From positions 1 through 64,000 of the forward strand of contig CAITUY010000031.1 of the NCBI GenBank assembly GCA_903895695.1: DNA of 64,000 nt, read 5' to 3'. Source of the stretch: an uncultured bacterium. GTDB taxonomy: Bacteria; Verrucomicrobiota; Kiritimatiellia; CAIKKV01; CAITUY01. Below, piece after piece: positions 1-64,000 of the stretch. The notes beneath the pieces are model-generated. The model ran no database searches and had not been told where the DNA came from. It saw only the letters and a list, made by a program, of their open reading frames with translations. The position numbers were made by a program, and so were the translations under genes. Position 1 is the first letter of the stretch, and each line of letters begins with the position of its first letter.

Positions 1-20
1 GACAGGCACGCGGTAGTTAC

Positions 21-48
21 GGCGCGGCGAGGACGCCGTCGCCCTACC
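21..48. repeat. dispersed hairpin element, copy 1
   Basis: A 28-base element matching 13676-13703 at 25 of 28 positions, including the shared right half GCCGTCGCCCTACC. It can fold as GGCG-CGGC pairing with GCCG-t-CGCC around a six-base loop. It touches the stop codon of the - strand TatD gene, so it would lie in that transcript's 3' end, and the second copy also follows a stop codon. There is no T run, so a classical intrinsic terminator is not supported. A REP-like or mRNA-3'-end element is an inference. Confidence 0.5.
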
Positions 49-842
49 TAATTTCCCAAAACCAGTTGCGCATTCGTGTGTGTCAGGGTGGCGACCTCTT
101 CCGGCGTGACATGGCGCAGGGCGGCTACCGTCGCGGCGACGTGAACGAGGTGGGCCGGTTCGCTCAGAGGTCGGCCGGCGGTGTCGCGCAGCACGGTGGC
201 GGCCGGCGGCAGGGCGGCGGGCAGGTCCGGAGCGTCGGTCTCGATGAGCAGCCGGTCTTCGGGCACGACGGCGACGGCTTCGCAGCCACGGATATTGCGG
301 TCGTGGGTGATAGCGCCGGAGAACGAGAAGAACGCGCCGCGCCGGACCAGCGGCTTCACCAACTCTTTGCCGCCCGAGTAGGTATGCAGGACAATGCCAT
401 CGGGCGGCCAGCCGTGGTGGTCCAGCAGTTCCATGAGTCGGCCGTAGGCGCGGCGGCAGTGCACGGAGACCGGTCGGTGCAGGACAGCGGCCAGATGGAC
501 CTGGGCCAGAAAGGCGGCTTCCTGGGCGGGAAACGTTGCCGGGTCCAGGGCGTGGTCCAGTCCGATTTCTCCCACCACGGCCGCTGGCGACCGTTCGAGC
601 AATGAACGCAGGGTATCGAGCCAGGCTCGCGATGCCGCGGCGACATACCAAGGGTGCAGGCCGAAGGCCGGCCGGACGCCCGGGTGGAGTTGCGCCAGGT
701 TTCCGACGTCCGGCCAGTCCGATTCGGCGCTGCCGCAGCACAGCAACCGCGTGACGCCCGCTTGGGCGGCCCGCTCCAGAACCTGCGGCAGGAAGGGCCT
801 CAGGCGCTCGTCCTGCAGGTGACAGTGGGAGTCGTAGAACAC
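48..842 (-). CDS. TatD family metal-dependent hydrolase
   Basis: This 264-residue protein has the usual length and motif order of TatD hydrolases, TIM-barrel amidohydrolases that act as metal-dependent deoxyribonucleases in characterised members. Visible are the N-terminal His-x-His pair (His6, His8 in SHCH), Glu92 in GEIGLD, His128 in VSVHC, His153 in HTYSGG and Asp203 in ETDAP, which together form the expected two-metal site. The start is a GTG with AGGGA seven bases upstream; no in-frame ATG precedes it. It is divergent from the transporter gene at 895, with only about 50 bases between them. The exact substrate cannot be told from sequence; cytoplasmic DNA repair or quality-control roles are known for the family. 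Confidence 0.9.
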   Translation of the reverse strand: MFYDSHCHLQDERLRPFLPQVLERAAQAGVTRLLCCGSAESDWPDVGNLAQLHPGVRPAFGLHPWYVAAASRAWLDTLRSLLERSPAAVVGEIGLDHALDPATFPAQEAAFLAQVHLAAVLHRPVSVHCRRAYGRLMELLDHHGWPPDGIVLHTYSGGKELVKPLVRRGAFFSFSGAITHDRNIRGCEAVAVVPEDRLLIETDAPDLPAALPPAATVLRDTAGRPLSEPAHLVHVAATVAALRHVTPEEVATLTHTNAQLVLGN

Positions 843-855
843 AAGAACATCCCTG

Positions 856-884
856 TTGAACGTCGTGGTGCCATCCTACATAAT
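856..884 (+). promoter_or_regulatory. putative sigma70-type promoter of the lplT-like/aas-like pair
   Basis: TTGAAC (856-861), a 17-base spacer and CATAAT (879-884) resemble a vegetative promoter. The predicted transcript start near 891 is only about four bases before the ATG at 895, so the mRNA would be nearly leaderless. This assumes the ATG is the true start; a TTG at 856 in the same frame would put the promoter inside the gene. Confidence 0.4.
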
Positions 885-894
885 CCGCCATCGA

Positions 895-2169
895 ATGGAA
901 AGCCAAGCCAGAACGCCCCTCGGTGACGCCGAGGCTGTCCGACACGGCCGCGGCAAATTTGCCTGCATGGCCGCCGCCTACGCGTTGGGCGTGTTCAACG
1001 ATAACTTCTTCAAGCAGACGGCGCTCCTGCTGGCGGTGGCCGCCGGCAGGAATTCCATGCAGGGCTTTGCCCTCGCCGTGTTCACGGTGCCGTTCATCCT
1101 TTTCGCCGCGCCAGCCGGCTGGATGGCGGACCGGTTCCCCAAAAGTCGAGTTGTCATCGGCGCCAAGGTCTGCGAGTTGGTGGCCATGCTGGCCGGGGCG
1201 ACGGGTGTCTGCCTGGGCCAGTGGGGGCTGATCTTTACGATGCTGGCCATCATGGGCTTGCAGGCCACGTTTTTCAGCCCCGCGTTGAACGGAAGCCTGC
1301 CTGAGGTCTATCCCGAGTGGTACATCCCGCGAGCCAACGGGATCCTGCGCATGTTGGTGACCGTCGCCATTCTGAGTGGCGTGGCGATGGCGGGGGTGGC
1401 GCTCGACGTGAAGGGCGTGTGGCTCGGCATCAAAGCCGGCCGCTGGGTGGTGGGGGTCTCGGTGGTGGCGGTGGCGGCCGTGGGCTTGCTCGTGAGCCTG
1501 GGTGTGCCGCGCCGGCCGGCCGCCAATCCGTCGGCCCGCGTTCCCTGGCACGGCCCGATCGACACGGTGCGCGAATTGATCGCCACGCGACAGGACCGCC
1601 TGTTGATGATGACTATCATCGTGAACGTGTTTGTGTGGTTCATTGGGTCGGCCGAGATCCTGATCATCAATACGCTCGGGATTCAACAGTTCCACATGAC
1701 CAAGTCCATGACCAGCGGGTTGATCGTCAGCGAGTTGATGGGCATCGGTCTGGGCGGCTTGCTCGTCATGCACCGGGTTGAGGCCCGGCGCTGGTATCGC
1801 GTGCTGCCGGCGGCCGGCGCCAGCATGGGTCTTGTGATGGTGGCGATCCAGGCGGTCCCGTTGTTCGCGGCTTCGGTACGCGTCGACTCGCTGTTCGCGC
1901 TGACGTTTGCGGCCGGGCTGGCGGCCGGCGTCATGTTGATCCCGATTGAAAGCTTCCTGCAGATTCGCCCGGCGCCCGCGCGAAAGGGCGCCGTGTTGGC
2001 GGCCGTCAATTTTGCGGTATTCTCCGGCATCTTGCTGTCGTCGTTCGTGGCCAACGGCCTGAACGCCTGGCTCCTGCCGACCACGGCGTTCGGCGTGCTC
2101 GGCGTGGTCGGCATTGTTGTCTGCACGGCGGTGGCCTGGGTGTTCCGCGATTGGAGAGACACCCCGTGA
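895..2169 (+). CDS. MFS transporter, LplT-like lysophospholipid transporter
   Basis: A 424-residue major facilitator protein with about twelve hydrophobic segments. Near the N-terminus it reads ALGVFNDNFFKQ, a motif typical of the LplT/lysophospholipid flippase branch, followed by a loop with GWMADRF and KSRVVIGAK, the MFS signature region between segments 2 and 3. LplT of Escherichia coli flips lysophospholipids across the inner membrane for re-acylation by Aas. Here the next gene overlaps by TGATG and encodes an Aas-like protein, so the two probably form the same functional pair. ATG 895 was chosen over TTG 856 because it precedes the conserved region and lies just after a promoter-like sequence. 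Confidence 0.82.
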   Translation: MESQARTPLGDAEAVRHGRGKFACMAAAYALGVFNDNFFKQTALLLAVAAGRNSMQGFALAVFTVPFILFAAPAGWMADRFPKSRVVIGAKVCELVAMLAGATGVCLGQWGLIFTMLAIMGLQATFFSPALNGSLPEVYPEWYIPRANGILRMLVTVAILSGVAMAGVALDVKGVWLGIKAGRWVVGVSVVAVAAVGLLVSLGVPRRPAANPSARVPWHGPIDTVRELIATRQDRLLMMTIIVNVFVWFIGSAEILIINTLGIQQFHMTKSMTSGLIVSELMGIGLGGLLVMHRVEARRWYRVLPAAGASMGLVMVAIQAVPLFAASVRVDSLFALTFAAGLAAGVMLIPIESFLQIRPAPARKGAVLAAVNFAVFSGILLSSFVANGLNAWLLPTTAFGVLGVVGIVVCTAVAWVFRDWRDTP

Positions 2170-4817
2170 TGGCAGCGGCCGTGCGCGGGCTGACGCGGGC
2201 CCTGCTGCGCCTGCGTTACCGGATCCGCGTGACGGGAATCGAGGCGGTGGCCGCGCGAGGTACACGCGGGATCCTGTTTCTTCCCAACCATCCCGCCCTG
2301 ATCGACCCTGTCATCGTCATGACGGAATTGCACCGCCGCTTCCAACCGCGGCCGCTGGCCGACCAGGACCAAATTGACCGTCCGGTCGTGCGATCGCTCG
2401 CCAGGATGGTACGCGTGATTCCGATGTCCGATCCGGCGGTCTATGGGCAGCGCGGTCAGGCCGAGGTCGAACGGGCCATTGCCGGCTGCATCGGTGCGCT
2501 TAAGCAGGGCGAAAACATCCTGATGTATCCGGCCGGCCACATTATGCGCCAGCGGGAAACGGATCTGGCTGGCAACAGCGCGGTGGAAACGATCCTGCGC
2601 GAGGCGCCCGGCATTCGCGTCGTGCTCGTCAGGACCACCGGGCTGTGGGGCAGCGCGTTCGGGCGGGCCTCGGGCCACGCTCCCCGGCTTGGGGCCCTGG
2701 CCCGCCGCCTGGCCGGTGCGGTGCTGGCCAACGGGTTTTTCTTCGGGCCGCGGCGGGAGGTCTCGATAGAACTGGCCGAACCCGCGGACCTGCCGCGCCA
2801 GGCCGACCGGGCCACGCTCAACCGCGCCCTCGAGGCGTTCTACAACCGCGCGGCGCGGCCTGCAACCTATGTGCCATATACCCATTGGGAAGCGGGCGGA
2901 ACGCGCGAACTGCCGGAACCGGAACGCACGCGCGCCGACAACCGGCTGATCGATGAGATTCCCGCCGCCACTCGCGACCTGGTCATGAGCCACCTTCGGG
3001 AGATCACGGGACGCAGCCGCATCAATCCGGACGATCAACTTTCGCGCGACCTCGGGTTGGATAGCCTCGCGCTGGTCGACCTCGCCCTCTGGATCGAGCA
3101 CGAGTTCGGTTATCCCATGGGGGACGGCGGCGGCCTGACGCGCGTGGAGGACGTTCTGCTGGCGGCGCGCGGCGAAGCCGGGGCCTCTGGGCTGCTCGAG
3201 TTGAAGCCCGTGCCGGCGGCTTGGTTCGAATGCGGCGGTCCCGCGGGCCGGGCCGGGGTGCCGAACGGCGCCACGCTGCTCGACGCCTTGATCGAACAGG
3301 CGCGCCAAGGGCCGGGCCGGGCCGTACTGGCGGATCCCTCGGGCGGTGTCAAGACGTACCGCGAGGCAATCACGGCCATTCTCGTGCTCAAGACCCAGAT
3401 CGAGGGTTTGGCCGGCGATTATGTCGGCATCATGCTGCCGGCGTCGGCCGGGGCCGGCATTGTCTATTTTGCCGTGCTGGCTGCCGGCAAGATCCCCGTC
3501 ATGGTCAACTGGACGGTGGGCGTCCGCAACATGACTCACTCGCTGGATTTGCTGGGCGTCCGGCACGTGCTCACGGCCGGTGCGCTCGTCCAGCGGATTG
3601 AGGCGCAGACGGACGGGCTCGAAGCGCTCAAGCCACGGTTTGTGTTGCTGGAGGACGTCGGCCGCCGGATCGGCTGGCGGCGCAAGGTGGCGGCGCTTGT
3701 GCGCAGCCGGGTGGGGTGGGTGGCCGTCTTGCGGTCGGCCCGGCGCCACGAGACGGCGGTCGTGCTGTTTACCAGCGGTTCCGAGAGCCTGCCCAAGGCC
3801 GTGCCGCTGACACACGCCAACATACTGGCCAATCTCAATGACCTCTGCCGGGTGTTCGAGTTCCGTCACGACGACCGGCTGATTGGGATGCTGCCGCCCT
3901 TCCACTCGTTCGGCCTGGTGATCACGACCGTGTTGCCGCTGCTGGCGGGAGTGCCGGTCGTCTATCATCCGAATCCGACGGAAGGCGCCACGCTGGCGCG
4001 ACTGATCAAGGCTTACCGGGTGACGCTGCTGGTCGGCACGCCGACGTTCCTGAACGGCATTGTACGCGCGGTCAAGGCGGATGAACTTGACAGCCTGCGC
4101 GCCGTCATTTCGGGCGCGGAGAAATGTCCGGAGAACCTCTACGAAATGGTGATGCGCCTATGGCCGCACGTCAGCGTCGTCGAAGGTTACGGCATCACCG
4201 AGTGTTCGCCGGTGGTGTCGGTCAATGACGTCACCGCACCGCAACCCGGGACGATCGGCAAGGTGTTGCCATCGGTCGAACAGGCGATCGTCGATGTCAC
4301 CGGCGGTCGACGCGTCGAGCGAGGTCAACCCGGCCTGTTGCTGGTCCGCGGGCCCAGCATCTTCGCGGGCTACCTGAACTTCGAGGGCGCCTCGCCGTTC
4401 GTCGAGTTCGAGGGGCGCACGTGGTATCGCACAGGCGACCTCGTCACCGAGGCGGCCGACGGCGTATTGACCTTTGCGGGCCGGCTCAAGCGGTTCGTGA
4501 AGCTGGGCGGCGAGATGATTTCGTTGCCGGCCATCGAAGAGATTCTCAACCGGCACTACGTGCAAGCCACGGACGATGGCCCGGTCCTGGCCGTCGAGGC
4601 GACGCCCGTCGAACTCAATCCCGAGTTGGTGCTGTTCACGATTCGCGAGCTGGCTCGCGAGGAGGTCAACCAATGTCTGCGCGAGGCCGGCCTGTCGGCC
4701 CTCTATAACATTCGCACGATCGTGAAGCTCGCCGCGATCCCGGTGCTCGGAACAGGCAAGACGGATTACCGGGCGCTGAAGGAGCGGCTGAAGAAGCCGG
4801 TGAACGGTAAACAGTGA
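2169..4817 (+). CDS. Aas-like protein: PlsC acyltransferase - acyl carrier - acyl-ACP synthetase fusion
   Basis: An 882-residue three-part enzyme. Residues about 1-240 are a PlsC-type acyltransferase with the H-x4-D motif (His41-Asp46 in NHPALID); the usual FPEG block reads YPAG. Residues about 265-330 resemble an acyl/peptidyl carrier domain with the phosphopantetheine site LGLDSL (Ser299). Residues about 375-880 are an AMP-forming acyl-activating domain with TSGSESLPKA, GYGITE, YRTGD and GRLKRFVKLGG. E. coli Aas, its nearest functional analogue, is about 719 residues and lacks the carrier domain. It starts by TGATG overlap with the LplT-like gene; an in-frame ATG at 2151 is less likely. Inferred role: activation of a fatty acid, loading on the internal carrier and re-acylation of lysophospholipid at the inner membrane. 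Confidence 0.85.
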   Translation: MAAAVRGLTRALLRLRYRIRVTGIEAVAARGTRGILFLPNHPALIDPVIVMTELHRRFQPRPLADQDQIDRPVVRSLARMVRVIPMSDPAVYGQRGQAEVERAIAGCIGALKQGENILMYPAGHIMRQRETDLAGNSAVETILREAPGIRVVLVRTTGLWGSAFGRASGHAPRLGALARRLAGAVLANGFFFGPRREVSIELAEPADLPRQADRATLNRALEAFYNRAARPATYVPYTHWEAGGTRELPEPERTRADNRLIDEIPAATRDLVMSHLREITGRSRINPDDQLSRDLGLDSLALVDLALWIEHEFGYPMGDGGGLTRVEDVLLAARGEAGASGLLELKPVPAAWFECGGPAGRAGVPNGATLLDALIEQARQGPGRAVLADPSGGVKTYREAITAILVLKTQIEGLAGDYVGIMLPASAGAGIVYFAVLAAGKIPVMVNWTVGVRNMTHSLDLLGVRHVLTAGALVQRIEAQTDGLEALKPRFVLLEDVGRRIGWRRKVAALVRSRVGWVAVLRSARRHETAVVLFTSGSESLPKAVPLTHANILANLNDLCRVFEFRHDDRLIGMLPPFHSFGLVITTVLPLLAGVPVVYHPNPTEGATLARLIKAYRVTLLVGTPTFLNGIVRAVKADELDSLRAVISGAEKCPENLYEMVMRLWPHVSVVEGYGITECSPVVSVNDVTAPQPGTIGKVLPSVEQAIVDVTGGRRVERGQPGLLLVRGPSIFAGYLNFEGASPFVEFEGRTWYRTGDLVTEAADGVLTFAGRLKRFVKLGGEMISLPAIEEILNRHYVQATDDGPVLAVEATPVELNPELVLFTIRELAREEVNQCLREAGLSALYNIRTIVKLAAIPVLGTGKTDYRALKERLKKPVNGKQ

Positions 4818-4827
4818 ACAGAAAGCA
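4800..4827 (+). repeat. degenerate heptamer array
   Basis: Four seven-base units read GTGAACG, GTAAACA, GTGAACA and GAAAGCA across the 3' end and stop codon of the Aas-like gene. They resemble the units at 4905-4939. Short and degenerate, so the array could be a relic of slippage. Confidence 0.4.
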
Positions 4828-4904
4828 GCGTTACCCCGATCTTTGCCTGCGTCTTGCTGAGATTATGGTAAAGACTATGCCAGAGACAAGGGTGGCGGCC
4901 TCCC

Positions 4905-4939
4905 GAACACTGAAACCTGAACACTGAACACGGAACACC
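4905..4939 (+). repeat. heptamer tandem repeat GAACACN x5
   Basis: Five consecutive seven-base units: GAACACT, GAAACCT, GAACACT, GAACACG and GAACACC. The array ends eight bases before the ATG of the oxidoreductase at 4948, where a Shine-Dalgarno sequence would be expected and none is visible. The rest of this 130-base gap shows no clear promoter. Confidence 0.6.
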
Positions 4940-4947
4940 TCTTAACC

Positions 4948-6096
4948 ATGCACATTGGAATCATTGGAGCGGGACATGCGGGCGTGGAGGCGGCGCGGGT
5001 GGCACGCGAGGCGGGCGCCGCGGTAACCTTGTTTTCGGCCGAAGACGTACTGCCCTACTACCGGCCGCGCCTGGTGGCCTTGGCTTTCGGGCATGCCGAG
5101 TTGTCGGGCATCCAACTGCGCCCGGCTGACTGGTACACAGCGCAAGGCATCGAACTCCGACTCAACGCGCCCGTCACGGCGCTCGACCTTACGAACCGTA
5201 CGGTCGAGGCCGGAGGCGTTACGCAGAGATTCGACGGCGTCATCGTGGCGACGGGCGCTTTGCCGGTCCTGCCGCCCTTTGCGCGCGAGGGGAGTCCCGC
5301 CGTGTGGCCGTTGTGGAACGCGGAGCACGCGCGTCGGATCCGTTCGCGGGTCCGGCCCGGGGGGCAGGTCGTCGTCGTGGGCGGCGGTATTCTGGGTATC
5401 GAGTCAGCCTTGCGAGGGCTGGATGCCGGAATGGAAGTGACGATCGTTGAACTGATGGATCGCCTGATGCCGGCCCAGTTCGGCGCGCGGGCTTCCGTCG
5501 TGTTGTTGCGGCGTCTGCAGGATCGTCACATTCACGTGATCCTGGGGCACGGGGTCAAGGCGGTTTCGGCCGACCCGCAGACGGCCCGCCTGACGCTGGA
5601 CGACGGTCACACGCTCGAAGCCGAACTGTGCCTCGTGTCTGTCGGGTCGCGCCCGGACACGAGCCTGGCGCTGCTGGCCGGCCTCGACGCAGGCCGGGGG
5701 ATCGTAACGGATCATTTCCTGCAAACGCGTTTTGCGGGCTGCTTTGCGGCCGGCGACGCGATCCAGCTCGAGGGGCTCGCCCGCTGCTCGATGAAGGAAG
5801 CCACGACCCAGGGCAAGGTTGCGGCCACCAACCTCGTCGCCTTTTTGGAGGGGCGCAGCCTCCAGTTCTACCAAGCCGAGACGTCACCGTTGAGTTTCCG
5901 CGCCAAGGACTTTGAGATCTACTCGATTGGGCACCCGGGGGGCGTCGGCTACGAGGATCATCTGCTCGATGGCTCCACGGAGTCCGTCATCCGGACGCTC
6001 GTCATGAAGGACGGCATTCCGCTCGGCGTGCAGATGATCGGCTCGCGCGAAGGTTTCGACGAGTACGCCGCCGCGGTCAAGCGGGGCCATGCGTGA
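4948..6096 (+). CDS. FAD-dependent NAD(P) oxidoreductase (Pyr_redox_2 class)
   Basis: A 382-residue flavoprotein with the two-dinucleotide-fold layout of NADH:rubredoxin reductases and nitrite-reductase-like enzymes. The FAD site GAGHAG is at residues 7-12 with Val-Thr-Leu-Phe at the end of the second strand. The NAD(P) site VVGGGILGIE is near residues 141-151, and the FAD-closing CFAAGDA is near residue 265. No redox-active Cys-x-x-Cys pair is visible, which argues against the thioredoxin-reductase branch. The C-terminal 80 residues form the small domain seen in rubredoxin reductases. The electron acceptor is unknown and no rubredoxin or cytochrome gene is adjacent. It appears to be a single-gene unit, preceded by a heptamer repeat. 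Confidence 0.8.
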   Translation: MHIGIIGAGHAGVEAARVAREAGAAVTLFSAEDVLPYYRPRLVALAFGHAELSGIQLRPADWYTAQGIELRLNAPVTALDLTNRTVEAGGVTQRFDGVIVATGALPVLPPFAREGSPAVWPLWNAEHARRIRSRVRPGGQVVVVGGGILGIESALRGLDAGMEVTIVELMDRLMPAQFGARASVVLLRRLQDRHIHVILGHGVKAVSADPQTARLTLDDGHTLEAELCLVSVGSRPDTSLALLAGLDAGRGIVTDHFLQTRFAGCFAAGDAIQLEGLARCSMKEATTQGKVAATNLVAFLEGRSLQFYQAETSPLSFRAKDFEIYSIGHPGGVGYEDHLLDGSTESVIRTLVMKDGIPLGVQMIGSREGFDEYAAAVKRGHA

Positions 6097-6184
6097 AGCG
6101 CCAGTGACAAGATGACTGCCCGAGTTTGACGACGCGGGCGTCCACGCCTGTATGTAGCCAGCGCTGAAGCGCCTGCAAATAGAG

Positions 6185-6213
6185 TTGTGCCGACGTGGGG
6201 CCTGGCCTATAAG
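6185..6213 (+). promoter_or_regulatory. putative promoter of the BspA-repeat gene
   Basis: TTGTGC (6185-6190), 17 bases, then TATAAG (6208-6213), with a start codon 38 bases downstream. The spacing is ideal and each hexamer departs from consensus at two positions, so it is plausible but unproven. The 6097-6184 stretch before it shows only short inverted repeats such as GACGC-GG-GCGTC. Confidence 0.4.
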
Positions 6214-6251
6214 CATTTGTGCGGTGGGGGCAGGGGGATCGGGAGGTAGAT

Positions 6252-7205
6252 ATGCGTGCAAGGTCCCTTTATGGCGTTTGGGCACTCTCGCTGCTGCTTG
6301 TCAGTGTTGCATCCGTTCAAGCCCAATTTATCTGCTCGACCAATTACGGCAGGATCACCATCACCGGATACGATGGGCCTGGGGGCGTAGTGATAGTCCC
6401 TGGCACGATTCACGGCCTACCGGTCACCGGCATTGGGAACCTTGCCTTCGCAAAATGTTCGCGCCTACTCAGCGTCACGGTTCTTAATGGCCCCACTGCA
6501 ATTGGCAACGGCGCCTTCTTCGGCTGTACGCAGCTCGCCGGTGTTACGCTCCCGAACAGCATCACGAGTATTGGCAACGGTGCATTCCAAAACTGTAGCG
6601 GGCTCGCCAACGTATGGCTCGGCAAGAGCATCATCAGCGTGGGCGACTATACATTCGAAGACTGCACCAGCCTTACCGACTTCACGATAGGCGACAGCGT
6701 AACCAGCATCGGCGACCATGCGTTCTATCGCTGCTCCGGGTTGGTCAACCTGACGATTGGCGACGGCGTTAAGAATATTCAGGGCGTTGCTTTCCAAGAC
6801 TGCACCAGCCTGGCCAGCGTCACGGTCGGCAAGAATGTCGCCCGCATCTGGAGTTGTGCGTTCTATGACTGTGGCAGCCTGACGGAGATTCATTTCAAGG
6901 GTAACGCCCCGGTCCTTGGCAATAATGTGTTCCATGGCGACAAGCAGGCGACGGCATACTATTTGCCGGAGACTAAGGGTTGGTACCCGACACTCGGCGG
7001 ACGACCGACCGCAATAGCAACGATAGACATGACCACACCACCAAGTGCGATAACCGGCACACGTCAGGACGACAGTACCGTGTCACATGGAGATTCAACC
7101 GACATTCGAGCACGACTGACGAAACTCGAAGGGCTAAGAAGGTCGGGGTTGGTTTCCCAGGAGGAATACGACCAGAAGAGGAAAGCACTATTGAACGATC
7201 TCTGA
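6252..7205 (+). CDS. secreted BspA-type leucine-rich-repeat protein with C-terminal SHOCT domain
   Basis: A 317-residue exported protein. The start ATG 6252 has GGGAGG close upstream and is followed by a clear signal peptide (basic MRAR, hydrophobic core, cleavage near VQA-QF at residue 24-25). Residues about 55-235 are repeats of roughly 23 residues with the pattern SIGxxAFxxCxxLxxVxIxxSV, the BspA/LRR_5 type found in surface and adhesin-like proteins. The last 34 residues (RLTKLEGLRRSGLVSQEEYD) match the SHOCT pattern, a short helical domain usually found at C-termini of diverse bacterial proteins. Its N-terminal lead-in (xITxYxGxGGxVxIP) is shared with the giant protein at 7427, so the two are paralogues in that region. 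Base composition is lower in GC than the flanks. Adhesion is an inference. Confidence 0.85.
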   Translation: MRARSLYGVWALSLLLVSVASVQAQFICSTNYGRITITGYDGPGGVVIVPGTIHGLPVTGIGNLAFAKCSRLLSVTVLNGPTAIGNGAFFGCTQLAGVTLPNSITSIGNGAFQNCSGLANVWLGKSIISVGDYTFEDCTSLTDFTIGDSVTSIGDHAFYRCSGLVNLTIGDGVKNIQGVAFQDCTSLASVTVGKNVARIWSCAFYDCGSLTEIHFKGNAPVLGNNVFHGDKQATAYYLPETKGWYPTLGGRPTAIATIDMTTPPSAITGTRQDDSTVSHGDSTDIRARLTKLEGLRRSGLVSQEEYDQKRKALLNDL

Positions 7206-7411
7206 TCCAATGAGTTCGTCCCATTATACTGGTTGTGCATGACGAGTTATTATGGGTTCTTCCGGTATTTCCGTGGGATCCTGGGTGACTCCTGCAGCCT
7301 GGGTGCGTTAACGACACCAAACTTTGTGAGCGGATACTGGGATTGGAGTCGCCTTGCCGCCACCACAGGGGTGGATGTCTAGTACTGGCTGATGAGAGAT
7401 GTCTTTTGCGG

Positions 7412-7419
7412 AAGGAGGG
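7412..7419 (+). promoter_or_regulatory. strong ribosome binding site of the giant secreted protein
   Basis: AAGGAGGG lies eight bases upstream of ATG 7427, a near-perfect Shine-Dalgarno sequence that fixes the start. The preceding gap (7206-7411) shows no convincing promoter or terminator. Confidence 0.75.
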
Positions 7420-7426
7420 TTGATCC

Positions 7427-10400
7427 ATGATCCTAACAAAGAGTAGCGGACGGACGATGGTTCTTCGGCTGGTGGTAATGACATGCGCAATCATGGCGAT
7501 GTTGTCCGGCAACGTATCAGCGGACCTCGTATGGGGTGACTTCACCTATACGATCAACAGCGGGACTGCGACGATAACTGATTACACTGGTGCCGGCGGG
7601 GCAGTCACCATCCCGCCTTCCATACCCCCCGGTGGGGCGACGGTCACCAGCATCGGGTATCAGGCGTTCGATGGCTGCACCGCTCTGACCAGCGTGAGCA
7701 TCCCCAGTGGCGTGCTCACTATTGGGTCCTATGCGTTCGAGGCCTGTACCCACCTGACCGGTGTTACGATCCCCAGCAGCGTCACCAGCATCGGGAGTTC
7801 TGCATTTTCTGGCTGCATCAGCCTGGGTACCGTTACAATCTCCGACGGCGCCATGACCGGCATCGGTAGCGATGCGTTCTATGGTTGCACCCACCTGACC
7901 ACTGTCACGATCGGCAACGGTGTCACCAGCATCGGGGACCTCGCGTTCTATGGTTGCACCAGTCTGACCGTCGTCACTATCGGCAGCAGCGTGACCAGCA
8001 TCGGGTATGAGGCGTTCGATGGCTGCACGAACCTTAGGGGTGTATATTTTCAAGGTAACGCCCCCACGAGCATTGGTTCGTATGCGTTCTCCGGTGACAG
8101 TCATGCCACAATCTATTATTTGCCGTGGACCACGGGTTGGCCCCCGGTTCCTGGCCTTTGGGCTGGTTGCCCGACGGCCCTATGGACCGTATTTACTGTG
8201 AATGTCACGCCAAGCACAACGACATCCTATGGAACCCTTTTGGTGTTGAACCATGTGGATCGGACATTCACTGTCCAAAACGTCTCCACCTTTACCATTT
8301 CGGGCACTGCCAGCGTTTCGTCACCGTCACCCTTCAGCGTTCTGAGCGGAGGCAGTTACACGCTGGCTCCTCAAGCGTCCCAAATGGTGACGGTACGCTA
8401 CGCGCCGACGGTCGCTGGAAATGATATGGCTTATGTGACGTTCACCGGTGCTGGAAACCAAATCCGGCAAGTCACGGGTTCCGCCTATTCGGATCCGACG
8501 ACGATGACCGGTACGATTACTGGAAGGGTGACAAGGGTAAGCGACGGTTCACCTGTGAGTGGGGTTACCATTTCCGTCATTGGACCGGGTGCGGGCAATG
8601 GCAGGCAATCTCCTCAAGCGGTTACTGGGGTGAATGGTGGCTACTCAATGTCCGGACTACGTTCCAACGCACACTACAGTGTTACCGCGAATCCGCCCAC
8701 CCCGCTGCTCAATGTGGGCACAACGAATGAAGTGACTGTGGTTGTGGGACAAACGACGATTGTCAACATCGCGTTGTCAAGCATTACTCAGCCCCCGTCG
8801 CCAACGCCTCAGAATACGCCGGTCGTCCTTGTGCGTGGTTATGGGTCAGACACGGAATGGGCTGTCGAAGATAGCAATTCTTGGCACGAGATACACAGCG
8901 CACTAGTAGCGAGTGGATTCACTAATGTCTGGGATTGTAATCAGCCTGAAACTGGAATCCTTAACAGCCAAGGCACAATGGGTCATTTTATCAATGGCAC
9001 GTTGTCGATTGAAGCCAATGCCGCTTCATTGATTAGTTACGTCCAGCAAAAGGCTGAGAAATACAGAACCACGTTCACGTATTATCCGCCTCAGATTCAC
9101 ATTGTTGCCCACAGCATGGGGGGACTGTTTACGCGCGGTGCCTTGGGCAACTATGACCACATCCCCCTGGCGAACCCTTCTTTCACCTTGAAGGTCGGTA
9201 AGGTTGTCATGCTTGGGACTCCCAATTGCGGTTCAAAAGTGGCCGATTATGGTTTTCAGGTTGGAGGGGGTGGACTCCTCATGGACATACTTCACATGCA
9301 CTGGGCTTCAACAACCAATCTTCAGACATCCGAAATGACAGGTCACTACAACCCTAGTCATCCTTGGCCATCTGTGCCATTGTATTTATTCTCAGCGGGT
9401 AACAGTGCGTACGTAATCGGGAAAGGATTGTCTTGGAATGGTCAACCGGATCCGTGTCCTCTCGGGGGTGTGGCTATCGGCGATATGAATGTGTGGGATA
9501 ACGTTTGGGAGACTGATGAGCGGATCAACGATGGCCTCGTCACGAAACCGAGTGTCAACGGTACTTTCTGGGCTTGGGGATCACAATGGCCTTGGTTGCA
9601 TTCGGTAAAAAGCGTTAAGTTCAGTCCGGTGCAAACAAGTGGTGCGTGCAATACCCCCAACCCGGTGCAGAGCATAACTGATGCAGATTTAGGTAAGTCG
9701 CTTGACCACTTCTTCCTTATGAAGGATAGTGCCGTCGTTAGCTGGATAACCAATACCTTGCTGAACCCGGCTTCTACGCCCACCAGCATTCAAACGACGA
9801 CGCTGGCGGGAACAACTAGCGCCAAAACTTTGGTGGCAGCGGAAGCCACCCAGCAATCCACCCCGATGCAACCATTTGAATCGCTGGCCGGGACGGTGAC
9901 CAAAGGGGCCGTGCTTGCTCTGCCTGTGACCTCCGATGCCGGCACAACGCTGACCGTCCAATTGATGGCGAGTGATACGAACATCATCTTCCGGCTGAAC
10001 GACCCGTTCGGAACGCGGATTGACGCGAATACACCGCAGACGAATACGAGTGTACAGTACACGGCCAGCGTAATGGCGAGCAACCTGCTACAAGCAAACT
10101 TTACTATTGCTAATCCGACGGCCGGCATTTGGACGGCAGTCATCGATGCCAGCAACATCACCACGGCACAGGCAGCATATGACTTGATGGCCTTTGGTGA
10201 CTCCAATGTTGGATTGCTTCCGCAGACGATGAACCTCTTTGCGCCAGGACAGGATGCGGTTCTGTCGTGTGTGCTGGCCGATATCACCACGAACCCCTTC
10301 GTTGCCGTATCGAACGCATCCGTGACGTCAATAATCCGATTGCCAGATGGAACCACGAATAGCCTAGCGTTGTTTGACGACGGCTGGCACAACGATTGCG

Positions 10401-13400
10401 CACCCAATGATGGCGTTTACGCTGGGGTGCTGCCAAAGGTGCAACAGGTGGGAAGGTATTCGATTGCCTATCGAGCCTCTGGCACGACCGCACTAGGGCA
10501 ACCCCTACAGCGCGTGGCGACGGGGACATTCAGCGTTTCCTCCGGCAATGGCAGTGTACTGGGCGATCCGATCTATGCAACCGTGGATACCGATGGCGAC
10601 GGCATCGCCGACTTTATCGAAGTCAAATGCTGGGTGAACCCCACAGTTAGTGGCAACTACATTCTTGCCGGCGACTTGGTGGATGTCGGCGGTACGTGCA
10701 GGTTCTCGCAGTCAGCGGCATTCTGTGCGGATGGCACCGGGCCGATTATGGCGACGCTGATCTTTAGTCTCGCGGAAATCCGAGCGGCGAGCGCGCAAGG
10801 CACTTATCACATGGAGAATTTGCAGCTTTTCGAAGTCACCAGTACCGGCACGGCATGGCTTAACGCTTACCAAGGTTCGTCGGTCGTTAACATTCAAGCC
10901 GCCAAAGCCATCAACGTCAGTCCCTCGAATCTGGCGGCAAATGTATCGAGAACTGCGGGTCTGCTCTGGACCGATGGCGGCGGGGCCAGCAACTACGATG
11001 TGTACTTCGGAACAAATGCGGTGAGTCTGTCCTTCAAGACCAACCAGACGGGCACAACGTACGATCCGGGAACTCTGGCGTGCAACACGGCTTACTTCTG
11101 GCAGATCAATGCCAGGAACACCGCAGGGGTCACTACCGGCGATGTATGGACTTTTACCACGTTGGCACAATATTCGTTGACGGTGACGATGCCTGCTTAC
11201 GGCAAGGGGAATCCACCCGGGGGATCGCAATTGTATGATTATGGCACGAACATCACAGCATCCGTAACCAACTCTCCAATAGCAATGGGCGCGACGACCC
11301 AGTACGTATGTTCAGGCTGGACAGGAACGGGCAGTGTGCTGTCCAACCCAACAGGCGGGACGAATACCGGGGCCTTCAACTTGACGAACAATTCGGCGAT
11401 CATCTGGTTGTGGGCGACAAACTACTTGCTGACTGTGGCGACAAATGGAAATGGCAGCTTGAACACGCCGGGCGGCTGGTGGCCAAGGGGATCCAGCGCA
11501 CAGATTACGGCCACGCCCGCGGGCCATTCTCACTTAAGCGGCTGGAGTGGCCAGACCAACGGTTGCACGATTGCCGGCAACGTCATCACCGCGCCTATGA
11601 CCATGCCGCGGGTCATCACGGCCAACTTTACCGTCAATAAACCCCCGACCCTGTCAGTGACGCCTGGGAGCCTGGACTTCGGTTCGGTGCAGATCAACAC
11701 GGTAGCCAACTTGGCTTTCATGGTGCAGAACGTGGGTGATGAGGCCCTGACAGGCTGTGTGAGCGGACTCACGGCTCCGTTTGCCTTCCTGACGAGTCCG
11801 AATTACGCGCTTGCCGCCGGCGCGAGCACAAACTTGATCGTGTGCTTTGCACCCACTGCCGGCGGTATCACCAGCAACAGCGCGGTGTTTAATAGCAATG
11901 GCGGGGCGCTCACAAGGGCTGTTACAGGGACAGCCGGGTTGCTCAACCTGCTCTTGCCGGCTAATGGCGGTGTGCTGCAGTCGTTCAGTTCGCAGTACGA
12001 CGGCTCAACTTACGCGGCGGCCAAACTGACGGATGGGGCCGTTGGTACTTGGTGGTGCAGTGCCGCGAACCCCGGCCCGCAGAGTTTCGTGTACTCGTTC
12101 CTGAGCGGCCAAGTTGCGCGGCTGGGGCAGGTCGTGCTGTACGGAACCAGCGACGGCTATAGCAGCAAGACGTTCGATATTCAGGTGTCGTTGGACGGGA
12201 TCAACTATTATACGGCATTGACCAACGGCACGCTGGTAGCTGGGACGGCCGCGCAGCCATTTGATCTAGGCGGGGTGCTGGCCAAGCGCGTCAGACTCAC
12301 AATCAAGAGCGGCGTAGTGGCAACTTATTGGGAACTCAGCGAATTCCAGGCGTGGGGGTACTTCGTCGCGGTGGCGCCGCAGTGCACGATTCGGCGGCTG
12401 GGTACAAGTCCGACCAATGCGAGCACATTGGGGTTCGGGATCGATTTCACGGCACCTGTGACGGGGTTCACTCAGTCGGATATTAGTCTGGCGTCGGGTG
12501 GGACGGCGGCCGGGAACTTTGCCAACTTCGTGGGCAGCGGATCCTCCTACACGGTGCAGGTAGTGAACGTGACGGGAGACGGCACGCTCGGTATCAGCGT
12601 ACCGGCGGGCGTGTGCACGGATAGCGGAGGCCGGTCAAACGAGGCGGCCGCGGCCATGAGCTATGTGGTCGATCATACAGCGCCGGTGCCTGGCACGGCC
12701 AGCGTGCCAGCGACAGCGCAGGGCGTGCCGATCGCGGTGAGCTACGCGGGCGCCGGGGATAGCGGGAGCGGGTTGAAGAAAGTGGAACTGTGGTATCGCA
12801 AGGGAACCGGCGGCGCGTGGACGGATTCGGGGTTGACTCTGACTAACGGCAGCGACGCCTTCAGCTTCACGACTGTGACAGGCGACGACACGTACAGTTT
12901 TGACTTGGTGGCTGAGGATTGGGCGGGGAATCGTAGCGCACCGGCCAGCGGAAACGGCGACTGCGCGACGGTGTTCTCGACGCCCCCGGCCTCGGTGAAC
13001 CTGTTGTTGCCTGCTTATGGCGGTGTGTTGCAGTCGTTCAGTTCGCAGTACAGCGCCGGCTACGCGGCAGCCAATCTGGCCGACGGGAGCGTCGGAACCT
13101 TGTGGTGTAGCACCGTGAACCCCGGGCCGCAGAGCTTCGTGTATTCGTTCCAGAGCGGTCTAGTCGCCCGGTTGGGACAGGTTGTCTTGTATGGAACCAG
13201 CGACGGTTACAGCAGTAAGACGTTCGACATCCAGGTGTCTCTGGACGGGACCACGTACACGGTGGCAACTACCGGGACGCTGGTGGCGGGGACGGCCGCG
13301 CAGCCATTCGATTTGGGCGGGGTGCTGGCCAAACGCGTCAAACTCACGATCAAGAGCGGTGTGGTAACTTCGTATTGGGAACTGAGCGAGTTCCAGGCGT

Positions 13401-13645
13401 GGGGGTACTTGCTGGGTCTCCAGGCGCCGTTCCGAATAACGGGTCGCCAACTCCAGCCGTCGACGAATGCCTTCCGCATTTCTTGGGACTGCGCTACAGG
13501 AAGCATCTACCGGATCTGGTGGACCGACGACCTGAAGGCCGGTTGGCCGACCAATCAGACCCGTACGAACGCAGTAGGATGCTGGGACGATCCGGCCACC
13601 ATCCCGGGGCCCAGCCGTTACTACCGCGTCTCGGTCGAACCGTAA
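7427..13645 (+). CDS. giant secreted multidomain protein with lipase-like and discoidin domains
   Basis: A 2072-residue mosaic exported by an N-terminal signal peptide (cleavage near VSA-DL, residue about 35). In order: BspA-type leucine-rich repeats (about 70-240); a choice-of-anchor-D/ASH-like beta domain (about 255-355); a carboxypeptidase-regulatory-like domain (about 360-455); an alpha/beta-hydrolase lipase domain (about 460-770) with nucleophile Ser563 in AHSMGG, candidate Asp702 in NDGLV and His761 in LDHFF; a linker with DDGWHND and the calcium-type motif DTDGDGIAD; a fibronectin III-like domain (about 1160-1245); InlB-type repeats (about 1250-1400); a second choice-of-anchor-D domain; then two near-identical discoidin/F5-8 type C domains (about 1505-1645 and 1857-1995) separated by Ig-like domains. 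It ends in YYRVSVEP with no LPXTG or PEP-CTERM sorting signal. Probably a cell-surface or secreted esterase/lipase that binds glycans; substrate unknown. Confidence 0.85.
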   Translation: MILTKSSGRTMVLRLVVMTCAIMAMLSGNVSADLVWGDFTYTINSGTATITDYTGAGGAVTIPPSIPPGGATVTSIGYQAFDGCTALTSVSIPSGVLTIGSYAFEACTHLTGVTIPSSVTSIGSSAFSGCISLGTVTISDGAMTGIGSDAFYGCTHLTTVTIGNGVTSIGDLAFYGCTSLTVVTIGSSVTSIGYEAFDGCTNLRGVYFQGNAPTSIGSYAFSGDSHATIYYLPWTTGWPPVPGLWAGCPTALWTVFTVNVTPSTTTSYGTLLVLNHVDRTFTVQNVSTFTISGTASVSSPSPFSVLSGGSYTLAPQASQMVTVRYAPTVAGNDMAYVTFTGAGNQIRQVTGSAYSDPTTMTGTITGRVTRVSDGSPVSGVTISVIGPGAGNGRQSPQAVTGVNGGYSMSGLRSNAHYSVTANPPTPLLNVGTTNEVTVVVGQTTIVNIALSSITQPPSPTPQNTPVVLVRGYGSDTEWAVEDSNSWHEIHSALVASGFTNVWDCNQPETGILNSQGTMGHFINGTLSIEANAASLISYVQQKAEKYRTTFTYYPPQIHIVAHSMGGLFTRGALGNYDHIPLANPSFTLKVGKVVMLGTPNCGSKVADYGFQVGGGGLLMDILHMHWASTTNLQTSEMTGHYNPSHPWPSVPLYLFSAGNSAYVIGKGLSWNGQPDPCPLGGVAIGDMNVWDNVWETDERINDGLVTKPSVNGTFWAWGSQWPWLHSVKSVKFSPVQTSGACNTPNPVQSITDADLGKSLDHFFLMKDSAVVSWITNTLLNPASTPTSIQTTTLAGTTSAKTLVAAEATQQSTPMQPFESLAGTVTKGAVLALPVTSDAGTTLTVQLMASDTNIIFRLNDPFGTRIDANTPQTNTSVQYTASVMASNLLQANFTIANPTAGIWTAVIDASNITTAQAAYDLMAFGDSNVGLLPQTMNLFAPGQDAVLSCVLADITTNPFVAVSNASVTSIIRLPDGTTNSLALFDDGWHNDCAPNDGVYAGVLPKVQQVGRYSIAYRASGTTALGQPLQRVATGTFSVSSGNGSVLGDPIYATVDTDGDGIADFIEVKCWVNPTVSGNYILAGDLVDVGGTCRFSQSAAFCADGTGPIMATLIFSLAEIRAASAQGTYHMENLQLFEVTSTGTAWLNAYQGSSVVNIQAAKAINVSPSNLAANVSRTAGLLWTDGGGASNYDVYFGTNAVSLSFKTNQTGTTYDPGTLACNTAYFWQINARNTAGVTTGDVWTFTTLAQYSLTVTMPAYGKGNPPGGSQLYDYGTNITASVTNSPIAMGATTQYVCSGWTGTGSVLSNPTGGTNTGAFNLTNNSAIIWLWATNYLLTVATNGNGSLNTPGGWWPRGSSAQITATPAGHSHLSGWSGQTNGCTIAGNVITAPMTMPRVITANFTVNKPPTLSVTPGSLDFGSVQINTVANLAFMVQNVGDEALTGCVSGLTAPFAFLTSPNYALAAGASTNLIVCFAPTAGGITSNSAVFNSNGGALTRAVTGTAGLLNLLLPANGGVLQSFSSQYDGSTYAAAKLTDGAVGTWWCSAANPGPQSFVYSFLSGQVARLGQVVLYGTSDGYSSKTFDIQVSLDGINYYTALTNGTLVAGTAAQPFDLGGVLAKRVRLTIKSGVVATYWELSEFQAWGYFVAVAPQCTIRRLGTSPTNASTLGFGIDFTAPVTGFTQSDISLASGGTAAGNFANFVGSGSSYTVQVVNVTGDGTLGISVPAGVCTDSGGRSNEAAAAMSYVVDHTAPVPGTASVPATAQGVPIAVSYAGAGDSGSGLKKVELWYRKGTGGAWTDSGLTLTNGSDAFSFTTVTGDDTYSFDLVAEDWAGNRSAPASGNGDCATVFSTPPASVNLLLPAYGGVLQSFSSQYSAGYAAANLADGSVGTLWCSTVNPGPQSFVYSFQSGLVARLGQVVLYGTSDGYSSKTFDIQVSLDGTTYTVATTGTLVAGTAAQPFDLGGVLAKRVKLTIKSGVVTSYWELSEFQAWGYLLGLQAPFRITGRQLQPSTNAFRISWDCATGSIYRIWWTDDLKAGWPTNQTRTNAVGCWDDPATIPGPSRYYRVSVEP
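11945..12363 (+). repeat. direct repeat, discoidin-coding copy 1
   Basis: This coding segment is repeated at 12998-13410. The two copies share long identical tracts, for example around AGTCGTTCAGTTCGCAG, and most differences are synonymous or conservative. The pair indicates duplication of an F5/8 type C domain within one gene. Confidence 0.8.
12998..13410 (+). repeat. direct repeat, discoidin-coding copy 2
   Basis: Second copy of the 11945-12363 segment. Protein identity is very high in the second half (YGTSDGYSSKTFDIQVSLDG is common to both). The first half differs by short changes such as a deletion near the start of the domain. Confidence 0.8.
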
Positions 13646-13675
13646 GGAACGGATGACGCAGCAGAGACTGGAAGA

Positions 13676-13703
13676 GGCGCGGCAGGGATGCCGTCGCCCT
13701 ACC
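13676..13703. repeat. dispersed hairpin element, copy 2
   Basis: Matches 21-48 at 25 of 28 bases. It folds as GGCG-CGGCA pairing with TGCCG-t-CGCC around the loop GGGA. Two of the three differences from copy 1 fall in or next to the loop and one creates an extra A-T pair. It begins about 30 bases after the stop codon of the giant secreted protein. Confidence 0.5.
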
Positions 13704-13773
13704 CGTAAGCGTCATGCCGGAAGTCGTTGCAGATAAATGGGTTTCGGCCTTGATGGCTCCGAAACAAAACCCA

Positions 13774-13802
13774 TTGACACCACCGCAAACTCACAATATT
13801 CT
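13774..13802 (+). promoter_or_regulatory. promoter of the GbsR/MarR-type regulator gene
   Basis: TTGACA (13774-13779), exactly 17 bases, then TATTCT (13797-13802): the best vegetative promoter match in the window. Predicted start of transcription is near 13809, about 23 bases before the ATG. It sits in an AT-rich pocket and probably drives the regulator and possibly the glycan locus beyond it. Confidence 0.65.
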
Positions 13803-13804
13803 GT

Positions 13805-13826
13805 GCGTTAATAATTCTGTAAACGC
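13805..13826 (+). promoter_or_regulatory. possible operator (inverted repeat) at the regulator's transcription start
   Basis: GCGTT (13805-13809) and AACGC (13822-13826) form an interrupted palindrome with an AT-rich centre, placed over the predicted transcript start. MarR/GbsR dimers bind palindromes of about this size, so autoregulation is a reasonable inference. Confidence 0.35.
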
Positions 13827-13831
13827 TGGAA

Positions 13832-14329
13832 ATGAACGGTTCAAAACCCATAGACGAGGTCCGTCGGCGCCTGACCGAAGTGGGGGGGCGCACCGCGCAG
13901 GATTTGGGGTTGGGGCGGGTGGTCGGGCAGATTTTGGTCCACCTCTACCTGTCGCAGGCGGAGTGTTCGTTGGACGATATTGCCCGCGACCTGGGGCTGA
14001 GCAAAGCGGCGGTAAGCATTGCGGCGCGGCAACTCGAAAGCCTTGGCTTGCTGCGGCGTTCGTGGAAGCAGAGAGACCGCAAGTCTTACTACCGCACCGC
14101 CGACGACATTGCCACGGCGTTGCATCAGGGACTCCTGATGCTGATCCGCAACAAGATGGGCCTGCTGGCATCCGAGTTGCGCGAGGCCGAGACCCAACTC
14201 GGGCAGAACGGTCGCGACGCGGAATCGACGTTCGTGCTCAGCCGGGTCCGGCGCGCCCAGAAACTGCGCGATACGGCCATGGCGATTCTGGAGAATCCCA
14301 TGGTCAGGTTGTTGACGGGCGTAAAGTAG
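13832..14329 (+). CDS. GbsR/MarR-family transcriptional regulator
   Basis: A 165-residue cytoplasmic DNA-binding protein with a winged helix-turn-helix. Residues about 25-80 include VGQILVHLYL, then SLDDIARDLGLSKAAVSIAARQLESLGLL, and a wing with RKSYYRT. The length and the phrase order (regulator of transition/osmotic genes, GbsR-like) fit this branch better than classical MarR. The C-terminal half is a helical dimerisation region (KMGLLASELREAETQL). It is the first gene before the glycan export genes and has its own strong promoter and a palindrome at the start site. Control of the downstream locus is an inference. No strong Shine-Dalgarno sequence is seen; only GGA lies directly before the ATG. 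Confidence 0.8.
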   Translation: MNGSKPIDEVRRRLTEVGGRTAQDLGLGRVVGQILVHLYLSQAECSLDDIARDLGLSKAAVSIAARQLESLGLLRRSWKQRDRKSYYRTADDIATALHQGLLMLIRNKMGLLASELREAETQLGQNGRDAESTFVLSRVRRAQKLRDTAMAILENPMVRLLTGVK

Positions 14330-14365
14330 GAACCTGTCTGAGAACCGGCCTGCCTCCTCTTGGAG

Positions 14366-14486
14366 CGGCGCGGCTTCCCGCGCCGGCTCGTCGCGAGTGC
14401 TCCTCGCCACGAGCGGCCGGAGCCGGAAGCGGCTCCGCTCCGTGCGGCAGAGGCGCCGCATAAGTGACGGGCACGGAGTGTGCCCG
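14366..14486 (+). repeat. cluster of four perfect inverted repeats in the glycan-operon leader
   Basis: Four perfect hairpins lie in 121 bases between the regulator and the exporter gene. CGGCGCGG pairs with CCGCGCCG around loop CTTC (14366-14385). CGGAGCCG pairs with CGGCTCCG around loop GAAG (14418-14437). TGCGGC pairs with GCCGCA (14443-14460). CGGGCAC pairs with GTGCCCG around loop GGAGT (14468-14486). None has a following T run. They could act as an RNA leader structure, a Rho-independent-like block, or a cluster of REP-type palindromes. Confidence 0.55.
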
Positions 14487-14501
14487 GATCCGAACGTATT
14501 C

Positions 14502-15341
14502 ATGCACCGTACCCACATACGCGCGAATCAGCCCTGGTGGCGGATCAATTGGCGGGAAATCGTCGAATATCGCGATCTGCTCTGGATGTTGACGGTCAGG
14601 GATTTGACCGCCGTCTACAAGCAGACCATTCTGGGGCCGTTGTGGTTCATCATCCAACCCTTGAGCACCACCTTGGTCTTCACGGTCATCTTCGGGCAGG
14701 TCGCTCGAATATCCACCGATGGAATTCCGAAGATCGTGTTCTACATGAGCGGCACAGTCCTATGGAATTACTTCGCCGGCTGCATGACGCAGGGCGCGAG
14801 TTCGCTCACGGTAAACACCAACGTCCTGTCGAAAGTCTATTTCCCGCGGCTGATCATTCCGTTGTCCGGGGTTCTCAGCAATCTGGCCCACTTCACGCTG
14901 AACCTGGTCATGTTGCTTGGGTTCTATCTCTACTTCCTTATCTTCACCGCGTCATCCATGGCTCCCCGCTGGGAACTGGTCCTGTTCCCCCTGCTGGTCC
15001 TGCAGTGCGCGGCGATCGGGCTGGGCGTCGGGCTCTGGGTGGCGGCCCTGACGACGAAGTACCGCGACCTGCGCTTTGCCCTCACCTTTCTGACCCAGCT
15101 CGGGATGTATGCGACCCCCATCGTCTGGCCGGCCTCGCAGGTGGCGAGACCCGCCATGCGAATCCTGCTCTGGAGCAATCCGTTGTCGTTTGTCGTCGAG
15201 TGCGCCCGCTGGATGCTCGCCGGGACCGGCACGGTTACGCCCCTGGCCGCCATGGTCAGCGTCAGTGTGACGCTGATCCTGTTGGTCAGCGGGCTCCTGG
15301 TCTTCAACCGCGTGCAGCGCACGTTCGTGGACACCATCTAG
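14502..15341 (+). CDS. ABC-2 type polysaccharide exporter, permease (Wzm-like)
   Basis: A 279-residue inner-membrane protein with six hydrophobic segments and the ABC-2 export signature near the N-terminus (YRDLLWMLTVRDLTAVYKQTILG), as in Wzm/RfbD-type O-antigen and capsule exporters. It pairs with the ATPase three bases downstream. Together they would move a lipid-linked, completed polysaccharide across the inner membrane. The ATG at 14502 was chosen because conserved sequence begins just after it; upstream in-frame codons are Arg-rich and run through the hairpin cluster. The Shine-Dalgarno match is weak, so translation may depend on the leader structure. Confidence 0.88.
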   Translation: MHRTHIRANQPWWRINWREIVEYRDLLWMLTVRDLTAVYKQTILGPLWFIIQPLSTTLVFTVIFGQVARISTDGIPKIVFYMSGTVLWNYFAGCMTQGASSLTVNTNVLSKVYFPRLIIPLSGVLSNLAHFTLNLVMLLGFYLYFLIFTASSMAPRWELVLFPLLVLQCAAIGLGVGLWVAALTTKYRDLRFALTFLTQLGMYATPIVWPASQVARPAMRILLWSNPLSFVVECARWMLAGTGTVTPLAAMVSVSVTLILLVSGLLVFNRVQRTFVDTI

Positions 15342-15344
15342 CGT

Positions 15345-16658
15345 ATGTTGGAACCCGCCATAGCCGTTCGCAATCTTTCCAAGTGCTACCAGTTGGGGGC
15401 GATCAGCCGCCATACCCTGGTCGATGAAGTGCGCTATTGGTGGCACAAAGCGCGCGGCCGGGACCCCCGCGAACACTTCGGCAAGATCGGGCACTCGGCC
15501 ACCGAGGCCCGCAAGGTCGAGGCCGAAAAGGACGGGGCACAGGAGTTCTGGGCACTCAAGGACGTCTCTTTCGACGTCCAGCCCGGTGAGGTGGTCGGCC
15601 TCATTGGGCGGAACGGCGCGGGCAAATCAACCCTGCTCAAGATCCTCAGCCGCATCACGGAGCCGACGGAGGGCGAGGCCCTAATCAATGGGCGCGTGGG
15701 CTCCCTGCTCGAAGTGGGCACCGGTTTTCACCCGGAGTTGACGGGACGCGAGAACATCTACATGAACGGCACGATTCTCGGCATGAAGAAGGCCGAAATC
15801 GACGCCAAGTACGACCGGATCGTCGAGTTCTCGGAGTTGGCCAAGTTCATCGACACGCCGGTGAAGCGCTATTCAAGTGGCATGTACGTGCGGCTGGCCT
15901 TCGCGGTGGCGGCCCATCTCGAGCCCGAGATCCTGGTCATCGACGAAGTCCTGGCCGTGGGCGACGCGCAGTTCCAGAGACGCTGCCTGGGCAAGATGGA
16001 GGAAGTCAGTCAGGCCGGCCGGACCGTGCTATTCGTTTCCCACAACATGCCGGCTATTTTGCGGCTTTGCAGCAAGGCGGTGCTGCTTGACGCCGGGCGC
16101 CTGGTGAAGATGGGGACGGCGGAGGACGTGGTGTCCCATTATCTTACGACCATGGCCGAGGCCCAGGAATCGAGAGTCTGGTCGGCTGACGCAGCACCGG
16201 GAACCTCGCAACTGCGTCTAGTCGGGGTGAGCGTGACAAAATCGGATGGGACTCCGGCAGCGGTCTTCAACGTGACGGAGGAGGTATCGGTCCGACTCCG
16301 ATACTGCGTTGCCGAGGCTAATCTCGGCTTTCGTTGCCTGGTGGCTTTCTGCACGCAAGGCACGGTGGCCTTTGCGGGCGTCGAACCGCAGGAGACCGTC
16401 CGGGAGCGCCCCGGCGTCTACTCGTCGGTGGTCACCATCCCCGCCAACCTGCTCTCTGAAAACGAGTACAGTCTGAACGTATCGTTGTTTGCCTCGCGCG
16501 GCGTGAAGATGCACTTCGTGAAGGCGAAGGACGTGCTGTCTTTTCAGGTCGCGGATCCCCTGACCGGCGGATCGGCGCGCGGCGATTATGTGGAGGGCTA
16601 CGCCGGCGTGGTCCGACCGCTGCTCACGTGGCAGACGGATACCAAGCCTTCCGAGTAA
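15345..16658 (+). CDS. ABC polysaccharide exporter, ATPase with C-terminal carbohydrate-binding domain (Wzt-like)
   Basis: A 437-residue ATPase. Walker A is GRNGAGKST at residues 88-96, the ABC signature YSSGMYVRLA is near residue 176, Walker B LVIDEVLAVGD is near residue 200, and the switch His is in FVSHN. The first 280 residues form the nucleotide-binding domain with the extended N-terminus seen in polysaccharide exporters. Residues about 283-430 form a beta-rich extension like the Wzt C-terminal domain, which in characterised O-antigen systems recognises the modified non-reducing end of the finished glycan. Presence of this domain suggests that chain ends are capped, perhaps by one of the methyltransferases here, before export. 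Confidence 0.9.
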   Translation: MLEPAIAVRNLSKCYQLGAISRHTLVDEVRYWWHKARGRDPREHFGKIGHSATEARKVEAEKDGAQEFWALKDVSFDVQPGEVVGLIGRNGAGKSTLLKILSRITEPTEGEALINGRVGSLLEVGTGFHPELTGRENIYMNGTILGMKKAEIDAKYDRIVEFSELAKFIDTPVKRYSSGMYVRLAFAVAAHLEPEILVIDEVLAVGDAQFQRRCLGKMEEVSQAGRTVLFVSHNMPAILRLCSKAVLLDAGRLVKMGTAEDVVSHYLTTMAEAQESRVWSADAAPGTSQLRLVGVSVTKSDGTPAAVFNVTEEVSVRLRYCVAEANLGFRCLVAFCTQGTVAFAGVEPQETVRERPGVYSSVVTIPANLLSENEYSLNVSLFASRGVKMHFVKAKDVLSFQVADPLTGGSARGDYVEGYAGVVRPLLTWQTDTKPSE

Positions 16659-16699
16659 ACACCCCATCATGAGCGGACCCGAATCCGGAGATTTTCGGC

Positions 16700-17755
16700 A
16701 TGCAGGCTGATACCGAACTGTTGGACTTGATGATGGCCGACCACAACCGGAGCGATCCGCGGTGGCAGGCGACCGCCTACTGGCGGGATATCGTGGAACC
16801 GCTGACGGCATATCTGCGCGAACCCGAGCAATTGGACAATTTTCGCCGCGCCCCCATCCGGACGGGCATTCGATCCGTGCTGCCGTCCAATCCCGGGCGC
16901 GTGCCCAGGCTCACGGGGCGAGGGGCGGCGGGTTTGCGCCTGGCCCGGCGGCTCCCGTGGATCGCGGGGTTGGTGCGTTACTTCGAGGAAACCCAGGGTG
17001 CGCTGATCCGTCAACAGGATCACGCCATGCGGCAAAGCCTGCGCTTGCGGTTCCTGGTGCTGCAGGGTGAAGCGCGCGGGTGGCCGATCCTGGAGGATTC
17101 CCTGGTCGGTAATCCGGACGACACGGTCGAGATCGATGGCCGCCACTACGCCTATCACACGCTCGGATACCAATACCTTTATGCACGCGCTGCTGCCGTC
17201 GGCCTCAATGGCGTCCAGTCTGTCCTGGAACTGGGGAGTGGGTACGGCGGACAAGCGGAAGTGTTCCTCCGTCACCATCCGGCCCTGGTCTACGCCGCGG
17301 TCGACATCCCCCCGTGGCTTTACGTGGCGGAACTTTATCTGAAAAGCCTGTTTCCAGGAGAAGTCTGCGGCTATCGCGAGGTGCGGGAGAGCCCGCCCGG
17401 GTCCTCGCTGAAAGCGATCATGAAAGGGCGGCGTATCGTGATCGTACCCGCCTGGAAGTGGAAGGATTTTACTGACCATTTCGATCTGTTCTGGAATTCC
17501 AAGTCTTTGCAGGAAATGAACGATAATGCGAGGCCTTACCTGCACATGGCCATGAAATCCTGCCGGCAGCTTTTCCTCCACGTCTACGCCGCCCCGAGAG
17601 AAGGCATCCACCACCCGGATGTCTTGAAGGCGATCGTCGCCGAGGCCGGATCGTTTCGGCAACTGATGTACGAGGCGAACCTGTTCGAGAACAGGGGTGG
17701 GGTGAACATGGCTTTCCGGCGGGAGGGGAACGACAAAATGGAGCAGGCATCATGA
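16700..17755 (+). CDS. putative sugar O-methyltransferase
   Basis: A 351-residue SAM-dependent enzyme. The methyl-donor motif SVLELGSGYGGQAEVF is at residues about 173-189 and is followed by AAVDIPPWLYVAELYL, a combination characteristic of the putative sugar O-methyltransferase family associated with O-antigen and capsule loci. The N-terminal 170 residues are specific to that family and include an Arg-rich, amphipathic stretch. It lies between the export ATPase and the nonulosonate synthase and overlaps the latter by ATGA. GGAG lies about ten bases before the ATG. The methylated sugar is unknown; with a Wzt-type ATPase, a chain-terminating cap is one possibility. Confidence 0.75.
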   Translation: MQADTELLDLMMADHNRSDPRWQATAYWRDIVEPLTAYLREPEQLDNFRRAPIRTGIRSVLPSNPGRVPRLTGRGAAGLRLARRLPWIAGLVRYFEETQGALIRQQDHAMRQSLRLRFLVLQGEARGWPILEDSLVGNPDDTVEIDGRHYAYHTLGYQYLYARAAAVGLNGVQSVLELGSGYGGQAEVFLRHHPALVYAAVDIPPWLYVAELYLKSLFPGEVCGYREVRESPPGSSLKAIMKGRRIVIVPAWKWKDFTDHFDLFWNSKSLQEMNDNARPYLHMAMKSCRQLFLHVYAAPREGIHHPDVLKAIVAEAGSFRQLMYEANLFENRGGVNMAFRREGNDKMEQAS

Positions 17756-18804
17756 GAGATCTTGTCATTGATGGTACCCGGATTGGCGACGGCACGGACG
17801 CCTACGTCATCGCGGAATTGGCGCAGAATCACCAGGGCGACGTTCAGAAGGCCAAGGACCTGATCAAGGCGGCCAAGGAGTGCGGCGCGAATGCGGTGAA
17901 GCTCCAGAAACGGCATAATCGATCGCTTTACACGAAGGCCCTCTACTATTCGGCTTACGACAACGAGAACAGCTTCGGCGCGACCTATGGCGAGCACCGG
18001 GAAGCGCTCGAATTCGAGAAGCCGGAGTACGTCGAGCTGATCGCCTATGCCCGGCAAGTCGGGATCACGCTGTTTGCCACAGCGTGGGACATCAAGAGCA
18101 CGGATTTCCTCCAGTCGTTGAACGTCCCGGCCTACAAGGTGGCGTCCGGCGACCTGGTCAACACGCCGCTTCTGAAGCACATCGCCAAGGTGGGTAAACC
18201 CATGATCGTCAGTTCCGGCGGGGCCACCCTGGATGACGTACGCCGCGCCCATGACACGATCATGCCCATCAATCCCCAGCTTTGCATTCTGCAATGCACG
18301 GCCAGCTATCCCGTCGAGCCCGGTGACATGAACTTGAGGGTCATCGCCTCGTACCGGGAGGCCTTCCCGGAGGTGGTGGTGGGTCTGTCCGACCACCAGA
18401 ACGGCATCTCGATGTCGGTGGCGGCTTTTGTGCTCGGGTCCCGGGTATTCGAGAAGCACTTCACGCTGAATCGTTCATGGAAGGGCACGGATCATTCGTT
18501 TTCGCTCGAACCGATCGGACTGAAGAAAATGGTTCGCGACCTGCAGCGCGCCCGGCTGGCGCTGGGCGACGGCATCAAGCGGCCGCTTGAGATGGAAGTC
18601 AAACCGATCCTCAAGATGCGCAAGAAACTCGTGGCCGCCCGCAACCTGCGGGCCGGGCACGTCCTGCGCCGCGCGGATGTGACGATGAAGTCGCCCGGCG
18701 ACGGGCTGCCGCCGTACGAACTCGACCGCGTACTGGGCCGTTGTCTCAAGAAGCCGCTCAAGGCGGACGACGCCATCAGCTTCGACATTTTGAAGAAAGC
18801 CTGA
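17752..18804 (+). CDS. NeuB-family nonulosonic acid synthase
   Basis: A 350-residue enzyme that condenses phosphoenolpyruvate with a six-carbon sugar (N-acetylmannosamine or an analogue, possibly phosphorylated) to a nine-carbon acid. Family landmarks are ELAQNHQGD at the N-terminus, GANAVKLQ, KVASGD, MIVSSGGAT, LQCTASYP, VGLSDH and VFEKHFTL with KGTDHSFSLEP. The C-terminal 60 residues form the SAF (antifreeze-like) domain that covers the neighbouring subunit's active site. It overlaps the methyltransferase upstream and is followed closely by a KdsC-like phosphatase, which suggests a 9-phosphate product. No UDP-GlcNAc 2-epimerase is present in the window, so the acceptor sugar remains open. 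Confidence 0.88.
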   Translation: MRDLVIDGTRIGDGTDAYVIAELAQNHQGDVQKAKDLIKAAKECGANAVKLQKRHNRSLYTKALYYSAYDNENSFGATYGEHREALEFEKPEYVELIAYARQVGITLFATAWDIKSTDFLQSLNVPAYKVASGDLVNTPLLKHIAKVGKPMIVSSGGATLDDVRRAHDTIMPINPQLCILQCTASYPVEPGDMNLRVIASYREAFPEVVVGLSDHQNGISMSVAAFVLGSRVFEKHFTLNRSWKGTDHSFSLEPIGLKKMVRDLQRARLALGDGIKRPLEMEVKPILKMRKKLVAARNLRAGHVLRRADVTMKSPGDGLPPYELDRVLGRCLKKPLKADDAISFDILKKA

Positions 18805-18808
18805 ACCC

Positions 18809-19321
18809 ATGAACCGGTCCCTGCTCCCGACGATCCGCAGGCTTCGCCTGGCGGTCTTCGATTTCGACGGCGTGTTCACCGACAACCGGGTGCTGGTTTC
18901 GGAGGACGGCAAGGAAAGCGTGATGTGCTGCCGCAGCGACGGTTATGGCCTGCGCCGGCTCGAGTCGGTCGGCGTGCATCCCCTGATCCTCTCGTCGGAA
19001 CCCAGCCGGGTCGTTGTCCAACGGGCCAAAAAGCTGAAGCTCGAATGCCTGCACGGGGTAGACGACAAGCAGGCCGAGTTGAGGAAACTGGCCCGCCGCG
19101 AAGGGGTTGATCTGGCGGAGGTCGCTTATGTCGGCAACGATATCAACGACGCCGACTGCCTGAAGATCGTCGGCCTGCCAGTGGTCGTGCACGACGCATG
19201 GCCGTCGGTGCGCCGGCTGGCCCGATGGGTACTCGCGCGCGACGGCGGCACGGGCGCCGTGCGCGAGTTCGCCGACGTGGTGTGGGAAGCCAGGAGACGC
19301 AGCCATGGACAAACTATTTGA
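18809..19321 (+). CDS. KdsC-like HAD phosphatase
   Basis: A 170-residue HAD hydrolase of the small, capless, tetrameric type typified by Kdo-8-phosphate phosphatase. The nucleophile and acid/base Asp18 and Asp20 are in VFDFDGVFTDN, motif II includes LILSSEPS, and motif IV is VGNDINDADCL. Its placement directly after NeuB, with a 17-base overlap into the next gene, suggests it removes the 9-phosphate of the NeuB product, as in Kdn and mammalian-type sialic acid routes. It could instead act on a Kdo-like intermediate. The length is normal and the active site looks complete. Confidence 0.82.
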   Translation: MNRSLLPTIRRLRLAVFDFDGVFTDNRVLVSEDGKESVMCCRSDGYGLRRLESVGVHPLILSSEPSRVVVQRAKKLKLECLHGVDDKQAELRKLARREGVDLAEVAYVGNDINDADCLKIVGLPVVVHDAWPSVRRLARWVLARDGGTGAVREFADVVWEARRRSHGQTI

Positions 19322-20120
19322 CCTGAAGAACCGCGTGGCGGTGGTCACCGGCGGCATGGGCCAGCTCGGCGTCGAGTACGGCCTGGCGCTGGCGGAGCGC
19401 GGCGTCAAGGTCGCGGCGTTCGACGTGACCGACGTACCCAAGGTGCGGAGCGCCGAGATTGCGAAAGCGAAGAAGGCGGGCAAGATGCGCTGCTACCGGG
19501 TGGACATTACCCGGCGCGAATCCGTACGCGACGGCCTTCGCCAGGTCATGGAGCGGTGGGCGTGCCCGCACATTCTCATCAACAATGCGGCCATCGACTC
19601 GCCGCCCGACGCGCCGCCCTCCGAGGTCGGGCCGTTCGAGGAGTACCCCGAGGCGTCGTTCGACAAAGTCATGAGCGTGAATGTCAAAGGCACGTTCGTC
19701 TGTTGCCAGGTCATCGGCGGGGCCATGGCCAAGGCGGGCCGCGGCTCGATCGTCAACGTGTCGTCCATCTACGGGATCCTTTCCCCTTGTCAGGACATCT
19801 ACGAATTCCGGCGCAAGAAGGGCGAGGTCTTCTACAAGCCCGTGGCGTACTCTACGTCGAAATCGGCGATCCTCAACCTGACCCGTTACCTGGCCACCTA
19901 CTGGGCGAAGAAGGGCGTGCGGGTGAACACGTTGACGCCGTCGGGGATCTTCAACAACCAGGCGCCGGAGTTCCTGGAGGCATACCAGGCGCGGATGCCC
20001 ATCGGTCGCATGGCCAAGGCCGGCGAGTTGGTCGGCCCCGTGGTGTTCCTGGCATCCGACGCCTCTTCGTACATGACCGGCGCCAATCTCGTCGTGGATG
20101 GTGGCTGGTCGGCTTGGTAG
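19305..20120 (+). CDS. SDR family oxidoreductase
   Basis: A 271-residue short-chain dehydrogenase. The cofactor motif TGGMGQLG is at residues 16-23, NNAA follows, and the catalytic Tyr182 and Lys186 are in YSTSK with a Ser in VSSIYG. The C-terminal GGWSAW is typical of classical SDRs. Adjacency to NeuB and the phosphatase suggests it oxidises or reduces a sugar or sugar acid in the same pathway, but the substrate is not evident. An insertion around CQDIYEFRRKKGEVFYKP before the catalytic Tyr is longer than in many SDRs and may shape substrate choice. It overlaps the previous gene by 17 bases. Confidence 0.85.
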   Translation: MDKLFDLKNRVAVVTGGMGQLGVEYGLALAERGVKVAAFDVTDVPKVRSAEIAKAKKAGKMRCYRVDITRRESVRDGLRQVMERWACPHILINNAAIDSPPDAPPSEVGPFEEYPEASFDKVMSVNVKGTFVCCQVIGGAMAKAGRGSIVNVSSIYGILSPCQDIYEFRRKKGEVFYKPVAYSTSKSAILNLTRYLATYWAKKGVRVNTLTPSGIFNNQAPEFLEAYQARMPIGRMAKAGELVGPVVFLASDASSYMTGANLVVDGGWSAW

Positions 20121-20197
20121 GGATCCTCCCGAACGACCATGAGTTCCGCTGTGGTTTAAGCTTGGCGTCAGGTGCCTGCGCCTATCTTTGCACGCTT

Positions 20198-21439
20198 ATG
20201 AGTATGAACCTGAGATTACATGGGTCCATCCGTTGGATTCTGGTTCCATGGCTGGCCTGGGCCGTGTCCGGCAAGGCGGCCGAATCGCCGCCCTTGACCG
20301 TGGCGTCGGCCGTGGCAGAAGCCATCCAGAATAATGGTGGGCGACGGCTGCTGTTGGCGCACATTGAGACCGCGCGCGGCAGCGCCCGGGCCGGCGACGC
20401 GTACCCGTTCAACCCCGCCGCGGTTTACACCGAAGGGATCGACCGCCATGTTGGTGTCAGCCAGACGCTGGAGTGGCCGGGCAAGCGGGCGCTGAGGGAG
20501 GCCTTGGCCAAGCATGATGTCGAGGCCGCGGAGATTGCCGTGACCGGGTTCACGATCGCCCTGGCGGCGGAAGTACGCACCGCCTTTTTCGAATTGCTGG
20601 CCGCGCGCGAGCAGGCCGTGTTTGCGGAAGACGACTGCCAAGCCGCCCGAGCGATCGCCGACGTGGCCCATCAGCGCGTCGAGAAGGGCTTTGTCTTGCC
20701 GGGCGAGGAACTCAAAGCGCGCGCGGAACTGGTCGATGCCGAACGTCAACGCCAGTCGGCGCAGCAGGCCATCATCCTCGCGGGGTTGGCGCTGAACCAG
20801 TGGCTCGGCCGGCCGGGCGATGCGCCACCGCCCGCCGTGGTTGGCACGCTGCTCGAAGCGCCGCCCGAGGTGCCGCTGGCCGCCCTGCTGGCCGCGGCAA
20901 GTGCCCGACATCCGGACCTGAGAGCCCAGGCTTTGGAGATCCGCAAGGCGGACGAGCGCGTATCCCTGGCGCGGAAGGAACGCGGTCCCGATATCGGGGT
21001 CGAGGTTTTCTATGAACAAAACTCGCGCGACACGAGTGAGCAGAAGGCGGGCTTCGGCGTAACCGTGCCGTTGCCCGTCTGGTCGGCCGGCGGCGCGGTC
21101 GTCGACAGCGCGCTAGCAGCCAGGGCCGAAGCAGAGCTGTCGCTGGAAAAGCGATGCGGCGAAGTGAGCGCCCAGGTGCGTCGCGCCCATGCGGTCCTCA
21201 TTGGCGCCGAGCGCGACCTGGCCCTGTTTCCCTCCGAACTGGCGAAAGACCTGGAGGCCCAGGGCCGCGCGGCGCGCGACAAGTATGCAACGGGTGCATT
21301 CCCGTTCACGGCACTCATCGACCTGCAGCAGACCCGTCGTCGTTACCTGAAGAGTCATGTCGACGCTTTGTTGGCGGTGCGCCGGGCGCGATCCGAGTTG
21401 GAAGAGGCGGCTGGTATTTCGCTGGAGGAGCTAAAATGA
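20198..21439 (+). CDS. TolC-family outer membrane channel of an RND efflux operon
   Basis: A 413-residue protein with a signal peptide (hydrophobic IRWILVPWLAWAVSG, cleavage near KAAE) and the helical, Ala/Glu/Arg-rich repeats of outer membrane efflux proteins (for example AEVRTAFFELLAAREQAVFAE and its counterpart in the second half). It lacks a lipobox Cys, unlike CusC. As a trimer it would form the exit duct for the pump encoded downstream. The in-frame open stretch before ATG 20198 belongs to another frame of the SDR gene and is not coding. No clear Shine-Dalgarno sequence or promoter is visible in the 77-base gap upstream. It overlaps the adaptor gene by ATGA. Confidence 0.82.
   Translation: MSMNLRLHGSIRWILVPWLAWAVSGKAAESPPLTVASAVAEAIQNNGGRRLLLAHIETARGSARAGDAYPFNPAAVYTEGIDRHVGVSQTLEWPGKRALREALAKHDVEAAEIAVTGFTIALAAEVRTAFFELLAAREQAVFAEDDCQAARAIADVAHQRVEKGFVLPGEELKARAELVDAERQRQSAQQAIILAGLALNQWLGRPGDAPPPAVVGTLLEAPPEVPLAALLAAASARHPDLRAQALEIRKADERVSLARKERGPDIGVEVFYEQNSRDTSEQKAGFGVTVPLPVWSAGGAVVDSALAARAEAELSLEKRCGEVSAQVRRAHAVLIGAERDLALFPSELAKDLEAQGRAARDKYATGAFPFTALIDLQQTRRRYLKSHVDALLAVRRARSELEEAAGISLEELK
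21424..21430 (+). promoter_or_regulatory. ribosome binding site of the adaptor gene
   Basis: GGAGGAG sits inside the end of the channel gene, five bases before ATG 21436. This decides the start of the adaptor and rules out upstream in-frame codons. Confidence 0.7.
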
Positions 21440-22410
21440 CCCGTACAATCCGCTTGCTGCCGGTTTGTGTTGCGATGCTGGCATTGGTGGCCGGCCCCGG
21501 CAGGGCGGCTGACAAAGATGATGACGACGACAAGAAGCCCGCGCCTGCGGCGCGGACCGAGGCCCCGGCCAGGGAGACCAATGGCGTGGTGAATCTAGCC
21601 GCCGAGGCCGTCGCCGCCAATCATGTGCAAAGCGTTGTCGCGCGGCGCAGTTCCGCCTTTGTGACGACGCAGGTTCCCGGGCGTATCGCGTTCGATCCCA
21701 ACGCTACCGCGGAAGTTCACGCGCCGATGGAAGGCCGGCTGCTGACGTGGTCGGTTGGCGTTGGCGATGTCGTTCACGAGGGCGCCGTGCTGGCCCGCCT
21801 GGACAGCCCCCAGAACCTGGGCGCGCCGCTGGCGGTGAAAGCGCCGAAGGACGGCGAGATCATCGAGCGCACTGCGGCAATCGGGGCGTGGGTCCAGCCT
21901 GCGGACAAACTAGCCGTGATCACGGATCGATCGACGATGTTGGCTGCCGCCCAGGTGCGGGAGGATTTGGTAGGCAAGATCCTGACCAACGCCCCAGCCG
22001 TCTTCCGGGTGCTGGCGTTTCCGGAGGCAACGTTCACCGGCCGCTTGCTGCGCATTAGCGCCAGCGTCGAACCCGAGACGCGCACGGTGGAGTTCTGGTA
22101 TGCCGTGCCGAACACCGATCGCATGCTGCGGGCCGGGATGTTTGCCGCGGCGTCGCTGGCGACCGACCGCGTGGAGAACAGTCTTATTGTGCCCGAGGAA
22201 GCCGTGCAAACCGTTCATGACCATTCGGTGGTCTTCGTTGAGGAACAGTCGGGAAGGTACCGCATGGTCCCGGTGCGACTGGGCCGCACCGTCGACCAGG
22301 CTTACGAGGTGCTCGGTGGTCTGGCCGACGGCTCGCGGGTCGTCTCCTCCGGCAGTTTCATACTGAAATCCGAAGTGCTCCGCAGCGAACTGACGGGAGA
22401 TTCGGATTGA
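21436..22410 (+). CDS. periplasmic adaptor of a heavy-metal RND pump, apparently lacking the alpha-hairpin
   Basis: A 324-residue membrane-fusion protein (CusB/CzcB type). A signal peptide (cleavage near GRA-AD) is followed by a run of Asp/Lys (DDDDDKK) that could bind cations. The first lipoyl half (TWSVGVGDVVHEGAVLARLDS) is joined almost directly to the second (APKDGEIIERTAAIGAWV), with only about eight residues between. In most adaptors a coiled-coil hairpin of tens of residues sits there. Beta-barrel and membrane-proximal regions follow (RVLAFPEATFTGRLLRI, VPEEAVQ). It links the channel and the pump. Confidence 0.82.
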   Translation: MTRTIRLLPVCVAMLALVAGPGRAADKDDDDDKKPAPAARTEAPARETNGVVNLAAEAVAANHVQSVVARRSSAFVTTQVPGRIAFDPNATAEVHAPMEGRLLTWSVGVGDVVHEGAVLARLDSPQNLGAPLAVKAPKDGEIIERTAAIGAWVQPADKLAVITDRSTMLAAAQVREDLVGKILTNAPAVFRVLAFPEATFTGRLLRISASVEPETRTVEFWYAVPNTDRMLRAGMFAAASLATDRVENSLIVPEEAVQTVHDHSVVFVEEQSGRYRMVPVRLGRTVDQAYEVLGGLADGSRVVSSGSFILKSEVLRSELTGDSD

Positions 22411-22444
22411 GGCGGAAGACGGCGCTCCGGCCTCATCACAACCC

Positions 22445-25400
22445 ATGAATACGCTCATTCAGTTTGCATTGCGCCAGCGTCTGCTGGTCGTGCTGGCTAC
22501 GCTCCTGTTGATCGGTATCGGCATCCGGGCGTTCCAGATGCTGCCGATCGACGCGGTGCCGGATATCACCAATGTCCAGGTACAGGTCAACACGGCCGTC
22601 AAGGCGTTCGCGCCGGCTGAGGTGGAAAGCCTCGTCACGGCGCCCATCGAGACCGCGATGAGCGGCATTCCCGACGTGGAGGACGTCCGCTCGCTGACCA
22701 AGTACGGGCTCTCGCAAGTGACCGTGGTGTTCAAGGACGGCACGGATATCTACTGGGCTCGGCAGCGCATCATGGAACGACTGCTGGAAGCGCGCGACCA
22801 GTTGCCTGCGGGGATCACGGAGCCCGCCATGGGGCCGATATCCACGGGTTTGGGCGAGATCTACCAGTACTGTCTGAACGGCGACGGGTACTCGCCGACC
22901 GAACTGCGCACCATCCAGGACTGGATGGTCAGGCCGCAACTGCGCGGCGTGCCCGGCGTCGCCGAGGTAAATTCCATCGGCGGCTACGAGAAGCAGTATC
23001 AGGTCGCGCCGGATCCCGGGAAACTGACCAGCTACGGCCTGACGTTTCGCGACGTGATTCAGGCTTTGAGCGCCAATAACGCCAATGTCGGCGGCGCTTT
23101 CATCGAGCACCAGGGGGAGCAGTACCTCATCCGTGGCGTGGGCCTGGTGCAATCGGTTGCCGACGTCGAAGACATCGTCCTCGCCACGCGGGGCGGCGTG
23201 CCGGTGCGTGTCCGTGACGTGGCGTGGGTCGGGCTGGGCGAAGAACTCCGCACCGGGGCCGCCACGGAGCGCGGTCACGAGGTGGTGCAGGGCATGGCGA
23301 TGATGCTGACGGGAGAGAACTCCCGAACCGTCGCGATCCGCGTCCGCAAGAAGCTCCAGGAGATCCAGAAGGCGCTCCCCAAGGGTGTCGTCATCAAGAC
23401 GTTGTACGACCGCACCGACCTGGTCAACGAGACCATTCGAACGGTGCGCAACAACCTGTTCGAGGGCGGCATCCTGGTTGTCGTCGTGTTGTTGCTGTTG
23501 TTGGGAAACATTCGGGGGGCGCTGATTGTGGCGGCGGCGATTCCGCTCGCCATGCTCTTTGCCGTGACCGGCATGGTACAGGGCAAAGTCTCCGGAAATC
23601 TCATGAGCCTCGGGGCCATCGATTTCGGTCTGATTGTGGACGGCACGGTGGTGATGGTTGAAAACATCGTGCGCCGGCTTGGCGAACGCCAGCGGCAACT
23701 GGGCCGTGTCCTGACCGGCGAGGAACACCGCCGCACGGTCGGCGAGGCGGCGGCGGAGATGAGCCGGCCGGTGACGTTCGCCGTCGGCATCATCATGATC
23801 GTCTACCTGCCCATCCTGATGCTGCAGGGCGTCGAGGGCAAGATGTTCCGCCCCATGGCGTTCACCGTGTTGCTGGCGCTGGCCGGCGCGCTCGTGGTGA
23901 CGATGACGCTGGCGCCGGCGCTCTGTTCCCTGATCCTGCGGGGCCGCATGGCCGGGAGGCCGAACGCGGCGATCCGCTGGCTCCAGGCATGCTATGCGCC
24001 GGCCCTGCGGCTGGCCCAACGTTGGCGCTGGCTGACGGTCGGTGCGACGGTGGCGGTCGTCGTGGCCGCGGGGTTATTGTTCTCGCGGCTCGGCGCCGAG
24101 TTCGTGCCGCAACTGGATGAAGGCTCAATCGACGTCAAGCCGATCCGCCTGCCGAGCATCTCGCTGTCGCAATCGGTCGAGTTGCAGAAACAGTTGGACA
24201 CCGCCTTGCTGGAGTTTCCGGAAGTCGACAACGTTTACTCGCGTGTGGGCACCAGCGAGGTTGCCAACGAACCCTTGGGGCCTGATACCGGCGACACGTT
24301 CGTCATGCTCAAACCCCGCATCAAATGGCCCCACGGCGAGACCAAGGCGCAGTTGGCGGACAAGGTTTCCGAACGGCTTCGCCGGCTGCCCGGCCAGAAT
24401 GTCTCGCTGTCGCAGCCAATCCAGGACCGCTTCGACGAGTTGATTGCGGGCGTGCGCGCCGAAGTGGCGATCAAGGTATTTGGCGACGACTTTGACGTGC
24501 TCAAGCGGGCCGGCGCCCGAATTCGCGACGTGGTGGCGGCCGTGCCCGGGGCGCGGGACGTCCAGTTCGAGCAAATCAGCGGCCTGCCGATGCTCGAAAT
24601 CCGGGTGGATCGTGAGGCGATCGCGCGGCATGGCGTGAATGTCGCCGACGTGCTCGACCTGATCGAAACTGCCATCGGCGGGAAGCCGGCCGGGCAGTTA
24701 TTCGAAGGCGAGAAGCGCTTCGACATCGTCGTACGGCTTCCGTCCCGCATCCGGGACCACGTGGCCGAACTGAGACAACTCACCGTGAAGACGCCCGGCG
24801 GCGCATTGATCCCGCTGTCGCTATTGGCCCATATCAACATTACCGAGGGTCTCAACCAGATCAACCGCGAACAGGGCAGTCGGCGCGCCGCTGTGCAGTG
24901 CAACGTGCGGGGCCGTGATATCGCAGGGTTCATCAAGGATGTGCAGGCGCGCATTGCCGCCGAGGTTCAACCCGGACTGCCCGCCGGCTACCATATCGAA
25001 TACGGCGGCCAGTTTGAAAATCTGCGGGCGGCCCGGGCTCGCCTGGCGATCGTCGTGCCCCTGGCCCTGGTGTTGATCTTCTTCCTGCTGTTCAGCGCGT
25101 TCCAGAGTGTGCGACAGGCGTTGCTGATTTTCACCGGCGTCCCGCTGGCCCTTAGCGGCGGCGTGTTCGCGCTCGCCTTGCGCAACATGCCCTTCAGCAT
25201 CACCGCGGCCATCGGTTTCATCGCGCTTAGCGGTGTCGCCGTGCTGAACGGGGTCGTGATGGTCAGTTACTTCAACCGCTTGCGGGATGAAGGCAAGAGC
25301 GTCGCCGACGCCGTCGCGGAGGGCGCGCTGACGCGCCTGAGGCCCGTGATGATGACCGCGTTGGTGGCCAGTCTCGGATTTGTGCCCATGGCCATTGCCA

Positions 25401-25546
25401 CCGGCACGGGCGCCGAGGTGCAGCGTCCGCTGGCCACGGTCGTCATCGGCGGCCTGATCACTTCCACGCTTATGACGTTGATCATCCTCCCCATCCTTTA
25501 CCAATGGGGACTCAGAACGAAGCCGGTGACGGCAGAAGCGATATAG
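22445..25546 (+). CDS. heavy-metal efflux RND pump (CusA/CzcA family)
   Basis: A 1033-residue inner-membrane proton antiporter with twelve predicted transmembrane segments and two large periplasmic loops. The heavy-metal RND proton-relay motif in segment 4 is complete (Asp393, Asp399 and Glu406 in DFGLIVDGTVVMVEN). DAVPDITNVQVQVNT near the N-terminus is also characteristic of the metal branch. It is the third gene of a channel-adaptor-pump operon and expels metal cations such as Cu, Ag, Zn, Co or Cd, with choice not readable from sequence. Length is normal. The operon sits inside the glycan locus, with the SDR before it and an aldehyde dehydrogenase 22 bases after it. No metal-sensing regulator is adjacent. 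Confidence 0.9.
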   Translation: MNTLIQFALRQRLLVVLATLLLIGIGIRAFQMLPIDAVPDITNVQVQVNTAVKAFAPAEVESLVTAPIETAMSGIPDVEDVRSLTKYGLSQVTVVFKDGTDIYWARQRIMERLLEARDQLPAGITEPAMGPISTGLGEIYQYCLNGDGYSPTELRTIQDWMVRPQLRGVPGVAEVNSIGGYEKQYQVAPDPGKLTSYGLTFRDVIQALSANNANVGGAFIEHQGEQYLIRGVGLVQSVADVEDIVLATRGGVPVRVRDVAWVGLGEELRTGAATERGHEVVQGMAMMLTGENSRTVAIRVRKKLQEIQKALPKGVVIKTLYDRTDLVNETIRTVRNNLFEGGILVVVVLLLLLGNIRGALIVAAAIPLAMLFAVTGMVQGKVSGNLMSLGAIDFGLIVDGTVVMVENIVRRLGERQRQLGRVLTGEEHRRTVGEAAAEMSRPVTFAVGIIMIVYLPILMLQGVEGKMFRPMAFTVLLALAGALVVTMTLAPALCSLILRGRMAGRPNAAIRWLQACYAPALRLAQRWRWLTVGATVAVVVAAGLLFSRLGAEFVPQLDEGSIDVKPIRLPSISLSQSVELQKQLDTALLEFPEVDNVYSRVGTSEVANEPLGPDTGDTFVMLKPRIKWPHGETKAQLADKVSERLRRLPGQNVSLSQPIQDRFDELIAGVRAEVAIKVFGDDFDVLKRAGARIRDVVAAVPGARDVQFEQISGLPMLEIRVDREAIARHGVNVADVLDLIETAIGGKPAGQLFEGEKRFDIVVRLPSRIRDHVAELRQLTVKTPGGALIPLSLLAHINITEGLNQINREQGSRRAAVQCNVRGRDIAGFIKDVQARIAAEVQPGLPAGYHIEYGGQFENLRAARARLAIVVPLALVLIFFLLFSAFQSVRQALLIFTGVPLALSGGVFALALRNMPFSITAAIGFIALSGVAVLNGVVMVSYFNRLRDEGKSVADAVAEGALTRLRPVMMTALVASLGFVPMAIATGTGAEVQRPLATVVIGGLITSTLMTLIILPILYQWGLRTKPVTAEAI

Positions 25547-25568
25547 TCCCTTCGCGGAGAAGATACTT

Positions 25569-27035
25569 ATGACGACCATTCCCCATGACGTGATGAACTG
25601 GATTGACGGCCGGGAGTGCCCGGCGACGACAGGCCAATGGTTCGACAACGTGAGCCCGGCGGACAACCGCGTCCTGTGTCGCGTGGCGCGCTCGGGCGCC
25701 GAGGACGTCCGTGCGGCCGTAGCGGCGGCACGAATCGCTCAACCCGGCTGGGCACAGAAGACGGCGGTCGCGCGCGGCGATCTCCTGCGCGAGATTGCGC
25801 TCGCCCTGCGGACGCGCCGACAGGACATCGCCGAACTGGTGGCGCAGGAAACGGGCAAATCCGTGAAACTCGCGCTGGGCGAAGCCGATGCGGCCATCGA
25901 GATGGGGATGTTTGTCGCGGGCGAAGGCCGGCGCCTGTATGGCCGCACCACGACCGCCAGCATGCCGCACCGGACGGTGATGACGGTGAGGCAGCCCCTC
26001 GGGGTCGCCGGGTTGATCATTTCATTCAACACCCCGATGCCCAACATCGCGTGGAAGGTGTTCCCGGCCCTGCTTTGCGGCAACGCGGCGGTGCTCAAGC
26101 CCTCGGAAGACACGCCACTATCCGCCTGGCTCTTCGCCCGGCTCTGCCAGGAAGCCGGCCTGCCGGCCGGCGTCCTGAACATCGTGCACGGCTACGGGCG
26201 TGAAGCCGGCCTGCCGCTGGTGGAGTCGCCGGACGTTGATCTCGTGAGCTTCACGGGGTCGTGCGAGACGGGGCGCAGCATTCAGAAGGTGGCGGGCGAG
26301 CGGCTGGCCAAGGTCTGCCTGGAACTGGGCGGCAAGAATGCGCTGGTCGTCTGCGACGACGCCGCCCTGGACAACGCCGTGAACTGGACGCTCCAGGCGG
26401 CCTTCAGCAACGCGGGTCAGCGGTGCGCGGCCGCGAGCCGCATCGTCGTCTTCGACGCGGTCTACGACCGGTTCCGCGATTTGGTGGTGAAGGCGACGCG
26501 GGAACTTGCGGTGGGGCCGGCGGACACGGATTTCATGGGGCCGGTGATTAATGCGCGCCAGGTGGCGAAGCTGGAGGACGCGGTCCGGCAAGCCAAAGCC
26601 GCAGGGGCGGTCATTCTGGCCGGCGGGGCGAAGCTCACGGACCCCGCGCACGCGGCGGGGTGCTACATGGCGCCCACCCTGTTGGAGAATGTGGCGCCCG
26701 ATGCCGACATTTCGCAGCAGGAGCTGTTCGGGCCGGTCGCCGTCCTGTATCGCGTGGCGGGCTTCGAGGAGGCGCTGGCGCTCGTGAATCATTCCCGCTA
26801 CGGCCTGACCGCTGCCATCCACACGGCCAGCCTGCACCGGGCCATGACCTTTGCAGAGCGCGTCGAGGCGGGCGTGGTGGTGGTGAACGGCGGCACCCAC
26901 GGCAGTGAGCCGCATATGGGGTTCGGCGGCGTGAAGAACTCGGGCACGGGTTGGCGTGAGGCGGGTACCGAGGCGCTGGACGTCTATAGTGACTGGAAAT
27001 ACATCAACCTCATTCACAGCCCCGGTTGCTGCTGA
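25569..27035 (+). CDS. NAD(P)-dependent aldehyde dehydrogenase
   Basis: A 488-residue enzyme of the aldehyde dehydrogenase superfamily. Catalytic Cys286 is in GQRCAAAS, general base Glu252 is in LELGGKN, the cofactor region is FTGSCETGR, and NTPMPNIAWK occupies the usual substrate-entry position. It follows the RND pump by 22 bases with GGAGAAG before the ATG. Within the glycan locus it could oxidise an aldose or sugar aldehyde to the acid, feeding the sugar-acid enzymes at 30.8-35.7 kb. It could also be an unrelated housekeeping dehydrogenase. The family has very broad specificity. Confidence 0.85.
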   Translation: MTTIPHDVMNWIDGRECPATTGQWFDNVSPADNRVLCRVARSGAEDVRAAVAAARIAQPGWAQKTAVARGDLLREIALALRTRRQDIAELVAQETGKSVKLALGEADAAIEMGMFVAGEGRRLYGRTTTASMPHRTVMTVRQPLGVAGLIISFNTPMPNIAWKVFPALLCGNAAVLKPSEDTPLSAWLFARLCQEAGLPAGVLNIVHGYGREAGLPLVESPDVDLVSFTGSCETGRSIQKVAGERLAKVCLELGGKNALVVCDDAALDNAVNWTLQAAFSNAGQRCAAASRIVVFDAVYDRFRDLVVKATRELAVGPADTDFMGPVINARQVAKLEDAVRQAKAAGAVILAGGAKLTDPAHAAGCYMAPTLLENVAPDADISQQELFGPVAVLYRVAGFEEALALVNHSRYGLTAAIHTASLHRAMTFAERVEAGVVVVNGGTHGSEPHMGFGGVKNSGTGWREAGTEALDVYSDWKYINLIHSPGCC

Positions 27036-27042
27036 GGCGAGC

Positions 27043-28182
27043 ATGAAACCGTCAAATGACATACCGGCCGGCAGCCACGGAATGCCCTGCCCGTTGTGCG
27101 GGGGCGACCGTGTCAAGGTGCGGTACGTCATCTCGAACTCCAGGATCGTCTTTTGCCCGGACTGCACGCTGATGCGGTTGGCGGAGCAACCGACGCAAGA
27201 CGAGTTGCTCGCCGTCTACAACGACGAGTATTTCACCAACAAGCAGTTCTTCGCCGGGGGTCTCTACGGGTATGTGGATTACATCTCCGAGAGGATCAAC
27301 AAGCAGAAAGAATACGCAGACCTGTTCGCGTCCGTGAATAAGGTGTTGCGGGAACAGGCCGGGCCAGGCGGGGAGACCGCCCTTTCCGGGCAGGATGACG
27401 GCAAACGAACCTGGTTGGATGTGGGTTGCGGGCTGGGTTACCTGCTCGATGCGGCCGTTGATCACGGCTTCTGCAGCGAGGGCATCGAGTTCAACCAGTG
27501 GGCCGTCGGGGAGTGCCGGAAACGATATGCGTTTCCCGTTCACTGCGGTTCGGTTGAGGATGTAGTCCCGCAGCTCGGGCAGAAGAAATACGACGTTGTC
27601 TCCCTTCTTGACGTCATCGAGCATGTGCCCGACCCATTCCTGACGCTGCAGATTGTTCGCGGCCTCCTGAAGCCGGGTGGCGTGCTGGTCATCGTGACCC
27701 AGGACAGCCTGTCCTGGACCTCACGCCTCATTGGGTCCCGTCTGGAGGATTTCCGGCGCGTGCGCGAACACCTGTTCTTCTTCTCCCGCGACAGCCTCGA
27801 GCGGTCTCTCTCCAAGGCCGGCATGACCACCGTTGTGGAACGGTATTGCGGCCACACGTTTGAGGTGAACCTGGTCTTGCGTCGGGTCCTCTACCAACGG
27901 CACAGGAAGCTTTACGATTTCATGGCCCAGGCCATCGATTTCGTGGGCCTGGGCGGCTTGAAGGTCCCCTTGAATCCCCAGGTGAAATTCCTCTCCATCA
28001 GCACTTCCGGTCCGACCGCGGTGAAGCGCAGCAGCGATCGCTACTGGGGCCCGCTGGACGAGATCCTGTGGATAGCGGTGGCAGCACCCGTCGCCGTGTT
28101 CTGGACGTTCTCGACGATCTGTCGCGAGTTTCCGGAATCCATCATTGGGCGACTAACGCGCGTATTGGCGGACATGCTATGA
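27043..28182 (+). CDS. SAM-dependent methyltransferase with N-terminal zinc ribbon
   Basis: A 379-residue protein. The N-terminus has two Cys pairs (CPLC at 16-19, CPDC at 38-41) forming a rubredoxin-like zinc knuckle, as in many methyltransferases of sugar and secondary-metabolite clusters. The class I SAM fold follows (TWLDVGCGLGYLLDAAV near residue 125, then LDVIEHVPDP and LKPGGVLVIV). The C-terminal 80 residues include a hydrophobic segment (ILWIAVAAPVAVFWTF) that may attach it to the membrane. ATG 27043 lies just after the dehydrogenase stop; it overlaps the next gene by ATGA. Acceptor unknown; glycan or lipid-linked sugar methylation is inferred from location. Confidence 0.78.
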   Translation: MKPSNDIPAGSHGMPCPLCGGDRVKVRYVISNSRIVFCPDCTLMRLAEQPTQDELLAVYNDEYFTNKQFFAGGLYGYVDYISERINKQKEYADLFASVNKVLREQAGPGGETALSGQDDGKRTWLDVGCGLGYLLDAAVDHGFCSEGIEFNQWAVGECRKRYAFPVHCGSVEDVVPQLGQKKYDVVSLLDVIEHVPDPFLTLQIVRGLLKPGGVLVIVTQDSLSWTSRLIGSRLEDFRRVREHLFFFSRDSLERSLSKAGMTTVVERYCGHTFEVNLVLRRVLYQRHRKLYDFMAQAIDFVGLGGLKVPLNPQVKFLSISTSGPTAVKRSSDRYWGPLDEILWIAVAAPVAVFWTFSTICREFPESIIGRLTRVLADML

Positions 28183-30068
28183 ACGGCACCGGCTCACTGG
28201 AGTTGCTTTTCGCGCGGTTCCCCCTGGTTCAGGGGCTTCTCTTCATGGTGCTGTGGGGCCTGTTATCATTCGCCCTGCTGCCCTGGCGGCTCGCCTGGAC
28301 GCCGGCTGGAGAAAAGGCGCAGGGGCGGTTGTGCGCCGACCTTGGCATGGGGTTCTGCGTGGGATCGGTACTGTTCGGTACGCTGGCGGCCTTTGCGAAC
28401 TGGGCCGGTATTCTTACCCCCCGTAATCTTTTACTGATTCTCTCAGTCTGGGCCTGCCTTGGGGGCGTTGGCTTCTATCTCTTCCTTGCCCAAGCCAGGG
28501 GCATGATGCGGGCATCGGGTGGAAGCACCGTCGTCATGCTCTTGCCGCCCCTGTTGTTGATCCTGATGATCCTCCTCCTATTCCTGCCCTCCGCTTGCGT
28601 TCCCTTCGTGGGTTCGGATGACCACAAGTATCATGTGTCGCTCCTGCGCCTGTGGTTTCAGGACGGCAGTTCCGTGGGCCCGCATGCCCGGATGAGCGCC
28701 TTCTACTGTTTCCCCTTGCTCTCCAGTCAGGTGGCGTCCGTGTTTGTGCCGCTCTTCGGGTATCACAGCGCTCAGTACGTTCAGCTTGCCTATCTCGTGT
28801 CCGCCGCTCTGCTGATCTATGGAGTCGCCTGCCAGTTGACCGGGCGGGTCCAGTTGTCATTTCTGGGCGCGGTCAGTTTCGTGCTGTTGCCGTTGCATTT
28901 TCAGGTGGCGTCGTTTGCGCTTGCCGATCGTGGGGCGGCGGCCCTGGGACTGGCCGCGTTGTGTTGTCTGCTGACGGTGCGTTCTCGGGGATTGGCCGCC
29001 CTGGTTTGCTTCGCGGCTTGCGCCGCAGGCGCCGCGGCCACCAAGCACCATCTGCTCTTCCTGATGGCGGCGGGTTCTGTGGCCTGGGGATGTCGCGAGA
29101 TCCGGGACCGCGGCCTGAAGGGGATGTTCAGTACCCGGTGCGTAATGGCCGGCCTCGTGGCCGCACTGGTTCTGCTCCCCTGGTATGGCCGTTCGTACCT
29201 GGAGACCGGCAACCCGGTCTTTCCCCTGCTGCTCAACGCCTTGCCCGTGCACGTTCTCGATCCCGGGCAGGCCGCGTTCTGGAACGGTCTGTTGACCCGC
29301 TACGACTTCACGTTCGCCAAGTTTGGCTTCATGTGGTGGGGTTTCACGACCAATCTTGACGCCGGGGCGAATAACATCCTTACGGTGCTGATGCTTCCCA
29401 TTGTCCTCCTGGCCTTCTTCCGGTTTCGTGCCAACCTGCCGGCGGGGGCAGGGTGGCTTCTCCTGGCGTTGTTCCTCTACGTCGGCATCAGCATCCCCTT
29501 CAATCTCTGCCGTTACCGAACGTTCCTGTATGCGATCGAGCCCGCGCTGCTCCTTCTTTGCTTTCTAAGCGCATACGCCGTCGGCCTGCGGGCCTATGGC
29601 CTCGTCTGTATTGCGATTTTGAACCTCGTGATGCTGCTACCGCTCTCGAATACGCTCGCGGCACAGGCCCATGCGGCCAGCTACGCGTTGGGCCGTGTCA
29701 ACGAGGCAAAATGGATATCCCAGGAGAGCCCGTACTCGGGGCGCCAGGCCATGCAATTGCGGCACTACATCAACGACGGCGATGCCGTTGCCGTCACCTT
29801 CGATCGGCCGCTATACTATCCGGGCATCATCAGCTACACAAAGGACTGGACGTACGCCACGAAGTGGGCGCTGCCGAAACTCGGTTCGCCATCGCAATTG
29901 GGTGAGTGGTTCCGTACCACCGGAGTGGACGTTGCCGTGATCGACCGGGCCCTGCTGCCGGACACGCGCACTCCCACTCTGCCGGAAGGTTTGCGAGTCG
30001 GGGAGACCGAGGACTTTGTTGTGATCCGGAAGCCCGCGGGGAAACCTGCCGCGACCAACGTAGAATGA
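28179..30068 (+). CDS. GT-C-like polytopic membrane protein (first of five)
   Basis: A 629-residue integral membrane protein with about twelve hydrophobic segments followed by a soluble C-terminal domain of roughly 130 residues. An acidic motif (GSDDHKYH) lies in the first large external loop, where GT-C enzymes of family 39 and relatives keep catalytic Asp/Glu. GT-C enzymes use polyprenyl-phosphate sugars on the outer face of the inner membrane. The assignment is by topology and this motif, not by a clear family match. It overlaps the methyltransferase before it by ATGA. Confidence 0.6.
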   Translation: MNGTGSLELLFARFPLVQGLLFMVLWGLLSFALLPWRLAWTPAGEKAQGRLCADLGMGFCVGSVLFGTLAAFANWAGILTPRNLLLILSVWACLGGVGFYLFLAQARGMMRASGGSTVVMLLPPLLLILMILLLFLPSACVPFVGSDDHKYHVSLLRLWFQDGSSVGPHARMSAFYCFPLLSSQVASVFVPLFGYHSAQYVQLAYLVSAALLIYGVACQLTGRVQLSFLGAVSFVLLPLHFQVASFALADRGAAALGLAALCCLLTVRSRGLAALVCFAACAAGAAATKHHLLFLMAAGSVAWGCREIRDRGLKGMFSTRCVMAGLVAALVLLPWYGRSYLETGNPVFPLLLNALPVHVLDPGQAAFWNGLLTRYDFTFAKFGFMWWGFTTNLDAGANNILTVLMLPIVLLAFFRFRANLPAGAGWLLLALFLYVGISIPFNLCRYRTFLYAIEPALLLLCFLSAYAVGLRAYGLVCIAILNLVMLLPLSNTLAAQAHAASYALGRVNEAKWISQESPYSGRQAMQLRHYINDGDAVAVTFDRPLYYPGIISYTKDWTYATKWALPKLGSPSQLGEWFRTTGVDVAVIDRALLPDTRTPTLPEGLRVGETEDFVVIRKPAGKPAATNVE

Positions 30069-30081
30069 AGCGCAGGGACGC

Positions 30082-30813
30082 ATGAGCTGCAATGCATCCG
30101 TCGATCGTGACCTAGCCATCCTGGCGCGGGCCGATCGCTACAACGAGTGGCTGAGGGGGATGGTTCTCCCGTACTGCCGGGGGTCACTGCTGGAGATCGG
30201 CGCGGGAATCGGGAATCATTCGCCGTTCTTCCTGGCCCGGTGCGAGCCGTGTGTCCTGTCCGACTCGGTCGAGAAGTACTGCAAAATCCTGCAGGACCGA
30301 TTTGGCGCCGAGCAGCGCGTGCGGATCCAGCGCTTCGTGCTTGGCGAGCGCGCCCCGGCCGACTGGACGAACAAGTTCGATACCATTGTGCTTATGAACG
30401 TGCTCGAACACATCGCGGATGATGTGGCCGCCGTACGGGAACTGGCCGCCTGCCTCCGCCCGGGAGGGCGCCTGGTGATGGTTCTGCCGGCTTGCCGCTG
30501 GCTCAAAGGTAGTCTGGATGCCGCCTATGGGCACTACAGGCGGTATGATCGGCAAGCCGTCCGCGGACTGGCGGCGAGCAGCGGGCTTGTGGTCGAGCGC
30601 AATCGATTCTTTAACCTCCTTGGAGTTTTCGGGTGGATGTTCCGCTCGCACCTGGCGAAGGGTGCAAACCTGGATCAAGGCCAAGTGACCCTTTTCAACA
30701 AATTGGTTCCCGTATTGCGCGCGGCCGAGCGATTGGCGCCGCCGCCGATCGGCCTGTCGCTCCAGGTGGTCTTGCTGAAGGCTGAGGCGACCGTGCCGGG
30801 GCTATCCGCATGA
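30082..30813 (+). CDS. class I SAM-dependent methyltransferase
   Basis: A 243-residue methyltransferase. Motif I is SLLEIGAGIGNHSPFF near residue 35, with MNVLEHIADD and LRPGGRLVMVLPA later, all typical of the Methyltransf_11/23 type. A GHYRRYDR stretch after motif III is common in small-molecule and glycan methyltransferases. AGGGA precedes ATG 30082. It overlaps the ketopantoate-reductase-like gene by ATGA. The substrate cannot be deduced. Confidence 0.8.
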   Translation: MSCNASVDRDLAILARADRYNEWLRGMVLPYCRGSLLEIGAGIGNHSPFFLARCEPCVLSDSVEKYCKILQDRFGAEQRVRIQRFVLGERAPADWTNKFDTIVLMNVLEHIADDVAAVRELAACLRPGGRLVMVLPACRWLKGSLDAAYGHYRRYDRQAVRGLAASSGLVVERNRFFNLLGVFGWMFRSHLAKGANLDQGQVTLFNKLVPVLRAAERLAPPPIGLSLQVVLLKAEATVPGLSA

Positions 30814-31730
30814 GCGATCTTTCGGTGGCTGTCCTGGGCGTGGGCGGCGTGGGCGGCTATATCGCCGCGGCGCTTGCGGCGCGCGGCGTGCCGGTGACGT
30901 GCGTGGCGCGCGAGGCGACCGTGGCGGTCATCCGCGACCGCGGCCTCAGGCTGGAAAGCGCGGTGCTCGGGAACTTGACGACGCATCCGCGGCCCGTGTT
31001 GCGACTGGATGAAGAACCCGATCTTCTGTTCGTGACCACCAAGGCAACCCAGCTCGCCGGGGCGCTCGAACGGCTCCCGCCGGGGCCGTTGGCCAGGACG
31101 ATCGTGATACCCCTGCTTAACGGCCTGGAACACATGGCGGTGCTGCGGCAGAGGCTGGGCGTCCGGGTGGTCGCGGGGAGCATCCGGATCGAGTCGCGAT
31201 TGGAGGGATCCGCGCACGTCGTGCAGACGTCGCCATTTGCGCTGATTCGGCTTGCATCCGATGGCGGCGTGCCGCCTGCGGAACTGGCGGCCGCCGCCGC
31301 GGCCATTTCCGGAGCAGGACTTGCCGTGGAGGTGGCGGCCAGCGAAGGGATCGTACTTTGGGAGAAGCTGGCCCGGCTGGCGGCGCTGGCCTGCACGACG
31401 ACCCTGTCGCGAAAGTCGGTCGGCTTTGTCCGGACGGACCCCGGCTGGCGGGCGCTCCTGACCGGGGCGGTTCGAGAGGGCGTGGCTGTTGCGGCGGCTT
31501 GCGGCGTGCCGCTCGATGCGGCGGCGCAGATGAAGACGATTGACGCCATGCCGGAACAACTGACAACGTCGATGTACCGCGACGTGGCGGCCGGCCGCCG
31601 ATCCGAGCTGGATGCCATAGCCGGGGCCGTGGTCCGGGCCGGGCAACAACACAGAATTCAGAGTCCGATCCTGGCGGACCTGATCGGTCGTATTGCCGCA
31701 AGCGAGGAGTCCCGATGCCCACAGCCCTAG
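30810..31730 (+). CDS. ketopantoate-reductase-like dehydrogenase (substrate likely different)
   Basis: A 306-residue Rossmann protein with the layout of PanE/ApbA: NADP site GVGGVGG at residues 10-16, the active-site Asn104 in PLLNGLE, and the catalytic Lys186 in WEKLARLAALA. In E. coli PanE two Asn residues (180 and 184) follow that Lys at +4 and +8 and bind the substrate; here those positions are Leu190 and Ala194. The gene sits between a methyltransferase and the cytidylyltransferase, overlapping both (ATGA, and 16 bases). A different 2-keto acid, such as a sugar keto acid, is therefore a reasonable guess. Confidence 0.75.
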   Translation: MSDLSVAVLGVGGVGGYIAAALAARGVPVTCVAREATVAVIRDRGLRLESAVLGNLTTHPRPVLRLDEEPDLLFVTTKATQLAGALERLPPGPLARTIVIPLLNGLEHMAVLRQRLGVRVVAGSIRIESRLEGSAHVVQTSPFALIRLASDGGVPPAELAAAAAAISGAGLAVEVAASEGIVLWEKLARLAALACTTTLSRKSVGFVRTDPGWRALLTGAVREGVAVAAACGVPLDAAAQMKTIDAMPEQLTTSMYRDVAAGRRSELDAIAGAVVRAGQQHRIQSPILADLIGRIAASEESRCPQP

Positions 31731-32479
31731 CCTTTGTCCCCGCGCGATCGGGATCGCTGCGAGTCCCGAGCAAGAACATCCGGCCGCTGGCCGGGCATCC
31801 GCTGATTGCCTACTGCATCGCGGCCGCGCGGCAGAGCGGGATCTTCCAGCGCATTGTCTGTTCCACCGATTCGCCTGCCATCGCGGACGTGGCGCGGTAT
31901 TACGGGGCGGACACGCCCTTCCTGAGGCCGGCAGAGTATGCCACCTCCATATCGCCGGACATTGAATGGATCAAGCATGCCCTGGGGTCGCTGCCCGAGA
32001 CGTACGATTGTTTCAGCATTGTCCGGTCGACGAGTCCGTTCCGTACCGCGGCCACCGTCCGGCGCGCCTGGGCGCAACTGCTGGCCACGCCCGCGGCGGA
32101 CTCGATCCGGGCCGTCGAGCTCTGCAAGCAGCATCCGGGCAAGATGTGGGTGCTGGAGGATAACGGACTCATGCGCACCCTGATGGATCAGTCGCACCTT
32201 GACGTTGCATGGCATGCGGGCCAGTACCAGGCGCTGCCCAAGGTCTATGTGCAGAACAGCGCGTTGGAGATCGCTTGGACGCGGGTCGTGCGCGAGTTCA
32301 ACTGCCGGGAAGGGCGCACCCTGGCGCCTTTCCTGACCGAAGGGTACGAAGGGTTCTCGATCGATTACGAAGAGGACTGGGAGCGCGCGGAGCGGTTGGT
32401 CGCCACGGGGCGCGCCACCCTCCCGACCATCGAAGTTCCACCGTACCCGGACTCGGCGAAGCAGGCCGGCGCCGGATGA
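31715..32479 (+). CDS. NeuA-family acylneuraminate cytidylyltransferase-like protein
   Basis: A 254-residue nucleotidyltransferase of the NeuA/KdsB superfamily. The CTP-binding N-terminus FVPARSGSLRVPSKNIRPLAG, IVCSTDSPAIADVARYYGA and FLRPAEYATS match the acylneuraminate cytidylyltransferase pattern. It would activate a nonulosonic (or related keto) acid as its CMP derivative. It is about 13 kb from NeuB and is coupled instead to the ketopantoate-reductase-like gene (16-base overlap) and followed by the racemase-family gene. GAGGAG precedes the ATG. It may serve NeuB's product or a different acid made by the neighbouring enzymes. Confidence 0.85.
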   Translation: MPTALAFVPARSGSLRVPSKNIRPLAGHPLIAYCIAAARQSGIFQRIVCSTDSPAIADVARYYGADTPFLRPAEYATSISPDIEWIKHALGSLPETYDCFSIVRSTSPFRTAATVRRAWAQLLATPAADSIRAVELCKQHPGKMWVLEDNGLMRTLMDQSHLDVAWHAGQYQALPKVYVQNSALEIAWTRVVREFNCREGRTLAPFLTEGYEGFSIDYEEDWERAERLVATGRATLPTIEVPPYPDSAKQAGAG

Positions 32480-32507
32480 GCCCCGAATCTGGAAAGGAGA
32501 AGCGTCC

Positions 32508-33686
32508 ATGAAGGTAAAGAAGATCGAAACCTTGTATTGCGATGCGGGCTGGAGGCCTTGGATATTTCTCAAGATCACGACCGATGACGGGCTTGTCGGC
32601 TGGAGCGAGATCACCGATTCGCACGGCTCGCCACGCGGCTTGAAAGGCATCGTCGAGGATCTGTCGCCGGCCGTGATCGGGCAGGATCCGAGGGCCACTG
32701 AAAGGATCTACTGGGACCTGTACCGCCATACCCGCCAGAGTCCGGGCAGCGTCATCCAGAAGGCCATTGGCGGCATCGAGAACGCCCTGCTGGACATCAA
32801 GGCCAAGGCGCTCGGCGTTCCGGTCTATGAGTTGTTCGGCGGCCCCACCCGGGACAGCATCCGCGTATATTGGTCGCACTGCGGCACCACGCGAGCCCGC
32901 GCCTGGCAGGTGACGAACACGAAGAAGCTTGCCTCGTACGATGACGTCGCCGAGTTGGGCCGGGAAGTTATCCAGCGCGGTTTCACGGCGCTGAAGACGA
33001 ATATCGTCACGCCCGGCGACAAGCCGACGGTTCCCATGCAGGGCTTCCAGGGCGGCAGCGGCACCACCGACCAGAATGTGTCGTTTGAGACGATTGCCTC
33101 GCTTGAACGCCTGATGACCGCCTTTCGGGCGGGTGGAGGAGACAGTCTCGGACTCATCCTGGATCTCAACTTCAACTTCAAGACCGAGGGCAACCTCAGC
33201 ATCGCCCGGGCGATGGAACCGTTCAAACTGATGTGGCTCGAGGTCGACTGCTTCGACCCGGCCGCCCTGGCGCACGTCCGGCGCAGCACAACCCTTCCGA
33301 TCTGCAGCGGCGAAAACGTTTATACGAACCGGGGATTCCGGCCGTACTTCGAGGCACAGTCCATGGATGTGGCGTCCGTGGATGTGATTTGGAACGGGTT
33401 CTCGCAGTCCCGGAAGATCGCGGACATGGCGGAGACCTACGAACTCAACGTGGCGCCGCACAACTACTACAGTCACCTGGCCACCTTCATCAGCGCCCAT
33501 CTCTGCGCGACCATCCCGAACGTGCGCATCCTGGAGGTCGACATCGATGACGTGCCGTGGAAGGACGAGTTGGTGACGGCCGTTCCGGCCATCGCCCGGG
33601 GCGAGATGAGCCTGCCGACGGCCCCGGGCTGGGGCGCCGACGTGAACGAGACGGTGCTGAAGCAGCATCCGTGGCCGAAGGCCTGA
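32508..33686 (+). CDS. mandelate racemase/enolase-superfamily dehydratase
   Basis: A 392-residue protein with the N-terminal capping domain and (beta/alpha)7-beta barrel of the mandelate racemase/muconate lactonising subgroup. Likely metal ligands are the Asp in LILDLNFNF, the Glu in WLEVD and the Glu in CSGENVY. A His in APHNYYSH is placed like the catalytic His of acid-sugar dehydratases such as galactonate dehydratase. The Lys-x-Lys of racemases reads Lys-Thr-Asn. This combination suggests dehydration of an aldonic acid to a 2-keto-3-deoxy acid. AAAGGAGAAG precedes the ATG. Its neighbours are NeuA-like and transketolase genes. Confidence 0.82.
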   Translation: MKVKKIETLYCDAGWRPWIFLKITTDDGLVGWSEITDSHGSPRGLKGIVEDLSPAVIGQDPRATERIYWDLYRHTRQSPGSVIQKAIGGIENALLDIKAKALGVPVYELFGGPTRDSIRVYWSHCGTTRARAWQVTNTKKLASYDDVAELGREVIQRGFTALKTNIVTPGDKPTVPMQGFQGGSGTTDQNVSFETIASLERLMTAFRAGGGDSLGLILDLNFNFKTEGNLSIARAMEPFKLMWLEVDCFDPAALAHVRRSTTLPICSGENVYTNRGFRPYFEAQSMDVASVDVIWNGFSQSRKIADMAETYELNVAPHNYYSHLATFISAHLCATIPNVRILEVDIDDVPWKDELVTAVPAIARGEMSLPTAPGWGADVNETVLKQHPWPKA

Positions 33687-33716
33687 CCGGCCGGTCGACC
33701 GAGAGGAGTTTGCCGC

Positions 33717-35711
33717 ATGATCGAACTGAGTCTCATTCCCCGCGAAATGTTCCGGACGGTGCTGGACGCCCGCCTGCCGGAGGCCGCCCGGCTGGCGCTG
33801 TACGCCGATATGTGCCGGGCCAACGCCCTGGTGGCCGTCAAGCGGGCGGGTTCGGGTCACATCGGTTCCAGCTTCAGCGCCATGGATATCGTGGTGCATC
33901 TCTATCTCCGGGTGATGAACACGCTGAAGGTGGGGGTGGGGCACCCGGACCGCGACATTTATTTCTCCTCCAAGGGGCACGATGTCCCCGGTCTCTACGC
34001 CGCCCTGTTCGCGTTCGGTGTCCTGCCGGAGGAGAAACTGCTGAAGCTGCGCCGGCTCGGCGGGCTCGACGGGCATCCGGACATCCATATCCCGGGCATC
34101 GAGGCCAACTCAGGTTCGCTCGGGATGGGAATCAGCAAGGGCCGCGGCATGGCGTGGGCGAAGGCATATCTCGGCCGCGCAGGCCGCGTATTTGTGCTGA
34201 CGGGAGACGGGGAATGGCAGGAGGGGCAGAACTTCGAGGCCCTCCAGGGGGCGGCCTGTCGGGCCACGGGCAACCTGACGGTCATCATGGATCACAACAA
34301 GGTGCAATCGGACAAGCCGGTCGGCGAGATTGTGCCTCTCGGCGAACTGGAGACGAAGTTCCGTTCGTTCGGCTGGCACGTCACACGTTGCGACGGCCAC
34401 GACCATGAAGCGCTGGGCGCCGCCTTCCTGGAACTCGACCGCATTCGCGACCGGCCACGGATGCTGATCGCCGACACGATCAAAGGGCGCGGCGTAAGCT
34501 TCATGGAGCACCCCGAGGCGCTCCGCGAAGGGGGCGGGTACTATCGCTGGCATTCGGGGGCGCCGTCCGACGAGCGGTACGCCGCCGCCTGGGGCGAGTT
34601 GACGACCCGGATCGGCGAGGCGTTTGCGCGACTTGGCCTGGGAGGGCTGGCGACCGCGCCGGTCGCGCCCGAGACCGCGGCGGCGCCGGCTGCCGCGTTG
34701 AAGGGCGAGCCCGACAGCGTGGGCGCGGCGAAACCGTCGCTCAAGGCCACGGCGGAGTTCGTGGCGGAGGCCTACGGCCGCACGCTGCTGGAGATCGGCG
34801 CCCGCCGGAAGGACGTCGTGGTGCTGGACGCCGACCTGTCGGCGGATTGCCGCGTGCGGCAGTTCGAACTGGCCCACCCGGAGCGCTTCATTGAATGTGG
34901 AATCGCCGAACAGGACATGGTGTCGATGGCCGGCGGGCTGGCGCGCCAGGGGTTGATCCCGGTGGTCAATTCGTTCGCGAGCTTCCTGGCGTCGCGTTCC
35001 AACGAGCAGATCTACAACAACGCGACGGAGCGGACGAAGATTGTCTACGTGTGCCACTACGCGGGGTTGATTCCGGCGGGACCCGGGAAGTCGCACCAGA
35101 GCATCCGCGACATCTCGCTGTTCGGTGCGCTGCCCAACTGCGAGATCCTGCAGCCCTGCAACGCCGAGGAGACCCGGCAGGTGGTGACGTACGCCGTGGA
35201 GCAGTCCCCCGAGGCGTGCATGATCCGGCTGGTCATCGGCCCGTCGCCGCACCCTATTGCACTGCCGGAGGGATACCGGCTGGAACGGGGCCGCGGCGTG
35301 GTGTTGGCCGAGGGGCGTGATGCCGTCGTGTTTGCCTATGGCCCGGTGATGCTGAACGAGGCGTTGGCAGCGTCCGAGCGGTTGGCCGCGCGGAATATCG
35401 GACTGCAGGTGGTCAATATGCCGTGGCTCAACCGGGTGGATGCCGACTGGCTGGCCGGTGCGGTGGCGCCATTCCGCCGCGTGTTCGTGCTGGAGGATCA
35501 TGCTCCCGAGGGCGGCCTGGGCGACACGCTGCTCAACGCTCTGTCCACGGCGGGCCTCCTGGGTGAACGGACGCTGAACAAGTGGGCGGTGGAGGGATAT
35601 CCCGCGTGCGGCACACCGGCGGAAGCCCTGCGTTTCCATCGATTGGATTCCGCGTCGCTGGCGGAGCGGGTCAGCATTTGCCTGGGGCAGGATACAGTCG
35701 GAAGCCCATGA
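33717..35711 (+). CDS. transketolase
   Basis: A 664-residue full-length transketolase with both halves in one chain. The thiamine diphosphate motif is TGDGEWQEGQNFEAL with HNK about 30 residues later. GSGHIGSSFS is the N-terminal substrate region, and FIECGIAEQDMVSMAGG carries the conserved Glu of the pyrimidine domain. The linker between halves is long and Ala/Pro-rich. It follows the dehydratase by 30 bases (GAGAGGAG upstream) and overlaps the WbqC gene by ATGA. Transfer of a two-carbon ketol unit could build or shorten the sugar used by the pathway. A housekeeping pentose-phosphate role is less likely given this setting, but not excluded. Confidence 0.88.
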   Translation: MIELSLIPREMFRTVLDARLPEAARLALYADMCRANALVAVKRAGSGHIGSSFSAMDIVVHLYLRVMNTLKVGVGHPDRDIYFSSKGHDVPGLYAALFAFGVLPEEKLLKLRRLGGLDGHPDIHIPGIEANSGSLGMGISKGRGMAWAKAYLGRAGRVFVLTGDGEWQEGQNFEALQGAACRATGNLTVIMDHNKVQSDKPVGEIVPLGELETKFRSFGWHVTRCDGHDHEALGAAFLELDRIRDRPRMLIADTIKGRGVSFMEHPEALREGGGYYRWHSGAPSDERYAAAWGELTTRIGEAFARLGLGGLATAPVAPETAAAPAAALKGEPDSVGAAKPSLKATAEFVAEAYGRTLLEIGARRKDVVVLDADLSADCRVRQFELAHPERFIECGIAEQDMVSMAGGLARQGLIPVVNSFASFLASRSNEQIYNNATERTKIVYVCHYAGLIPAGPGKSHQSIRDISLFGALPNCEILQPCNAEETRQVVTYAVEQSPEACMIRLVIGPSPHPIALPEGYRLERGRGVVLAEGRDAVVFAYGPVMLNEALAASERLAARNIGLQVVNMPWLNRVDADWLAGAVAPFRRVFVLEDHAPEGGLGDTLLNALSTAGLLGERTLNKWAVEGYPACGTPAEALRFHRLDSASLAERVSICLGQDTVGSP

Positions 35712-36436
35712 ACGTTGTCATTCTGCAGCCCTCCTATGTCCCCTGGCGCGGCTATTTCCACCAGATTGCCAAGGCGGACCTCTTCATCTTCTATGACGAC
35801 GTGCAGTATGACAAACACGGGTGGCGCAATCGGAACCGGGTGAAGACGATCAACGGTACCTGCTGGATGACGATACCGGTGCATGCCCACGGCGCGGTTG
35901 AGGACGGCCTGCCCATCGCCCGGGTCCGGATGGACGATCGCGTGGACTGGCGCGCCAGGCACTGGCGGATGCTCTGCCAGGCGTACGGGAAAGCCCCATA
36001 CTTTGGCGTGTACCGCGAGATGCTGGAAGGTTTCTATGCACGGCGTGACGCGTACTTGGCGGACTTCACGATCGAAACGACGGTGCAGTTGACCCGCGCG
36101 CTAGGGATCCGGCACACCCGCTTCGCGCGCAGTTCCGAATACACCGGGATCACGGGGACGAAAACCGATCGCCTGATCAGCCTGCTCACCCGGGTGGGGT
36201 GCACGCGTTACATCTCCGGTCCGTCCGCCCGCGACTACCTCGAGCGGGACAAGCTGGAGCAGGCGGGGATCGCGCTTGAGTTCATGGCCTACGACTACCC
36301 GGAGTACCCGCAACTGTATCCGCCCTTCGATCCGCAGGTCTCGATTATCGACTTGCTGGCGATGACAGGCCCGGACGCGATGCGGTATGTCGACCGGGGG
36401 TGGGCAGAGGTCCGCGGCGGAGGGGGAACACCATGA
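35708..36436 (+). CDS. WbqC-family protein
   Basis: A 242-residue protein opening with MNVVILQPSYVPWRGYFHQIAKADLFIFYDDVQYDKHGWRNRN spread over residues 1-43, the diagnostic start of the WbqC family (LQPSYxPWxGYF... DDVQ). WbqC proteins occur in O-antigen and capsule clusters, often with 4-amino-4,6-dideoxy sugar genes, and are suspected to modify the amino group, but no reaction is firmly established. A WecE-type aminotransferase is three genes downstream, in keeping with that link. It overlaps both neighbours by ATGA. Confidence 0.85.
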   Translation: MNVVILQPSYVPWRGYFHQIAKADLFIFYDDVQYDKHGWRNRNRVKTINGTCWMTIPVHAHGAVEDGLPIARVRMDDRVDWRARHWRMLCQAYGKAPYFGVYREMLEGFYARRDAYLADFTIETTVQLTRALGIRHTRFARSSEYTGITGTKTDRLISLLTRVGCTRYISGPSARDYLERDKLEQAGIALEFMAYDYPEYPQLYPPFDPQVSIIDLLAMTGPDAMRYVDRGWAEVRGGGGTP

Positions 36437-37362
36437 AGCTGTCGATCGTCACGTCGCTTTACTGCTCCGCCGCTCACGTGGCGGAGTTCCACCGGCGGGT
36501 CCGCGCCGCGGCCGCCGCCGTCACGCCGGACTTCGAGATCGTTCTGGTGGACGACGGCTCGCCGGACGATTCATTAACGCTGGCGCTCGGGCTGTGCGCC
36601 CGGGATCCCCAGGTCCGTGTCGTGGAGTTGACGAGGAATTTCGGGCATCACCAGGCGCTGCTGGCGGGACTGGCGGCCTCGAAGGGAGACCATGTCTTCC
36701 TGATCGACAGCGACCTGGAGGAGGCGCCGGAGTTGCTTGGGACATTCTGGGCGGCCATGTCGGCGGATCCCCGGCTTGACGTGGTCTACGGCGTGCAGGA
36801 ACGCCGGAAGGGCGGCCTGTTCGAGCGGCTCTCCGGGAGGATGTTCTATGCGGTGTTCGACTTCCTGTCGAACACGGACTATCCGCACGACACGCTGACC
36901 GCGCGCCTGATGACGCGGCACTACGTGGACAGCGTCCTGCAATATCCCGAGAGGGAGATGGATCTGTGGTGCCTGTTCAGCCTGGCCGGGTATCGCCAGA
37001 AGGGGATCGCCGCGGTAAAGCTGAGCAAGGGCACGTCCACATACAGCCTGGGGCGGCGGATCGCCATCGCCGTGCAGACCATCACATCCTTCAGCAACCG
37101 GCCGCTGGTTCACATCTTCTTCGCGGGCCTGGCGGTCACGCTGGTATCGATGTTGTGGATCGCTTACCTGCTCGTTAACCGCCTCGTCTATGACAATGTG
37201 CCCGAGGGCTGGACCAGTATTCTCGCATCGGTCTGGCTTCTGGGCGGGCTCATCTTGTTCAGCCTGGGCATCATCGGCATCTACCTGTCGAAGATGTTCC
37301 TCGAAGTGAAGGGGCGGCCACGGTACATCGTACGGAGTATCCATGGAGGATCGGAAGCATGA
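36433..37362 (+). CDS. GT2 glycosyltransferase, polyprenyl-phosphate type (GtrB/DPM1-like)
   Basis: A 309-residue GT2 enzyme. VDDGSPDD near residue 37, RNFGHHQAL and the metal-binding LIDSDLEEAPE identify the dolichol/undecaprenyl-phosphate sugar synthase subgroup. The C-terminus has two hydrophobic hairpins (LVHIFFAGLAVTLVSMLWIA and a second), as in GtrB. It would make an undecaprenyl-phosphate sugar on the cytoplasmic face, a donor for GT-C-type membrane transferases such as the five in this window. ATG 36433 overlaps the previous stop by ATGA; it overlaps the next gene likewise. Confidence 0.87.
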   Translation: MKLSIVTSLYCSAAHVAEFHRRVRAAAAAVTPDFEIVLVDDGSPDDSLTLALGLCARDPQVRVVELTRNFGHHQALLAGLAASKGDHVFLIDSDLEEAPELLGTFWAAMSADPRLDVVYGVQERRKGGLFERLSGRMFYAVFDFLSNTDYPHDTLTARLMTRHYVDSVLQYPEREMDLWCLFSLAGYRQKGIAAVKLSKGTSTYSLGRRIAIAVQTITSFSNRPLVHIFFAGLAVTLVSMLWIAYLLVNRLVYDNVPEGWTSILASVWLLGGLILFSLGIIGIYLSKMFLEVKGRPRYIVRSIHGGSEA

Positions 37363-37994
37363 CTGACATTCTGAACGCCATCTCGCGCGACCTCGATGCC
37401 TACTACACCGAGACCCTGCATCGCCCGGGGGTGGCCGAGCAGGTCGGTTGGAAGAACGAGCAGGCCCAGCGGGTCCGGTTCGAAGTCCTTCTGGATGTCA
37501 TCACGGGAAGCGAGGCCTTCAGCCTCAACGATCTCGGGTGCGGGCTCGGAACCTTGGCCGACGTCCTGGAGGCCCGGTGGGGGGGCGGGCACGACTACCG
37601 GGGTTACGACATCCGTGCCGACATGATCGAGGGCGCCCGACGCCTCCACGCGGGGAAGCCCGGCCGTCGGTTCATACCGATCTCGAATGCCGGCGAAATG
37701 GAGCCGGCCGACTATACGGTCGCCAGCGGGATCTTTAATCTGCGGGCCGATCTGTCCGATACGGCCTGGATGGCGTACATCCTCGAAACCCTCGGCCACA
37801 TGAATGCCGCGAGCCGGAAGGGCTTTTCCTTCAATATCCTCACGAAGTACTCGGATGCCGACCGGATGCGTCCCGAGTTGTACTATGCGGACCCCTGCTT
37901 CTTCTTCGACTACTGCAAGCGAACGTTTTCCCGCGACGTTGCCCTGCGGCACGACTACCGGGAATATGATTTCACGATGATCGTGAGGAAGTGA
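37359..37994 (+). CDS. class I SAM-dependent methyltransferase
   Basis: A 211-residue methyltransferase. NDLGCGLGTLADVL is motif I and YDIRADMIEGAR follows as the SAM-ribose strand. Residues near the end (ADPCFFFDYCKRTFSRDVALRHDYREYDFTM) are shared with a small group of methyltransferases that accompany WbqC and WecE-type genes. One base separates it from the aminotransferase. It might N- or O-methylate the amino sugar made next door; this is inferred from position only. Confidence 0.78.
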   Translation: MTDILNAISRDLDAYYTETLHRPGVAEQVGWKNEQAQRVRFEVLLDVITGSEAFSLNDLGCGLGTLADVLEARWGGGHDYRGYDIRADMIEGARRLHAGKPGRRFIPISNAGEMEPADYTVASGIFNLRADLSDTAWMAYILETLGHMNAASRKGFSFNILTKYSDADRMRPELYYADPCFFFDYCKRTFSRDVALRHDYREYDFTMIVRK

Positions 37995-37995
37995 C

Positions 37996-39138
37996 ATGAG
38001 GACCGAAATTCCTTTTAACCTGCCGTTCATGGCGGGCAAGGAGTTGCGGCATATCCGTGAGGCGGTCACCCAGGGGCAACTCTCGGGCGACGGCCCCTTC
38101 ACGAAGCGTTGCCACGAATGGCTGGAACGGCAGTTGGGGTGCCATCGGGCGCTGCTGACGCATTCCTGCACGGGGGCCCTGGAAATGGCCGCCCTGCTGG
38201 CCGAGGTCGGCCCTGGCGACGAGGTCGTCATGCCGTCGTTCACGTTTGTTTCCACGGCCAACGCGTTTGTGCTCCGCGGGGCGGTTCCGGTGTTCGTGGA
38301 CATCCGGCGCGATACGCTGAACCTGGACGAGACGCTCTTGCCCGCAGCGATCACGAAGCGGACCCGGGTGATCGTGCCGGTCCACTATGCCGGCCAGGCG
38401 TGCGAGATGGACGCGATCATGGACGTGGCCGCCCGCCATCGGTTGCTCGTGGTGGAGGATGCCGCCCAGGCTCTCTTGTCCACCTACAAAGGCAGGCAAC
38501 TGGGAACCATTGGGCACCTGGGATGCGTGAGTTTCCACGAGACCAAGAACATTATCAGCGGCGAGGGCGGGGCTCTCTTGATCAACGCCCGCCGCTTTGG
38601 CGAGCGGGCGGAGATCATCCGGGAGAAGGGCACGAACCGGAGCAACTATTTCCGGGGGAAGGTCGACAAGTATACCTGGGTCGGCGTGGGGTCCTCGTAC
38701 CTGCCCGGGGAACTCATTGCGGCGTTCCTGTTCGCCCAGTTCGAAAAAGCGGACGTCATTCTGTCCGTCCGCACCCGGATCTTCCGGCGGTACATGGATC
38801 GGTTGGAAGAACTCCAGGACCGGGGGGTCGTCCGCCTGCCGCAGGCTGCGCCGGGTTGTGTCGCGAACGGGCATCTGTTCCACATTGTGACTCGATCCCT
38901 GGCGGAGAGGACCCGGCTGATCGATTACCTCGGGCGCCGGGGCATCGGGTCGGCGTTTCATTATGTGCCGCTTGATTCGTCGCCGGCCGGCCGGAAATTT
39001 GGCCGCACGGCAGGCGCCATGACGGTCACCAACACCATCAGCGCGCGCCTTCTGCGCCTCCCAATGTTCTACAGGATGACCGATGACGATGTGGACCGCG
39101 TGGCCAGCGAGGTCATCAAGTTCTATGCCCGGGCCTGA
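37996..39138 (+). CDS. dTDP-4-amino-4,6-dideoxygalactose transaminase-like (WecE/RffA type)
   Basis: A 380-residue PLP-dependent aminotransferase of the DegT/DnrJ/EryC1 family. Lys184 in FHETKNI is the expected PLP lysine, VEDAAQA holds the Asp that contacts the pyridine nitrogen, and GGALLIN follows. The opening (FNLPFMAGKELRHIREAVTQGQLSGDGPFTKRC in residues 5-37) matches WecE/RffA, which aminates dTDP-4-keto-6-deoxyglucose to dTDP-4-amino-4,6-dideoxygalactose (Fuc4N). No rmlA or rmlB gene is in the window, so the keto sugar must come from elsewhere. Confidence 0.87.
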   Translation: MRTEIPFNLPFMAGKELRHIREAVTQGQLSGDGPFTKRCHEWLERQLGCHRALLTHSCTGALEMAALLAEVGPGDEVVMPSFTFVSTANAFVLRGAVPVFVDIRRDTLNLDETLLPAAITKRTRVIVPVHYAGQACEMDAIMDVAARHRLLVVEDAAQALLSTYKGRQLGTIGHLGCVSFHETKNIISGEGGALLINARRFGERAEIIREKGTNRSNYFRGKVDKYTWVGVGSSYLPGELIAAFLFAQFEKADVILSVRTRIFRRYMDRLEELQDRGVVRLPQAAPGCVANGHLFHIVTRSLAERTRLIDYLGRRGIGSAFHYVPLDSSPAGRKFGRTAGAMTVTNTISARLLRLPMFYRMTDDDVDRVASEVIKFYARA

Positions 39139-39198
39139 CACGGCTGGACGTGACGCTCACACGTTCGCTGCAACGATCGCCGTGGAGTCGACGCATTC

Positions 39199-40014
39199 AT
39201 GAAACCCGCCCGCACACCGAAAGAAGCCGTGGACAAAAGGGCCAAGTTGGAGCGTTGCCTGCGGCCTGGATTTGCGGCGGAGCCGCGAGGCGCCGGGCAG
39301 CCCCTGCCATCCGAGAGCCTGCTGACCGCGCTGCAGGAACGGCTAAAGGAGTATGGGACGCTCTACGACTGGCTCGTGGTCTGCTGTTCCACCGTGCTGT
39401 CCAGCCGGCGTTACCGCGCCGCCGTGAAGACTTTGTTGAGGACCTACGGGGAGGATTCCGTGGTCCTCAATCTGGGTTCGGGGCCCCATCATTTTGAAGG
39501 GCGTTCCGATTTCATCAATGTGGACGTGAGTTCCTATAACACGGTCGATCTTGTGGCGGATGCCGCGTCATTGCCTATGCTCAACGCTTGCGCGGATCTG
39601 GCTGTATTGGAAGCCGTGCTGGAACATGTGCCGGACCCCGTGAAGGTAGTGGCGGAGTGTCGGCGCGTGCTGAAGCCGGGCGGTCGATTGTTTATCTTCG
39701 TGCCTTTCATGCAGCCAGGGCATCAAGCTCCGTCGGACTACTATCGCTGGAATTCGGCGGGAGTGGAGAAGCTGCTGGACGGTTGGACAATTGAGGATCG
39801 GGGTGTCGGCGCCGGGCCGACATCGGGCGTCTTGTGGATGCTGACGGAATGGCTTGCCCTGGTCCTGTCCTGCGGTTGGAAGAAACTGCACGACCTCTGG
39901 ATTCTTGTCCTGACGCCGTTGTTCGCTCCCCTGAAGTGTCTTGATCTGGTTCTGGAGCGCCTGCCCCAGGCGGAGATTGCCGCCAGCGGGTTCTATGCCG
40001 TGGCCAGGAAATGA
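39199..40014 (+). CDS. class I SAM-dependent methyltransferase with hydrophobic C-terminus
   Basis: A 271-residue protein with a short basic N-terminal part. VVLNLGSGPHHFEG is a motif I variant common in glycan-cluster methyltransferases, then LEAVLEHVPDP and LKPGGRLFIFVPF. The last 70 residues are strongly hydrophobic (LWMLTEWLALVLSC, LWILVLTPLFAPLKCL) and probably associate with the inner membrane. A 60-base gap precedes it with no clear promoter; GGAG lies 14 bases before the ATG. Substrate unknown. Confidence 0.72.
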   Translation: MKPARTPKEAVDKRAKLERCLRPGFAAEPRGAGQPLPSESLLTALQERLKEYGTLYDWLVVCCSTVLSSRRYRAAVKTLLRTYGEDSVVLNLGSGPHHFEGRSDFINVDVSSYNTVDLVADAASLPMLNACADLAVLEAVLEHVPDPVKVVAECRRVLKPGGRLFIFVPFMQPGHQAPSDYYRWNSAGVEKLLDGWTIEDRGVGAGPTSGVLWMLTEWLALVLSCGWKKLHDLWILVLTPLFAPLKCLDLVLERLPQAEIAASGFYAVARK

Positions 40015-40024
40015 AAGGTGGCGA

Positions 40025-41998
40025 ATGAAAGCACGGGCAATCTTTGGGTTCGGTCTGCTGGTGTGCCTGGCCTGCCAGACCGGGCTCCTGGTCACGGCGA
40101 CCTTCGAGCGCAAGGCGCCGATCGAGCCGGACGACGCCTACGTGTATCTCGCGGAACCGGTCCGGCTCAGTCACGCCGCCGGGAAAGATGCCCCGGCCTT
40201 GCACAGCCTGCGTGCGTTGTTCGCCGCGACGGCGGATCGCCCCGACGTCGCGCCGTTCCGGACGACGATCATGGGCCAGTTGGGAGTGGTCTATCACCCC
40301 GTGCATTCCCTGGCGGTGTGGGGTGCGCGGCTGGGCGGACTCTCGTGGGAGACCGCCTACAGCGTCGTGCCGGTCGGCGGTTCCGTGCTCCTGATCGTCT
40401 CACTGGGACTCTGGCTTTCGGCTCTCTGGGGGCCGGCCGCGGCGGGCATCGCGCTTTGTCTTCTGGGCTCGGCCACCTGGTTCGGGCACGGGTGCGTGAC
40501 GATCGTGCCCGGCAGTTTTGCGTTGGCGGGGTTCCTTCTGAGCACAGTCCGCTTCCTGGAGCGGAAGCGGGGTGGGGTACTGTGCTTGGTGCTGGGCATG
40601 GCGGTCGTGCCGCTCATTCATCCCGTGGGCAGGCTCTACGAAGGGGCGGCGATTCTGTTCGTCTTCCTGCTGGAATCGTCGCTGACTTTCCGCCAGAAGG
40701 CGGGCCTCGCCGCTTTCGGCATCGTCTCCGCGGCGGTTTCGATCCTCGTTCTGGATCGGCTGTCGTTCGTGCCGGTGGAGACCGTCTCTCGGATAGGGTT
40801 GGCTACCGCCGCGAGTGCCATGTGGAACAACCTTTATCATGCCCGTCAGATGGCGTTCCATACCTCCTTTGTGAGCCGGTCCCTGTTCACGGTCTTCGCC
40901 GTGCCGGTGGTGGCCTGGATGACCTGCGAAACGTGGCGTCAGCGGCGGCTCGCGGCGTCCGGGCTGGTCGTGATGCTGTTGCTGGCTGGGAGCCTGGTGC
41001 ATGTGCTGCCCGGCTATCCGGCGGATCTTTTCGGCCGGTTCTGGGTCCTGGCGGCGGCCCTCTACGCGGGCTGCCTGGGCCAGTTTACAGTGGCGTGGGC
41101 GAAAGCGGCCGCGGCGGAAGTCCGCGCGGGCTGGCCCGCGCCGCGCGCCGTGCGGCGGCGCGTGAGGGGCGGGTTGGTGCTGCTCGGCGGCCTGATGCTG
41201 GCCCAGGTGGCGGGGGCGGTTGCCCTGCGCGGACCGGATGGCCTGGTGACGGCATTTCGGAATATGGTGCGGCGGCAAGACTACCGGATCGAGAGCCGGG
41301 CCATTCGAGAACGCGTCCAGGCGACGCCGGCCGATACGCGGTTTCTGTATCTCGATCGGTTCTCGCTGCTGTGCGGCCTGACCGACGGCGGCCTGGATCG
41401 CGGCGCGTTGTCGTATCCGCTCCTGGCGGACCGGGCACTGATGGATAAGTGGGTGACGGGCGACCGGAACGTCCGTTACGCCGTGGGTTTGAATCCCATC
41501 TGGCGGCTGGAGGCGGGCGTGGACCGGGACGGGGTCAAGGTAGAGGGAGACAACCGGGTGACGATTGCCGTGTCGTCGAACGCGGCAGGTGCGGTCCCGG
41601 AATTGTGCCTGCGCAACGTGACGCCCGCGGCCGCGACCGTACGACTTGAAGCACGGTTTCCCGGGGACGATGGCGACCCCTACGTGACGAACCGGATCGT
41701 GGCGGCCCGGGCGGAGGTCTGGATGACCCTGCCGCCGCGGAAGTGGGAAGGCGCCGGCATCCGGGTGACGGCGAGGGACGGGGCCTTGCGACTGGCGGGG
41801 GTTCGTGCGCACGCGTCGGACACGAGTCGCTGGCCCTGGGACGAAGGGTTGACGCTCGAAGTGCAGCAGGGCGACAAACAGGGCCGCGTGGACCTAACGA
41901 CTCACGCGCTCTGGCCGCTCCTGCCGCTCCCCCTGAAGCCGGTTGCGGACGATGACGCGCTGGTGACGTTCGAGCTTGTGCATCCGGCAGAACAGTGA
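40025..41998 (+). CDS. GT-C-like polytopic membrane protein (second of five)
   Basis: A 657-residue membrane protein with about eleven hydrophobic segments in residues 1-410 and a beta-rich, soluble C-terminal domain of about 240 residues. EPDDAYVYL in the first external loop (residue about 37) is an acidic motif placed as in GT-C transferases. The C-terminal domain (VTIAVSSNAAGAVPELCLRN and similar) looks like a beta sandwich exposed in the periplasm. No close family could be named. It follows the methyltransferase by ten bases and precedes the small transporter by twelve. Confidence 0.55.
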   Translation: MKARAIFGFGLLVCLACQTGLLVTATFERKAPIEPDDAYVYLAEPVRLSHAAGKDAPALHSLRALFAATADRPDVAPFRTTIMGQLGVVYHPVHSLAVWGARLGGLSWETAYSVVPVGGSVLLIVSLGLWLSALWGPAAAGIALCLLGSATWFGHGCVTIVPGSFALAGFLLSTVRFLERKRGGVLCLVLGMAVVPLIHPVGRLYEGAAILFVFLLESSLTFRQKAGLAAFGIVSAAVSILVLDRLSFVPVETVSRIGLATAASAMWNNLYHARQMAFHTSFVSRSLFTVFAVPVVAWMTCETWRQRRLAASGLVVMLLLAGSLVHVLPGYPADLFGRFWVLAAALYAGCLGQFTVAWAKAAAAEVRAGWPAPRAVRRRVRGGLVLLGGLMLAQVAGAVALRGPDGLVTAFRNMVRRQDYRIESRAIRERVQATPADTRFLYLDRFSLLCGLTDGGLDRGALSYPLLADRALMDKWVTGDRNVRYAVGLNPIWRLEAGVDRDGVKVEGDNRVTIAVSSNAAGAVPELCLRNVTPAAATVRLEARFPGDDGDPYVTNRIVAARAEVWMTLPPRKWEGAGIRVTARDGALRLAGVRAHASDTSRWPWDEGLTLEVQQGDKQGRVDLTTHALWPLLPLPLKPVADDDALVTFELVHPAEQ

Positions 41999-42010
41999 CG
42001 AGGAGGCGAC

Positions 42011-42370
42011 ATGGGCTATCTCTACATGGTTCTCACGGTGCTGCTCACGGTCTACGGGCAGATGGTGCTGAAGTGGAGGATGAACCTGATGGGGCCTCTG
42101 CCCTCGTCGCCGATGCCGGTTTGCGGTTACTTGTTCAGTGCCCTCATGGATCCCTTCGTGCTGTCGACTTTCGGGGCGGCGTTTGTGGCAAGCCTGACCT
42201 ACATGGCCGCGCTGACGAAGTTCGACATCACGGTCGCTTACCCCTTTATGAGCCTGGGCTTCGTGCTCGTGGTGGGGCTGGGGGCTCTGCTGCTGGGCGA
42301 GGCGCTGACCGTCGGCAAGATCGCCGGGACACTGCTGATCGTGGCGGGAGTCTTCCTGGTAGCGCGATAG
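42011..42370 (+). CDS. small multidrug-resistance/EamA-type membrane protein (ArnE-like)
   Basis: A 119-residue protein with four hydrophobic segments. LTVYGQMVLKWRM in segment 1 and GALLLGEALTVGKIAGTLLIVAGVFLV in the last two resemble EamA/SMR half-transporters such as ArnE and ArnF, which flip undecaprenyl-phosphate aminoarabinose as a pair. Here only one such gene is present, so a homodimer is expected. It may flip the polyprenyl-phosphate sugar made by the GT2 enzyme at 36433. GAGGAGG lies before the ATG. Confidence 0.75.
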   Translation: MGYLYMVLTVLLTVYGQMVLKWRMNLMGPLPSSPMPVCGYLFSALMDPFVLSTFGAAFVASLTYMAALTKFDITVAYPFMSLGFVLVVGLGALLLGEALTVGKIAGTLLIVAGVFLVAR

Positions 42371-42376
42371 ACCGTC

Positions 42377-43213
42377 ATGATCAAGGACTACACTCGCGTC
42401 GACGTCGCGCCGGAAGGCGTGGACGATCTCGCCTTCGTCGAGGCCGTCTGGTCCGCCAAGCTGGGTGACAAGGTGGGCGCGGGCGAGTTGGACCTGTCGA
42501 ATCGCGACGAGTACCGGGTGATGGCGCCGTTCCTGGCGGGCATTCCGGCGGGTGTGAGCATTCTTGACGGGGGTTGCGGTGCCGGAGATTGGACGGTATT
42601 CCTGCAGCAACGCGGCTACGCGGTCATCGGGCTGGACATCAGTGAGAGGCTGATTTCGCGCCTGCGGGAGCGCTGGCCGAAATGCACCTGGATACGGGGC
42701 GATTTGCGCGCGACAGGCCTGCCGGCCGATTCGGTGGACGTCTATTTTTCATGGGGCGCGATCGAGCACTTCGAGGAGGGGCTGTCGCCCTGTCTCGACG
42801 AGGCCGCGCGCATCCTCAGGCCGGGCGGTCTGCTGTGCGTGAGTGTCCCCTATGCCAACCGGCGCCACCTGCGGGCCCACGGGGCGAGGGAGGGCGAGTT
42901 GGTCGATCCCGGGCCGAAACCGGGCACACGCTTCTACCAGTGGCGCGTGGGCCGCTCGGAACTCGCCGAGGCCTTGCGGTGCGCGAAGCTGACCGTGCTG
43001 GACGTGGTACCGATCCACCTTGAAGAAGGGGTCCGGCGCCTGCTCTTCCACCATTCATGGAAATGGCTGGCAGGCCCGAATCCGGCCGGGGCCGCGGTTC
43101 GGCGCCTGCTTTGCCGGATCATTCCGCTGGACTATGCGGCGCACATGGTGATGGGCGTTGCCCGCAAACCCGGAGGGAACGGGCAACCCCGTGCATCGGG
43201 AGGCGAATCATGA
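42377..43213 (+). CDS. class I SAM-dependent methyltransferase
   Basis: A 278-residue methyltransferase. SILDGGCGAGDWTVFL is motif I, VIGLDIS and FSWGAIEHFEEG follow, and ILRPGGLLCVSVPY is the post-III strand. A Leu/Arg-rich C-terminus with LLFHHSWKWL may make protein contacts. It starts six bases after the small transporter and overlaps the acyltransferase by ATGA, so the three form a tight set. The acceptor is not apparent. Confidence 0.8.
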   Translation: MIKDYTRVDVAPEGVDDLAFVEAVWSAKLGDKVGAGELDLSNRDEYRVMAPFLAGIPAGVSILDGGCGAGDWTVFLQQRGYAVIGLDISERLISRLRERWPKCTWIRGDLRATGLPADSVDVYFSWGAIEHFEEGLSPCLDEAARILRPGGLLCVSVPYANRRHLRAHGAREGELVDPGPKPGTRFYQWRVGRSELAEALRCAKLTVLDVVPIHLEEGVRRLLFHHSWKWLAGPNPAGAAVRRLLCRIIPLDYAAHMVMGVARKPGGNGQPRASGGES

Positions 43214-43773
43214 ATCATCTGCAGTATATGGGGCGCGCCTTGCTCTATCGGTTGCGTTTTCCGGGTTCACAGATCCGGATCCACCCGTCCTCACGGATTC
43301 CCTGGCGCTGCGCGATCCGCATCAACCGTGGCGATACCGGCACCATCCGGATCGGCGAGAACTGCTGGATCGAGGAGTACGCGCGACTGATGACGTACGG
43401 GGGCAGCATCGTCATCGGGCCCCGCAGCAGCGTGAACGAATTCACAGTCATCCGCGGGGGCGGCGGCGTGACGATCGGGCGGGGCGTCAGGATCGGGCCC
43501 CATTGCGTCCTGTCCGGGATCAGCCACCGCTTCGACCGCACGGATATTCCCCTGGTCGAGCAGGGCGCGGTGCGCCGGCCCATCGTCGTGGAGGACGATG
43601 TGTGGATCGGGGCGCACTCCACGATCATTGACGGCGTTACCGTCCGTCGCGGCACGGTGATCGGGGCCGGAAGCGTGGTGACGAAGGATACGCCTGAATA
43701 CTCGCTGGTTGCGGGTTGTCCGGCCCGGCTTATCCGAAGCCGGAAGGCCGCGTCCGGCCCAGCCGGCGCATGA
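43210..43773 (+). CDS. hexapeptide-repeat acyltransferase (left-handed beta-helix)
   Basis: A 187-residue O- or N-acyltransferase of the WbbJ/maltose-acetyltransferase-like type. Repeats of the form (I/V)GxxxxI run from about residue 45 to 170 (GTIRIGENCWI, SIVIGPRSSV, VTIGRGVRIG, VVEDDVWIGAHSTIIDGVTV, TVIGAGSVV). A His in ISHRFDR is placed as the likely catalytic base, and VAGCPARLI closes the domain. It probably acetylates a hydroxyl or amino group on a glycan sugar using acetyl-CoA. ATGA overlap with the methyltransferase fixes the start. Confidence 0.85.
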   Translation: MNHLQYMGRALLYRLRFPGSQIRIHPSSRIPWRCAIRINRGDTGTIRIGENCWIEEYARLMTYGGSIVIGPRSSVNEFTVIRGGGGVTIGRGVRIGPHCVLSGISHRFDRTDIPLVEQGAVRRPIVVEDDVWIGAHSTIIDGVTVRRGTVIGAGSVVTKDTPEYSLVAGCPARLIRSRKAASGPAGA

Positions 43774-43780
43774 GGGAACC

Positions 43781-44470
43781 ATGGGACTGTTTACACCGGT
43801 TATACGCCAGTACCTGAAGGATGTGGCGGGGCGGACGCGGGGACGCCTGCTGGACGTGGGTTGCGGTGAAACGCCGTATCGCGACCTGTTTACCGGGGTG
43901 ACCACCTATATCGGTGTGGATCGCCCCTCGACCGTTGACGCCACACGGCCGAACATGAACGGCCGCAGCCGCGCCATTGATGTCGAAGGTTCGGCTGATG
44001 CGTTTCCGTTTGCCGCAGGCACGTTCGATGCCGTATTGGCGACGCAACTCATCGAGCATCTGGCCCAACCGGAGGTGTTCTTTGCGGAAGCCGCGCGCGT
44101 TCTGCGACCCGGGGGCAGCCTCATCCTTACGTTCCCGCACGTAAACCCGGTGCACGAGGCCCCCTATGATTTCTTCCGGTACACGGAATTCGGAGTACGG
44201 CAATTGTGCCGCAGTCACGGGCTTCAGGTGACGGAAACCAAGCCCATGGGCGGCGGGTGGGGCATGATCGGCTATATGGTCCGGCACATGTTGTGGCAGG
44301 ACGCGACGGACCCGGCGCGCGGTCGCCTCGCCCGGGCCCGGGCCTGGCACCTGGGGCAGTTCATTCACCGCATATGTTCGCGCCTCGACCGCCGCGGCGC
44401 TCATCCCGAGTGCACGCTGAACTACCTGGTGGTGGCGCGCAGGGAGGGCACGCTTGATGCCGGGCGGTGA
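43781..44470 (+). CDS. class I SAM-dependent methyltransferase
   Basis: A 229-residue methyltransferase. RLLDVGCGETPYRDLF is motif I, as in cluster methyltransferases that also have the later pattern ATQLIEHLAQP and LRPGGSLILTFPHVNPVHEAPYDFFRYTEFG. It starts seven bases after the acyltransferase and overlaps the next glycosyltransferase by 14 bases. The DFFRYTEFG patch is frequent in methyltransferases next to glycosyltransferases. Confidence 0.8.
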   Translation: MGLFTPVIRQYLKDVAGRTRGRLLDVGCGETPYRDLFTGVTTYIGVDRPSTVDATRPNMNGRSRAIDVEGSADAFPFAAGTFDAVLATQLIEHLAQPEVFFAEAARVLRPGGSLILTFPHVNPVHEAPYDFFRYTEFGVRQLCRSHGLQVTETKPMGGGWGMIGYMVRHMLWQDATDPARGRLARARAWHLGQFIHRICSRLDRRGAHPECTLNYLVVARREGTLDAGR

Positions 44471-45542
44471 CAGACCGGTGTTGCGAAGCGTCGCGGCGAA
44501 GGGGGTAGGCTGCCTGTGGCGCCCCCACACGCGGGTGTGCGTGCGCGGCGATGGGGCTGGTTGGGTCCTTTCGCGTGAGGCGCAGTCGCTGCAGGGCGTC
44601 GCCAAGTCGCTGGGACTGGGTGTCCTCTCGGCCCGGTGGGCGCCGTTTCTGCACCGGCAGTGTGTCTTCAGCACGGACCAGTTCGCCCTTCTCAATGACC
44701 GCTACTTCACGGCAGAGAACCGCTACGCCGTCAGTTATTTCCATGGACGGCCCGGGCAGGGGGTGGCCGAGTTCGACCGGTGTCACGCACAACTGAAGCG
44801 TTTCAAGAATCACATTTGGCGAGTCCACGTCTCGCATCGAGCGATGGAGCGGGTGGTCTGCGAGAGTGGCATTGCGCCGGAGCGCGTCCGGCGAATTCCC
44901 ATCGCCGTGGACTGCGACCTGTTTGCCTCATCGCACTGGAAGCGGGATACGCTGCGCCAATCACTGGGGATTCCGGAATCTGCCGTGGTGATCGGTTCCT
45001 TCCAGAAGGACGGCGTGGGCTGGGGAGACGGGCTGGAGCCCAAGCTAATCAAGGGGCCGGATATCCTGGTTCGCGTTCTGGCGCGGCTCCGTGCGCGGCT
45101 CCCGGAGTTGTTCGTGCTTCTGTCGGGGCCTGCCCGTGGCTATGTGCGGCGGGAATTGGACAAAGCGGGGGTCCCCTATCGGCACCTAGATTTGCCCTCC
45201 TACGAGGCCGTGGCGGGACTGTACCGGGCACTCGACCTGTACCTGGTGACCTCGCGAGAAGAAGGCGGGCCCAAGGCCGTGCTCGAATCCATGGCCAGCG
45301 GCGTACCGTTGATTTCCACCCGGGTCGGCCAGGCGACCGAGCTCGTGGAGCACGGCAGGAACGGTTGGCTGGTCGACGTCGGGGATGAGGACGCCCTGGT
45401 GGCACAGGCGGAATGGGTTCTGGGGCACCCGGCGGAGGTGGAGCCGGTGAAAACCGCGGGCCGCGCGACCGCCGCACAGAACACTTATGCGGCGCAACGG
45501 CCGCTCTGGCGCGAATTCTTCGCGGGATTCGTTGAGCCATGA
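44457..45542 (+). CDS. GT4-type glycosyltransferase, stand-alone homologue of the fused gene's first half
   Basis: A 361-residue GT-B enzyme. Motifs are VRGDGAGWVLSREAQ near the N-terminus, VHVSHRAMERV, LSGPARGYVRREL and the donor-site EEGGPKAVLESMASGVPLISTRVG. The same succession appears in residues 1-340 of the protein at 49021 (GGDQSGWALDQD, LAGPRRHWLRREL, WEGGPRAVLEAAACGTKVISTRVG), so they are paralogues. Its downstream neighbour, overlapping by ATGA, matches that protein's second half. A TTG three bases upstream is in frame, but ATG 44457 is preferred. Sugar specificity unknown. Confidence 0.8.
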   Translation: MPGGDRPVLRSVAAKGVGCLWRPHTRVCVRGDGAGWVLSREAQSLQGVAKSLGLGVLSARWAPFLHRQCVFSTDQFALLNDRYFTAENRYAVSYFHGRPGQGVAEFDRCHAQLKRFKNHIWRVHVSHRAMERVVCESGIAPERVRRIPIAVDCDLFASSHWKRDTLRQSLGIPESAVVIGSFQKDGVGWGDGLEPKLIKGPDILVRVLARLRARLPELFVLLSGPARGYVRRELDKAGVPYRHLDLPSYEAVAGLYRALDLYLVTSREEGGPKAVLESMASGVPLISTRVGQATELVEHGRNGWLVDVGDEDALVAQAEWVLGHPAEVEPVKTAGRATAAQNTYAAQRPLWREFFAGFVEP

Positions 45543-46501
45543 ACGGCGGACGCCCGCATCGATGGTGGAGGAAACTGGCAGTGGCCATTCGAGGCGCGCC
45601 GTTAACCATCGTCCATGAATTCCACAAACCACCCTACGGCGGAGGCAACCAGTTCCTGCTGGGGCTCAAGCGCGAGTGGGAGCGTCAGGGACACGACGTG
45701 GCGTGCAACCGCCTGGGAGCCCGGACCCGCGCCGTTCTTTTCAATTCGTTCAACTTTGACTTCGCGCAACTGCGCGACTGGCACCGGAACGGCGTCCGCA
45801 TGGTGCACCGTGTCGACGGGCCGATCGGCGCCTACCGCGGCCAGGACGACTCGCTGGATCGGCGGATCTGGGAACTGAACCAGGACGTGGCCGATGCAAC
45901 AGTTTTCCAAAGTCGCTACAGCCTCGAAAAGCATCATGAGATGGGGTTCGAGTTTCGGGATCCTATCATCATTCCCAATGCGGCCGATCCGGCACTATTT
46001 CGCCCTGCCGATCGTCTGTCTGACCCTGGTGTCGCGGGCGTGGTCCGATTGGTCTCGGTCAGTTGGTCCGACAACCCGCGAAAGGGCGCTGATGTTTACC
46101 GCTGGCTGGACGAGCACCTGGATTTCACGAAATATGCGTACACGTTCGTGGGTCGCATCGCGGGTTCATTCAGGCACGTGCGCGTCGTGCCGCCGGTCGA
46201 TTCGGCCCGACTGGCCGATGTTTTGCGTCAGCATCACATCTTTGTCACGGCCAGCCAGAACGATCCCTGCTCCAATGCGTTGATCGAAGCGTTGTCGTGT
46301 GGTCTGCCCGCGGTCTACCTGAAATCGGGCGGACACCCGGAACTGGTCGGCTCCGGCGGAATGGGATTTTCGTGTGCGGAGGAAGTGCCCGGCTGTCTGG
46401 CGCGGGTGGTCGAGCAGTTCAACGAATTCAGGCGCGGCCTTCAGCCGCCGTCGCTGGCGGACGTTGCGCAGCGGTATTACCAGGTGATGATCCGCGCGTG
46501 A
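45539..46501 (+). CDS. GT4-type glycosyltransferase, stand-alone homologue of the fused gene's second half
   Basis: A 320-residue GT-B enzyme marked by VHEFHKPPYGGGNQFLLGL (residues 25-43), MVHRVDGPIGAYRG, SWSDNPRKGADVYRWLDE, YTFVGRI and NDPCSNALIEALSCGLPAVYL. Each of these recurs in residues about 370-670 of the protein at 49021. The HEFHKPPYGGGNQF opening replaces the usual Gly-Gly loop of GT4 acceptor domains and is diagnostic of this subgroup. It overlaps the preceding GT by ATGA, as expected for a pair that works together. Confidence 0.82.
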   Translation: MNGGRPHRWWRKLAVAIRGAPLTIVHEFHKPPYGGGNQFLLGLKREWERQGHDVACNRLGARTRAVLFNSFNFDFAQLRDWHRNGVRMVHRVDGPIGAYRGQDDSLDRRIWELNQDVADATVFQSRYSLEKHHEMGFEFRDPIIIPNAADPALFRPADRLSDPGVAGVVRLVSVSWSDNPRKGADVYRWLDEHLDFTKYAYTFVGRIAGSFRHVRVVPPVDSARLADVLRQHHIFVTASQNDPCSNALIEALSCGLPAVYLKSGGHPELVGSGGMGFSCAEEVPGCLARVVEQFNEFRRGLQPPSLADVAQRYYQVMIRA

Positions 46502-46532
46502 AGCGTGGCTGCAAAGAAACGGCGAGGTCTTG

Positions 46533-47534
46533 ATGAGCGAATCTGACAAGCGAGGAATAATAACCGCGCAAGCACGGCGCGTCGGGCATGCCCTCCAATG
46601 GGCGCGCGAGTGGGGCCGGCTGCAGATGGACGCGTTGCGCCTTCGGCTGCAGACAAAGACGCCGCACGAGGCGCTCGTCGAGATGACCAACCGGTGCAAT
46701 CTGAACTGCCCGTTCTGCATGGTCGGCCGGCAAAACGACCTCACGGCCACGCATGGGAATGCCGCGCATAGCCTGATGAAGCGCCGCATGGGCGTGATGA
46801 GTCCCGAGACCTTCGAACGGGTGCGCGCCGAACTGAAGCGGTTCGGCATCCGGAATGCGTATCTCTACTTTCAGGGCGAGCCGTTCCTGAACGTGAACAC
46901 GATTCCTTTCGCAGCCCAGCTCAAGAAGGACGGGTTGTTTGTGGCGATCTACACCAACGGCCAGGCCTTCTCGGGCAACATGATCCAGGAACTGGCGGAG
47001 GCCGAGATCGATCTCATCCGGTTTTCCGTCGATGGGGCGTCCGAGGAGACCTACCAGAAGAACCGGGTGGGCGGCAAGTTTGCGGCCGTGTACGAAAACA
47101 TGCGGTTGGTGGTGGAGGCCCACCGGGGCAAGCGGACCCGAATCGAGTGGCAGTTCATTGCCATGCAGAACAACGAGCACGAAGTCGAGGCCGCCCGCCT
47201 TCTGGCCGGGAAGATCGGCATCCTGTTCTTCGTCAAGGGGTTCAGGGAATCGGTCCCGGCCCTGGCGCCCACCAAGGCCGAATATGCGCCCAACTTCATC
47301 CCCAAGCCCTGCACGGATATCTACCGTCATCTTGGCATTTACTGGAACGGCGACGTGGTCCCCTGCTGCTACGACAACGATGCGGTGGAAGTCATGGGGA
47401 ATGTCATGGAGAACAGTTTGAAGAAGATCTGGCGCAGTGCACGGTACCGGCAATTCCGGACGGCCGTAAAGAACGTCCGCGTTGACCCCGGGCATGAGCC
47501 GGAGTTGTGCCGGACCTGTCTTCGTTGGCGTTGA
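46533..47534 (+). CDS. radical SAM/SPASM domain protein
   Basis: A 333-residue radical SAM enzyme. Cys55, Cys59 and Cys62 in NRCNLNCPFC bind the 4Fe-4S cluster and SAM; FQGEPFLN follows in place of the GGEPL motif. The C-terminal 75 residues have further Cys (CTDIY, VPCCYDND, CRTC) arranged as a SPASM domain that holds auxiliary iron-sulfur clusters. It sits between glycosyltransferase genes, so a radical modification of a sugar, such as dehydration, epimerisation or oxidation, is possible. Peptide substrates are more usual for SPASM enzymes, but no small peptide gene is seen here. An in-frame TTG lies just before ATG 46533. Confidence 0.82.
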   Translation: MSESDKRGIITAQARRVGHALQWAREWGRLQMDALRLRLQTKTPHEALVEMTNRCNLNCPFCMVGRQNDLTATHGNAAHSLMKRRMGVMSPETFERVRAELKRFGIRNAYLYFQGEPFLNVNTIPFAAQLKKDGLFVAIYTNGQAFSGNMIQELAEAEIDLIRFSVDGASEETYQKNRVGGKFAAVYENMRLVVEAHRGKRTRIEWQFIAMQNNEHEVEAARLLAGKIGILFFVKGFRESVPALAPTKAEYAPNFIPKPCTDIYRHLGIYWNGDVVPCCYDNDAVEVMGNVMENSLKKIWRSARYRQFRTAVKNVRVDPGHEPELCRTCLRWR

Positions 47535-47579
47535 GGGGTGTGCCGGCGTGCCTGATACTGCAAGATTGACGAGGTAGCC

Positions 47580-48980
47580 ATGCGGGGGGATTCCAGAAAA
47601 GTCATTCTCACGGTGCATGATCCGCTTTCATCGCGGGTCATGTTTGACTGCGGGATAGCGGAAATGCTGGCCGAGAAGCTCGAGGGGAATCTCGAGATCG
47701 CCGCGACCTTCGACATCCGGGAGCACGCCGCGTGGCAGTCGCGCGTGAAAAGTGTCCGGATCCGGTCCCTGCCGGAAATCGGGGTTGGCATGGGCGGCTT
47801 AAAGGACCGCCTGGCCAGTCGATGGGACGCTGCTCTCGATCGGCAGATTGGATTTCTGCCCGTTGCGATCCGTTTGAACCTCAAGTACGGGTTCCACCGC
47901 GAACGCATGGAGCGCGGGCATTCGAACGGCTATCTGAACAGCGACAACATCGGCCTGCTGCCCAGATGGGCCGCCTGTTACGACTTCATGTTCCGCTGGC
48001 TATACGGCCGCGGCAGGCATCTGTGGCCGGGTTTCTATTCCTACCTTCAGGACAACGCGTCCGCCGTCATCACCAGTCACCTGCAGCACCAGACGACCGT
48101 GCCCTTTATTGTCGGCGCCAAACGGTTGGGTATTCCCCTGGTCGGCTACATAGCCAGTTGGGACCACCTGGTGGGCAAGGGGGGCGTGTATCCCGCTGCG
48201 CGCCGGTACATCGTCCAGAACGAGATCATGAAGGGGGATCTGGAGCGCTACCACGGCATTGCGTCGGAGGTGATTTCCGTCACGGGCTGGCCGCAGTCGG
48301 ATATCTTTGCCCGGCGGCGATCGCGCGCGGACTACCTCAGCTTGATCGCCGGGTTCGGGCTTGATGCGACCAAGCCGTGTGTCCTGGTGACCGGCAATTC
48401 CATCACGAACGCGCCGTACGAGCCGGCCTTCTTCAAGCGACTGGTTGAATGGTGGGAAAACGGCGACGGGCACAGCCGGATGAATCTCATTTTCAGGCCG
48501 CATCCAAAGGACGCATGCTGGCGCGAGCGGTATGCGCTCCTGCTCTCAAAGCCGCGCCAGGGCGTCTTCCTTCAAGTCCCGAGCTATGAAGATTTGGACG
48601 TGCTGGCGCTCATGCTGCAGCACGTGGATTGCGTCGTTACCAATGCGGGAACCATCCTGCTGGACAGCGTTGTCAATGGCCGGCCGGCCATCTCGGTGCT
48701 GTACGACGAGGGCGCACCGACCGGCGTGTGTTACGCCATCAAGAGTGTGGTTGGCGAACACTACAAAGAGATGATGGAGTCGCAATCTTTCTATCGAGCA
48801 ACCGATTTCGCGCAGGTGGTCGAGGCGTTGACGGCGTGCCTGCAGCATCCGCTTGAGTTGCAATCCCAGCGACGAGCGGCCAGTCAACGGCTCATGGGCG
48901 ACGTGGATGGAAAAGCGGCGGCGCGCGTGGTGCGCGCGATGATGGAGGGCGTCGGCCGGCAGGGCAAAGACAACGCCTGA
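47580..48980 (+). CDS. GT-B-fold transferase, CDP-glycerophosphotransferase/capsule-type (putative)
   Basis: A 466-residue protein with a two-domain GT-B appearance. The C-terminal half has VLVTGNSITN, NLIFRPHPKD, CVVTNAGTILLDSVVNGRPAI and a later SQSFYRATDF. The RPHPKD and SxxGTILLD pattern is shared by CDP-glycerol glycerophosphotransferases and UDP-GlcNAc 2-epimerase-like capsule proteins. The N-terminal half (VILTVHDPLSSRVMFDCG) would hold the acceptor site. The reaction is not assignable beyond transfer of a sugar or polyol phosphate in glycan assembly. GAGG lies nine bases before ATG 47580. Confidence 0.55.
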   Translation: MRGDSRKVILTVHDPLSSRVMFDCGIAEMLAEKLEGNLEIAATFDIREHAAWQSRVKSVRIRSLPEIGVGMGGLKDRLASRWDAALDRQIGFLPVAIRLNLKYGFHRERMERGHSNGYLNSDNIGLLPRWAACYDFMFRWLYGRGRHLWPGFYSYLQDNASAVITSHLQHQTTVPFIVGAKRLGIPLVGYIASWDHLVGKGGVYPAARRYIVQNEIMKGDLERYHGIASEVISVTGWPQSDIFARRRSRADYLSLIAGFGLDATKPCVLVTGNSITNAPYEPAFFKRLVEWWENGDGHSRMNLIFRPHPKDACWRERYALLLSKPRQGVFLQVPSYEDLDVLALMLQHVDCVVTNAGTILLDSVVNGRPAISVLYDEGAPTGVCYAIKSVVGEHYKEMMESQSFYRATDFAQVVEALTACLQHPLELQSQRRAASQRLMGDVDGKAAARVVRAMMEGVGRQGKDNA

Positions 48981-49020
48981 AGGCGGGCCCGGGGCACGGT
49001 TGCTACAGGAAACGGAACGC

Positions 49021-51081
49021 ATGGGGAAACCGATCAAAGTACACCTGATGGGCGGGGACCAGAGTGGCTGGGCGCTGGATCAGGATCTGGCTGTAACGCG
49101 CACCGCCTTGCAGGCCCTGGACGGCTTGGTGACGTTGGTGCCGCTGGGCGAGGCGGAGGTCGTCCATTCCGTCTGGGATGAGCCCCTGCTGACCGTGCCG
49201 CGGAAGTCGCTGGAAGGCAAGCGCATCGTCTGCCACATGTGCAACGATCTTTTCAAGCTGTTCGAGAACCCCGACATGGCCGAAGGGCCCGAGCGGATCG
49301 GCCTATGGATCGGCATGTCGGCCAAAGCGCTGAAGGATTTACGCACGCTTGGACTCCCGTGCCGTATGGTTCCGTACGCCGTCGATCCGGCCGTCTACAC
49401 CGTCATAGCCAACGGCGACCTTAAAGAGCGACTGCGGGCCGAACTTGGAATTCCGCCGGACGCCTACGTGATCGGCAACATGATGCGGGATACGCTGGGC
49501 GCCGACTTGAGCCGGCCGAAGCCACAAAAGGCGCCCGAGATGCTGGCGGAAATTGCGTCGGCCGTTCACGCGAGCGGGCGCCGAATCCACGTGCTGCTGG
49601 CCGGACCCCGGCGGCACTGGCTGCGCCGGGAGTTGGCGCGGCGGGGCGTGCCTTTCGCGTTTGCGGGGAAGAACATCGACGGCGACGATTATTCCGCGAA
49701 CATCCTGTCGCAAGAGCGGGTGGCCGCACTCTACCATGCCATGGACGCGACCGTGGTTTGCAGCCGGTGGGAGGGCGGGCCGCGCGCGGTGTTGGAGGCC
49801 GCGGCCTGCGGTACGAAAGTCATCAGCACGCGAGTGGGGATGGCGCCGGACCTGCTGGAACCGGAGTGCCTGTTCTCGTCCATCGACGAGGGCGTCAACA
49901 CCGTGACACGCGATATGGACAAGTCGACGCTGGCGCGCACGGTGGAAGGACATCGCGAGCGTGTGCTGGCAACCCATACGCCGCGGGCAATCGCCGCGAT
50001 CTGGCGGCAGGTATATGACGATATCGAGTCCGTTTCCGTATTTCGTGGATCCTCAGGGGCCCGAACCCCGCCGGCGTCGGGCGCCGTCCGTGCTCCACTG
50101 AAGCGTCCCGGGCGCGGCTGGTTCAGCCGGTTTGTCCGCCGCTCCCGGCAGGAACCGGTCATCTCCCTCTGGCATGAGTTCCACAAGCCGCCCTACGGTG
50201 GAGGGAACCAGTTCATGCTGGCGCTTCGCGGCGCCTTGGAGCGTCGCGGCGTCGCGGTCCGGGTCAACAGCATGTCGGCGGATGTTCATATCTGCAACTC
50301 GGCCTGGTTCGACATCGCCGCTTTCGATAGCGCGATCAGTCGCGGCGGTGCGCGCATGATCCACCGGGTGGATGGTCCCATCGCGCTCTACCGCGGGACC
50401 GACTGGGCGGAAGATGAAAAGATCTGGAACCTGAACCGGCGCTTTGCGGGCGCAACCGTGTTCCAGTCGGCCTGGTGCATGACGCGCATGGCGGAACATG
50501 GGCTGACGTTCCGACGGCCCATGATCATCGGCAATGCCGTGGACCCGGTGCTCTTCCACTCGCCTGCCAGCCATAGTGAGACGAGTGGGAGACGGCTGCG
50601 CCTCATTTCCTCCGCGTGGTCGGATAATCCCCGTAAGGGAGGCAGTCTCTACCGGTATCTCGATGAGGCCCTGGACTGGAGCCGCTATGAGTACACCTTT
50701 GTGGGACGGGTCCAGCAGGAGTTCAAGAACATCAGGCATGTGCAGGCCTTGCCATCGTCGGATCTGGCGGATCTCATGAGGCAGCACGATATCTACATCA
50801 CGGCCAGTCAGGCAGATCCCTGCTCGAATGCCTTGCTCGAGGCGCTGGCGTGTGGGTTGCCGGCGCTTTACCTGGACGATGGCGGGCACGGTTCGCTGGT
50901 GGGCTTTGGAGGGCTGCCGTTCCAGGGGCAGCCCGATGTGCTCGGTCAACTGGACCGGCTGGCAGCACACTACGCGCAGTTTCGGGCCCTGATCCACGTC
51001 GATGGCATTGACGCGATTGCGGGACGGTACCTGGCGGTAGCCAGGAACCTGGCGGCGGAAAGCAACCCGCAACCGGGTTGA
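49021..51081 (+). CDS. fused tandem GT4 glycosyltransferase (two GT-B units)
   Basis: A 686-residue protein made of two complete GT-B glycosyltransferases. Residues about 1-345 match the stand-alone gene at 44457, with donor-site WEGGPRAVLEAAACGTKVIS. A Pro/Arg-rich linker (about 345-375) leads to residues about 378-680, which match the gene at 45539: WHEFHKPPYGGGNQF, MIHRVDGPIALYRG, SAWSDNPRKGGSLYRYLDE and ADPCSNALLEALACGLPALYL. Both nucleotide-sugar sites look intact, so it may add two sugars in turn or one polymer repeat. ATG 49021, with AGGAAACGG upstream, is preferred over TTG 49000. Confidence 0.85.
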   Translation: MGKPIKVHLMGGDQSGWALDQDLAVTRTALQALDGLVTLVPLGEAEVVHSVWDEPLLTVPRKSLEGKRIVCHMCNDLFKLFENPDMAEGPERIGLWIGMSAKALKDLRTLGLPCRMVPYAVDPAVYTVIANGDLKERLRAELGIPPDAYVIGNMMRDTLGADLSRPKPQKAPEMLAEIASAVHASGRRIHVLLAGPRRHWLRRELARRGVPFAFAGKNIDGDDYSANILSQERVAALYHAMDATVVCSRWEGGPRAVLEAAACGTKVISTRVGMAPDLLEPECLFSSIDEGVNTVTRDMDKSTLARTVEGHRERVLATHTPRAIAAIWRQVYDDIESVSVFRGSSGARTPPASGAVRAPLKRPGRGWFSRFVRRSRQEPVISLWHEFHKPPYGGGNQFMLALRGALERRGVAVRVNSMSADVHICNSAWFDIAAFDSAISRGGARMIHRVDGPIALYRGTDWAEDEKIWNLNRRFAGATVFQSAWCMTRMAEHGLTFRRPMIIGNAVDPVLFHSPASHSETSGRRLRLISSAWSDNPRKGGSLYRYLDEALDWSRYEYTFVGRVQQEFKNIRHVQALPSSDLADLMRQHDIYITASQADPCSNALLEALACGLPALYLDDGGHGSLVGFGGLPFQGQPDVLGQLDRLAAHYAQFRALIHVDGIDAIAGRYLAVARNLAAESNPQPG

Positions 51082-51104
51082 GGGGGAGTCGGCACGGAGG
51101 TCAC

Positions 51105-51896
51105 ATGGCGGTCGGCAAGACAATCGAGAACCGGGGGCATGTGGTCGGATTCGGCGAGGAGATCGGCCTCGCCGCCAAGGAAGGGCGCGACTCGTTCTTC
51201 ACGTGGTTTCATGGCGGGGCCGATGCGGACACCGCATTCGTCAGGGGGCAGTGGGATATGGCCCTCCACATCCTCAGGCCACTGGCTCCGTACATTCGGG
51301 AGCCCGAGTCCAGGACGGTTCTTGAAATAGGTCACGGCGGAGGACGCCTGCTGGCGGCAGCCAGCCGTTGTTTCGCCGCCGCGACCGGGGTTGACGTTCA
51401 CGATAACAATGAGCTGGTGCTGCAGGAACTCGCCGCGCGCGGGATCAAGAACGCCACCCTGGTCAAAGGCGACGGTCAGAGTCTGCCTCTGCCGAGTGAC
51501 AGTTTTGACGTCGTGTATTCGTTCGTCGTCCTGCAGCACGTCGAACGCGTGGCGGTCTTCGATCGCTACGTGACGGAAGCGTACCGCGTGATGAAGCCCG
51601 GCGGCGTCGGCATTCTTTACTTCGGGCGGTGGTGCCATTTCTCGAAGAACCGGAGCGCGGCCTGCCTCTACCTGTTGGACCGGCTTGCGGCGGGACTGCG
51701 CTTGTGGCCCCGCGGGTACCGGGAGATCCCGGCCCGGGTTAACGAGATCAACCTCCTGATCTCGCCGGCCCGCGCCGCGCGGGTCGCCCGGGGGGCGGGG
51801 TTCCGCATCCAAGGCATCGGCGTGTCCAGGCGCAGTATCCCGGACGGCCTGTCCCTGTACGGGGGGCAACACAGCCTGTTGGTGCGCAAGGACTGA
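51105..51896 (+). CDS. class I SAM-dependent methyltransferase
   Basis: A 263-residue methyltransferase. TVLEIGHGGGRLLAAAS is motif I with Gly-His-Gly in place of the more common Gly-Cys-Gly. VVYSFVVLQHVERV and VMKPGGVGILYFGR follow. The C-terminal part has an Arg-rich amphipathic region. GGAGG lies six bases before ATG 51105, which decides the start over an in-frame TTG overlapping the previous gene. It may cap or decorate the chain made by the surrounding transferases. Confidence 0.8.
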   Translation: MAVGKTIENRGHVVGFGEEIGLAAKEGRDSFFTWFHGGADADTAFVRGQWDMALHILRPLAPYIREPESRTVLEIGHGGGRLLAAASRCFAAATGVDVHDNNELVLQELAARGIKNATLVKGDGQSLPLPSDSFDVVYSFVVLQHVERVAVFDRYVTEAYRVMKPGGVGILYFGRWCHFSKNRSAACLYLLDRLAAGLRLWPRGYREIPARVNEINLLISPARAARVARGAGFRIQGIGVSRRSIPDGLSLYGGQHSLLVRKD

Positions 51897-51908
51897 GGCT
51901 TTCCAGCC

Positions 51909-53024
51909 ATGAGCGACATGTTGCATTGGAACGACAGGCTCTACCTACTGTGGAAGAATCTCCGCCAGTGGCCGGTCGAACGGCGCCGCTGGCGGGCGGG
52001 GGCTGATCGTTCAGCCGTGCGCGTCTACTATGGCTATGACCTGATCCAGCAGGCCCGGGACCGGTCGATCGGCGGGATGCTCAAGAGCGTGGATCTGGCC
52101 TCGATTTTCCCCAACGAAACGCAGTACCCCAATCTACTCTACCTGGTCAGCAGCGCCTTGCCGCCGTACGCGCCCAGCCTGATCGCCGCGGCCAAGCGGA
52201 CTGGGGCGGTTTTCGTATTGAACCAGAACGGGGTCGCCTATCCCGGATGGTGCGGGGATGGGTGGAAGGTCTTGAACCGCCCGCTGCGCCAGGCTCACGA
52301 GCAGGCCGACTACGTCCTCTACCAGAGCGAGTTCTGCCGCCGGGCCGCGGAACGTTTCCTGGGGGGGCGCCGCGGGGCTTGCGAGGTGCTGTACAACCCG
52401 GTTGACACACGGGTGTTCAGTCGTGTTGAGCGTCCGGCGCGGGACGGTCGGTTGCTGTTGCTGGCGGGTTCTCACCAAGCCTTCTACCGGATCCAGGCAG
52501 CGATCGACACCCTGGCCTGCCTGCGGCAGGCCGGACTGGATGTCCGGCTGCAGGTCGCAGGCCGGTGCCTGTGGCGGTCCGAGGAGCGGGCGGGGCAGGA
52601 CGAAATACGGCAATGCGCCGCCCGCTGCGGCGTCGGCGATCGGGTGACCGTTTCCGGCGTCTACACCCAGGCGGAAGCCCCCGCGCTCTTCAATGCGGCT
52701 GACGTGCTGCTTCACCCACTGGTGAACGACAACTGCCCCCGGCTCGTAGTGGAAGCCATGGCCTGTGGTTTGCCGGTCGTGTATTCGGCCACGGGGGGAA
52801 CGCCCGAATTGGTGGGACCCGAGGCGGGCGTGGGCGTTCCCGGTGAGGAACGCTGGGACGTGATCGAGACGCCGCCGGCCGCGGGGCTGGCGGCCGCCGT
52901 GCGGACCGTGCTGGCGGACCTGCCTGGCTATTCGGCGGCCGCCCGCCGCCGGGCCGCGGAGCGGTTTGACGTGCAGCCCTGGCTGGACCGGCACCGTTCG
53001 CTCTTTCAGGAGTTGATGACGTGA
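51909..53024 (+). CDS. GT4 family glycosyltransferase
   Basis: A 371-residue GT-B enzyme. Acceptor-side sequence includes FVLNQNGVAYPGWCGDGW and YVLYQSEFCRRAAERFL. The donor domain has LLAGSHQAFYRI, LQVAGRCLW and NDNCPRLVVEAMACGLPVVYSATGGTPELVG, the E-x7-E type region of GT4. It ends by GTGA overlap with the next methyltransferase. The sugar donor is not known. Confidence 0.85.
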   Translation: MSDMLHWNDRLYLLWKNLRQWPVERRRWRAGADRSAVRVYYGYDLIQQARDRSIGGMLKSVDLASIFPNETQYPNLLYLVSSALPPYAPSLIAAAKRTGAVFVLNQNGVAYPGWCGDGWKVLNRPLRQAHEQADYVLYQSEFCRRAAERFLGGRRGACEVLYNPVDTRVFSRVERPARDGRLLLLAGSHQAFYRIQAAIDTLACLRQAGLDVRLQVAGRCLWRSEERAGQDEIRQCAARCGVGDRVTVSGVYTQAEAPALFNAADVLLHPLVNDNCPRLVVEAMACGLPVVYSATGGTPELVGPEAGVGVPGEERWDVIETPPAAGLAAAVRTVLADLPGYSAAARRRAAERFDVQPWLDRHRSLFQELMT

Positions 53025-53764
53025 AAGAAATGGCCTGGCAGATTCTGGTGCGTGTGTTCCGGCTGATTCCCGGTCCTATCCGGCGGCAGTGCTGCCGGCT
53101 GGCCTTCCATGCGGCGGCTGCGGGCAAGCCGAAGGCGGGGCTCCTGGAACTGTTGGATGACTACGACCAACTGCGCAACCAGATCGACAAGTGCGGAATC
53201 CGTTATGAGGGGGGAATCCACCCGAAGCATCGCCTGACGGCCTACCACCGGTTCTTTGTCGAACGCATCGCCCCGGGCGCCCGCGTGCTCGACGTCGGGT
53301 GCGGCTACGGCGCGGTCGCCGCCAGCCTGGCCGAGGCCGGTGCCATCGTGACGGGTGTGGACATCGATGCCGAAAGTCTGCGGGCCGCGCGGGAACGTTT
53401 CGTCCATGCCAATCTACGATTCGTGGCGGGGGACGCGACGCGCGAACTGCCGGATGAGCGCTTCGGGGTCATCGTGTTGTCCAATGTCCTGGAACATCTC
53501 GAACACCGGGTTGTGTTTCTGCGGAAATTGGCGGATACATTCGGCCCATGCCGTTTCCTGATCCGGCTCCCCATGATCAATCGCGACTGGTTGGTGCCGC
53601 TGAAACAGGAACTGGGGGTTCCGTTCTACAGCGACCCAGGGCACTACACGGAGTACACGGAAGCGACGTTTCGCGCCGAGATGGCCGCGGCCGGACTCGC
53701 CGTGGGCCACGTGCAGATCCAGTGGGGCGAGATCTGGGCGGAGGTCAACGCGTGCCGCGCGTAA
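53021..53764 (+). CDS. class I SAM-dependent methyltransferase (UbiG/Methyltransf_11-like)
   Basis: A 247-residue methyltransferase beginning with GTG 53021, which overlaps the preceding stop and has CAGGAG close upstream; an ATG three codons later is an alternative. Motif I is RVLDVGCGYGAVAASLAEAGA, then VDIDAESLRAARERF and LSNVLEHLEHR. The first 75 residues include an amphipathic helix (WQILVRVFRLIPGPIRRQCCRL) that could sit on the membrane. It ends 12 bases inside the next GT2 gene. Confidence 0.8.
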   Translation: MKEMAWQILVRVFRLIPGPIRRQCCRLAFHAAAAGKPKAGLLELLDDYDQLRNQIDKCGIRYEGGIHPKHRLTAYHRFFVERIAPGARVLDVGCGYGAVAASLAEAGAIVTGVDIDAESLRAARERFVHANLRFVAGDATRELPDERFGVIVLSNVLEHLEHRVVFLRKLADTFGPCRFLIRLPMINRDWLVPLKQELGVPFYSDPGHYTEYTEATFRAEMAAAGLAVGHVQIQWGEIWAEVNACRA

Positions 53765-54780
53765 CCGTGCTCGTGCCGGTGTTCAACGCGGCCCCGTTCG
53801 TGCGCGCCGCGCTGGACAGCGTCCTGGCGCAGGATTTCGCCGATTTCGAACTTTTGGTTCTGGACGACGCCTCCACGGACGGCTCGGCCGGGGTTGTCGC
53901 GGGGGTTCACGACACCCGGTTGCGCCTGGTGCCCGGCGACAGGAACATGGGGGTGGCCTCGGTCCTGAACCGGGGGCTGGATCTGGCTACCGGTGAGTTC
54001 GTCGCACGCATGGATGCCGACGACCTATGCCGGAGGGACCGGCTCGGCCGCCAGGTGGAGTTCCTGGATCGGCACTCCGCAATTGCCGGGGGCGGTTCAT
54101 CGGTAAAACTGTTCGGGGCCATCACGGGGACATGGCGGGCGCCCTGTTCGCCGTCCGCGGTCCGTGCGTTCATGCTGTTCGGCAACCCGGTGTGTCACCC
54201 GAGCGTCATGCTCCGGCGCGAGTGGCTGCAGCGGCGCGGGTTGCGCTACGATCCCGCCTGCACCCGCAGCGAGGATTTTGATCTGTGGTGGCGCGTGTTG
54301 GAGGCGGGGGACATGGACAACCACCCTGATTGCCTGCTGGCCCTGCGCATGCACGCGAACAGCGTCCGGGCGCGCCATGGCACCGACATGCGGGAGCAGA
54401 CCGCGAGCATTGTAGGCCGGTCGCTGACCCGCCTGGGCATAGAGACCACGCCCGCCGAGTTGGCGTTCCACGTGGCCGTCGGCAGCGGGGACCGTATGGA
54501 GAGTCGGTCGGACATCTGCCGCGCGCAGGCTTGGTTGCAGGGGCTTGTAAGGGCTAATGAGACGCGGCAGGCCTTTGACCGCGCCGCATTGCTCGGCGTC
54601 GTGGGTGGCGTCTGGGAGCGGCTCTGCATGAATTCGGCGCCGCTGGGTACCTGGGTCTGGCGGAAGTGCCGCGAAAGTGGCTGGCCTTGCCGTGGAACCG
54701 GCCGCGACCGCACGCGGTTCGCGGCGTCGATCGCCTGGCATGCGGTCACGGGGCGGTTCAGGAGGGCGGGCGCGGTATGA
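53752..54780 (+). CDS. GT2 family glycosyltransferase
   Basis: A 342-residue GT2 enzyme. GTG 53752 is chosen because GGGCGGAGG lies just upstream and the conserved start RVTVLVPVFNAAPFVRAALDSVL follows at once. Catalytic-site motifs are LDDASTDGS, ARMDADDLCRRDRL and EDFDLWWR. The C-terminal 130 residues are an accessory helical region. It overlaps the previous gene by 13 bases and converges with the - strand acyltransferase, overlapping its end by 23 bases. The sugar transferred is unknown. Confidence 0.82.
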   Translation: MPRVTVLVPVFNAAPFVRAALDSVLAQDFADFELLVLDDASTDGSAGVVAGVHDTRLRLVPGDRNMGVASVLNRGLDLATGEFVARMDADDLCRRDRLGRQVEFLDRHSAIAGGGSSVKLFGAITGTWRAPCSPSAVRAFMLFGNPVCHPSVMLRREWLQRRGLRYDPACTRSEDFDLWWRVLEAGDMDNHPDCLLALRMHANSVRARHGTDMREQTASIVGRSLTRLGIETTPAELAFHVAVGSGDRMESRSDICRAQAWLQGLVRANETRQAFDRAALLGVVGGVWERLCMNSAPLGTWVWRKCRESGWPCRGTGRDRTRFAASIAWHAVTGRFRRAGAV

Positions 54781-55327
54781 TGCGGGCCGGGACACCGATG
54801 GCAATGGAGTGGGGCGGCACGTCTTCCAGCACCACGGCGTTGGCCCCGATGGCGCTGTCGTGGCCCACGGTCACGCGACCCAGAATGCATGCGCCGCACC
54901 CGATATCCACGCGGTCTTCCACGATCGGCAGGCGGTCGGGCTCGCCGGCGCGGCGGCTTCCGATCGTTGTGTTCTGGCGGATGTGAACGTCGTCGCCGAT
55001 GCGCACGGCTGTGATGACGATACCGCTGTGGTGCCAGATGCGAACCCGGCGGCCAAGCTCGACGGCCGGATGGATGCTGATGCCGCATGTCCACTGGACG
55101 AAGCGGGCCGCGGCTAGGTAGACGAGGGAAAAGGGAGCCCGGAGGAGGCGCGGGCGGATTCGCTGGATGCGCCGGCCGAACCGGTGGACCCGGATGGCCC
55201 AGAAGCCCTGTTCGAACAGTTTGCACTGGTGGGTGCGGAAATCTTCCGCCCACAGCCCGAACCAGCCGGGCACGGGCTCGCCCGCAGGCGGGGAGACCGA
55301 AGCGTCGTGGGTTGGTACGCCTGCCAT
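54758..55327 (-). CDS. serine acetyltransferase-like hexapeptide acyltransferase
   Basis: A 189-residue protein and the only - strand gene in the glycan locus. Residues about 15-75 are a helical N-terminal domain (FGLWAEDFRTHQ... FVQWTCG) and residues 80-185 are left-handed beta-helix repeats (ISIHPAVELG, VRIWHHSGIVI, VRIGDDVHIRQNTTIG, VDIGCGACILG, IGANAVVLED). It ends with GVPARII. The His in WHHSGIVI occupies the catalytic position of serine acetyltransferases. In glycan clusters such enzymes often O-acetylate sugars. Its 3' end overlaps the GT2 gene by 23 bases and its start is 20 bases from the forward GT4 gene. Confidence 0.82.
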   Translation of the reverse strand: MAGVPTHDASVSPPAGEPVPGWFGLWAEDFRTHQCKLFEQGFWAIRVHRFGRRIQRIRPRLLRAPFSLVYLAAARFVQWTCGISIHPAVELGRRVRIWHHSGIVITAVRIGDDVHIRQNTTIGSRRAGEPDRLPIVEDRVDIGCGACILGRVTVGHDSAIGANAVVLEDVPPHSIAIGVPARIIPRPPS

Positions 55328-55347
55328 GGGACGGCACTCTAACAGCC

Positions 55348-56511
55348 ATGAACGTTCTTTTCCATTGTTTTGAATTCCCGCCGCAGGCGGGCGGCGTCGG
55401 CAGCTACGTGGCCAACATGGCCGCGAGCCTGCGCGCGACGGGCCACGGTGTAACCGTCGTGACCGGCCGGTGGAACGATCTGCCTGCGCGCGAGGAGGGG
55501 CCCTGGGGCGTGGTGTACCGGCTGTACCGCCGTGAGGACATGTACGCGCCGCACATCGCCCGGGAGGTGCTGGACATTGCCGCCCGGCATCGCGCGGATG
55601 TCATCGAGGGGGCGGATCACTACGGGGAGGCGTCGGCGTTGTTCTCCTGCGCCAACCGGCCCCCGGTGGTCGTCAGGATCCACGGCAGCAACCCGATCCG
55701 TATCGTGCAGAACGCACAGGTCTACCGGCCGTGGCAGTGGCTGACGGTCCGCCTCGCCCATGCCCGGAACTGGAAGCAGACCCTGCATGAACGCCGCGCC
55801 ATCCAGGATGCGGACATGGTCATCGCCCCGTGCGGCCGCATGCTTGAGGAAGTGGAACGCCAGGGGCTTCGGCTGCCCGCCAAGCGGGGGGTCGTGCCCA
55901 ACCCGGCCCCGGCGCTGGCCGTTGCCTCCCCGGCGGATGAGTCCGCGGACCCGCTGATTTTCCTTCCCGCCCGGCTCGAGATCCGGAAGGGCATCCAGTA
56001 CCTTCGGGCGCTGCTCGATCGCCTGATTCCCCGTTTTCCCTCGCTGGTTCTCGAGATCGCCGGCGATGACTCCTATGCCCGCGGCCTGGGGTCCCTCCAG
56101 GCCTGGCTCATCGAGCAGATGGGCGAACATCGGTCCCATCTCCGGTTTCTGGGCGTGTTGAGTCCGGCCGACATGGCCCGGGCCTATGGCCGCGCCTGGG
56201 TCGTGATCCTGCCGTCGCGGTGGGACAATTTCCCCACGGTCCTGCTGGAGGCGATGGCCCGCGCGAAGCCTGTGGTGTCCAGCCCGAATGGGGGAATGCC
56301 CGAAATGCTTGAAGGCACGCTGTGCAGGACTGTGGATCCCGGCTCGCCGGCCTTCGCCGACGAGGTGGCGCGGCTCCTCGGCGATGCCGAGTTGCGCCGG
56401 CGGGCCGGGGAAAGCATGCGCGCCAAGACCGAGCGGGCCTATTCGCCGCCTGTCGTAGTCGGTGAATACGTACGGTTGTTATCCGCCTGGGGAGTGGGCG
56501 CGCCACGATGA
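55348..56511 (+). CDS. GT4 family glycosyltransferase
   Basis: A 387-residue GT-B enzyme with classic GT4 marks. MNVLFHCFEFPPQAGGVGSYVANMA is the acceptor-side Gly-Gly-Val-Gly loop, VVRIHGSNP follows, then PARLEIRKGIQYLRALLDRL and PSRWDNFPTVLLEAMARAKPVVSSPNGGMPEML. It is divergent from the - strand acyltransferase with only 20 bases between start codons, so each promoter must lie within the other gene or transcription reads through from upstream. Sugar specificity unknown. Confidence 0.87.
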   Translation: MNVLFHCFEFPPQAGGVGSYVANMAASLRATGHGVTVVTGRWNDLPAREEGPWGVVYRLYRREDMYAPHIAREVLDIAARHRADVIEGADHYGEASALFSCANRPPVVVRIHGSNPIRIVQNAQVYRPWQWLTVRLAHARNWKQTLHERRAIQDADMVIAPCGRMLEEVERQGLRLPAKRGVVPNPAPALAVASPADESADPLIFLPARLEIRKGIQYLRALLDRLIPRFPSLVLEIAGDDSYARGLGSLQAWLIEQMGEHRSHLRFLGVLSPADMARAYGRAWVVILPSRWDNFPTVLLEAMARAKPVVSSPNGGMPEMLEGTLCRTVDPGSPAFADEVARLLGDAELRRRAGESMRAKTERAYSPPVVVGEYVRLLSAWGVGAPR

Positions 56512-56536
56512 ACCGGGCCTGCGAACAAAGGCTGCC

Positions 56537-57358
56537 ATGAACATCAGCGTCGTCACGCCCACGTTTAACCAGGCGAAGACCATCCGCGAGACGTTCGACA
56601 GCGTCCTGGCGCAGGAGTTGGGGCCCGCGCTGGAGTACATCGTCATGGACGGGCTGTCCACCGATGGCACCCGCGAGATTGTGGAGGAGTACATCCCCCG
56701 CTTCACCGCCCAGGGCATCCGGCTCACGACGGTTCGCGAAAAAGATGGCGGGCAGTCCGACGCCATCAACAAAGGCTGGGCCCGGGCCACGGGGGACGTC
56801 GTGGCCTTTCTGAACTCGGACGACCTTTACGAACCCGGCGCACTCCGCGCGGTCATGGCGTTCTTCGATCAGCATCCGGGGACCCTCTGGGCCTACGGCG
56901 GCTGGCGCCTCATTGCGAGCGACGGCACCCTACACACCACCACGCAGCCTCGCCGGTACAGTCGGGCAAAGCTGCTGAACCACTCTATTCTCGGGCAGCC
57001 GAGCGTATTCTTCCGGAGGCAGCTGCTGGGCGAAGTTGGCATGCTCAAGCCGGACCTGCATCTGGCCATGGACTACGACCTCTGGTTGCGGTTCGCCCGA
57101 AAATACGACGCCGGCATCATTGATGCCGTCCTGTCGCGCATGCGCTACACGCCGGACGCAAAGAGCTCGTCGCGGACGCAGGCCCAACTCATCGAGATCG
57201 TGCGCGTCGGCACCCAGCACACCCGGCCGGTGAGTTGGCGGCGATTGATGCAGTACTTCTACTACCTGCGGGGGTTGGCGGTTGTCTTGCTGCGCATCAA
57301 CACCCCGCGGCGCGTTGAAACGAGTCGCAGATGGGCCGCCCTCTGGCGGTCGCGGTAG
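56537..57358 (+). CDS. GT2 family glycosyltransferase
   Basis: A 273-residue GT2 enzyme beginning MNISVVTPTFNQAKTIRETFDSV. MDGLSTDGT, LNSDDLYEPGALR and MDYDLWLRFA occupy the donor and metal sites; QPSVFFRR is also typical. It belongs to the short, soluble GT2 group common in capsule and O-antigen clusters. The gene follows the GT4 gene by 25 bases and precedes the PA14 gene by six. Confidence 0.85.
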   Translation: MNISVVTPTFNQAKTIRETFDSVLAQELGPALEYIVMDGLSTDGTREIVEEYIPRFTAQGIRLTTVREKDGGQSDAINKGWARATGDVVAFLNSDDLYEPGALRAVMAFFDQHPGTLWAYGGWRLIASDGTLHTTTQPRRYSRAKLLNHSILGQPSVFFRRQLLGEVGMLKPDLHLAMDYDLWLRFARKYDAGIIDAVLSRMRYTPDAKSSSRTQAQLIEIVRVGTQHTRPVSWRRLMQYFYYLRGLAVVLLRINTPRRVETSRRWAALWRSR

Positions 57359-57364
57359 TCCGGC

Positions 57365-57928
57365 ATGAAGACGACCTGGCGGCACATCGGGATCCAAGCG
57401 GCGGGGTGGGGCCGTACCTTGGCCTGGCTGGCAGCGGCCGCGCTCCTGGCGCGGACGGCTTTCTGGCTTTACGGGTGGTTGTCGCCCTGCGGCGCCGTGG
57501 CTACCATCTACCGTGGCGAGGCCTTTCAGAAAGCGCGCTGGATCTGCTGCCTGCGCCGTCTCGAATATGGGTGCGAGGGGCGCCCGGCGCCGTTCGTCTC
57601 CCGCGACCGGTATTCGATGCGCATCAAGGCACGGCTATACGTGCCGAAGACAGCCGTGTACGATTTTGCCACTCTCAGCGATGATGGGATTCGCATCCGG
57701 ATCGATGGCCAGCCGCTGATCGACAACTGGAGGGAGCAGGATTTCTATCGCAGCGGCCGATCGGCCAGCCGAGAGTTGAGCGCCGGGTTCCACGAGTTGG
57801 GCGTGGAATTCTGCAACTTCCGGGGGGCAGCCCGTTTTCGCGTCGAATGGTGTGGCGGCCCGATCCCGCCGCGGACGGTCCTGGGTCCCCCTTATCTCTG
57901 CAAGCCTCCCTGGAAGGATCGCTGGTGA
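57365..57928 (+). CDS. membrane-anchored PA14 domain protein
   Basis: A 187-residue protein. One hydrophobic segment at residues about 17-40 anchors it in the inner membrane. Residues about 45-175 resemble a PA14 domain, a beta-sandwich often involved in carbohydrate binding: YRGEAF, FVSRDRYSMRIKARLYVP, YDFATLSDDGIRIRIDGQPLIDNW and the closing GFHELGVEF. It overlaps the next membrane protein by GTGA. This pairing suggests that the small protein presents or senses glycan for its GT-C-like partner; no such role has been shown. Confidence 0.72.
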   Translation: MKTTWRHIGIQAAGWGRTLAWLAAAALLARTAFWLYGWLSPCGAVATIYRGEAFQKARWICCLRRLEYGCEGRPAPFVSRDRYSMRIKARLYVPKTAVYDFATLSDDGIRIRIDGQPLIDNWREQDFYRSGRSASRELSAGFHELGVEFCNFRGAARFRVEWCGGPIPPRTVLGPPYLCKPPWKDRW

Positions 57929-59790
57929 GCACGGCGCATCTACTTGCGGCGTTCGCCATGATGGCATCCTGCGGCGCGCTGAACGTCATCCCGGCGCTGG
58001 CCCTGGTGGGACGCTTCCCGCTGCCGCGGGCGTCCTTGAATGCTTGCGCCCTGGCCCTGGGGTGGATGGCGGTGACCACGCTTGAGATGCTGGGCGCGGG
58101 GGGCTTGGGCTGGTTGCGGCCATGGCCGCTGGCGGGTCTGTCACTCGTTGTCGCGGTCATCGTTGCGGCCCTGGGCCGTCCCCTGCTGCGCCAGGGCATG
58201 GGTTGTCTGGCGTGCTCCTGGCGGGCGATGCGCCATGGGGCAAAGGCGGCACCTGCGGCGGCGTGCTTGCTGGCTGCAGTCGCGACGGTCGTATTGACCC
58301 GGCAACTGGTCCACATCTGGTTCCTGCCGCCTTACGTTTACGATGCGTTGGTTTACCATTTGCCACGGGTCGCCGACTGGGTCCGCGAAGGCCGGCTGGT
58401 CATGCCGAATACGCCGGTGCTTCGCTGCTGGTGGCCGGCCAATTTCGAACTGCTGCAGGCCTGGGTCGCCGTGTTCTTCCATCACGACGCCTTGGTCGAA
58501 CTCCCCGGCCTCGTGCCCTACGCGGCAGCGATGGGCGGCGTCTTCGCGCTCTCGCGGGCCGCGTCGTTGACCCGACGGCAGGCGGCGGGCCTGGCCCTTG
58601 CCTGCGCATTGACGCCGGCCATCTTGATGCAGGCGGTCTCGTGCAAGAATGATCTGGCCGTCACGGCGGTCTATGTTTGGTTGCTGGCCGTATGGATCGA
58701 GGCGGACCGCGATGCCGGTCCGGACCCGTCCCGCCTATTCTGGTCCGTGGTCGCCGTCGCGTGGGGAGTGGGCGTCAAACCCTACCTGGTGCCCATGGTC
58801 GCGGGTCTGCTGCCGCTGTTCGGCTGGATCCTCTGGCAACGGCATCGGGCGGCGCTACCAATCATGGGGGCCGGTTCACGAAGCGACCGGCGGTGGCTGT
58901 TGATGGCGGCCGTCGCGGTTGCTCCTCTTGCCGGCTTCTGGTATGCGCGCAATGTGCTTCTTTTCGGGAACCCGCTGTATCCGGTTGCCGCGACCATCGG
59001 CCCGTGGCACTTGCCCGGCATGAAAGGGCTCTATCAACAGGGTTCCTTCTCGTTGCATTCACTCGCGTCGACGACGCGGGCGCTGGTGGGCAACAAGCTC
59101 TGGGATGCGGGACAACCCTTCAACCCCGAGTTGGGCAACATGGCCGGCTGGGGCTGGTTCGTCGTTGTCTGCGGCATTCCGCTATCCGCACTGGCGTTGC
59201 GTGATGCCTGGTTCAGGCGTTTGGCGCTGACGTTCGGCCTGTCTTTCGCCCTGCTCTTCGGCTCGGTCAATCCCGATCCGTGGAACATGCGGTTCGCTCT
59301 TTGGGCGCCCGTCCTGTTTGTGGTTGGAGTCGGGATTGCCCTGCGGGAGATGGTCAATCCCGATATTCGCCGCGCGTTTATCTGGCTGGCCGCCCTGATG
59401 TGCCTGCTCAACGTCGTCGGCACGCTTAACAACGGCTATTACCGGCACGAGGAGTGGCGCGCGCAGAGGCGGAGACCGTTGGAGGAACGGAGCCCGATGA
59501 CAGGCTGGGATGTCCAGATGGCCCGTCTCCCGATTGATGCGGTCGTCGCCTATCGGATGGGTGACAATGATCCCCTGTACCTGCTTTATGGTCCGTCACT
59601 GCGGCGTCGCCCCGTGTTCTTGCCGACCATTAGGGATGGGGATGATTTACGGAGCCAGATGATGGCGGCCGGTGCCAAATGGCTTTTCCTGCTGACCCCC
59701 ACCGAAGAAGAGGGTGCGGCCATCGCCGACCTGGTGCGCCGCGGGTTGCTACGCAAAGTATCGGATGGCCTGTACCGGCAAGACGGGTGA
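57925..59790 (+). CDS. GT-C-like polytopic membrane protein (third of five)
   Basis: A 621-residue protein with about thirteen hydrophobic segments. PPYVYDALVYHLPRVADWVREG in the first external loop (residue about 135) is the family-39-type motif, with Asp at the catalytic position, and is the clearest of the five. The start is GTG 57925, overlapping the stop of the PA14 gene; no ATG lies nearby. The C-terminal 100 residues are soluble. It is probably a polyprenyl-phosphate-dependent sugar transferase. Confidence 0.68.
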   Translation: MSTAHLLAAFAMMASCGALNVIPALALVGRFPLPRASLNACALALGWMAVTTLEMLGAGGLGWLRPWPLAGLSLVVAVIVAALGRPLLRQGMGCLACSWRAMRHGAKAAPAAACLLAAVATVVLTRQLVHIWFLPPYVYDALVYHLPRVADWVREGRLVMPNTPVLRCWWPANFELLQAWVAVFFHHDALVELPGLVPYAAAMGGVFALSRAASLTRRQAAGLALACALTPAILMQAVSCKNDLAVTAVYVWLLAVWIEADRDAGPDPSRLFWSVVAVAWGVGVKPYLVPMVAGLLPLFGWILWQRHRAALPIMGAGSRSDRRWLLMAAVAVAPLAGFWYARNVLLFGNPLYPVAATIGPWHLPGMKGLYQQGSFSLHSLASTTRALVGNKLWDAGQPFNPELGNMAGWGWFVVVCGIPLSALALRDAWFRRLALTFGLSFALLFGSVNPDPWNMRFALWAPVLFVVGVGIALREMVNPDIRRAFIWLAALMCLLNVVGTLNNGYYRHEEWRAQRRRPLEERSPMTGWDVQMARLPIDAVVAYRMGDNDPLYLLYGPSLRRRPVFLPTIRDGDDLRSQMMAAGAKWLFLLTPTEEEGAAIADLVRRGLLRKVSDGLYRQDG

Positions 59791-59825
59791 TGATGTAGCC
59801 CAATGCATCGCATCAGATCTGACTT

Positions 59826-59948
59826 ATGCGCCGATTACATATCCGAGTAGCCGTTGAATTCGCTGCTCTCGTCCTTGCCTTATTGTTTCTCGGCTTGTAC
59901 GCCGCAACGCAATGGGGTCCGACGCTTAGTTTCTTGCGCGGCGGGTGA
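59826..59948 (+). CDS. small single-pass membrane protein (40 residues), putative
   Basis: A short open frame of 40 codons, MRRLHIRVAVEFAALVLALL and then FLGLYAATQWGPTLSFLRGG. A basic N-terminus precedes one hydrophobic segment, and the stop codon overlaps the GTG of the next gene (GTGA). Its codons are less GC-rich at third positions than the flanks. Position and topology mirror the PA14 gene before 57925, and the end (PTLSFLRGG) falls where that protein begins its PA14 domain. It may be a degraded or minimal counterpart, or a leader peptide that couples translation. A TCAGATCTGA palindrome lies just upstream. Confidence 0.4.
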   Translation: MRRLHIRVAVEFAALVLALLFLGLYAATQWGPTLSFLRGG

Positions 59949-62269
59949 CCGACTGTCGCGATGACGCGGAGACTATTGACGTGGCGGTAAACGCAGAGCA
60001 CGACGTTGAACTCATGACTCCACACGACCCCCGGATCGGCATGGCGGCACGGAGCGCCTGGTACGCCATGGTGGCTTTGCTGGTGGGTGCATTTTTTGTG
60101 TTGCTCAGGCCGCACGAAGACGCGTTCACGGCGCTCGACCACTCCGCCTATCGGTTGATGGGCAAAGCGTTCGGCGCGGGTCGGGGTTTCCATGACGTCG
60201 ATCGGGTCTTAAGGGAGGTCCCAAGGGAATGCCGACTGGGTGTCATGATGCTTCCCTCCATGGACGAGCGCAATAGCCGTGACCGGTCGTTCCTTGTGCG
60301 TTCGCTCGCTTCGTGCGAGACCGAGCCGTTCTTCTACCCGCTGCTGCCGCTGTGCGCGGTGTGGTTTGACCGGCTGGTCCCGGGACCGGCTTATGATTAC
60401 TTCGTTCCCATCTGCGGCTGCCTGCTGCTGTTGGCGATGTTCGTTGTCGCCACCCGGGGTGGCGGCCCGCTTGGCGGCGCCTTGGCGCTGGCGTTGTTCT
60501 TTGGCTCGCCCGTATTGACCTGGTGCTTCCGCGGTTTCTATGCCGAGTCGGTGGGTTCCGTGTTGATCGGTATGGCAGTGCTTGGCGTGCTGAGCGCACC
60601 GACTTCGCGGGCGGTGTTCTTCATTGGCTCGTTTGCGTTGGGGCTGGCGACAAGCTTTCACCCGGTGCTGTTTGTGCCTGCCTCAATCGTTTTCGCCAGT
60701 CTGCTGATCGGCGCCGAGACTGGTGTCGGTCGCCGTCTCCTGGGCGGCGGATTGTGTTTCATTGCGGGAGTCCTGCCCCTGATCGTCATGACCGCCTGGG
60801 TGTGCGCACCCTACGGCGGCCTGGGCCTGGGGAACTTCCTGCTCAATTTCAAGGTCAGTGCCTCACACCGGATCGCCACGGTTTTCGCCGGCGCTTGCCT
60901 GGTGGCGATGGTCGGACTCGTCATGGCCCGGCCGCTGTTTCTGCGGTGGGCAGACCGGCGCCGGTCGCTAGCGTCCATCCTCGGTGCGGTAGTGTTCGCG
61001 ATTGTGGCGGTCGTTCCGATGGCCCTGGCGCTCCGGGTTTGGTCGGAAGCGCCACTGGTGCGGGAGGGTCTGCGGGAGCTTTGGGGCGGAATCCGCTGGC
61101 CGTTCGGCGTCCTGCTGGCGTTAGGGGCCGGGTGCGTGCTTTGGAGCGGGACGTGGCGCGCACGGTTTCTCCTGGCCGGGACTCTGGCGATAGCCCCTGT
61201 GTTCGCATACCTCAAGGGCGCGGAACAAATGGGGCTGTGGAGCCAGAGGCGCCTATTACCCCTGCTGGTCATGGGGTGCGCGGTTGTGATTCCCGCCGGT
61301 GCGGCAACCGTGGCCCACTGGGCTGCCGCTTGCGGCCGACGCCGGGCTTGGGCGATCGGCGGCATCAGTGCCGCCCTCATGGCCGCCGGCGCGGCCAATG
61401 CGCTGCGGTGGCCGGCACCTTACTGGGTCCGCGTGGATCAGGGCGCGGATGCGTGGGTGGCCGGGCTACGCCAGGATCTTGGTTCCCGCCTGACGCTGTT
61501 CGATTACTATCCCTACAGTGTGCCGCTGGCCGTTGACGGCAAAACGCGGGCCCTCGGCCTGGGTGAAAGCGCCCGGAAGCAGGTGCCGGAACTCATGCGG
61601 TGGCTCTCCGGAATTGCTCGACGCGAGCCGGTTGTTGTGGTGACCGCCTATGCGAATCCCGGCGTTGAAGATGAACTGGCCCTGGTTGAAACCGGCATGC
61701 GATCCGTGACGCTCGATCGCGTGAAGAGCAAAGGCGCGTTGCCCGCGGAGCGGGCCTTGCGCACGGTGAGCGTGACGTTGCTCAGGGCCGAGCCTTTGTC
61801 GCCCGATCGGGCGCCGCCTGCACTTCACAAGATTTTCGACGGGGGACCTCTGGCCCTGCGCGGGCCTTGGGGGCGGGCAGAGATGTCGTTAACCGCGCCG
61901 GGCGGCAGCAAGGTGCCCGCCATGTGGAGCCGCGAAGGAAGCGGCGTGGTCGGTCCCGTGCCCCCGGTCGGCGGCTCGGTCCGTGTCGTCCTGGACGCGG
62001 CCGCCGCCCGGGCCGAAGCGCAGACGCTTCTCATCCAGCCACCCTGGTCAACGAACAGCGTTCCTGTAATCGTCCCTTCAAAATACACGGAGGCGGAAGT
62101 CATGATCCCGCGCCTGGCATCCGCCCAGGAAGAGCCGGCACCTCCCTCCCGGACCGGCATTTACCGGCTTCGCTCCCGAGCCCCCTACGACCCTGAGGGC
62201 GAAGGCATTCACGGCTTCGAGCGCGACCTTGGCGTACTGGTGCACGCGATCGACATCGCCGTCGAGTAG
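59945..62269 (+). CDS. GT-C-like polytopic membrane protein (fourth of five)
   Basis: A 774-residue protein with about twelve hydrophobic segments in residues 35-480 and a soluble C-terminal part of about 290 residues. DEDAFTALDHSAYR-like acidic sequence (PHEDAFTALDHSAYRLM) lies just after the first segment, matching the acidic loop of GT-C enzymes. GTG 59945 overlaps the 40-residue reading frame; ATG 60014 is an alternative that would remove 23 residues. The C-terminal domain ends in a beta-rich stretch and a LRSRAPYDPEGEGIHGFE tail. Specific function not known. Confidence 0.6.
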   Translation: MTDCRDDAETIDVAVNAEHDVELMTPHDPRIGMAARSAWYAMVALLVGAFFVLLRPHEDAFTALDHSAYRLMGKAFGAGRGFHDVDRVLREVPRECRLGVMMLPSMDERNSRDRSFLVRSLASCETEPFFYPLLPLCAVWFDRLVPGPAYDYFVPICGCLLLLAMFVVATRGGGPLGGALALALFFGSPVLTWCFRGFYAESVGSVLIGMAVLGVLSAPTSRAVFFIGSFALGLATSFHPVLFVPASIVFASLLIGAETGVGRRLLGGGLCFIAGVLPLIVMTAWVCAPYGGLGLGNFLLNFKVSASHRIATVFAGACLVAMVGLVMARPLFLRWADRRRSLASILGAVVFAIVAVVPMALALRVWSEAPLVREGLRELWGGIRWPFGVLLALGAGCVLWSGTWRARFLLAGTLAIAPVFAYLKGAEQMGLWSQRRLLPLLVMGCAVVIPAGAATVAHWAAACGRRRAWAIGGISAALMAAGAANALRWPAPYWVRVDQGADAWVAGLRQDLGSRLTLFDYYPYSVPLAVDGKTRALGLGESARKQVPELMRWLSGIARREPVVVVTAYANPGVEDELALVETGMRSVTLDRVKSKGALPAERALRTVSVTLLRAEPLSPDRAPPALHKIFDGGPLALRGPWGRAEMSLTAPGGSKVPAMWSREGSGVVGPVPPVGGSVRVVLDAAAARAEAQTLLIQPPWSTNSVPVIVPSKYTEAEVMIPRLASAQEEPAPPSRTGIYRLRSRAPYDPEGEGIHGFERDLGVLVHAIDIAVE

Positions 62270-62301
62270 CGCCGCCCCCATTTCACTACCATTGACCGCC
62301 C

Positions 62302-62436
62302 ATGAACGCCCCCGTTCCACTGGATGCCCTGCCGGCCCAAGCCGCGGTCAATATCTTCGCCACGGGCTGCCTCGTCCAAGCGCCTGGGGCGTGGTCCGGG
62401 CTTCGGCACGATCTCAAGACCGGAGATGACGCGTGA
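62302..62436 (+). CDS. small open reading frame (44 residues), doubtful
   Basis: A 44-codon frame starting MNAPVPLDALPAQAAV and ending LKTGDDA, with third positions as GC-rich as real genes here and a GTGA overlap with the next gene. It has no membrane segment or recognisable motif. It occupies most of the 163-base gap between two membrane protein genes. It may be a coupling leader, a remnant of a larger gene, or chance. Confidence 0.25.
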   Translation: MNAPVPLDALPAQAAVNIFATGCLVQAPGAWSGLRHDLKTGDDA

Positions 62437-64000
62437 TTCTGTTTTCAGGCCGGACCCGGTGGGTGCTTTCGTTTCTGGGGCTGACGGTCCTTGCGTGGGG
62501 TCTGCTTCGGTACCAGCACCGTGGCGCCTTTGTCGACCGCGCCTTTGGCGTGGAAGTGGCCAATGGCTGCGTCGCTCAAGCGGTTCGGTCCGTGACGCAC
62601 GCCCCGTCGCTCAAGGAGGCCGTCGTGGCGTCGGTGACCGTCGATCGCGGGAGTGGCCGTTTCCGGCCGCTGTTCTACGGCTACATGACCGTGTCGTTTG
62701 TCGGCAACGCGTTGCGCTATTCGGTGAAGTCGCCCGCGTATGTCCTTCGGCACTTGCCGGAGTATGTGAACGGCGAACTGGTTGGACACACGCGCTTTCA
62801 ACTGGCGGTGCTGGCGGTGGCGATTGCGTGCCTGTCGCTGATGGTCGGCCGGTTGAGCCAGTCCGGCGGCATGGCCCTGGCGTGCGTCATCGGCTGTTCT
62901 TCGGCTGTTTCCATCGGCGGGAATCTTCTCTTCTGTTTTGCCGACAGCCAGGAGATTTTGATCACCGCGTTGATGGGCGGGTACCTTCTTGCCTTCAGCC
63001 ACGCCATCGACGCCGAGCGGATCACCTGGCCGGGCTTACTCGGGCTCACGTTGCTCGCGGGGCTGACCTGTCTGGCGAAGGAGACCGCCGTCGTGCTGGG
63101 AGTCGCCGTCGCGGGGATTACGCTGGTGTTGGTTTGCTGCCGCCTGCTGCAACGCACGCATCGACGCCACTTGCGCGTTCCCCTGATCGTCGCGCTGGTC
63201 CAGACGGGAGCCTGGGGGATCTTGCTGGGCATGGTCTTCCTGTTCCAGCGATCGTTGGCGAGCGGTGTCGCCGATGCGTATTCCAACCGCTACGGGGGCC
63301 TCAACCTCATCACCGTGCAGGCGTCGTTCACGGATTTGTGGCGGGAGCTGTCACAGGATCCCCTGCTCCGCGCCGGGTACGGGTTGTCGGTCGGCGCGGT
63401 CGTGTTGTTGGTGACTGCGTTCAGGCGCCACGTCCTGGTGTTCGATCGACTCCAGCGGCACCTGGCGACCATGATCCTGCTCGTGACCGCCTGCGGCTTG
63501 GGGTGCTTTCTGATTTATCTTCCCTGGCCGGATCACAGCATGAAATACATGCTGACGGCTGAAATGCTGATGCTCGTTGGTGTGACGCTCGTCTTCTGGG
63601 TTGTCACATATCCCGTGCGATGGGCCGTCGGGCGCCACGGCCGCCTGCTCACGAGCCTGGTGGCCTGTTTGGGCGCTCTGTATGCCTTCATGAACGCCGC
63701 GCGCATGAACCAGGAGTTGTATGCCCGGTACTATGACCGCCGTGAGGTGCACGAAGCCATCTGGCAGGACCTCCATGCACGGTTTCCCTCGTCCCCGCAT
63801 CCCGTCCGGTGCGTTGTGCTGGTCGACGGACTCCCGCGCGAAAGCGATCCCATCGGATGGGATGACGTGCAGTTGGCGCGCGTGCTCAATTATCGCTACG
63901 GCTGGAATATACTGCAGGACGGGAAGCCGATAGGCGCCATGAGAATGAGTGGCGTCACCATTGTGCTGAACCAGACGGCGCCGACCGTGGCTGCCGAGCT
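62433..64000 (+). CDS. GT-C-like polytopic membrane protein (fifth of five), 3' end beyond the window
   Basis: An open frame of 522 codons from GTG 62433 that remains open at the right edge, so the C-terminus is missing. It begins MILFSGRTRWVLSFLGLTVL (GTG read as Met). About ten hydrophobic segments are visible, for example FQLAVLAVAIACLSLMVG, ILITALMGGYLLAFSHA and LLGLTLLAGLTCLAKETAV. After TM segments comes a soluble region with CVVLVDGLPRESDPIG. A longer-looking Arg/Pro-rich frame overlapping 62324-63562 is a shadow of this gene. Topology groups it with the other GT-C-like proteins, but the acidic loop motif is less clear (FVDRAFG). Confidence 0.65.
   Translation, partial: MILFSGRTRWVLSFLGLTVLAWGLLRYQHRGAFVDRAFGVEVANGCVAQAVRSVTHAPSLKEAVVASVTVDRGSGRFRPLFYGYMTVSFVGNALRYSVKSPAYVLRHLPEYVNGELVGHTRFQLAVLAVAIACLSLMVGRLSQSGGMALACVIGCSSAVSIGGNLLFCFADSQEILITALMGGYLLAFSHAIDAERITWPGLLGLTLLAGLTCLAKETAVVLGVAVAGITLVLVCCRLLQRTHRRHLRVPLIVALVQTGAWGILLGMVFLFQRSLASGVADAYSNRYGGLNLITVQASFTDLWRELSQDPLLRAGYGLSVGAVVLLVTAFRRHVLVFDRLQRHLATMILLVTACGLGCFLIYLPWPDHSMKYMLTAEMLMLVGVTLVFWVVTYPVRWAVGRHGRLLTSLVACLGALYAFMNAARMNQELYARYYDRREVHEAIWQDLHARFPSSPHPVRCVVLVDGLPRESDPIGWDDVQLARVLNYRYGWNILQDGKPIGAMRMSGVTIVLNQTAPTVAAE

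Follow-up and report, generated by a model that had tools for sequence, protein, structure and literature searches.

Two forms of a glycosyltransferase pair in one gene cluster

The window, i.e., the whole 64,000-nucleotide stretch of DNA that was analysed, contains three plus-strand ORFs for predicted glycosyltransferases, each with a Glycos_transf_1-type catalytic domain above the Pfam cut-off. P0001 (44457..45542, +; 361 aa) is a split N-type GT4 glycosyltransferase (Pfam Glyco_trans_1_4, 3.9e-20), and P0002 (45539..46501, +; 320 aa) is a split C-type GT4 of the HEFHKPPYGGGNQF subgroup (Pfam Glycos_transf_1). The two genes share a 4-bp ATGA overlap. P0003 (49021..51081, +; 686 aa) is a fused N-C double GT4 with two predicted GT-B domains. 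The three ORFs and the overlap had been described in the original prediction, made from the sequence without database searches, and were confirmed at these coordinates. The exact start of P0001 is uncertain; its homology starts at about residue 25. The previously given spacing of 3.5 kb from the split pair to the fused gene holds from start to start; from end to start it is 2.5 kb. All of the quoted motifs occur in the proteins, with one correction: the first reads strictly GDxxGWxL (RGDGAGWVL in P0001).

Pairwise alignment of the halves upheld the claim that the split genes correspond, one after the other, to the two halves (N, then C) of the 686-aa protein. P0002 and the C half of P0003 are 48% identical over 316 aa (E=9e-93), and P0001 and the N half are 41% identical over 167 aa (E=5e-29; P0001 145-298, P0003 115-280). 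As had been expected, the N and C parts of the fused protein thereby pair off with the matching separate genes. The alignable part of the N halves is the second Rossmann domain, the nucleotide-binding half, only. The first ~140 residues, on the acceptor side, align weakly and have diverged past pairwise recognition, a divergence that would matter for function because the N-terminal, acceptor-side domain of GT-B enzymes usually governs acceptor choice. Since P0001 and P0002 have in common only a generic GT4 patch (28 bits), the N-to-N and C-to-C correspondence is specific. No further close relative of P0003 was found in the 6.34-Mb genome, which is assembled in 250 contigs, the next best matches falling below 30 bits.

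The AlphaFold2 model of P0001 has a GT-B fold, with MshA (3c4q) as its best PDB match. Its top Foldseek matches were MshA, HepE and BshA, and the model of the fused protein matches the same group. The P0003 model (mean pLDDT 82.6, pTM 0.54) consists of two complete GT-B-like domains and a linker, residues 346-374 (50056..50142, +), that is predicted to be disordered (pLDDT <50); at this pTM, contact between the two enzymes is not defined. The Foldseek rank 1 match of the fused model, the capsule multienzyme 8qoy, was set aside as not meaningful (TM 0.30, rmsd 22.9). EX7E-type motifs are found in both halves, as E-x7-E in N and D/E-x7-E in C. In the family alignments, EGGPxAVLE is nearly invariant in the N family, and the C family has D/E-PCSNALLE, in which position one is D or E and the second E is invariant. 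Judged by domain, predicted fold and EX7E motif, P0001, P0002 and P0003 are members of the GT4 family. The nearest solved folds are those of the stand-alone GT4 enzymes MshA, BshA, HepE and PimB', which are likewise GT-B, retaining and of EX7E type, but which show only ~13-21% identity, use other substrates and are single enzymes. C-family proteins (WSDNPxKG) have another residue where the GT4 donor motif GR...KG normally has a basic one, and therefore their activity or donor type is less sure. We infer that both halves are active retaining glycosyltransferases.

The suggestion that the HEFHKPPYGGGNQF subgroup is uncharacterised held for the libraries searched, in which neither a curated family that matched nor a closely similar solved structure was found. 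P0001-P0003 reached no NCBIfam model at cut-off, no named polymerase among them, the C-family profile scored at most 26 bits against solved structures, and a literature search for the subgroup found no paper. To our knowledge, the reaction of most bacterial glycosyltransferases is not assignable from sequence.

Neighboring genes and cassette order

The genes that separate the split pair from the fused gene encode a radical SAM/SPASM protein (46530..47534, +), which had no homologue in the other cassettes compared, and a TagF/CDP-glycerol glycerophosphotransferase-like GT-B protein (47580..48980, +; PF04464, 8.7e-7). A SAM methyltransferase gene (51078..51896, +; PF08241) is directly 3' of the fused gene. 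It is followed by the third GT4 of the cassette, of the NQNGVAYPGW type (51909..53024, +), a methyltransferase-like ORF, MT2 (53021..53764, +), a GT2 glycosyltransferase (53758..54780, +; PF00535, 6.1e-28; the ORF opens at 53548) and, at the end of the cassette, a further GT4 (55348..56511, +; PF00534, 5.5e-23). Homologues of the third GT4 (38-54%) lie downstream of fused and split forms alike in most genomes. MT2 has a 44% homologue at the same relative place in fused cassette L114, GT2 homologues occupy the same place in other cassettes, and the last GT4 has homologues in L027, L071 and L117.

In split cassettes C usually comes first, followed by N, the third GT4 and GT2, and 4-bp overlaps are frequent (e.g., L089, L091); N precedes C among split pairs in the window, G003 and G382. 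In the fused genomes L027, L060, L061 and L225, the fused gene is followed by the third GT4 and GT2, and four fused loci on the Desulfobacterota side are without a recognisable third GT4. The window order is split N, split C, radical SAM, TagF-like, fused, methyltransferase, third GT4, MT2, GT2, GT4, and G717 has fused, GT4, MT2, GT2 in the same order as the window. By this match to the G717-type order, the window cluster resembles a cassette of the fused type that is preceded by a split pair.

A candidate exporter is encoded upstream of the split pair, at a distance of 28 kb. It comprises a Wzm-like ABC-2 permease for polysaccharide export (14397..15341, +; PF01061, 1.6e-16) and a Wzt-like ATPase with a weak Wzt_C domain (15345..16658, +; PF00005, weak PF14524). 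The NCBIfam Wzm/RfbD model (4.6e-16) and the Wzt/RfbE and TagH models were matched under their cut-offs by the permease and the ATPase, respectively. Wzm/Wzt homologues are present within ~15 kb of ten other loci; for some cassettes none was found nearby. Genes in the same cluster for NeuB (17752-18804) and a cytidylyltransferase (31715-32479) point to an acidic sugar of the nonulosonate type.

Fused and split forms in other genomes

Genome contigs were scanned for relatives across the phylum and the whole class of the window and across the phylum of bacterium BMS3Bbin14. Both fused and split forms were found in other genomes, the check that had been named for the pair. The fused form is present in the window and in G001, G030, G802, L027, L028, L029, G791, G735, G717 and G507. 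The nearest kin of P0003 are full-length fused orthologues of desulfobulbal bacteria, L027 and L028, which were found in bacterium BMS3Bbin14 and in a Deltaproteobacteria MAG and are 51% identical to it over residues 1-677. Another fused orthologue, in a Desulfobulbaceae MAG, is truncated by the contig end, the 5' end of the G030 gene is replaced, and a fused-type protein of Electrothrix has a degenerate, C-like second half.

The split form with a split-type N (N_split) occurs in fourteen genomes (G003, G004, G034, G041, G133, G165, G187, G193, G213, G235, G289, G382, G805 and G803), and in G005, G006 and G216 the pair is separated or cut by contig ends. The kin of P0001/P0002 are likewise split and come from the window's own class, with P0001 at 43-49% over its full length. 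In G722 and G493, an N gene of the fused type is followed by an unfused C gene after gaps of 21-27 bp. In every case in which the contig permits it, split N and C are linked, with either gene first, and split cassettes of other genomes have them adjacent, as predicted; at least 1 kb separates them in G034, G187, G213, G003 and G382. The C family was found in 20 of the 346 genomes of the window's class, with two copies only in the window's own genome (G000), and two C-type copies were found in none of the 395 genomes of the second phylum searched. A plasmid search gave no close relative. It may be added that any glycosyltransferases of one polysaccharide pathway are expected to cluster, an expectation against which N-C linkage has to be weighed.

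Origin of the two copies

In the C tree, from which two long-branched rows were left out, 10 fused and 16 split sequences form the two sides of one branch (100/100). The N tree separates 15 split sequences from 12 others, namely fused sequences and their unfused relatives, also at 100/100, with two unfused N-C pairs falling on the fused side. Forcing the window copies together cost 62 log units in the C tree (AU p=3.5e-4) and 251 log units in the N tree (AU p=5e-100).

The original prediction had proposed duplication near the locus followed by fusion or fission. The short distance of 2.5 kb between the two forms, on the same strand of a single cluster, would fit a local duplication of the pair in the window's lineage and later fusion or fission of one copy, but the two forms belong to two deep, mutually exclusive clades in both halves, and for each half the window copies are rejected as sisters. 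Further, the window N halves share only 167 alignable residues whereas each aligns over its full length to its own clade, and 51% fused orthologues exist in another phylum. Local duplication is thus ruled out by both trees and the AU tests, barring a model failure that produced the same division in both halves, and we regard it as extremely improbable.

Among the fused proteins, that of the window clusters with G030 and the desulfobulbal proteins and not with G001, although G001 is from its own family; this placement points to transfer between phyla. G722 and G493 branch beside the fused clade on long branches, with N and C separate and in order, an arrangement that is plausibly the pre-fusion state. 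On the sequences compared, the fusion is old and common to several phyla. The window cluster would then hold, very probably, two ancient, separately inherited variants of one module. A recent foreign origin of either copy was also considered; base composition and codon use give no signal for one, the codon usage and GC of both copies being like those of their neighbors.

When fused and split cassettes are taken together, N covaries with C at r 0.80 and with the third GT4 and GT2 at 0.38 and 0.45, the pattern that would be seen if N and C moved together relative to the latter two. The values for split cassettes alone are 0.76 for N-C, 0.87 for N-third GT4 and 0.90 for C-GT2. A special N-C bond inside split cassettes was accordingly rejected in the mirror-tree comparison, all four cassette members covarying alike.

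N and C genes on environmental phages

Among the best 80 IMG/VR contigs with N-family genes, 68 have a C-family gene within 6 kb of N, and after clustering of N at 60% identity 23 of 27 clusters are linked to C; viral contigs may share ancestry, so these counts are not independent. N and C are directly adjacent in 16 of the 68 linked cases. Profiles built from bacterial sequences only gave 132-189 bits for phage N and 95-281 bits for phage C, compared with up to 68 and 25 bits, respectively, for background GT4s, and viral N-C linkage is far above that of background GT4s. A portal protein is encoded on one N/C-bearing contig, and the flanks of others show PhoH, exonucleases, tail fibre and, weakly, terminase families. 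The pair had no match in 50,697 GenBank phages. A third GT4 in the phage set is not claimed because its bacterial-only profile scores, 43-90 bits, overlap those of background GT4s (up to 63).

Moraphages have four core glycosyltransferase groups (PMC12619734), and it is in phage glycosyltransferase arrays of this sort (PHROG 2170; moraphages, PMC12619734) that the N/C homologues occur on environmental viral contigs, where their target might be DNA, the virion or a host glycan. N and C might constitute a mobile two-GT4, perhaps three-GT4, module for one conserved glycan motif, maintained as a functional unit whether fused or split, exchanged as a unit across phyla independently of the adjoining glycosyltransferases, and used by environmental tailed phages to build or mimic that surface glycan, but we hold this broader reading to be doubtful.

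A putative two-step module for an exported glycan

The proposal that the two halves act together is supported by N-C linkage across phyla in the arrangements C-N, N-C and fused. The N-C halves usually precede the same third GT4 and GT2, and a Wzm/Wzt exporter is often close by. Most likely the pair is a retaining GT4 module that carries out two steps in making an ABC-exported polysaccharide, and the explanation that we favor overall, with reasonable confidence, is that the window carries two ancient variants of it. In the fused variant a flexible linker would hold both GT-B enzymes in one polypeptide; in the split variant overlapping genes would encode them separately. The variants would have diverged before the bacteria compared here did and spread partly by horizontal transfer, and the window cluster would be unusual in having acquired one of each. 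Both halves, as presumed retaining glycosyltransferases, would work in the cytoplasm on one lipid-linked glycan, adding sugars to it in succession; the product would be handed to the third GT4 and GT2, and the chain exported by Wzm/Wzt. That N and C act on the same glycan is quite likely. That they perform consecutive steps has a little better than an even chance, and that they are a polymerase proper is improbable.

Glycosyltransferase fusions are common in polysaccharide clusters, and N and C might simply work in the same pathway at positions that are not neighboring, the fusion being incidental, as often in O-antigen-like clusters. Within split cassettes N-C covariation is indeed no stronger than that with the third GT4 or GT2, five genomes have the wide N-C spacing noted above, and few of the linked phage genes are adjacent. 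On the other hand, the fusion has been kept across phyla and has relatives with separate N-then-C genes, N and C appear to have been exchanged together relative to the third GT4 and GT2, and the linkage is of long standing in unrelated contexts. We therefore judge a merely shared pathway rather unlikely.

The mannan polymerase WbdA, in which both modules are GT4, offers a different comparison. Experiments on Klebsiella O antigens showed that polymerase modules can form a complex whether they are joined in a single protein or spread over several, dual-module WbdA being one example (PMC11231755). WbdA (E. coli O9/O9a, Klebsiella O3) has two GT modules per protein, with cytoplasmic assembly and ABC export (PMC11231755). 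The Klebsiella O4, O7 and O12 polymerases follow the same principle, with modules fused or stand-alone (PMC11231755), but differ in being GT2, ribofuranosyltransferases and GT99/102/103. The fused protein might by analogy be a WbdA-like processive two-module polymerase of an ABC-exported glycan, given its two GT4 modules in one chain, the Wzm/Wzt genes in the cluster and the dual-GT-module precedent of Kelly et al. 2024 (PMC11231755). The likeness of the window pair to WbdA is, however, one of architecture, with Wzm/Wzt as the putative exporter of its glycan, and the window also has a split version; no named NCBIfam polymerase was matched, and the further glycosyltransferases of the cassette (third GT4, GT2, GT4) fit stepwise assembly as well. 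Such a polymerase is unlikely, if slightly less so than a merely shared pathway, and the Klebsiella and WbdA systems are a parallel, not proof of membership.

A pair that has lasted through fusion, order reversal, transfer between phyla and carriage by phages, as the two-enzyme module appears to have done, is a lead on enzymes that make neighboring linkages. Common as glycosyltransferase fusions are, this persistence and the presence of both forms in one cluster make the pair testable, and the natural set of fused and split forms allows a direct test of the effect of glycosyltransferase fusion on a pathway. One of the window modules could instead be a decaying, non-functional leftover of cluster replacement, as might be guessed from the occurrence of both forms in only 1 of the 346 class genomes and from the degenerate Electrothrix protein. 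Both window copies are nevertheless intact, keep all invariant family residues and resemble their neighbors in codon usage and GC, and we think a leftover quite unlikely. Under the favored two-variant explanation, the two forms in one cluster probably carry out two different disaccharide steps, e.g., in the main chain and in a branch or adaptor, rather than being redundant.

Fused and paired genes in other genomes and viral contigs

In genome G030, the fused N-C gene (L061:9574-11292) lacks the N-terminal ~110 residues. The opposite strand upstream of this gene resembles, by eye, the terminal part of a gene for pyruvate phosphate dikinase, which would point to recombination or misassembly. Candidatus Electrothrix aarhusensis encodes a 684-aa protein of the N type found in the fused clade (L030:5805-7859), the second half of which resembles a degenerate C domain (~30 bits); a separate C-type gene, split over two reading frames, follows (L030:7920-8911). 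N- and C-family GT4 genes also lie near each other on environmental viral contigs from IMG/VR (L125, L126, L129, L130, L131 and L132-L211), often with one more GT4 gene and with nucleotide-sugar genes. None of these N/C genes was found among 50,697 GenBank phages.

Other genes of the window

The space between the split and fused modules (46530-48980) is taken up by a radical SAM/SPASM gene and another coding for a TagF-like transferase; neither had a homologue in the N/C cassettes compared. The window also encodes a Wzm/Wzt exporter, a NeuB-type synthase and a cytidylyltransferase (14397-18804 and 31715-32479); the cluster probably synthesizes a CMP-activated nonulosonate-like sugar. Three large predicted proteins, of 685 aa (39941-41998), 647 aa (57847-59790) and 774 aa (59945-62269), gave no Pfam match; these are perhaps GT-C type sugar transferases. 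By eye, all three were judged to be membrane proteins.

No 16S gene was detected in the window's own assembly. The 16S sequences of class members G213 and G027 (L120 and L121, respectively) are PVC group-like and, on inspection by eye, probably belong to Kiritimatiellia.
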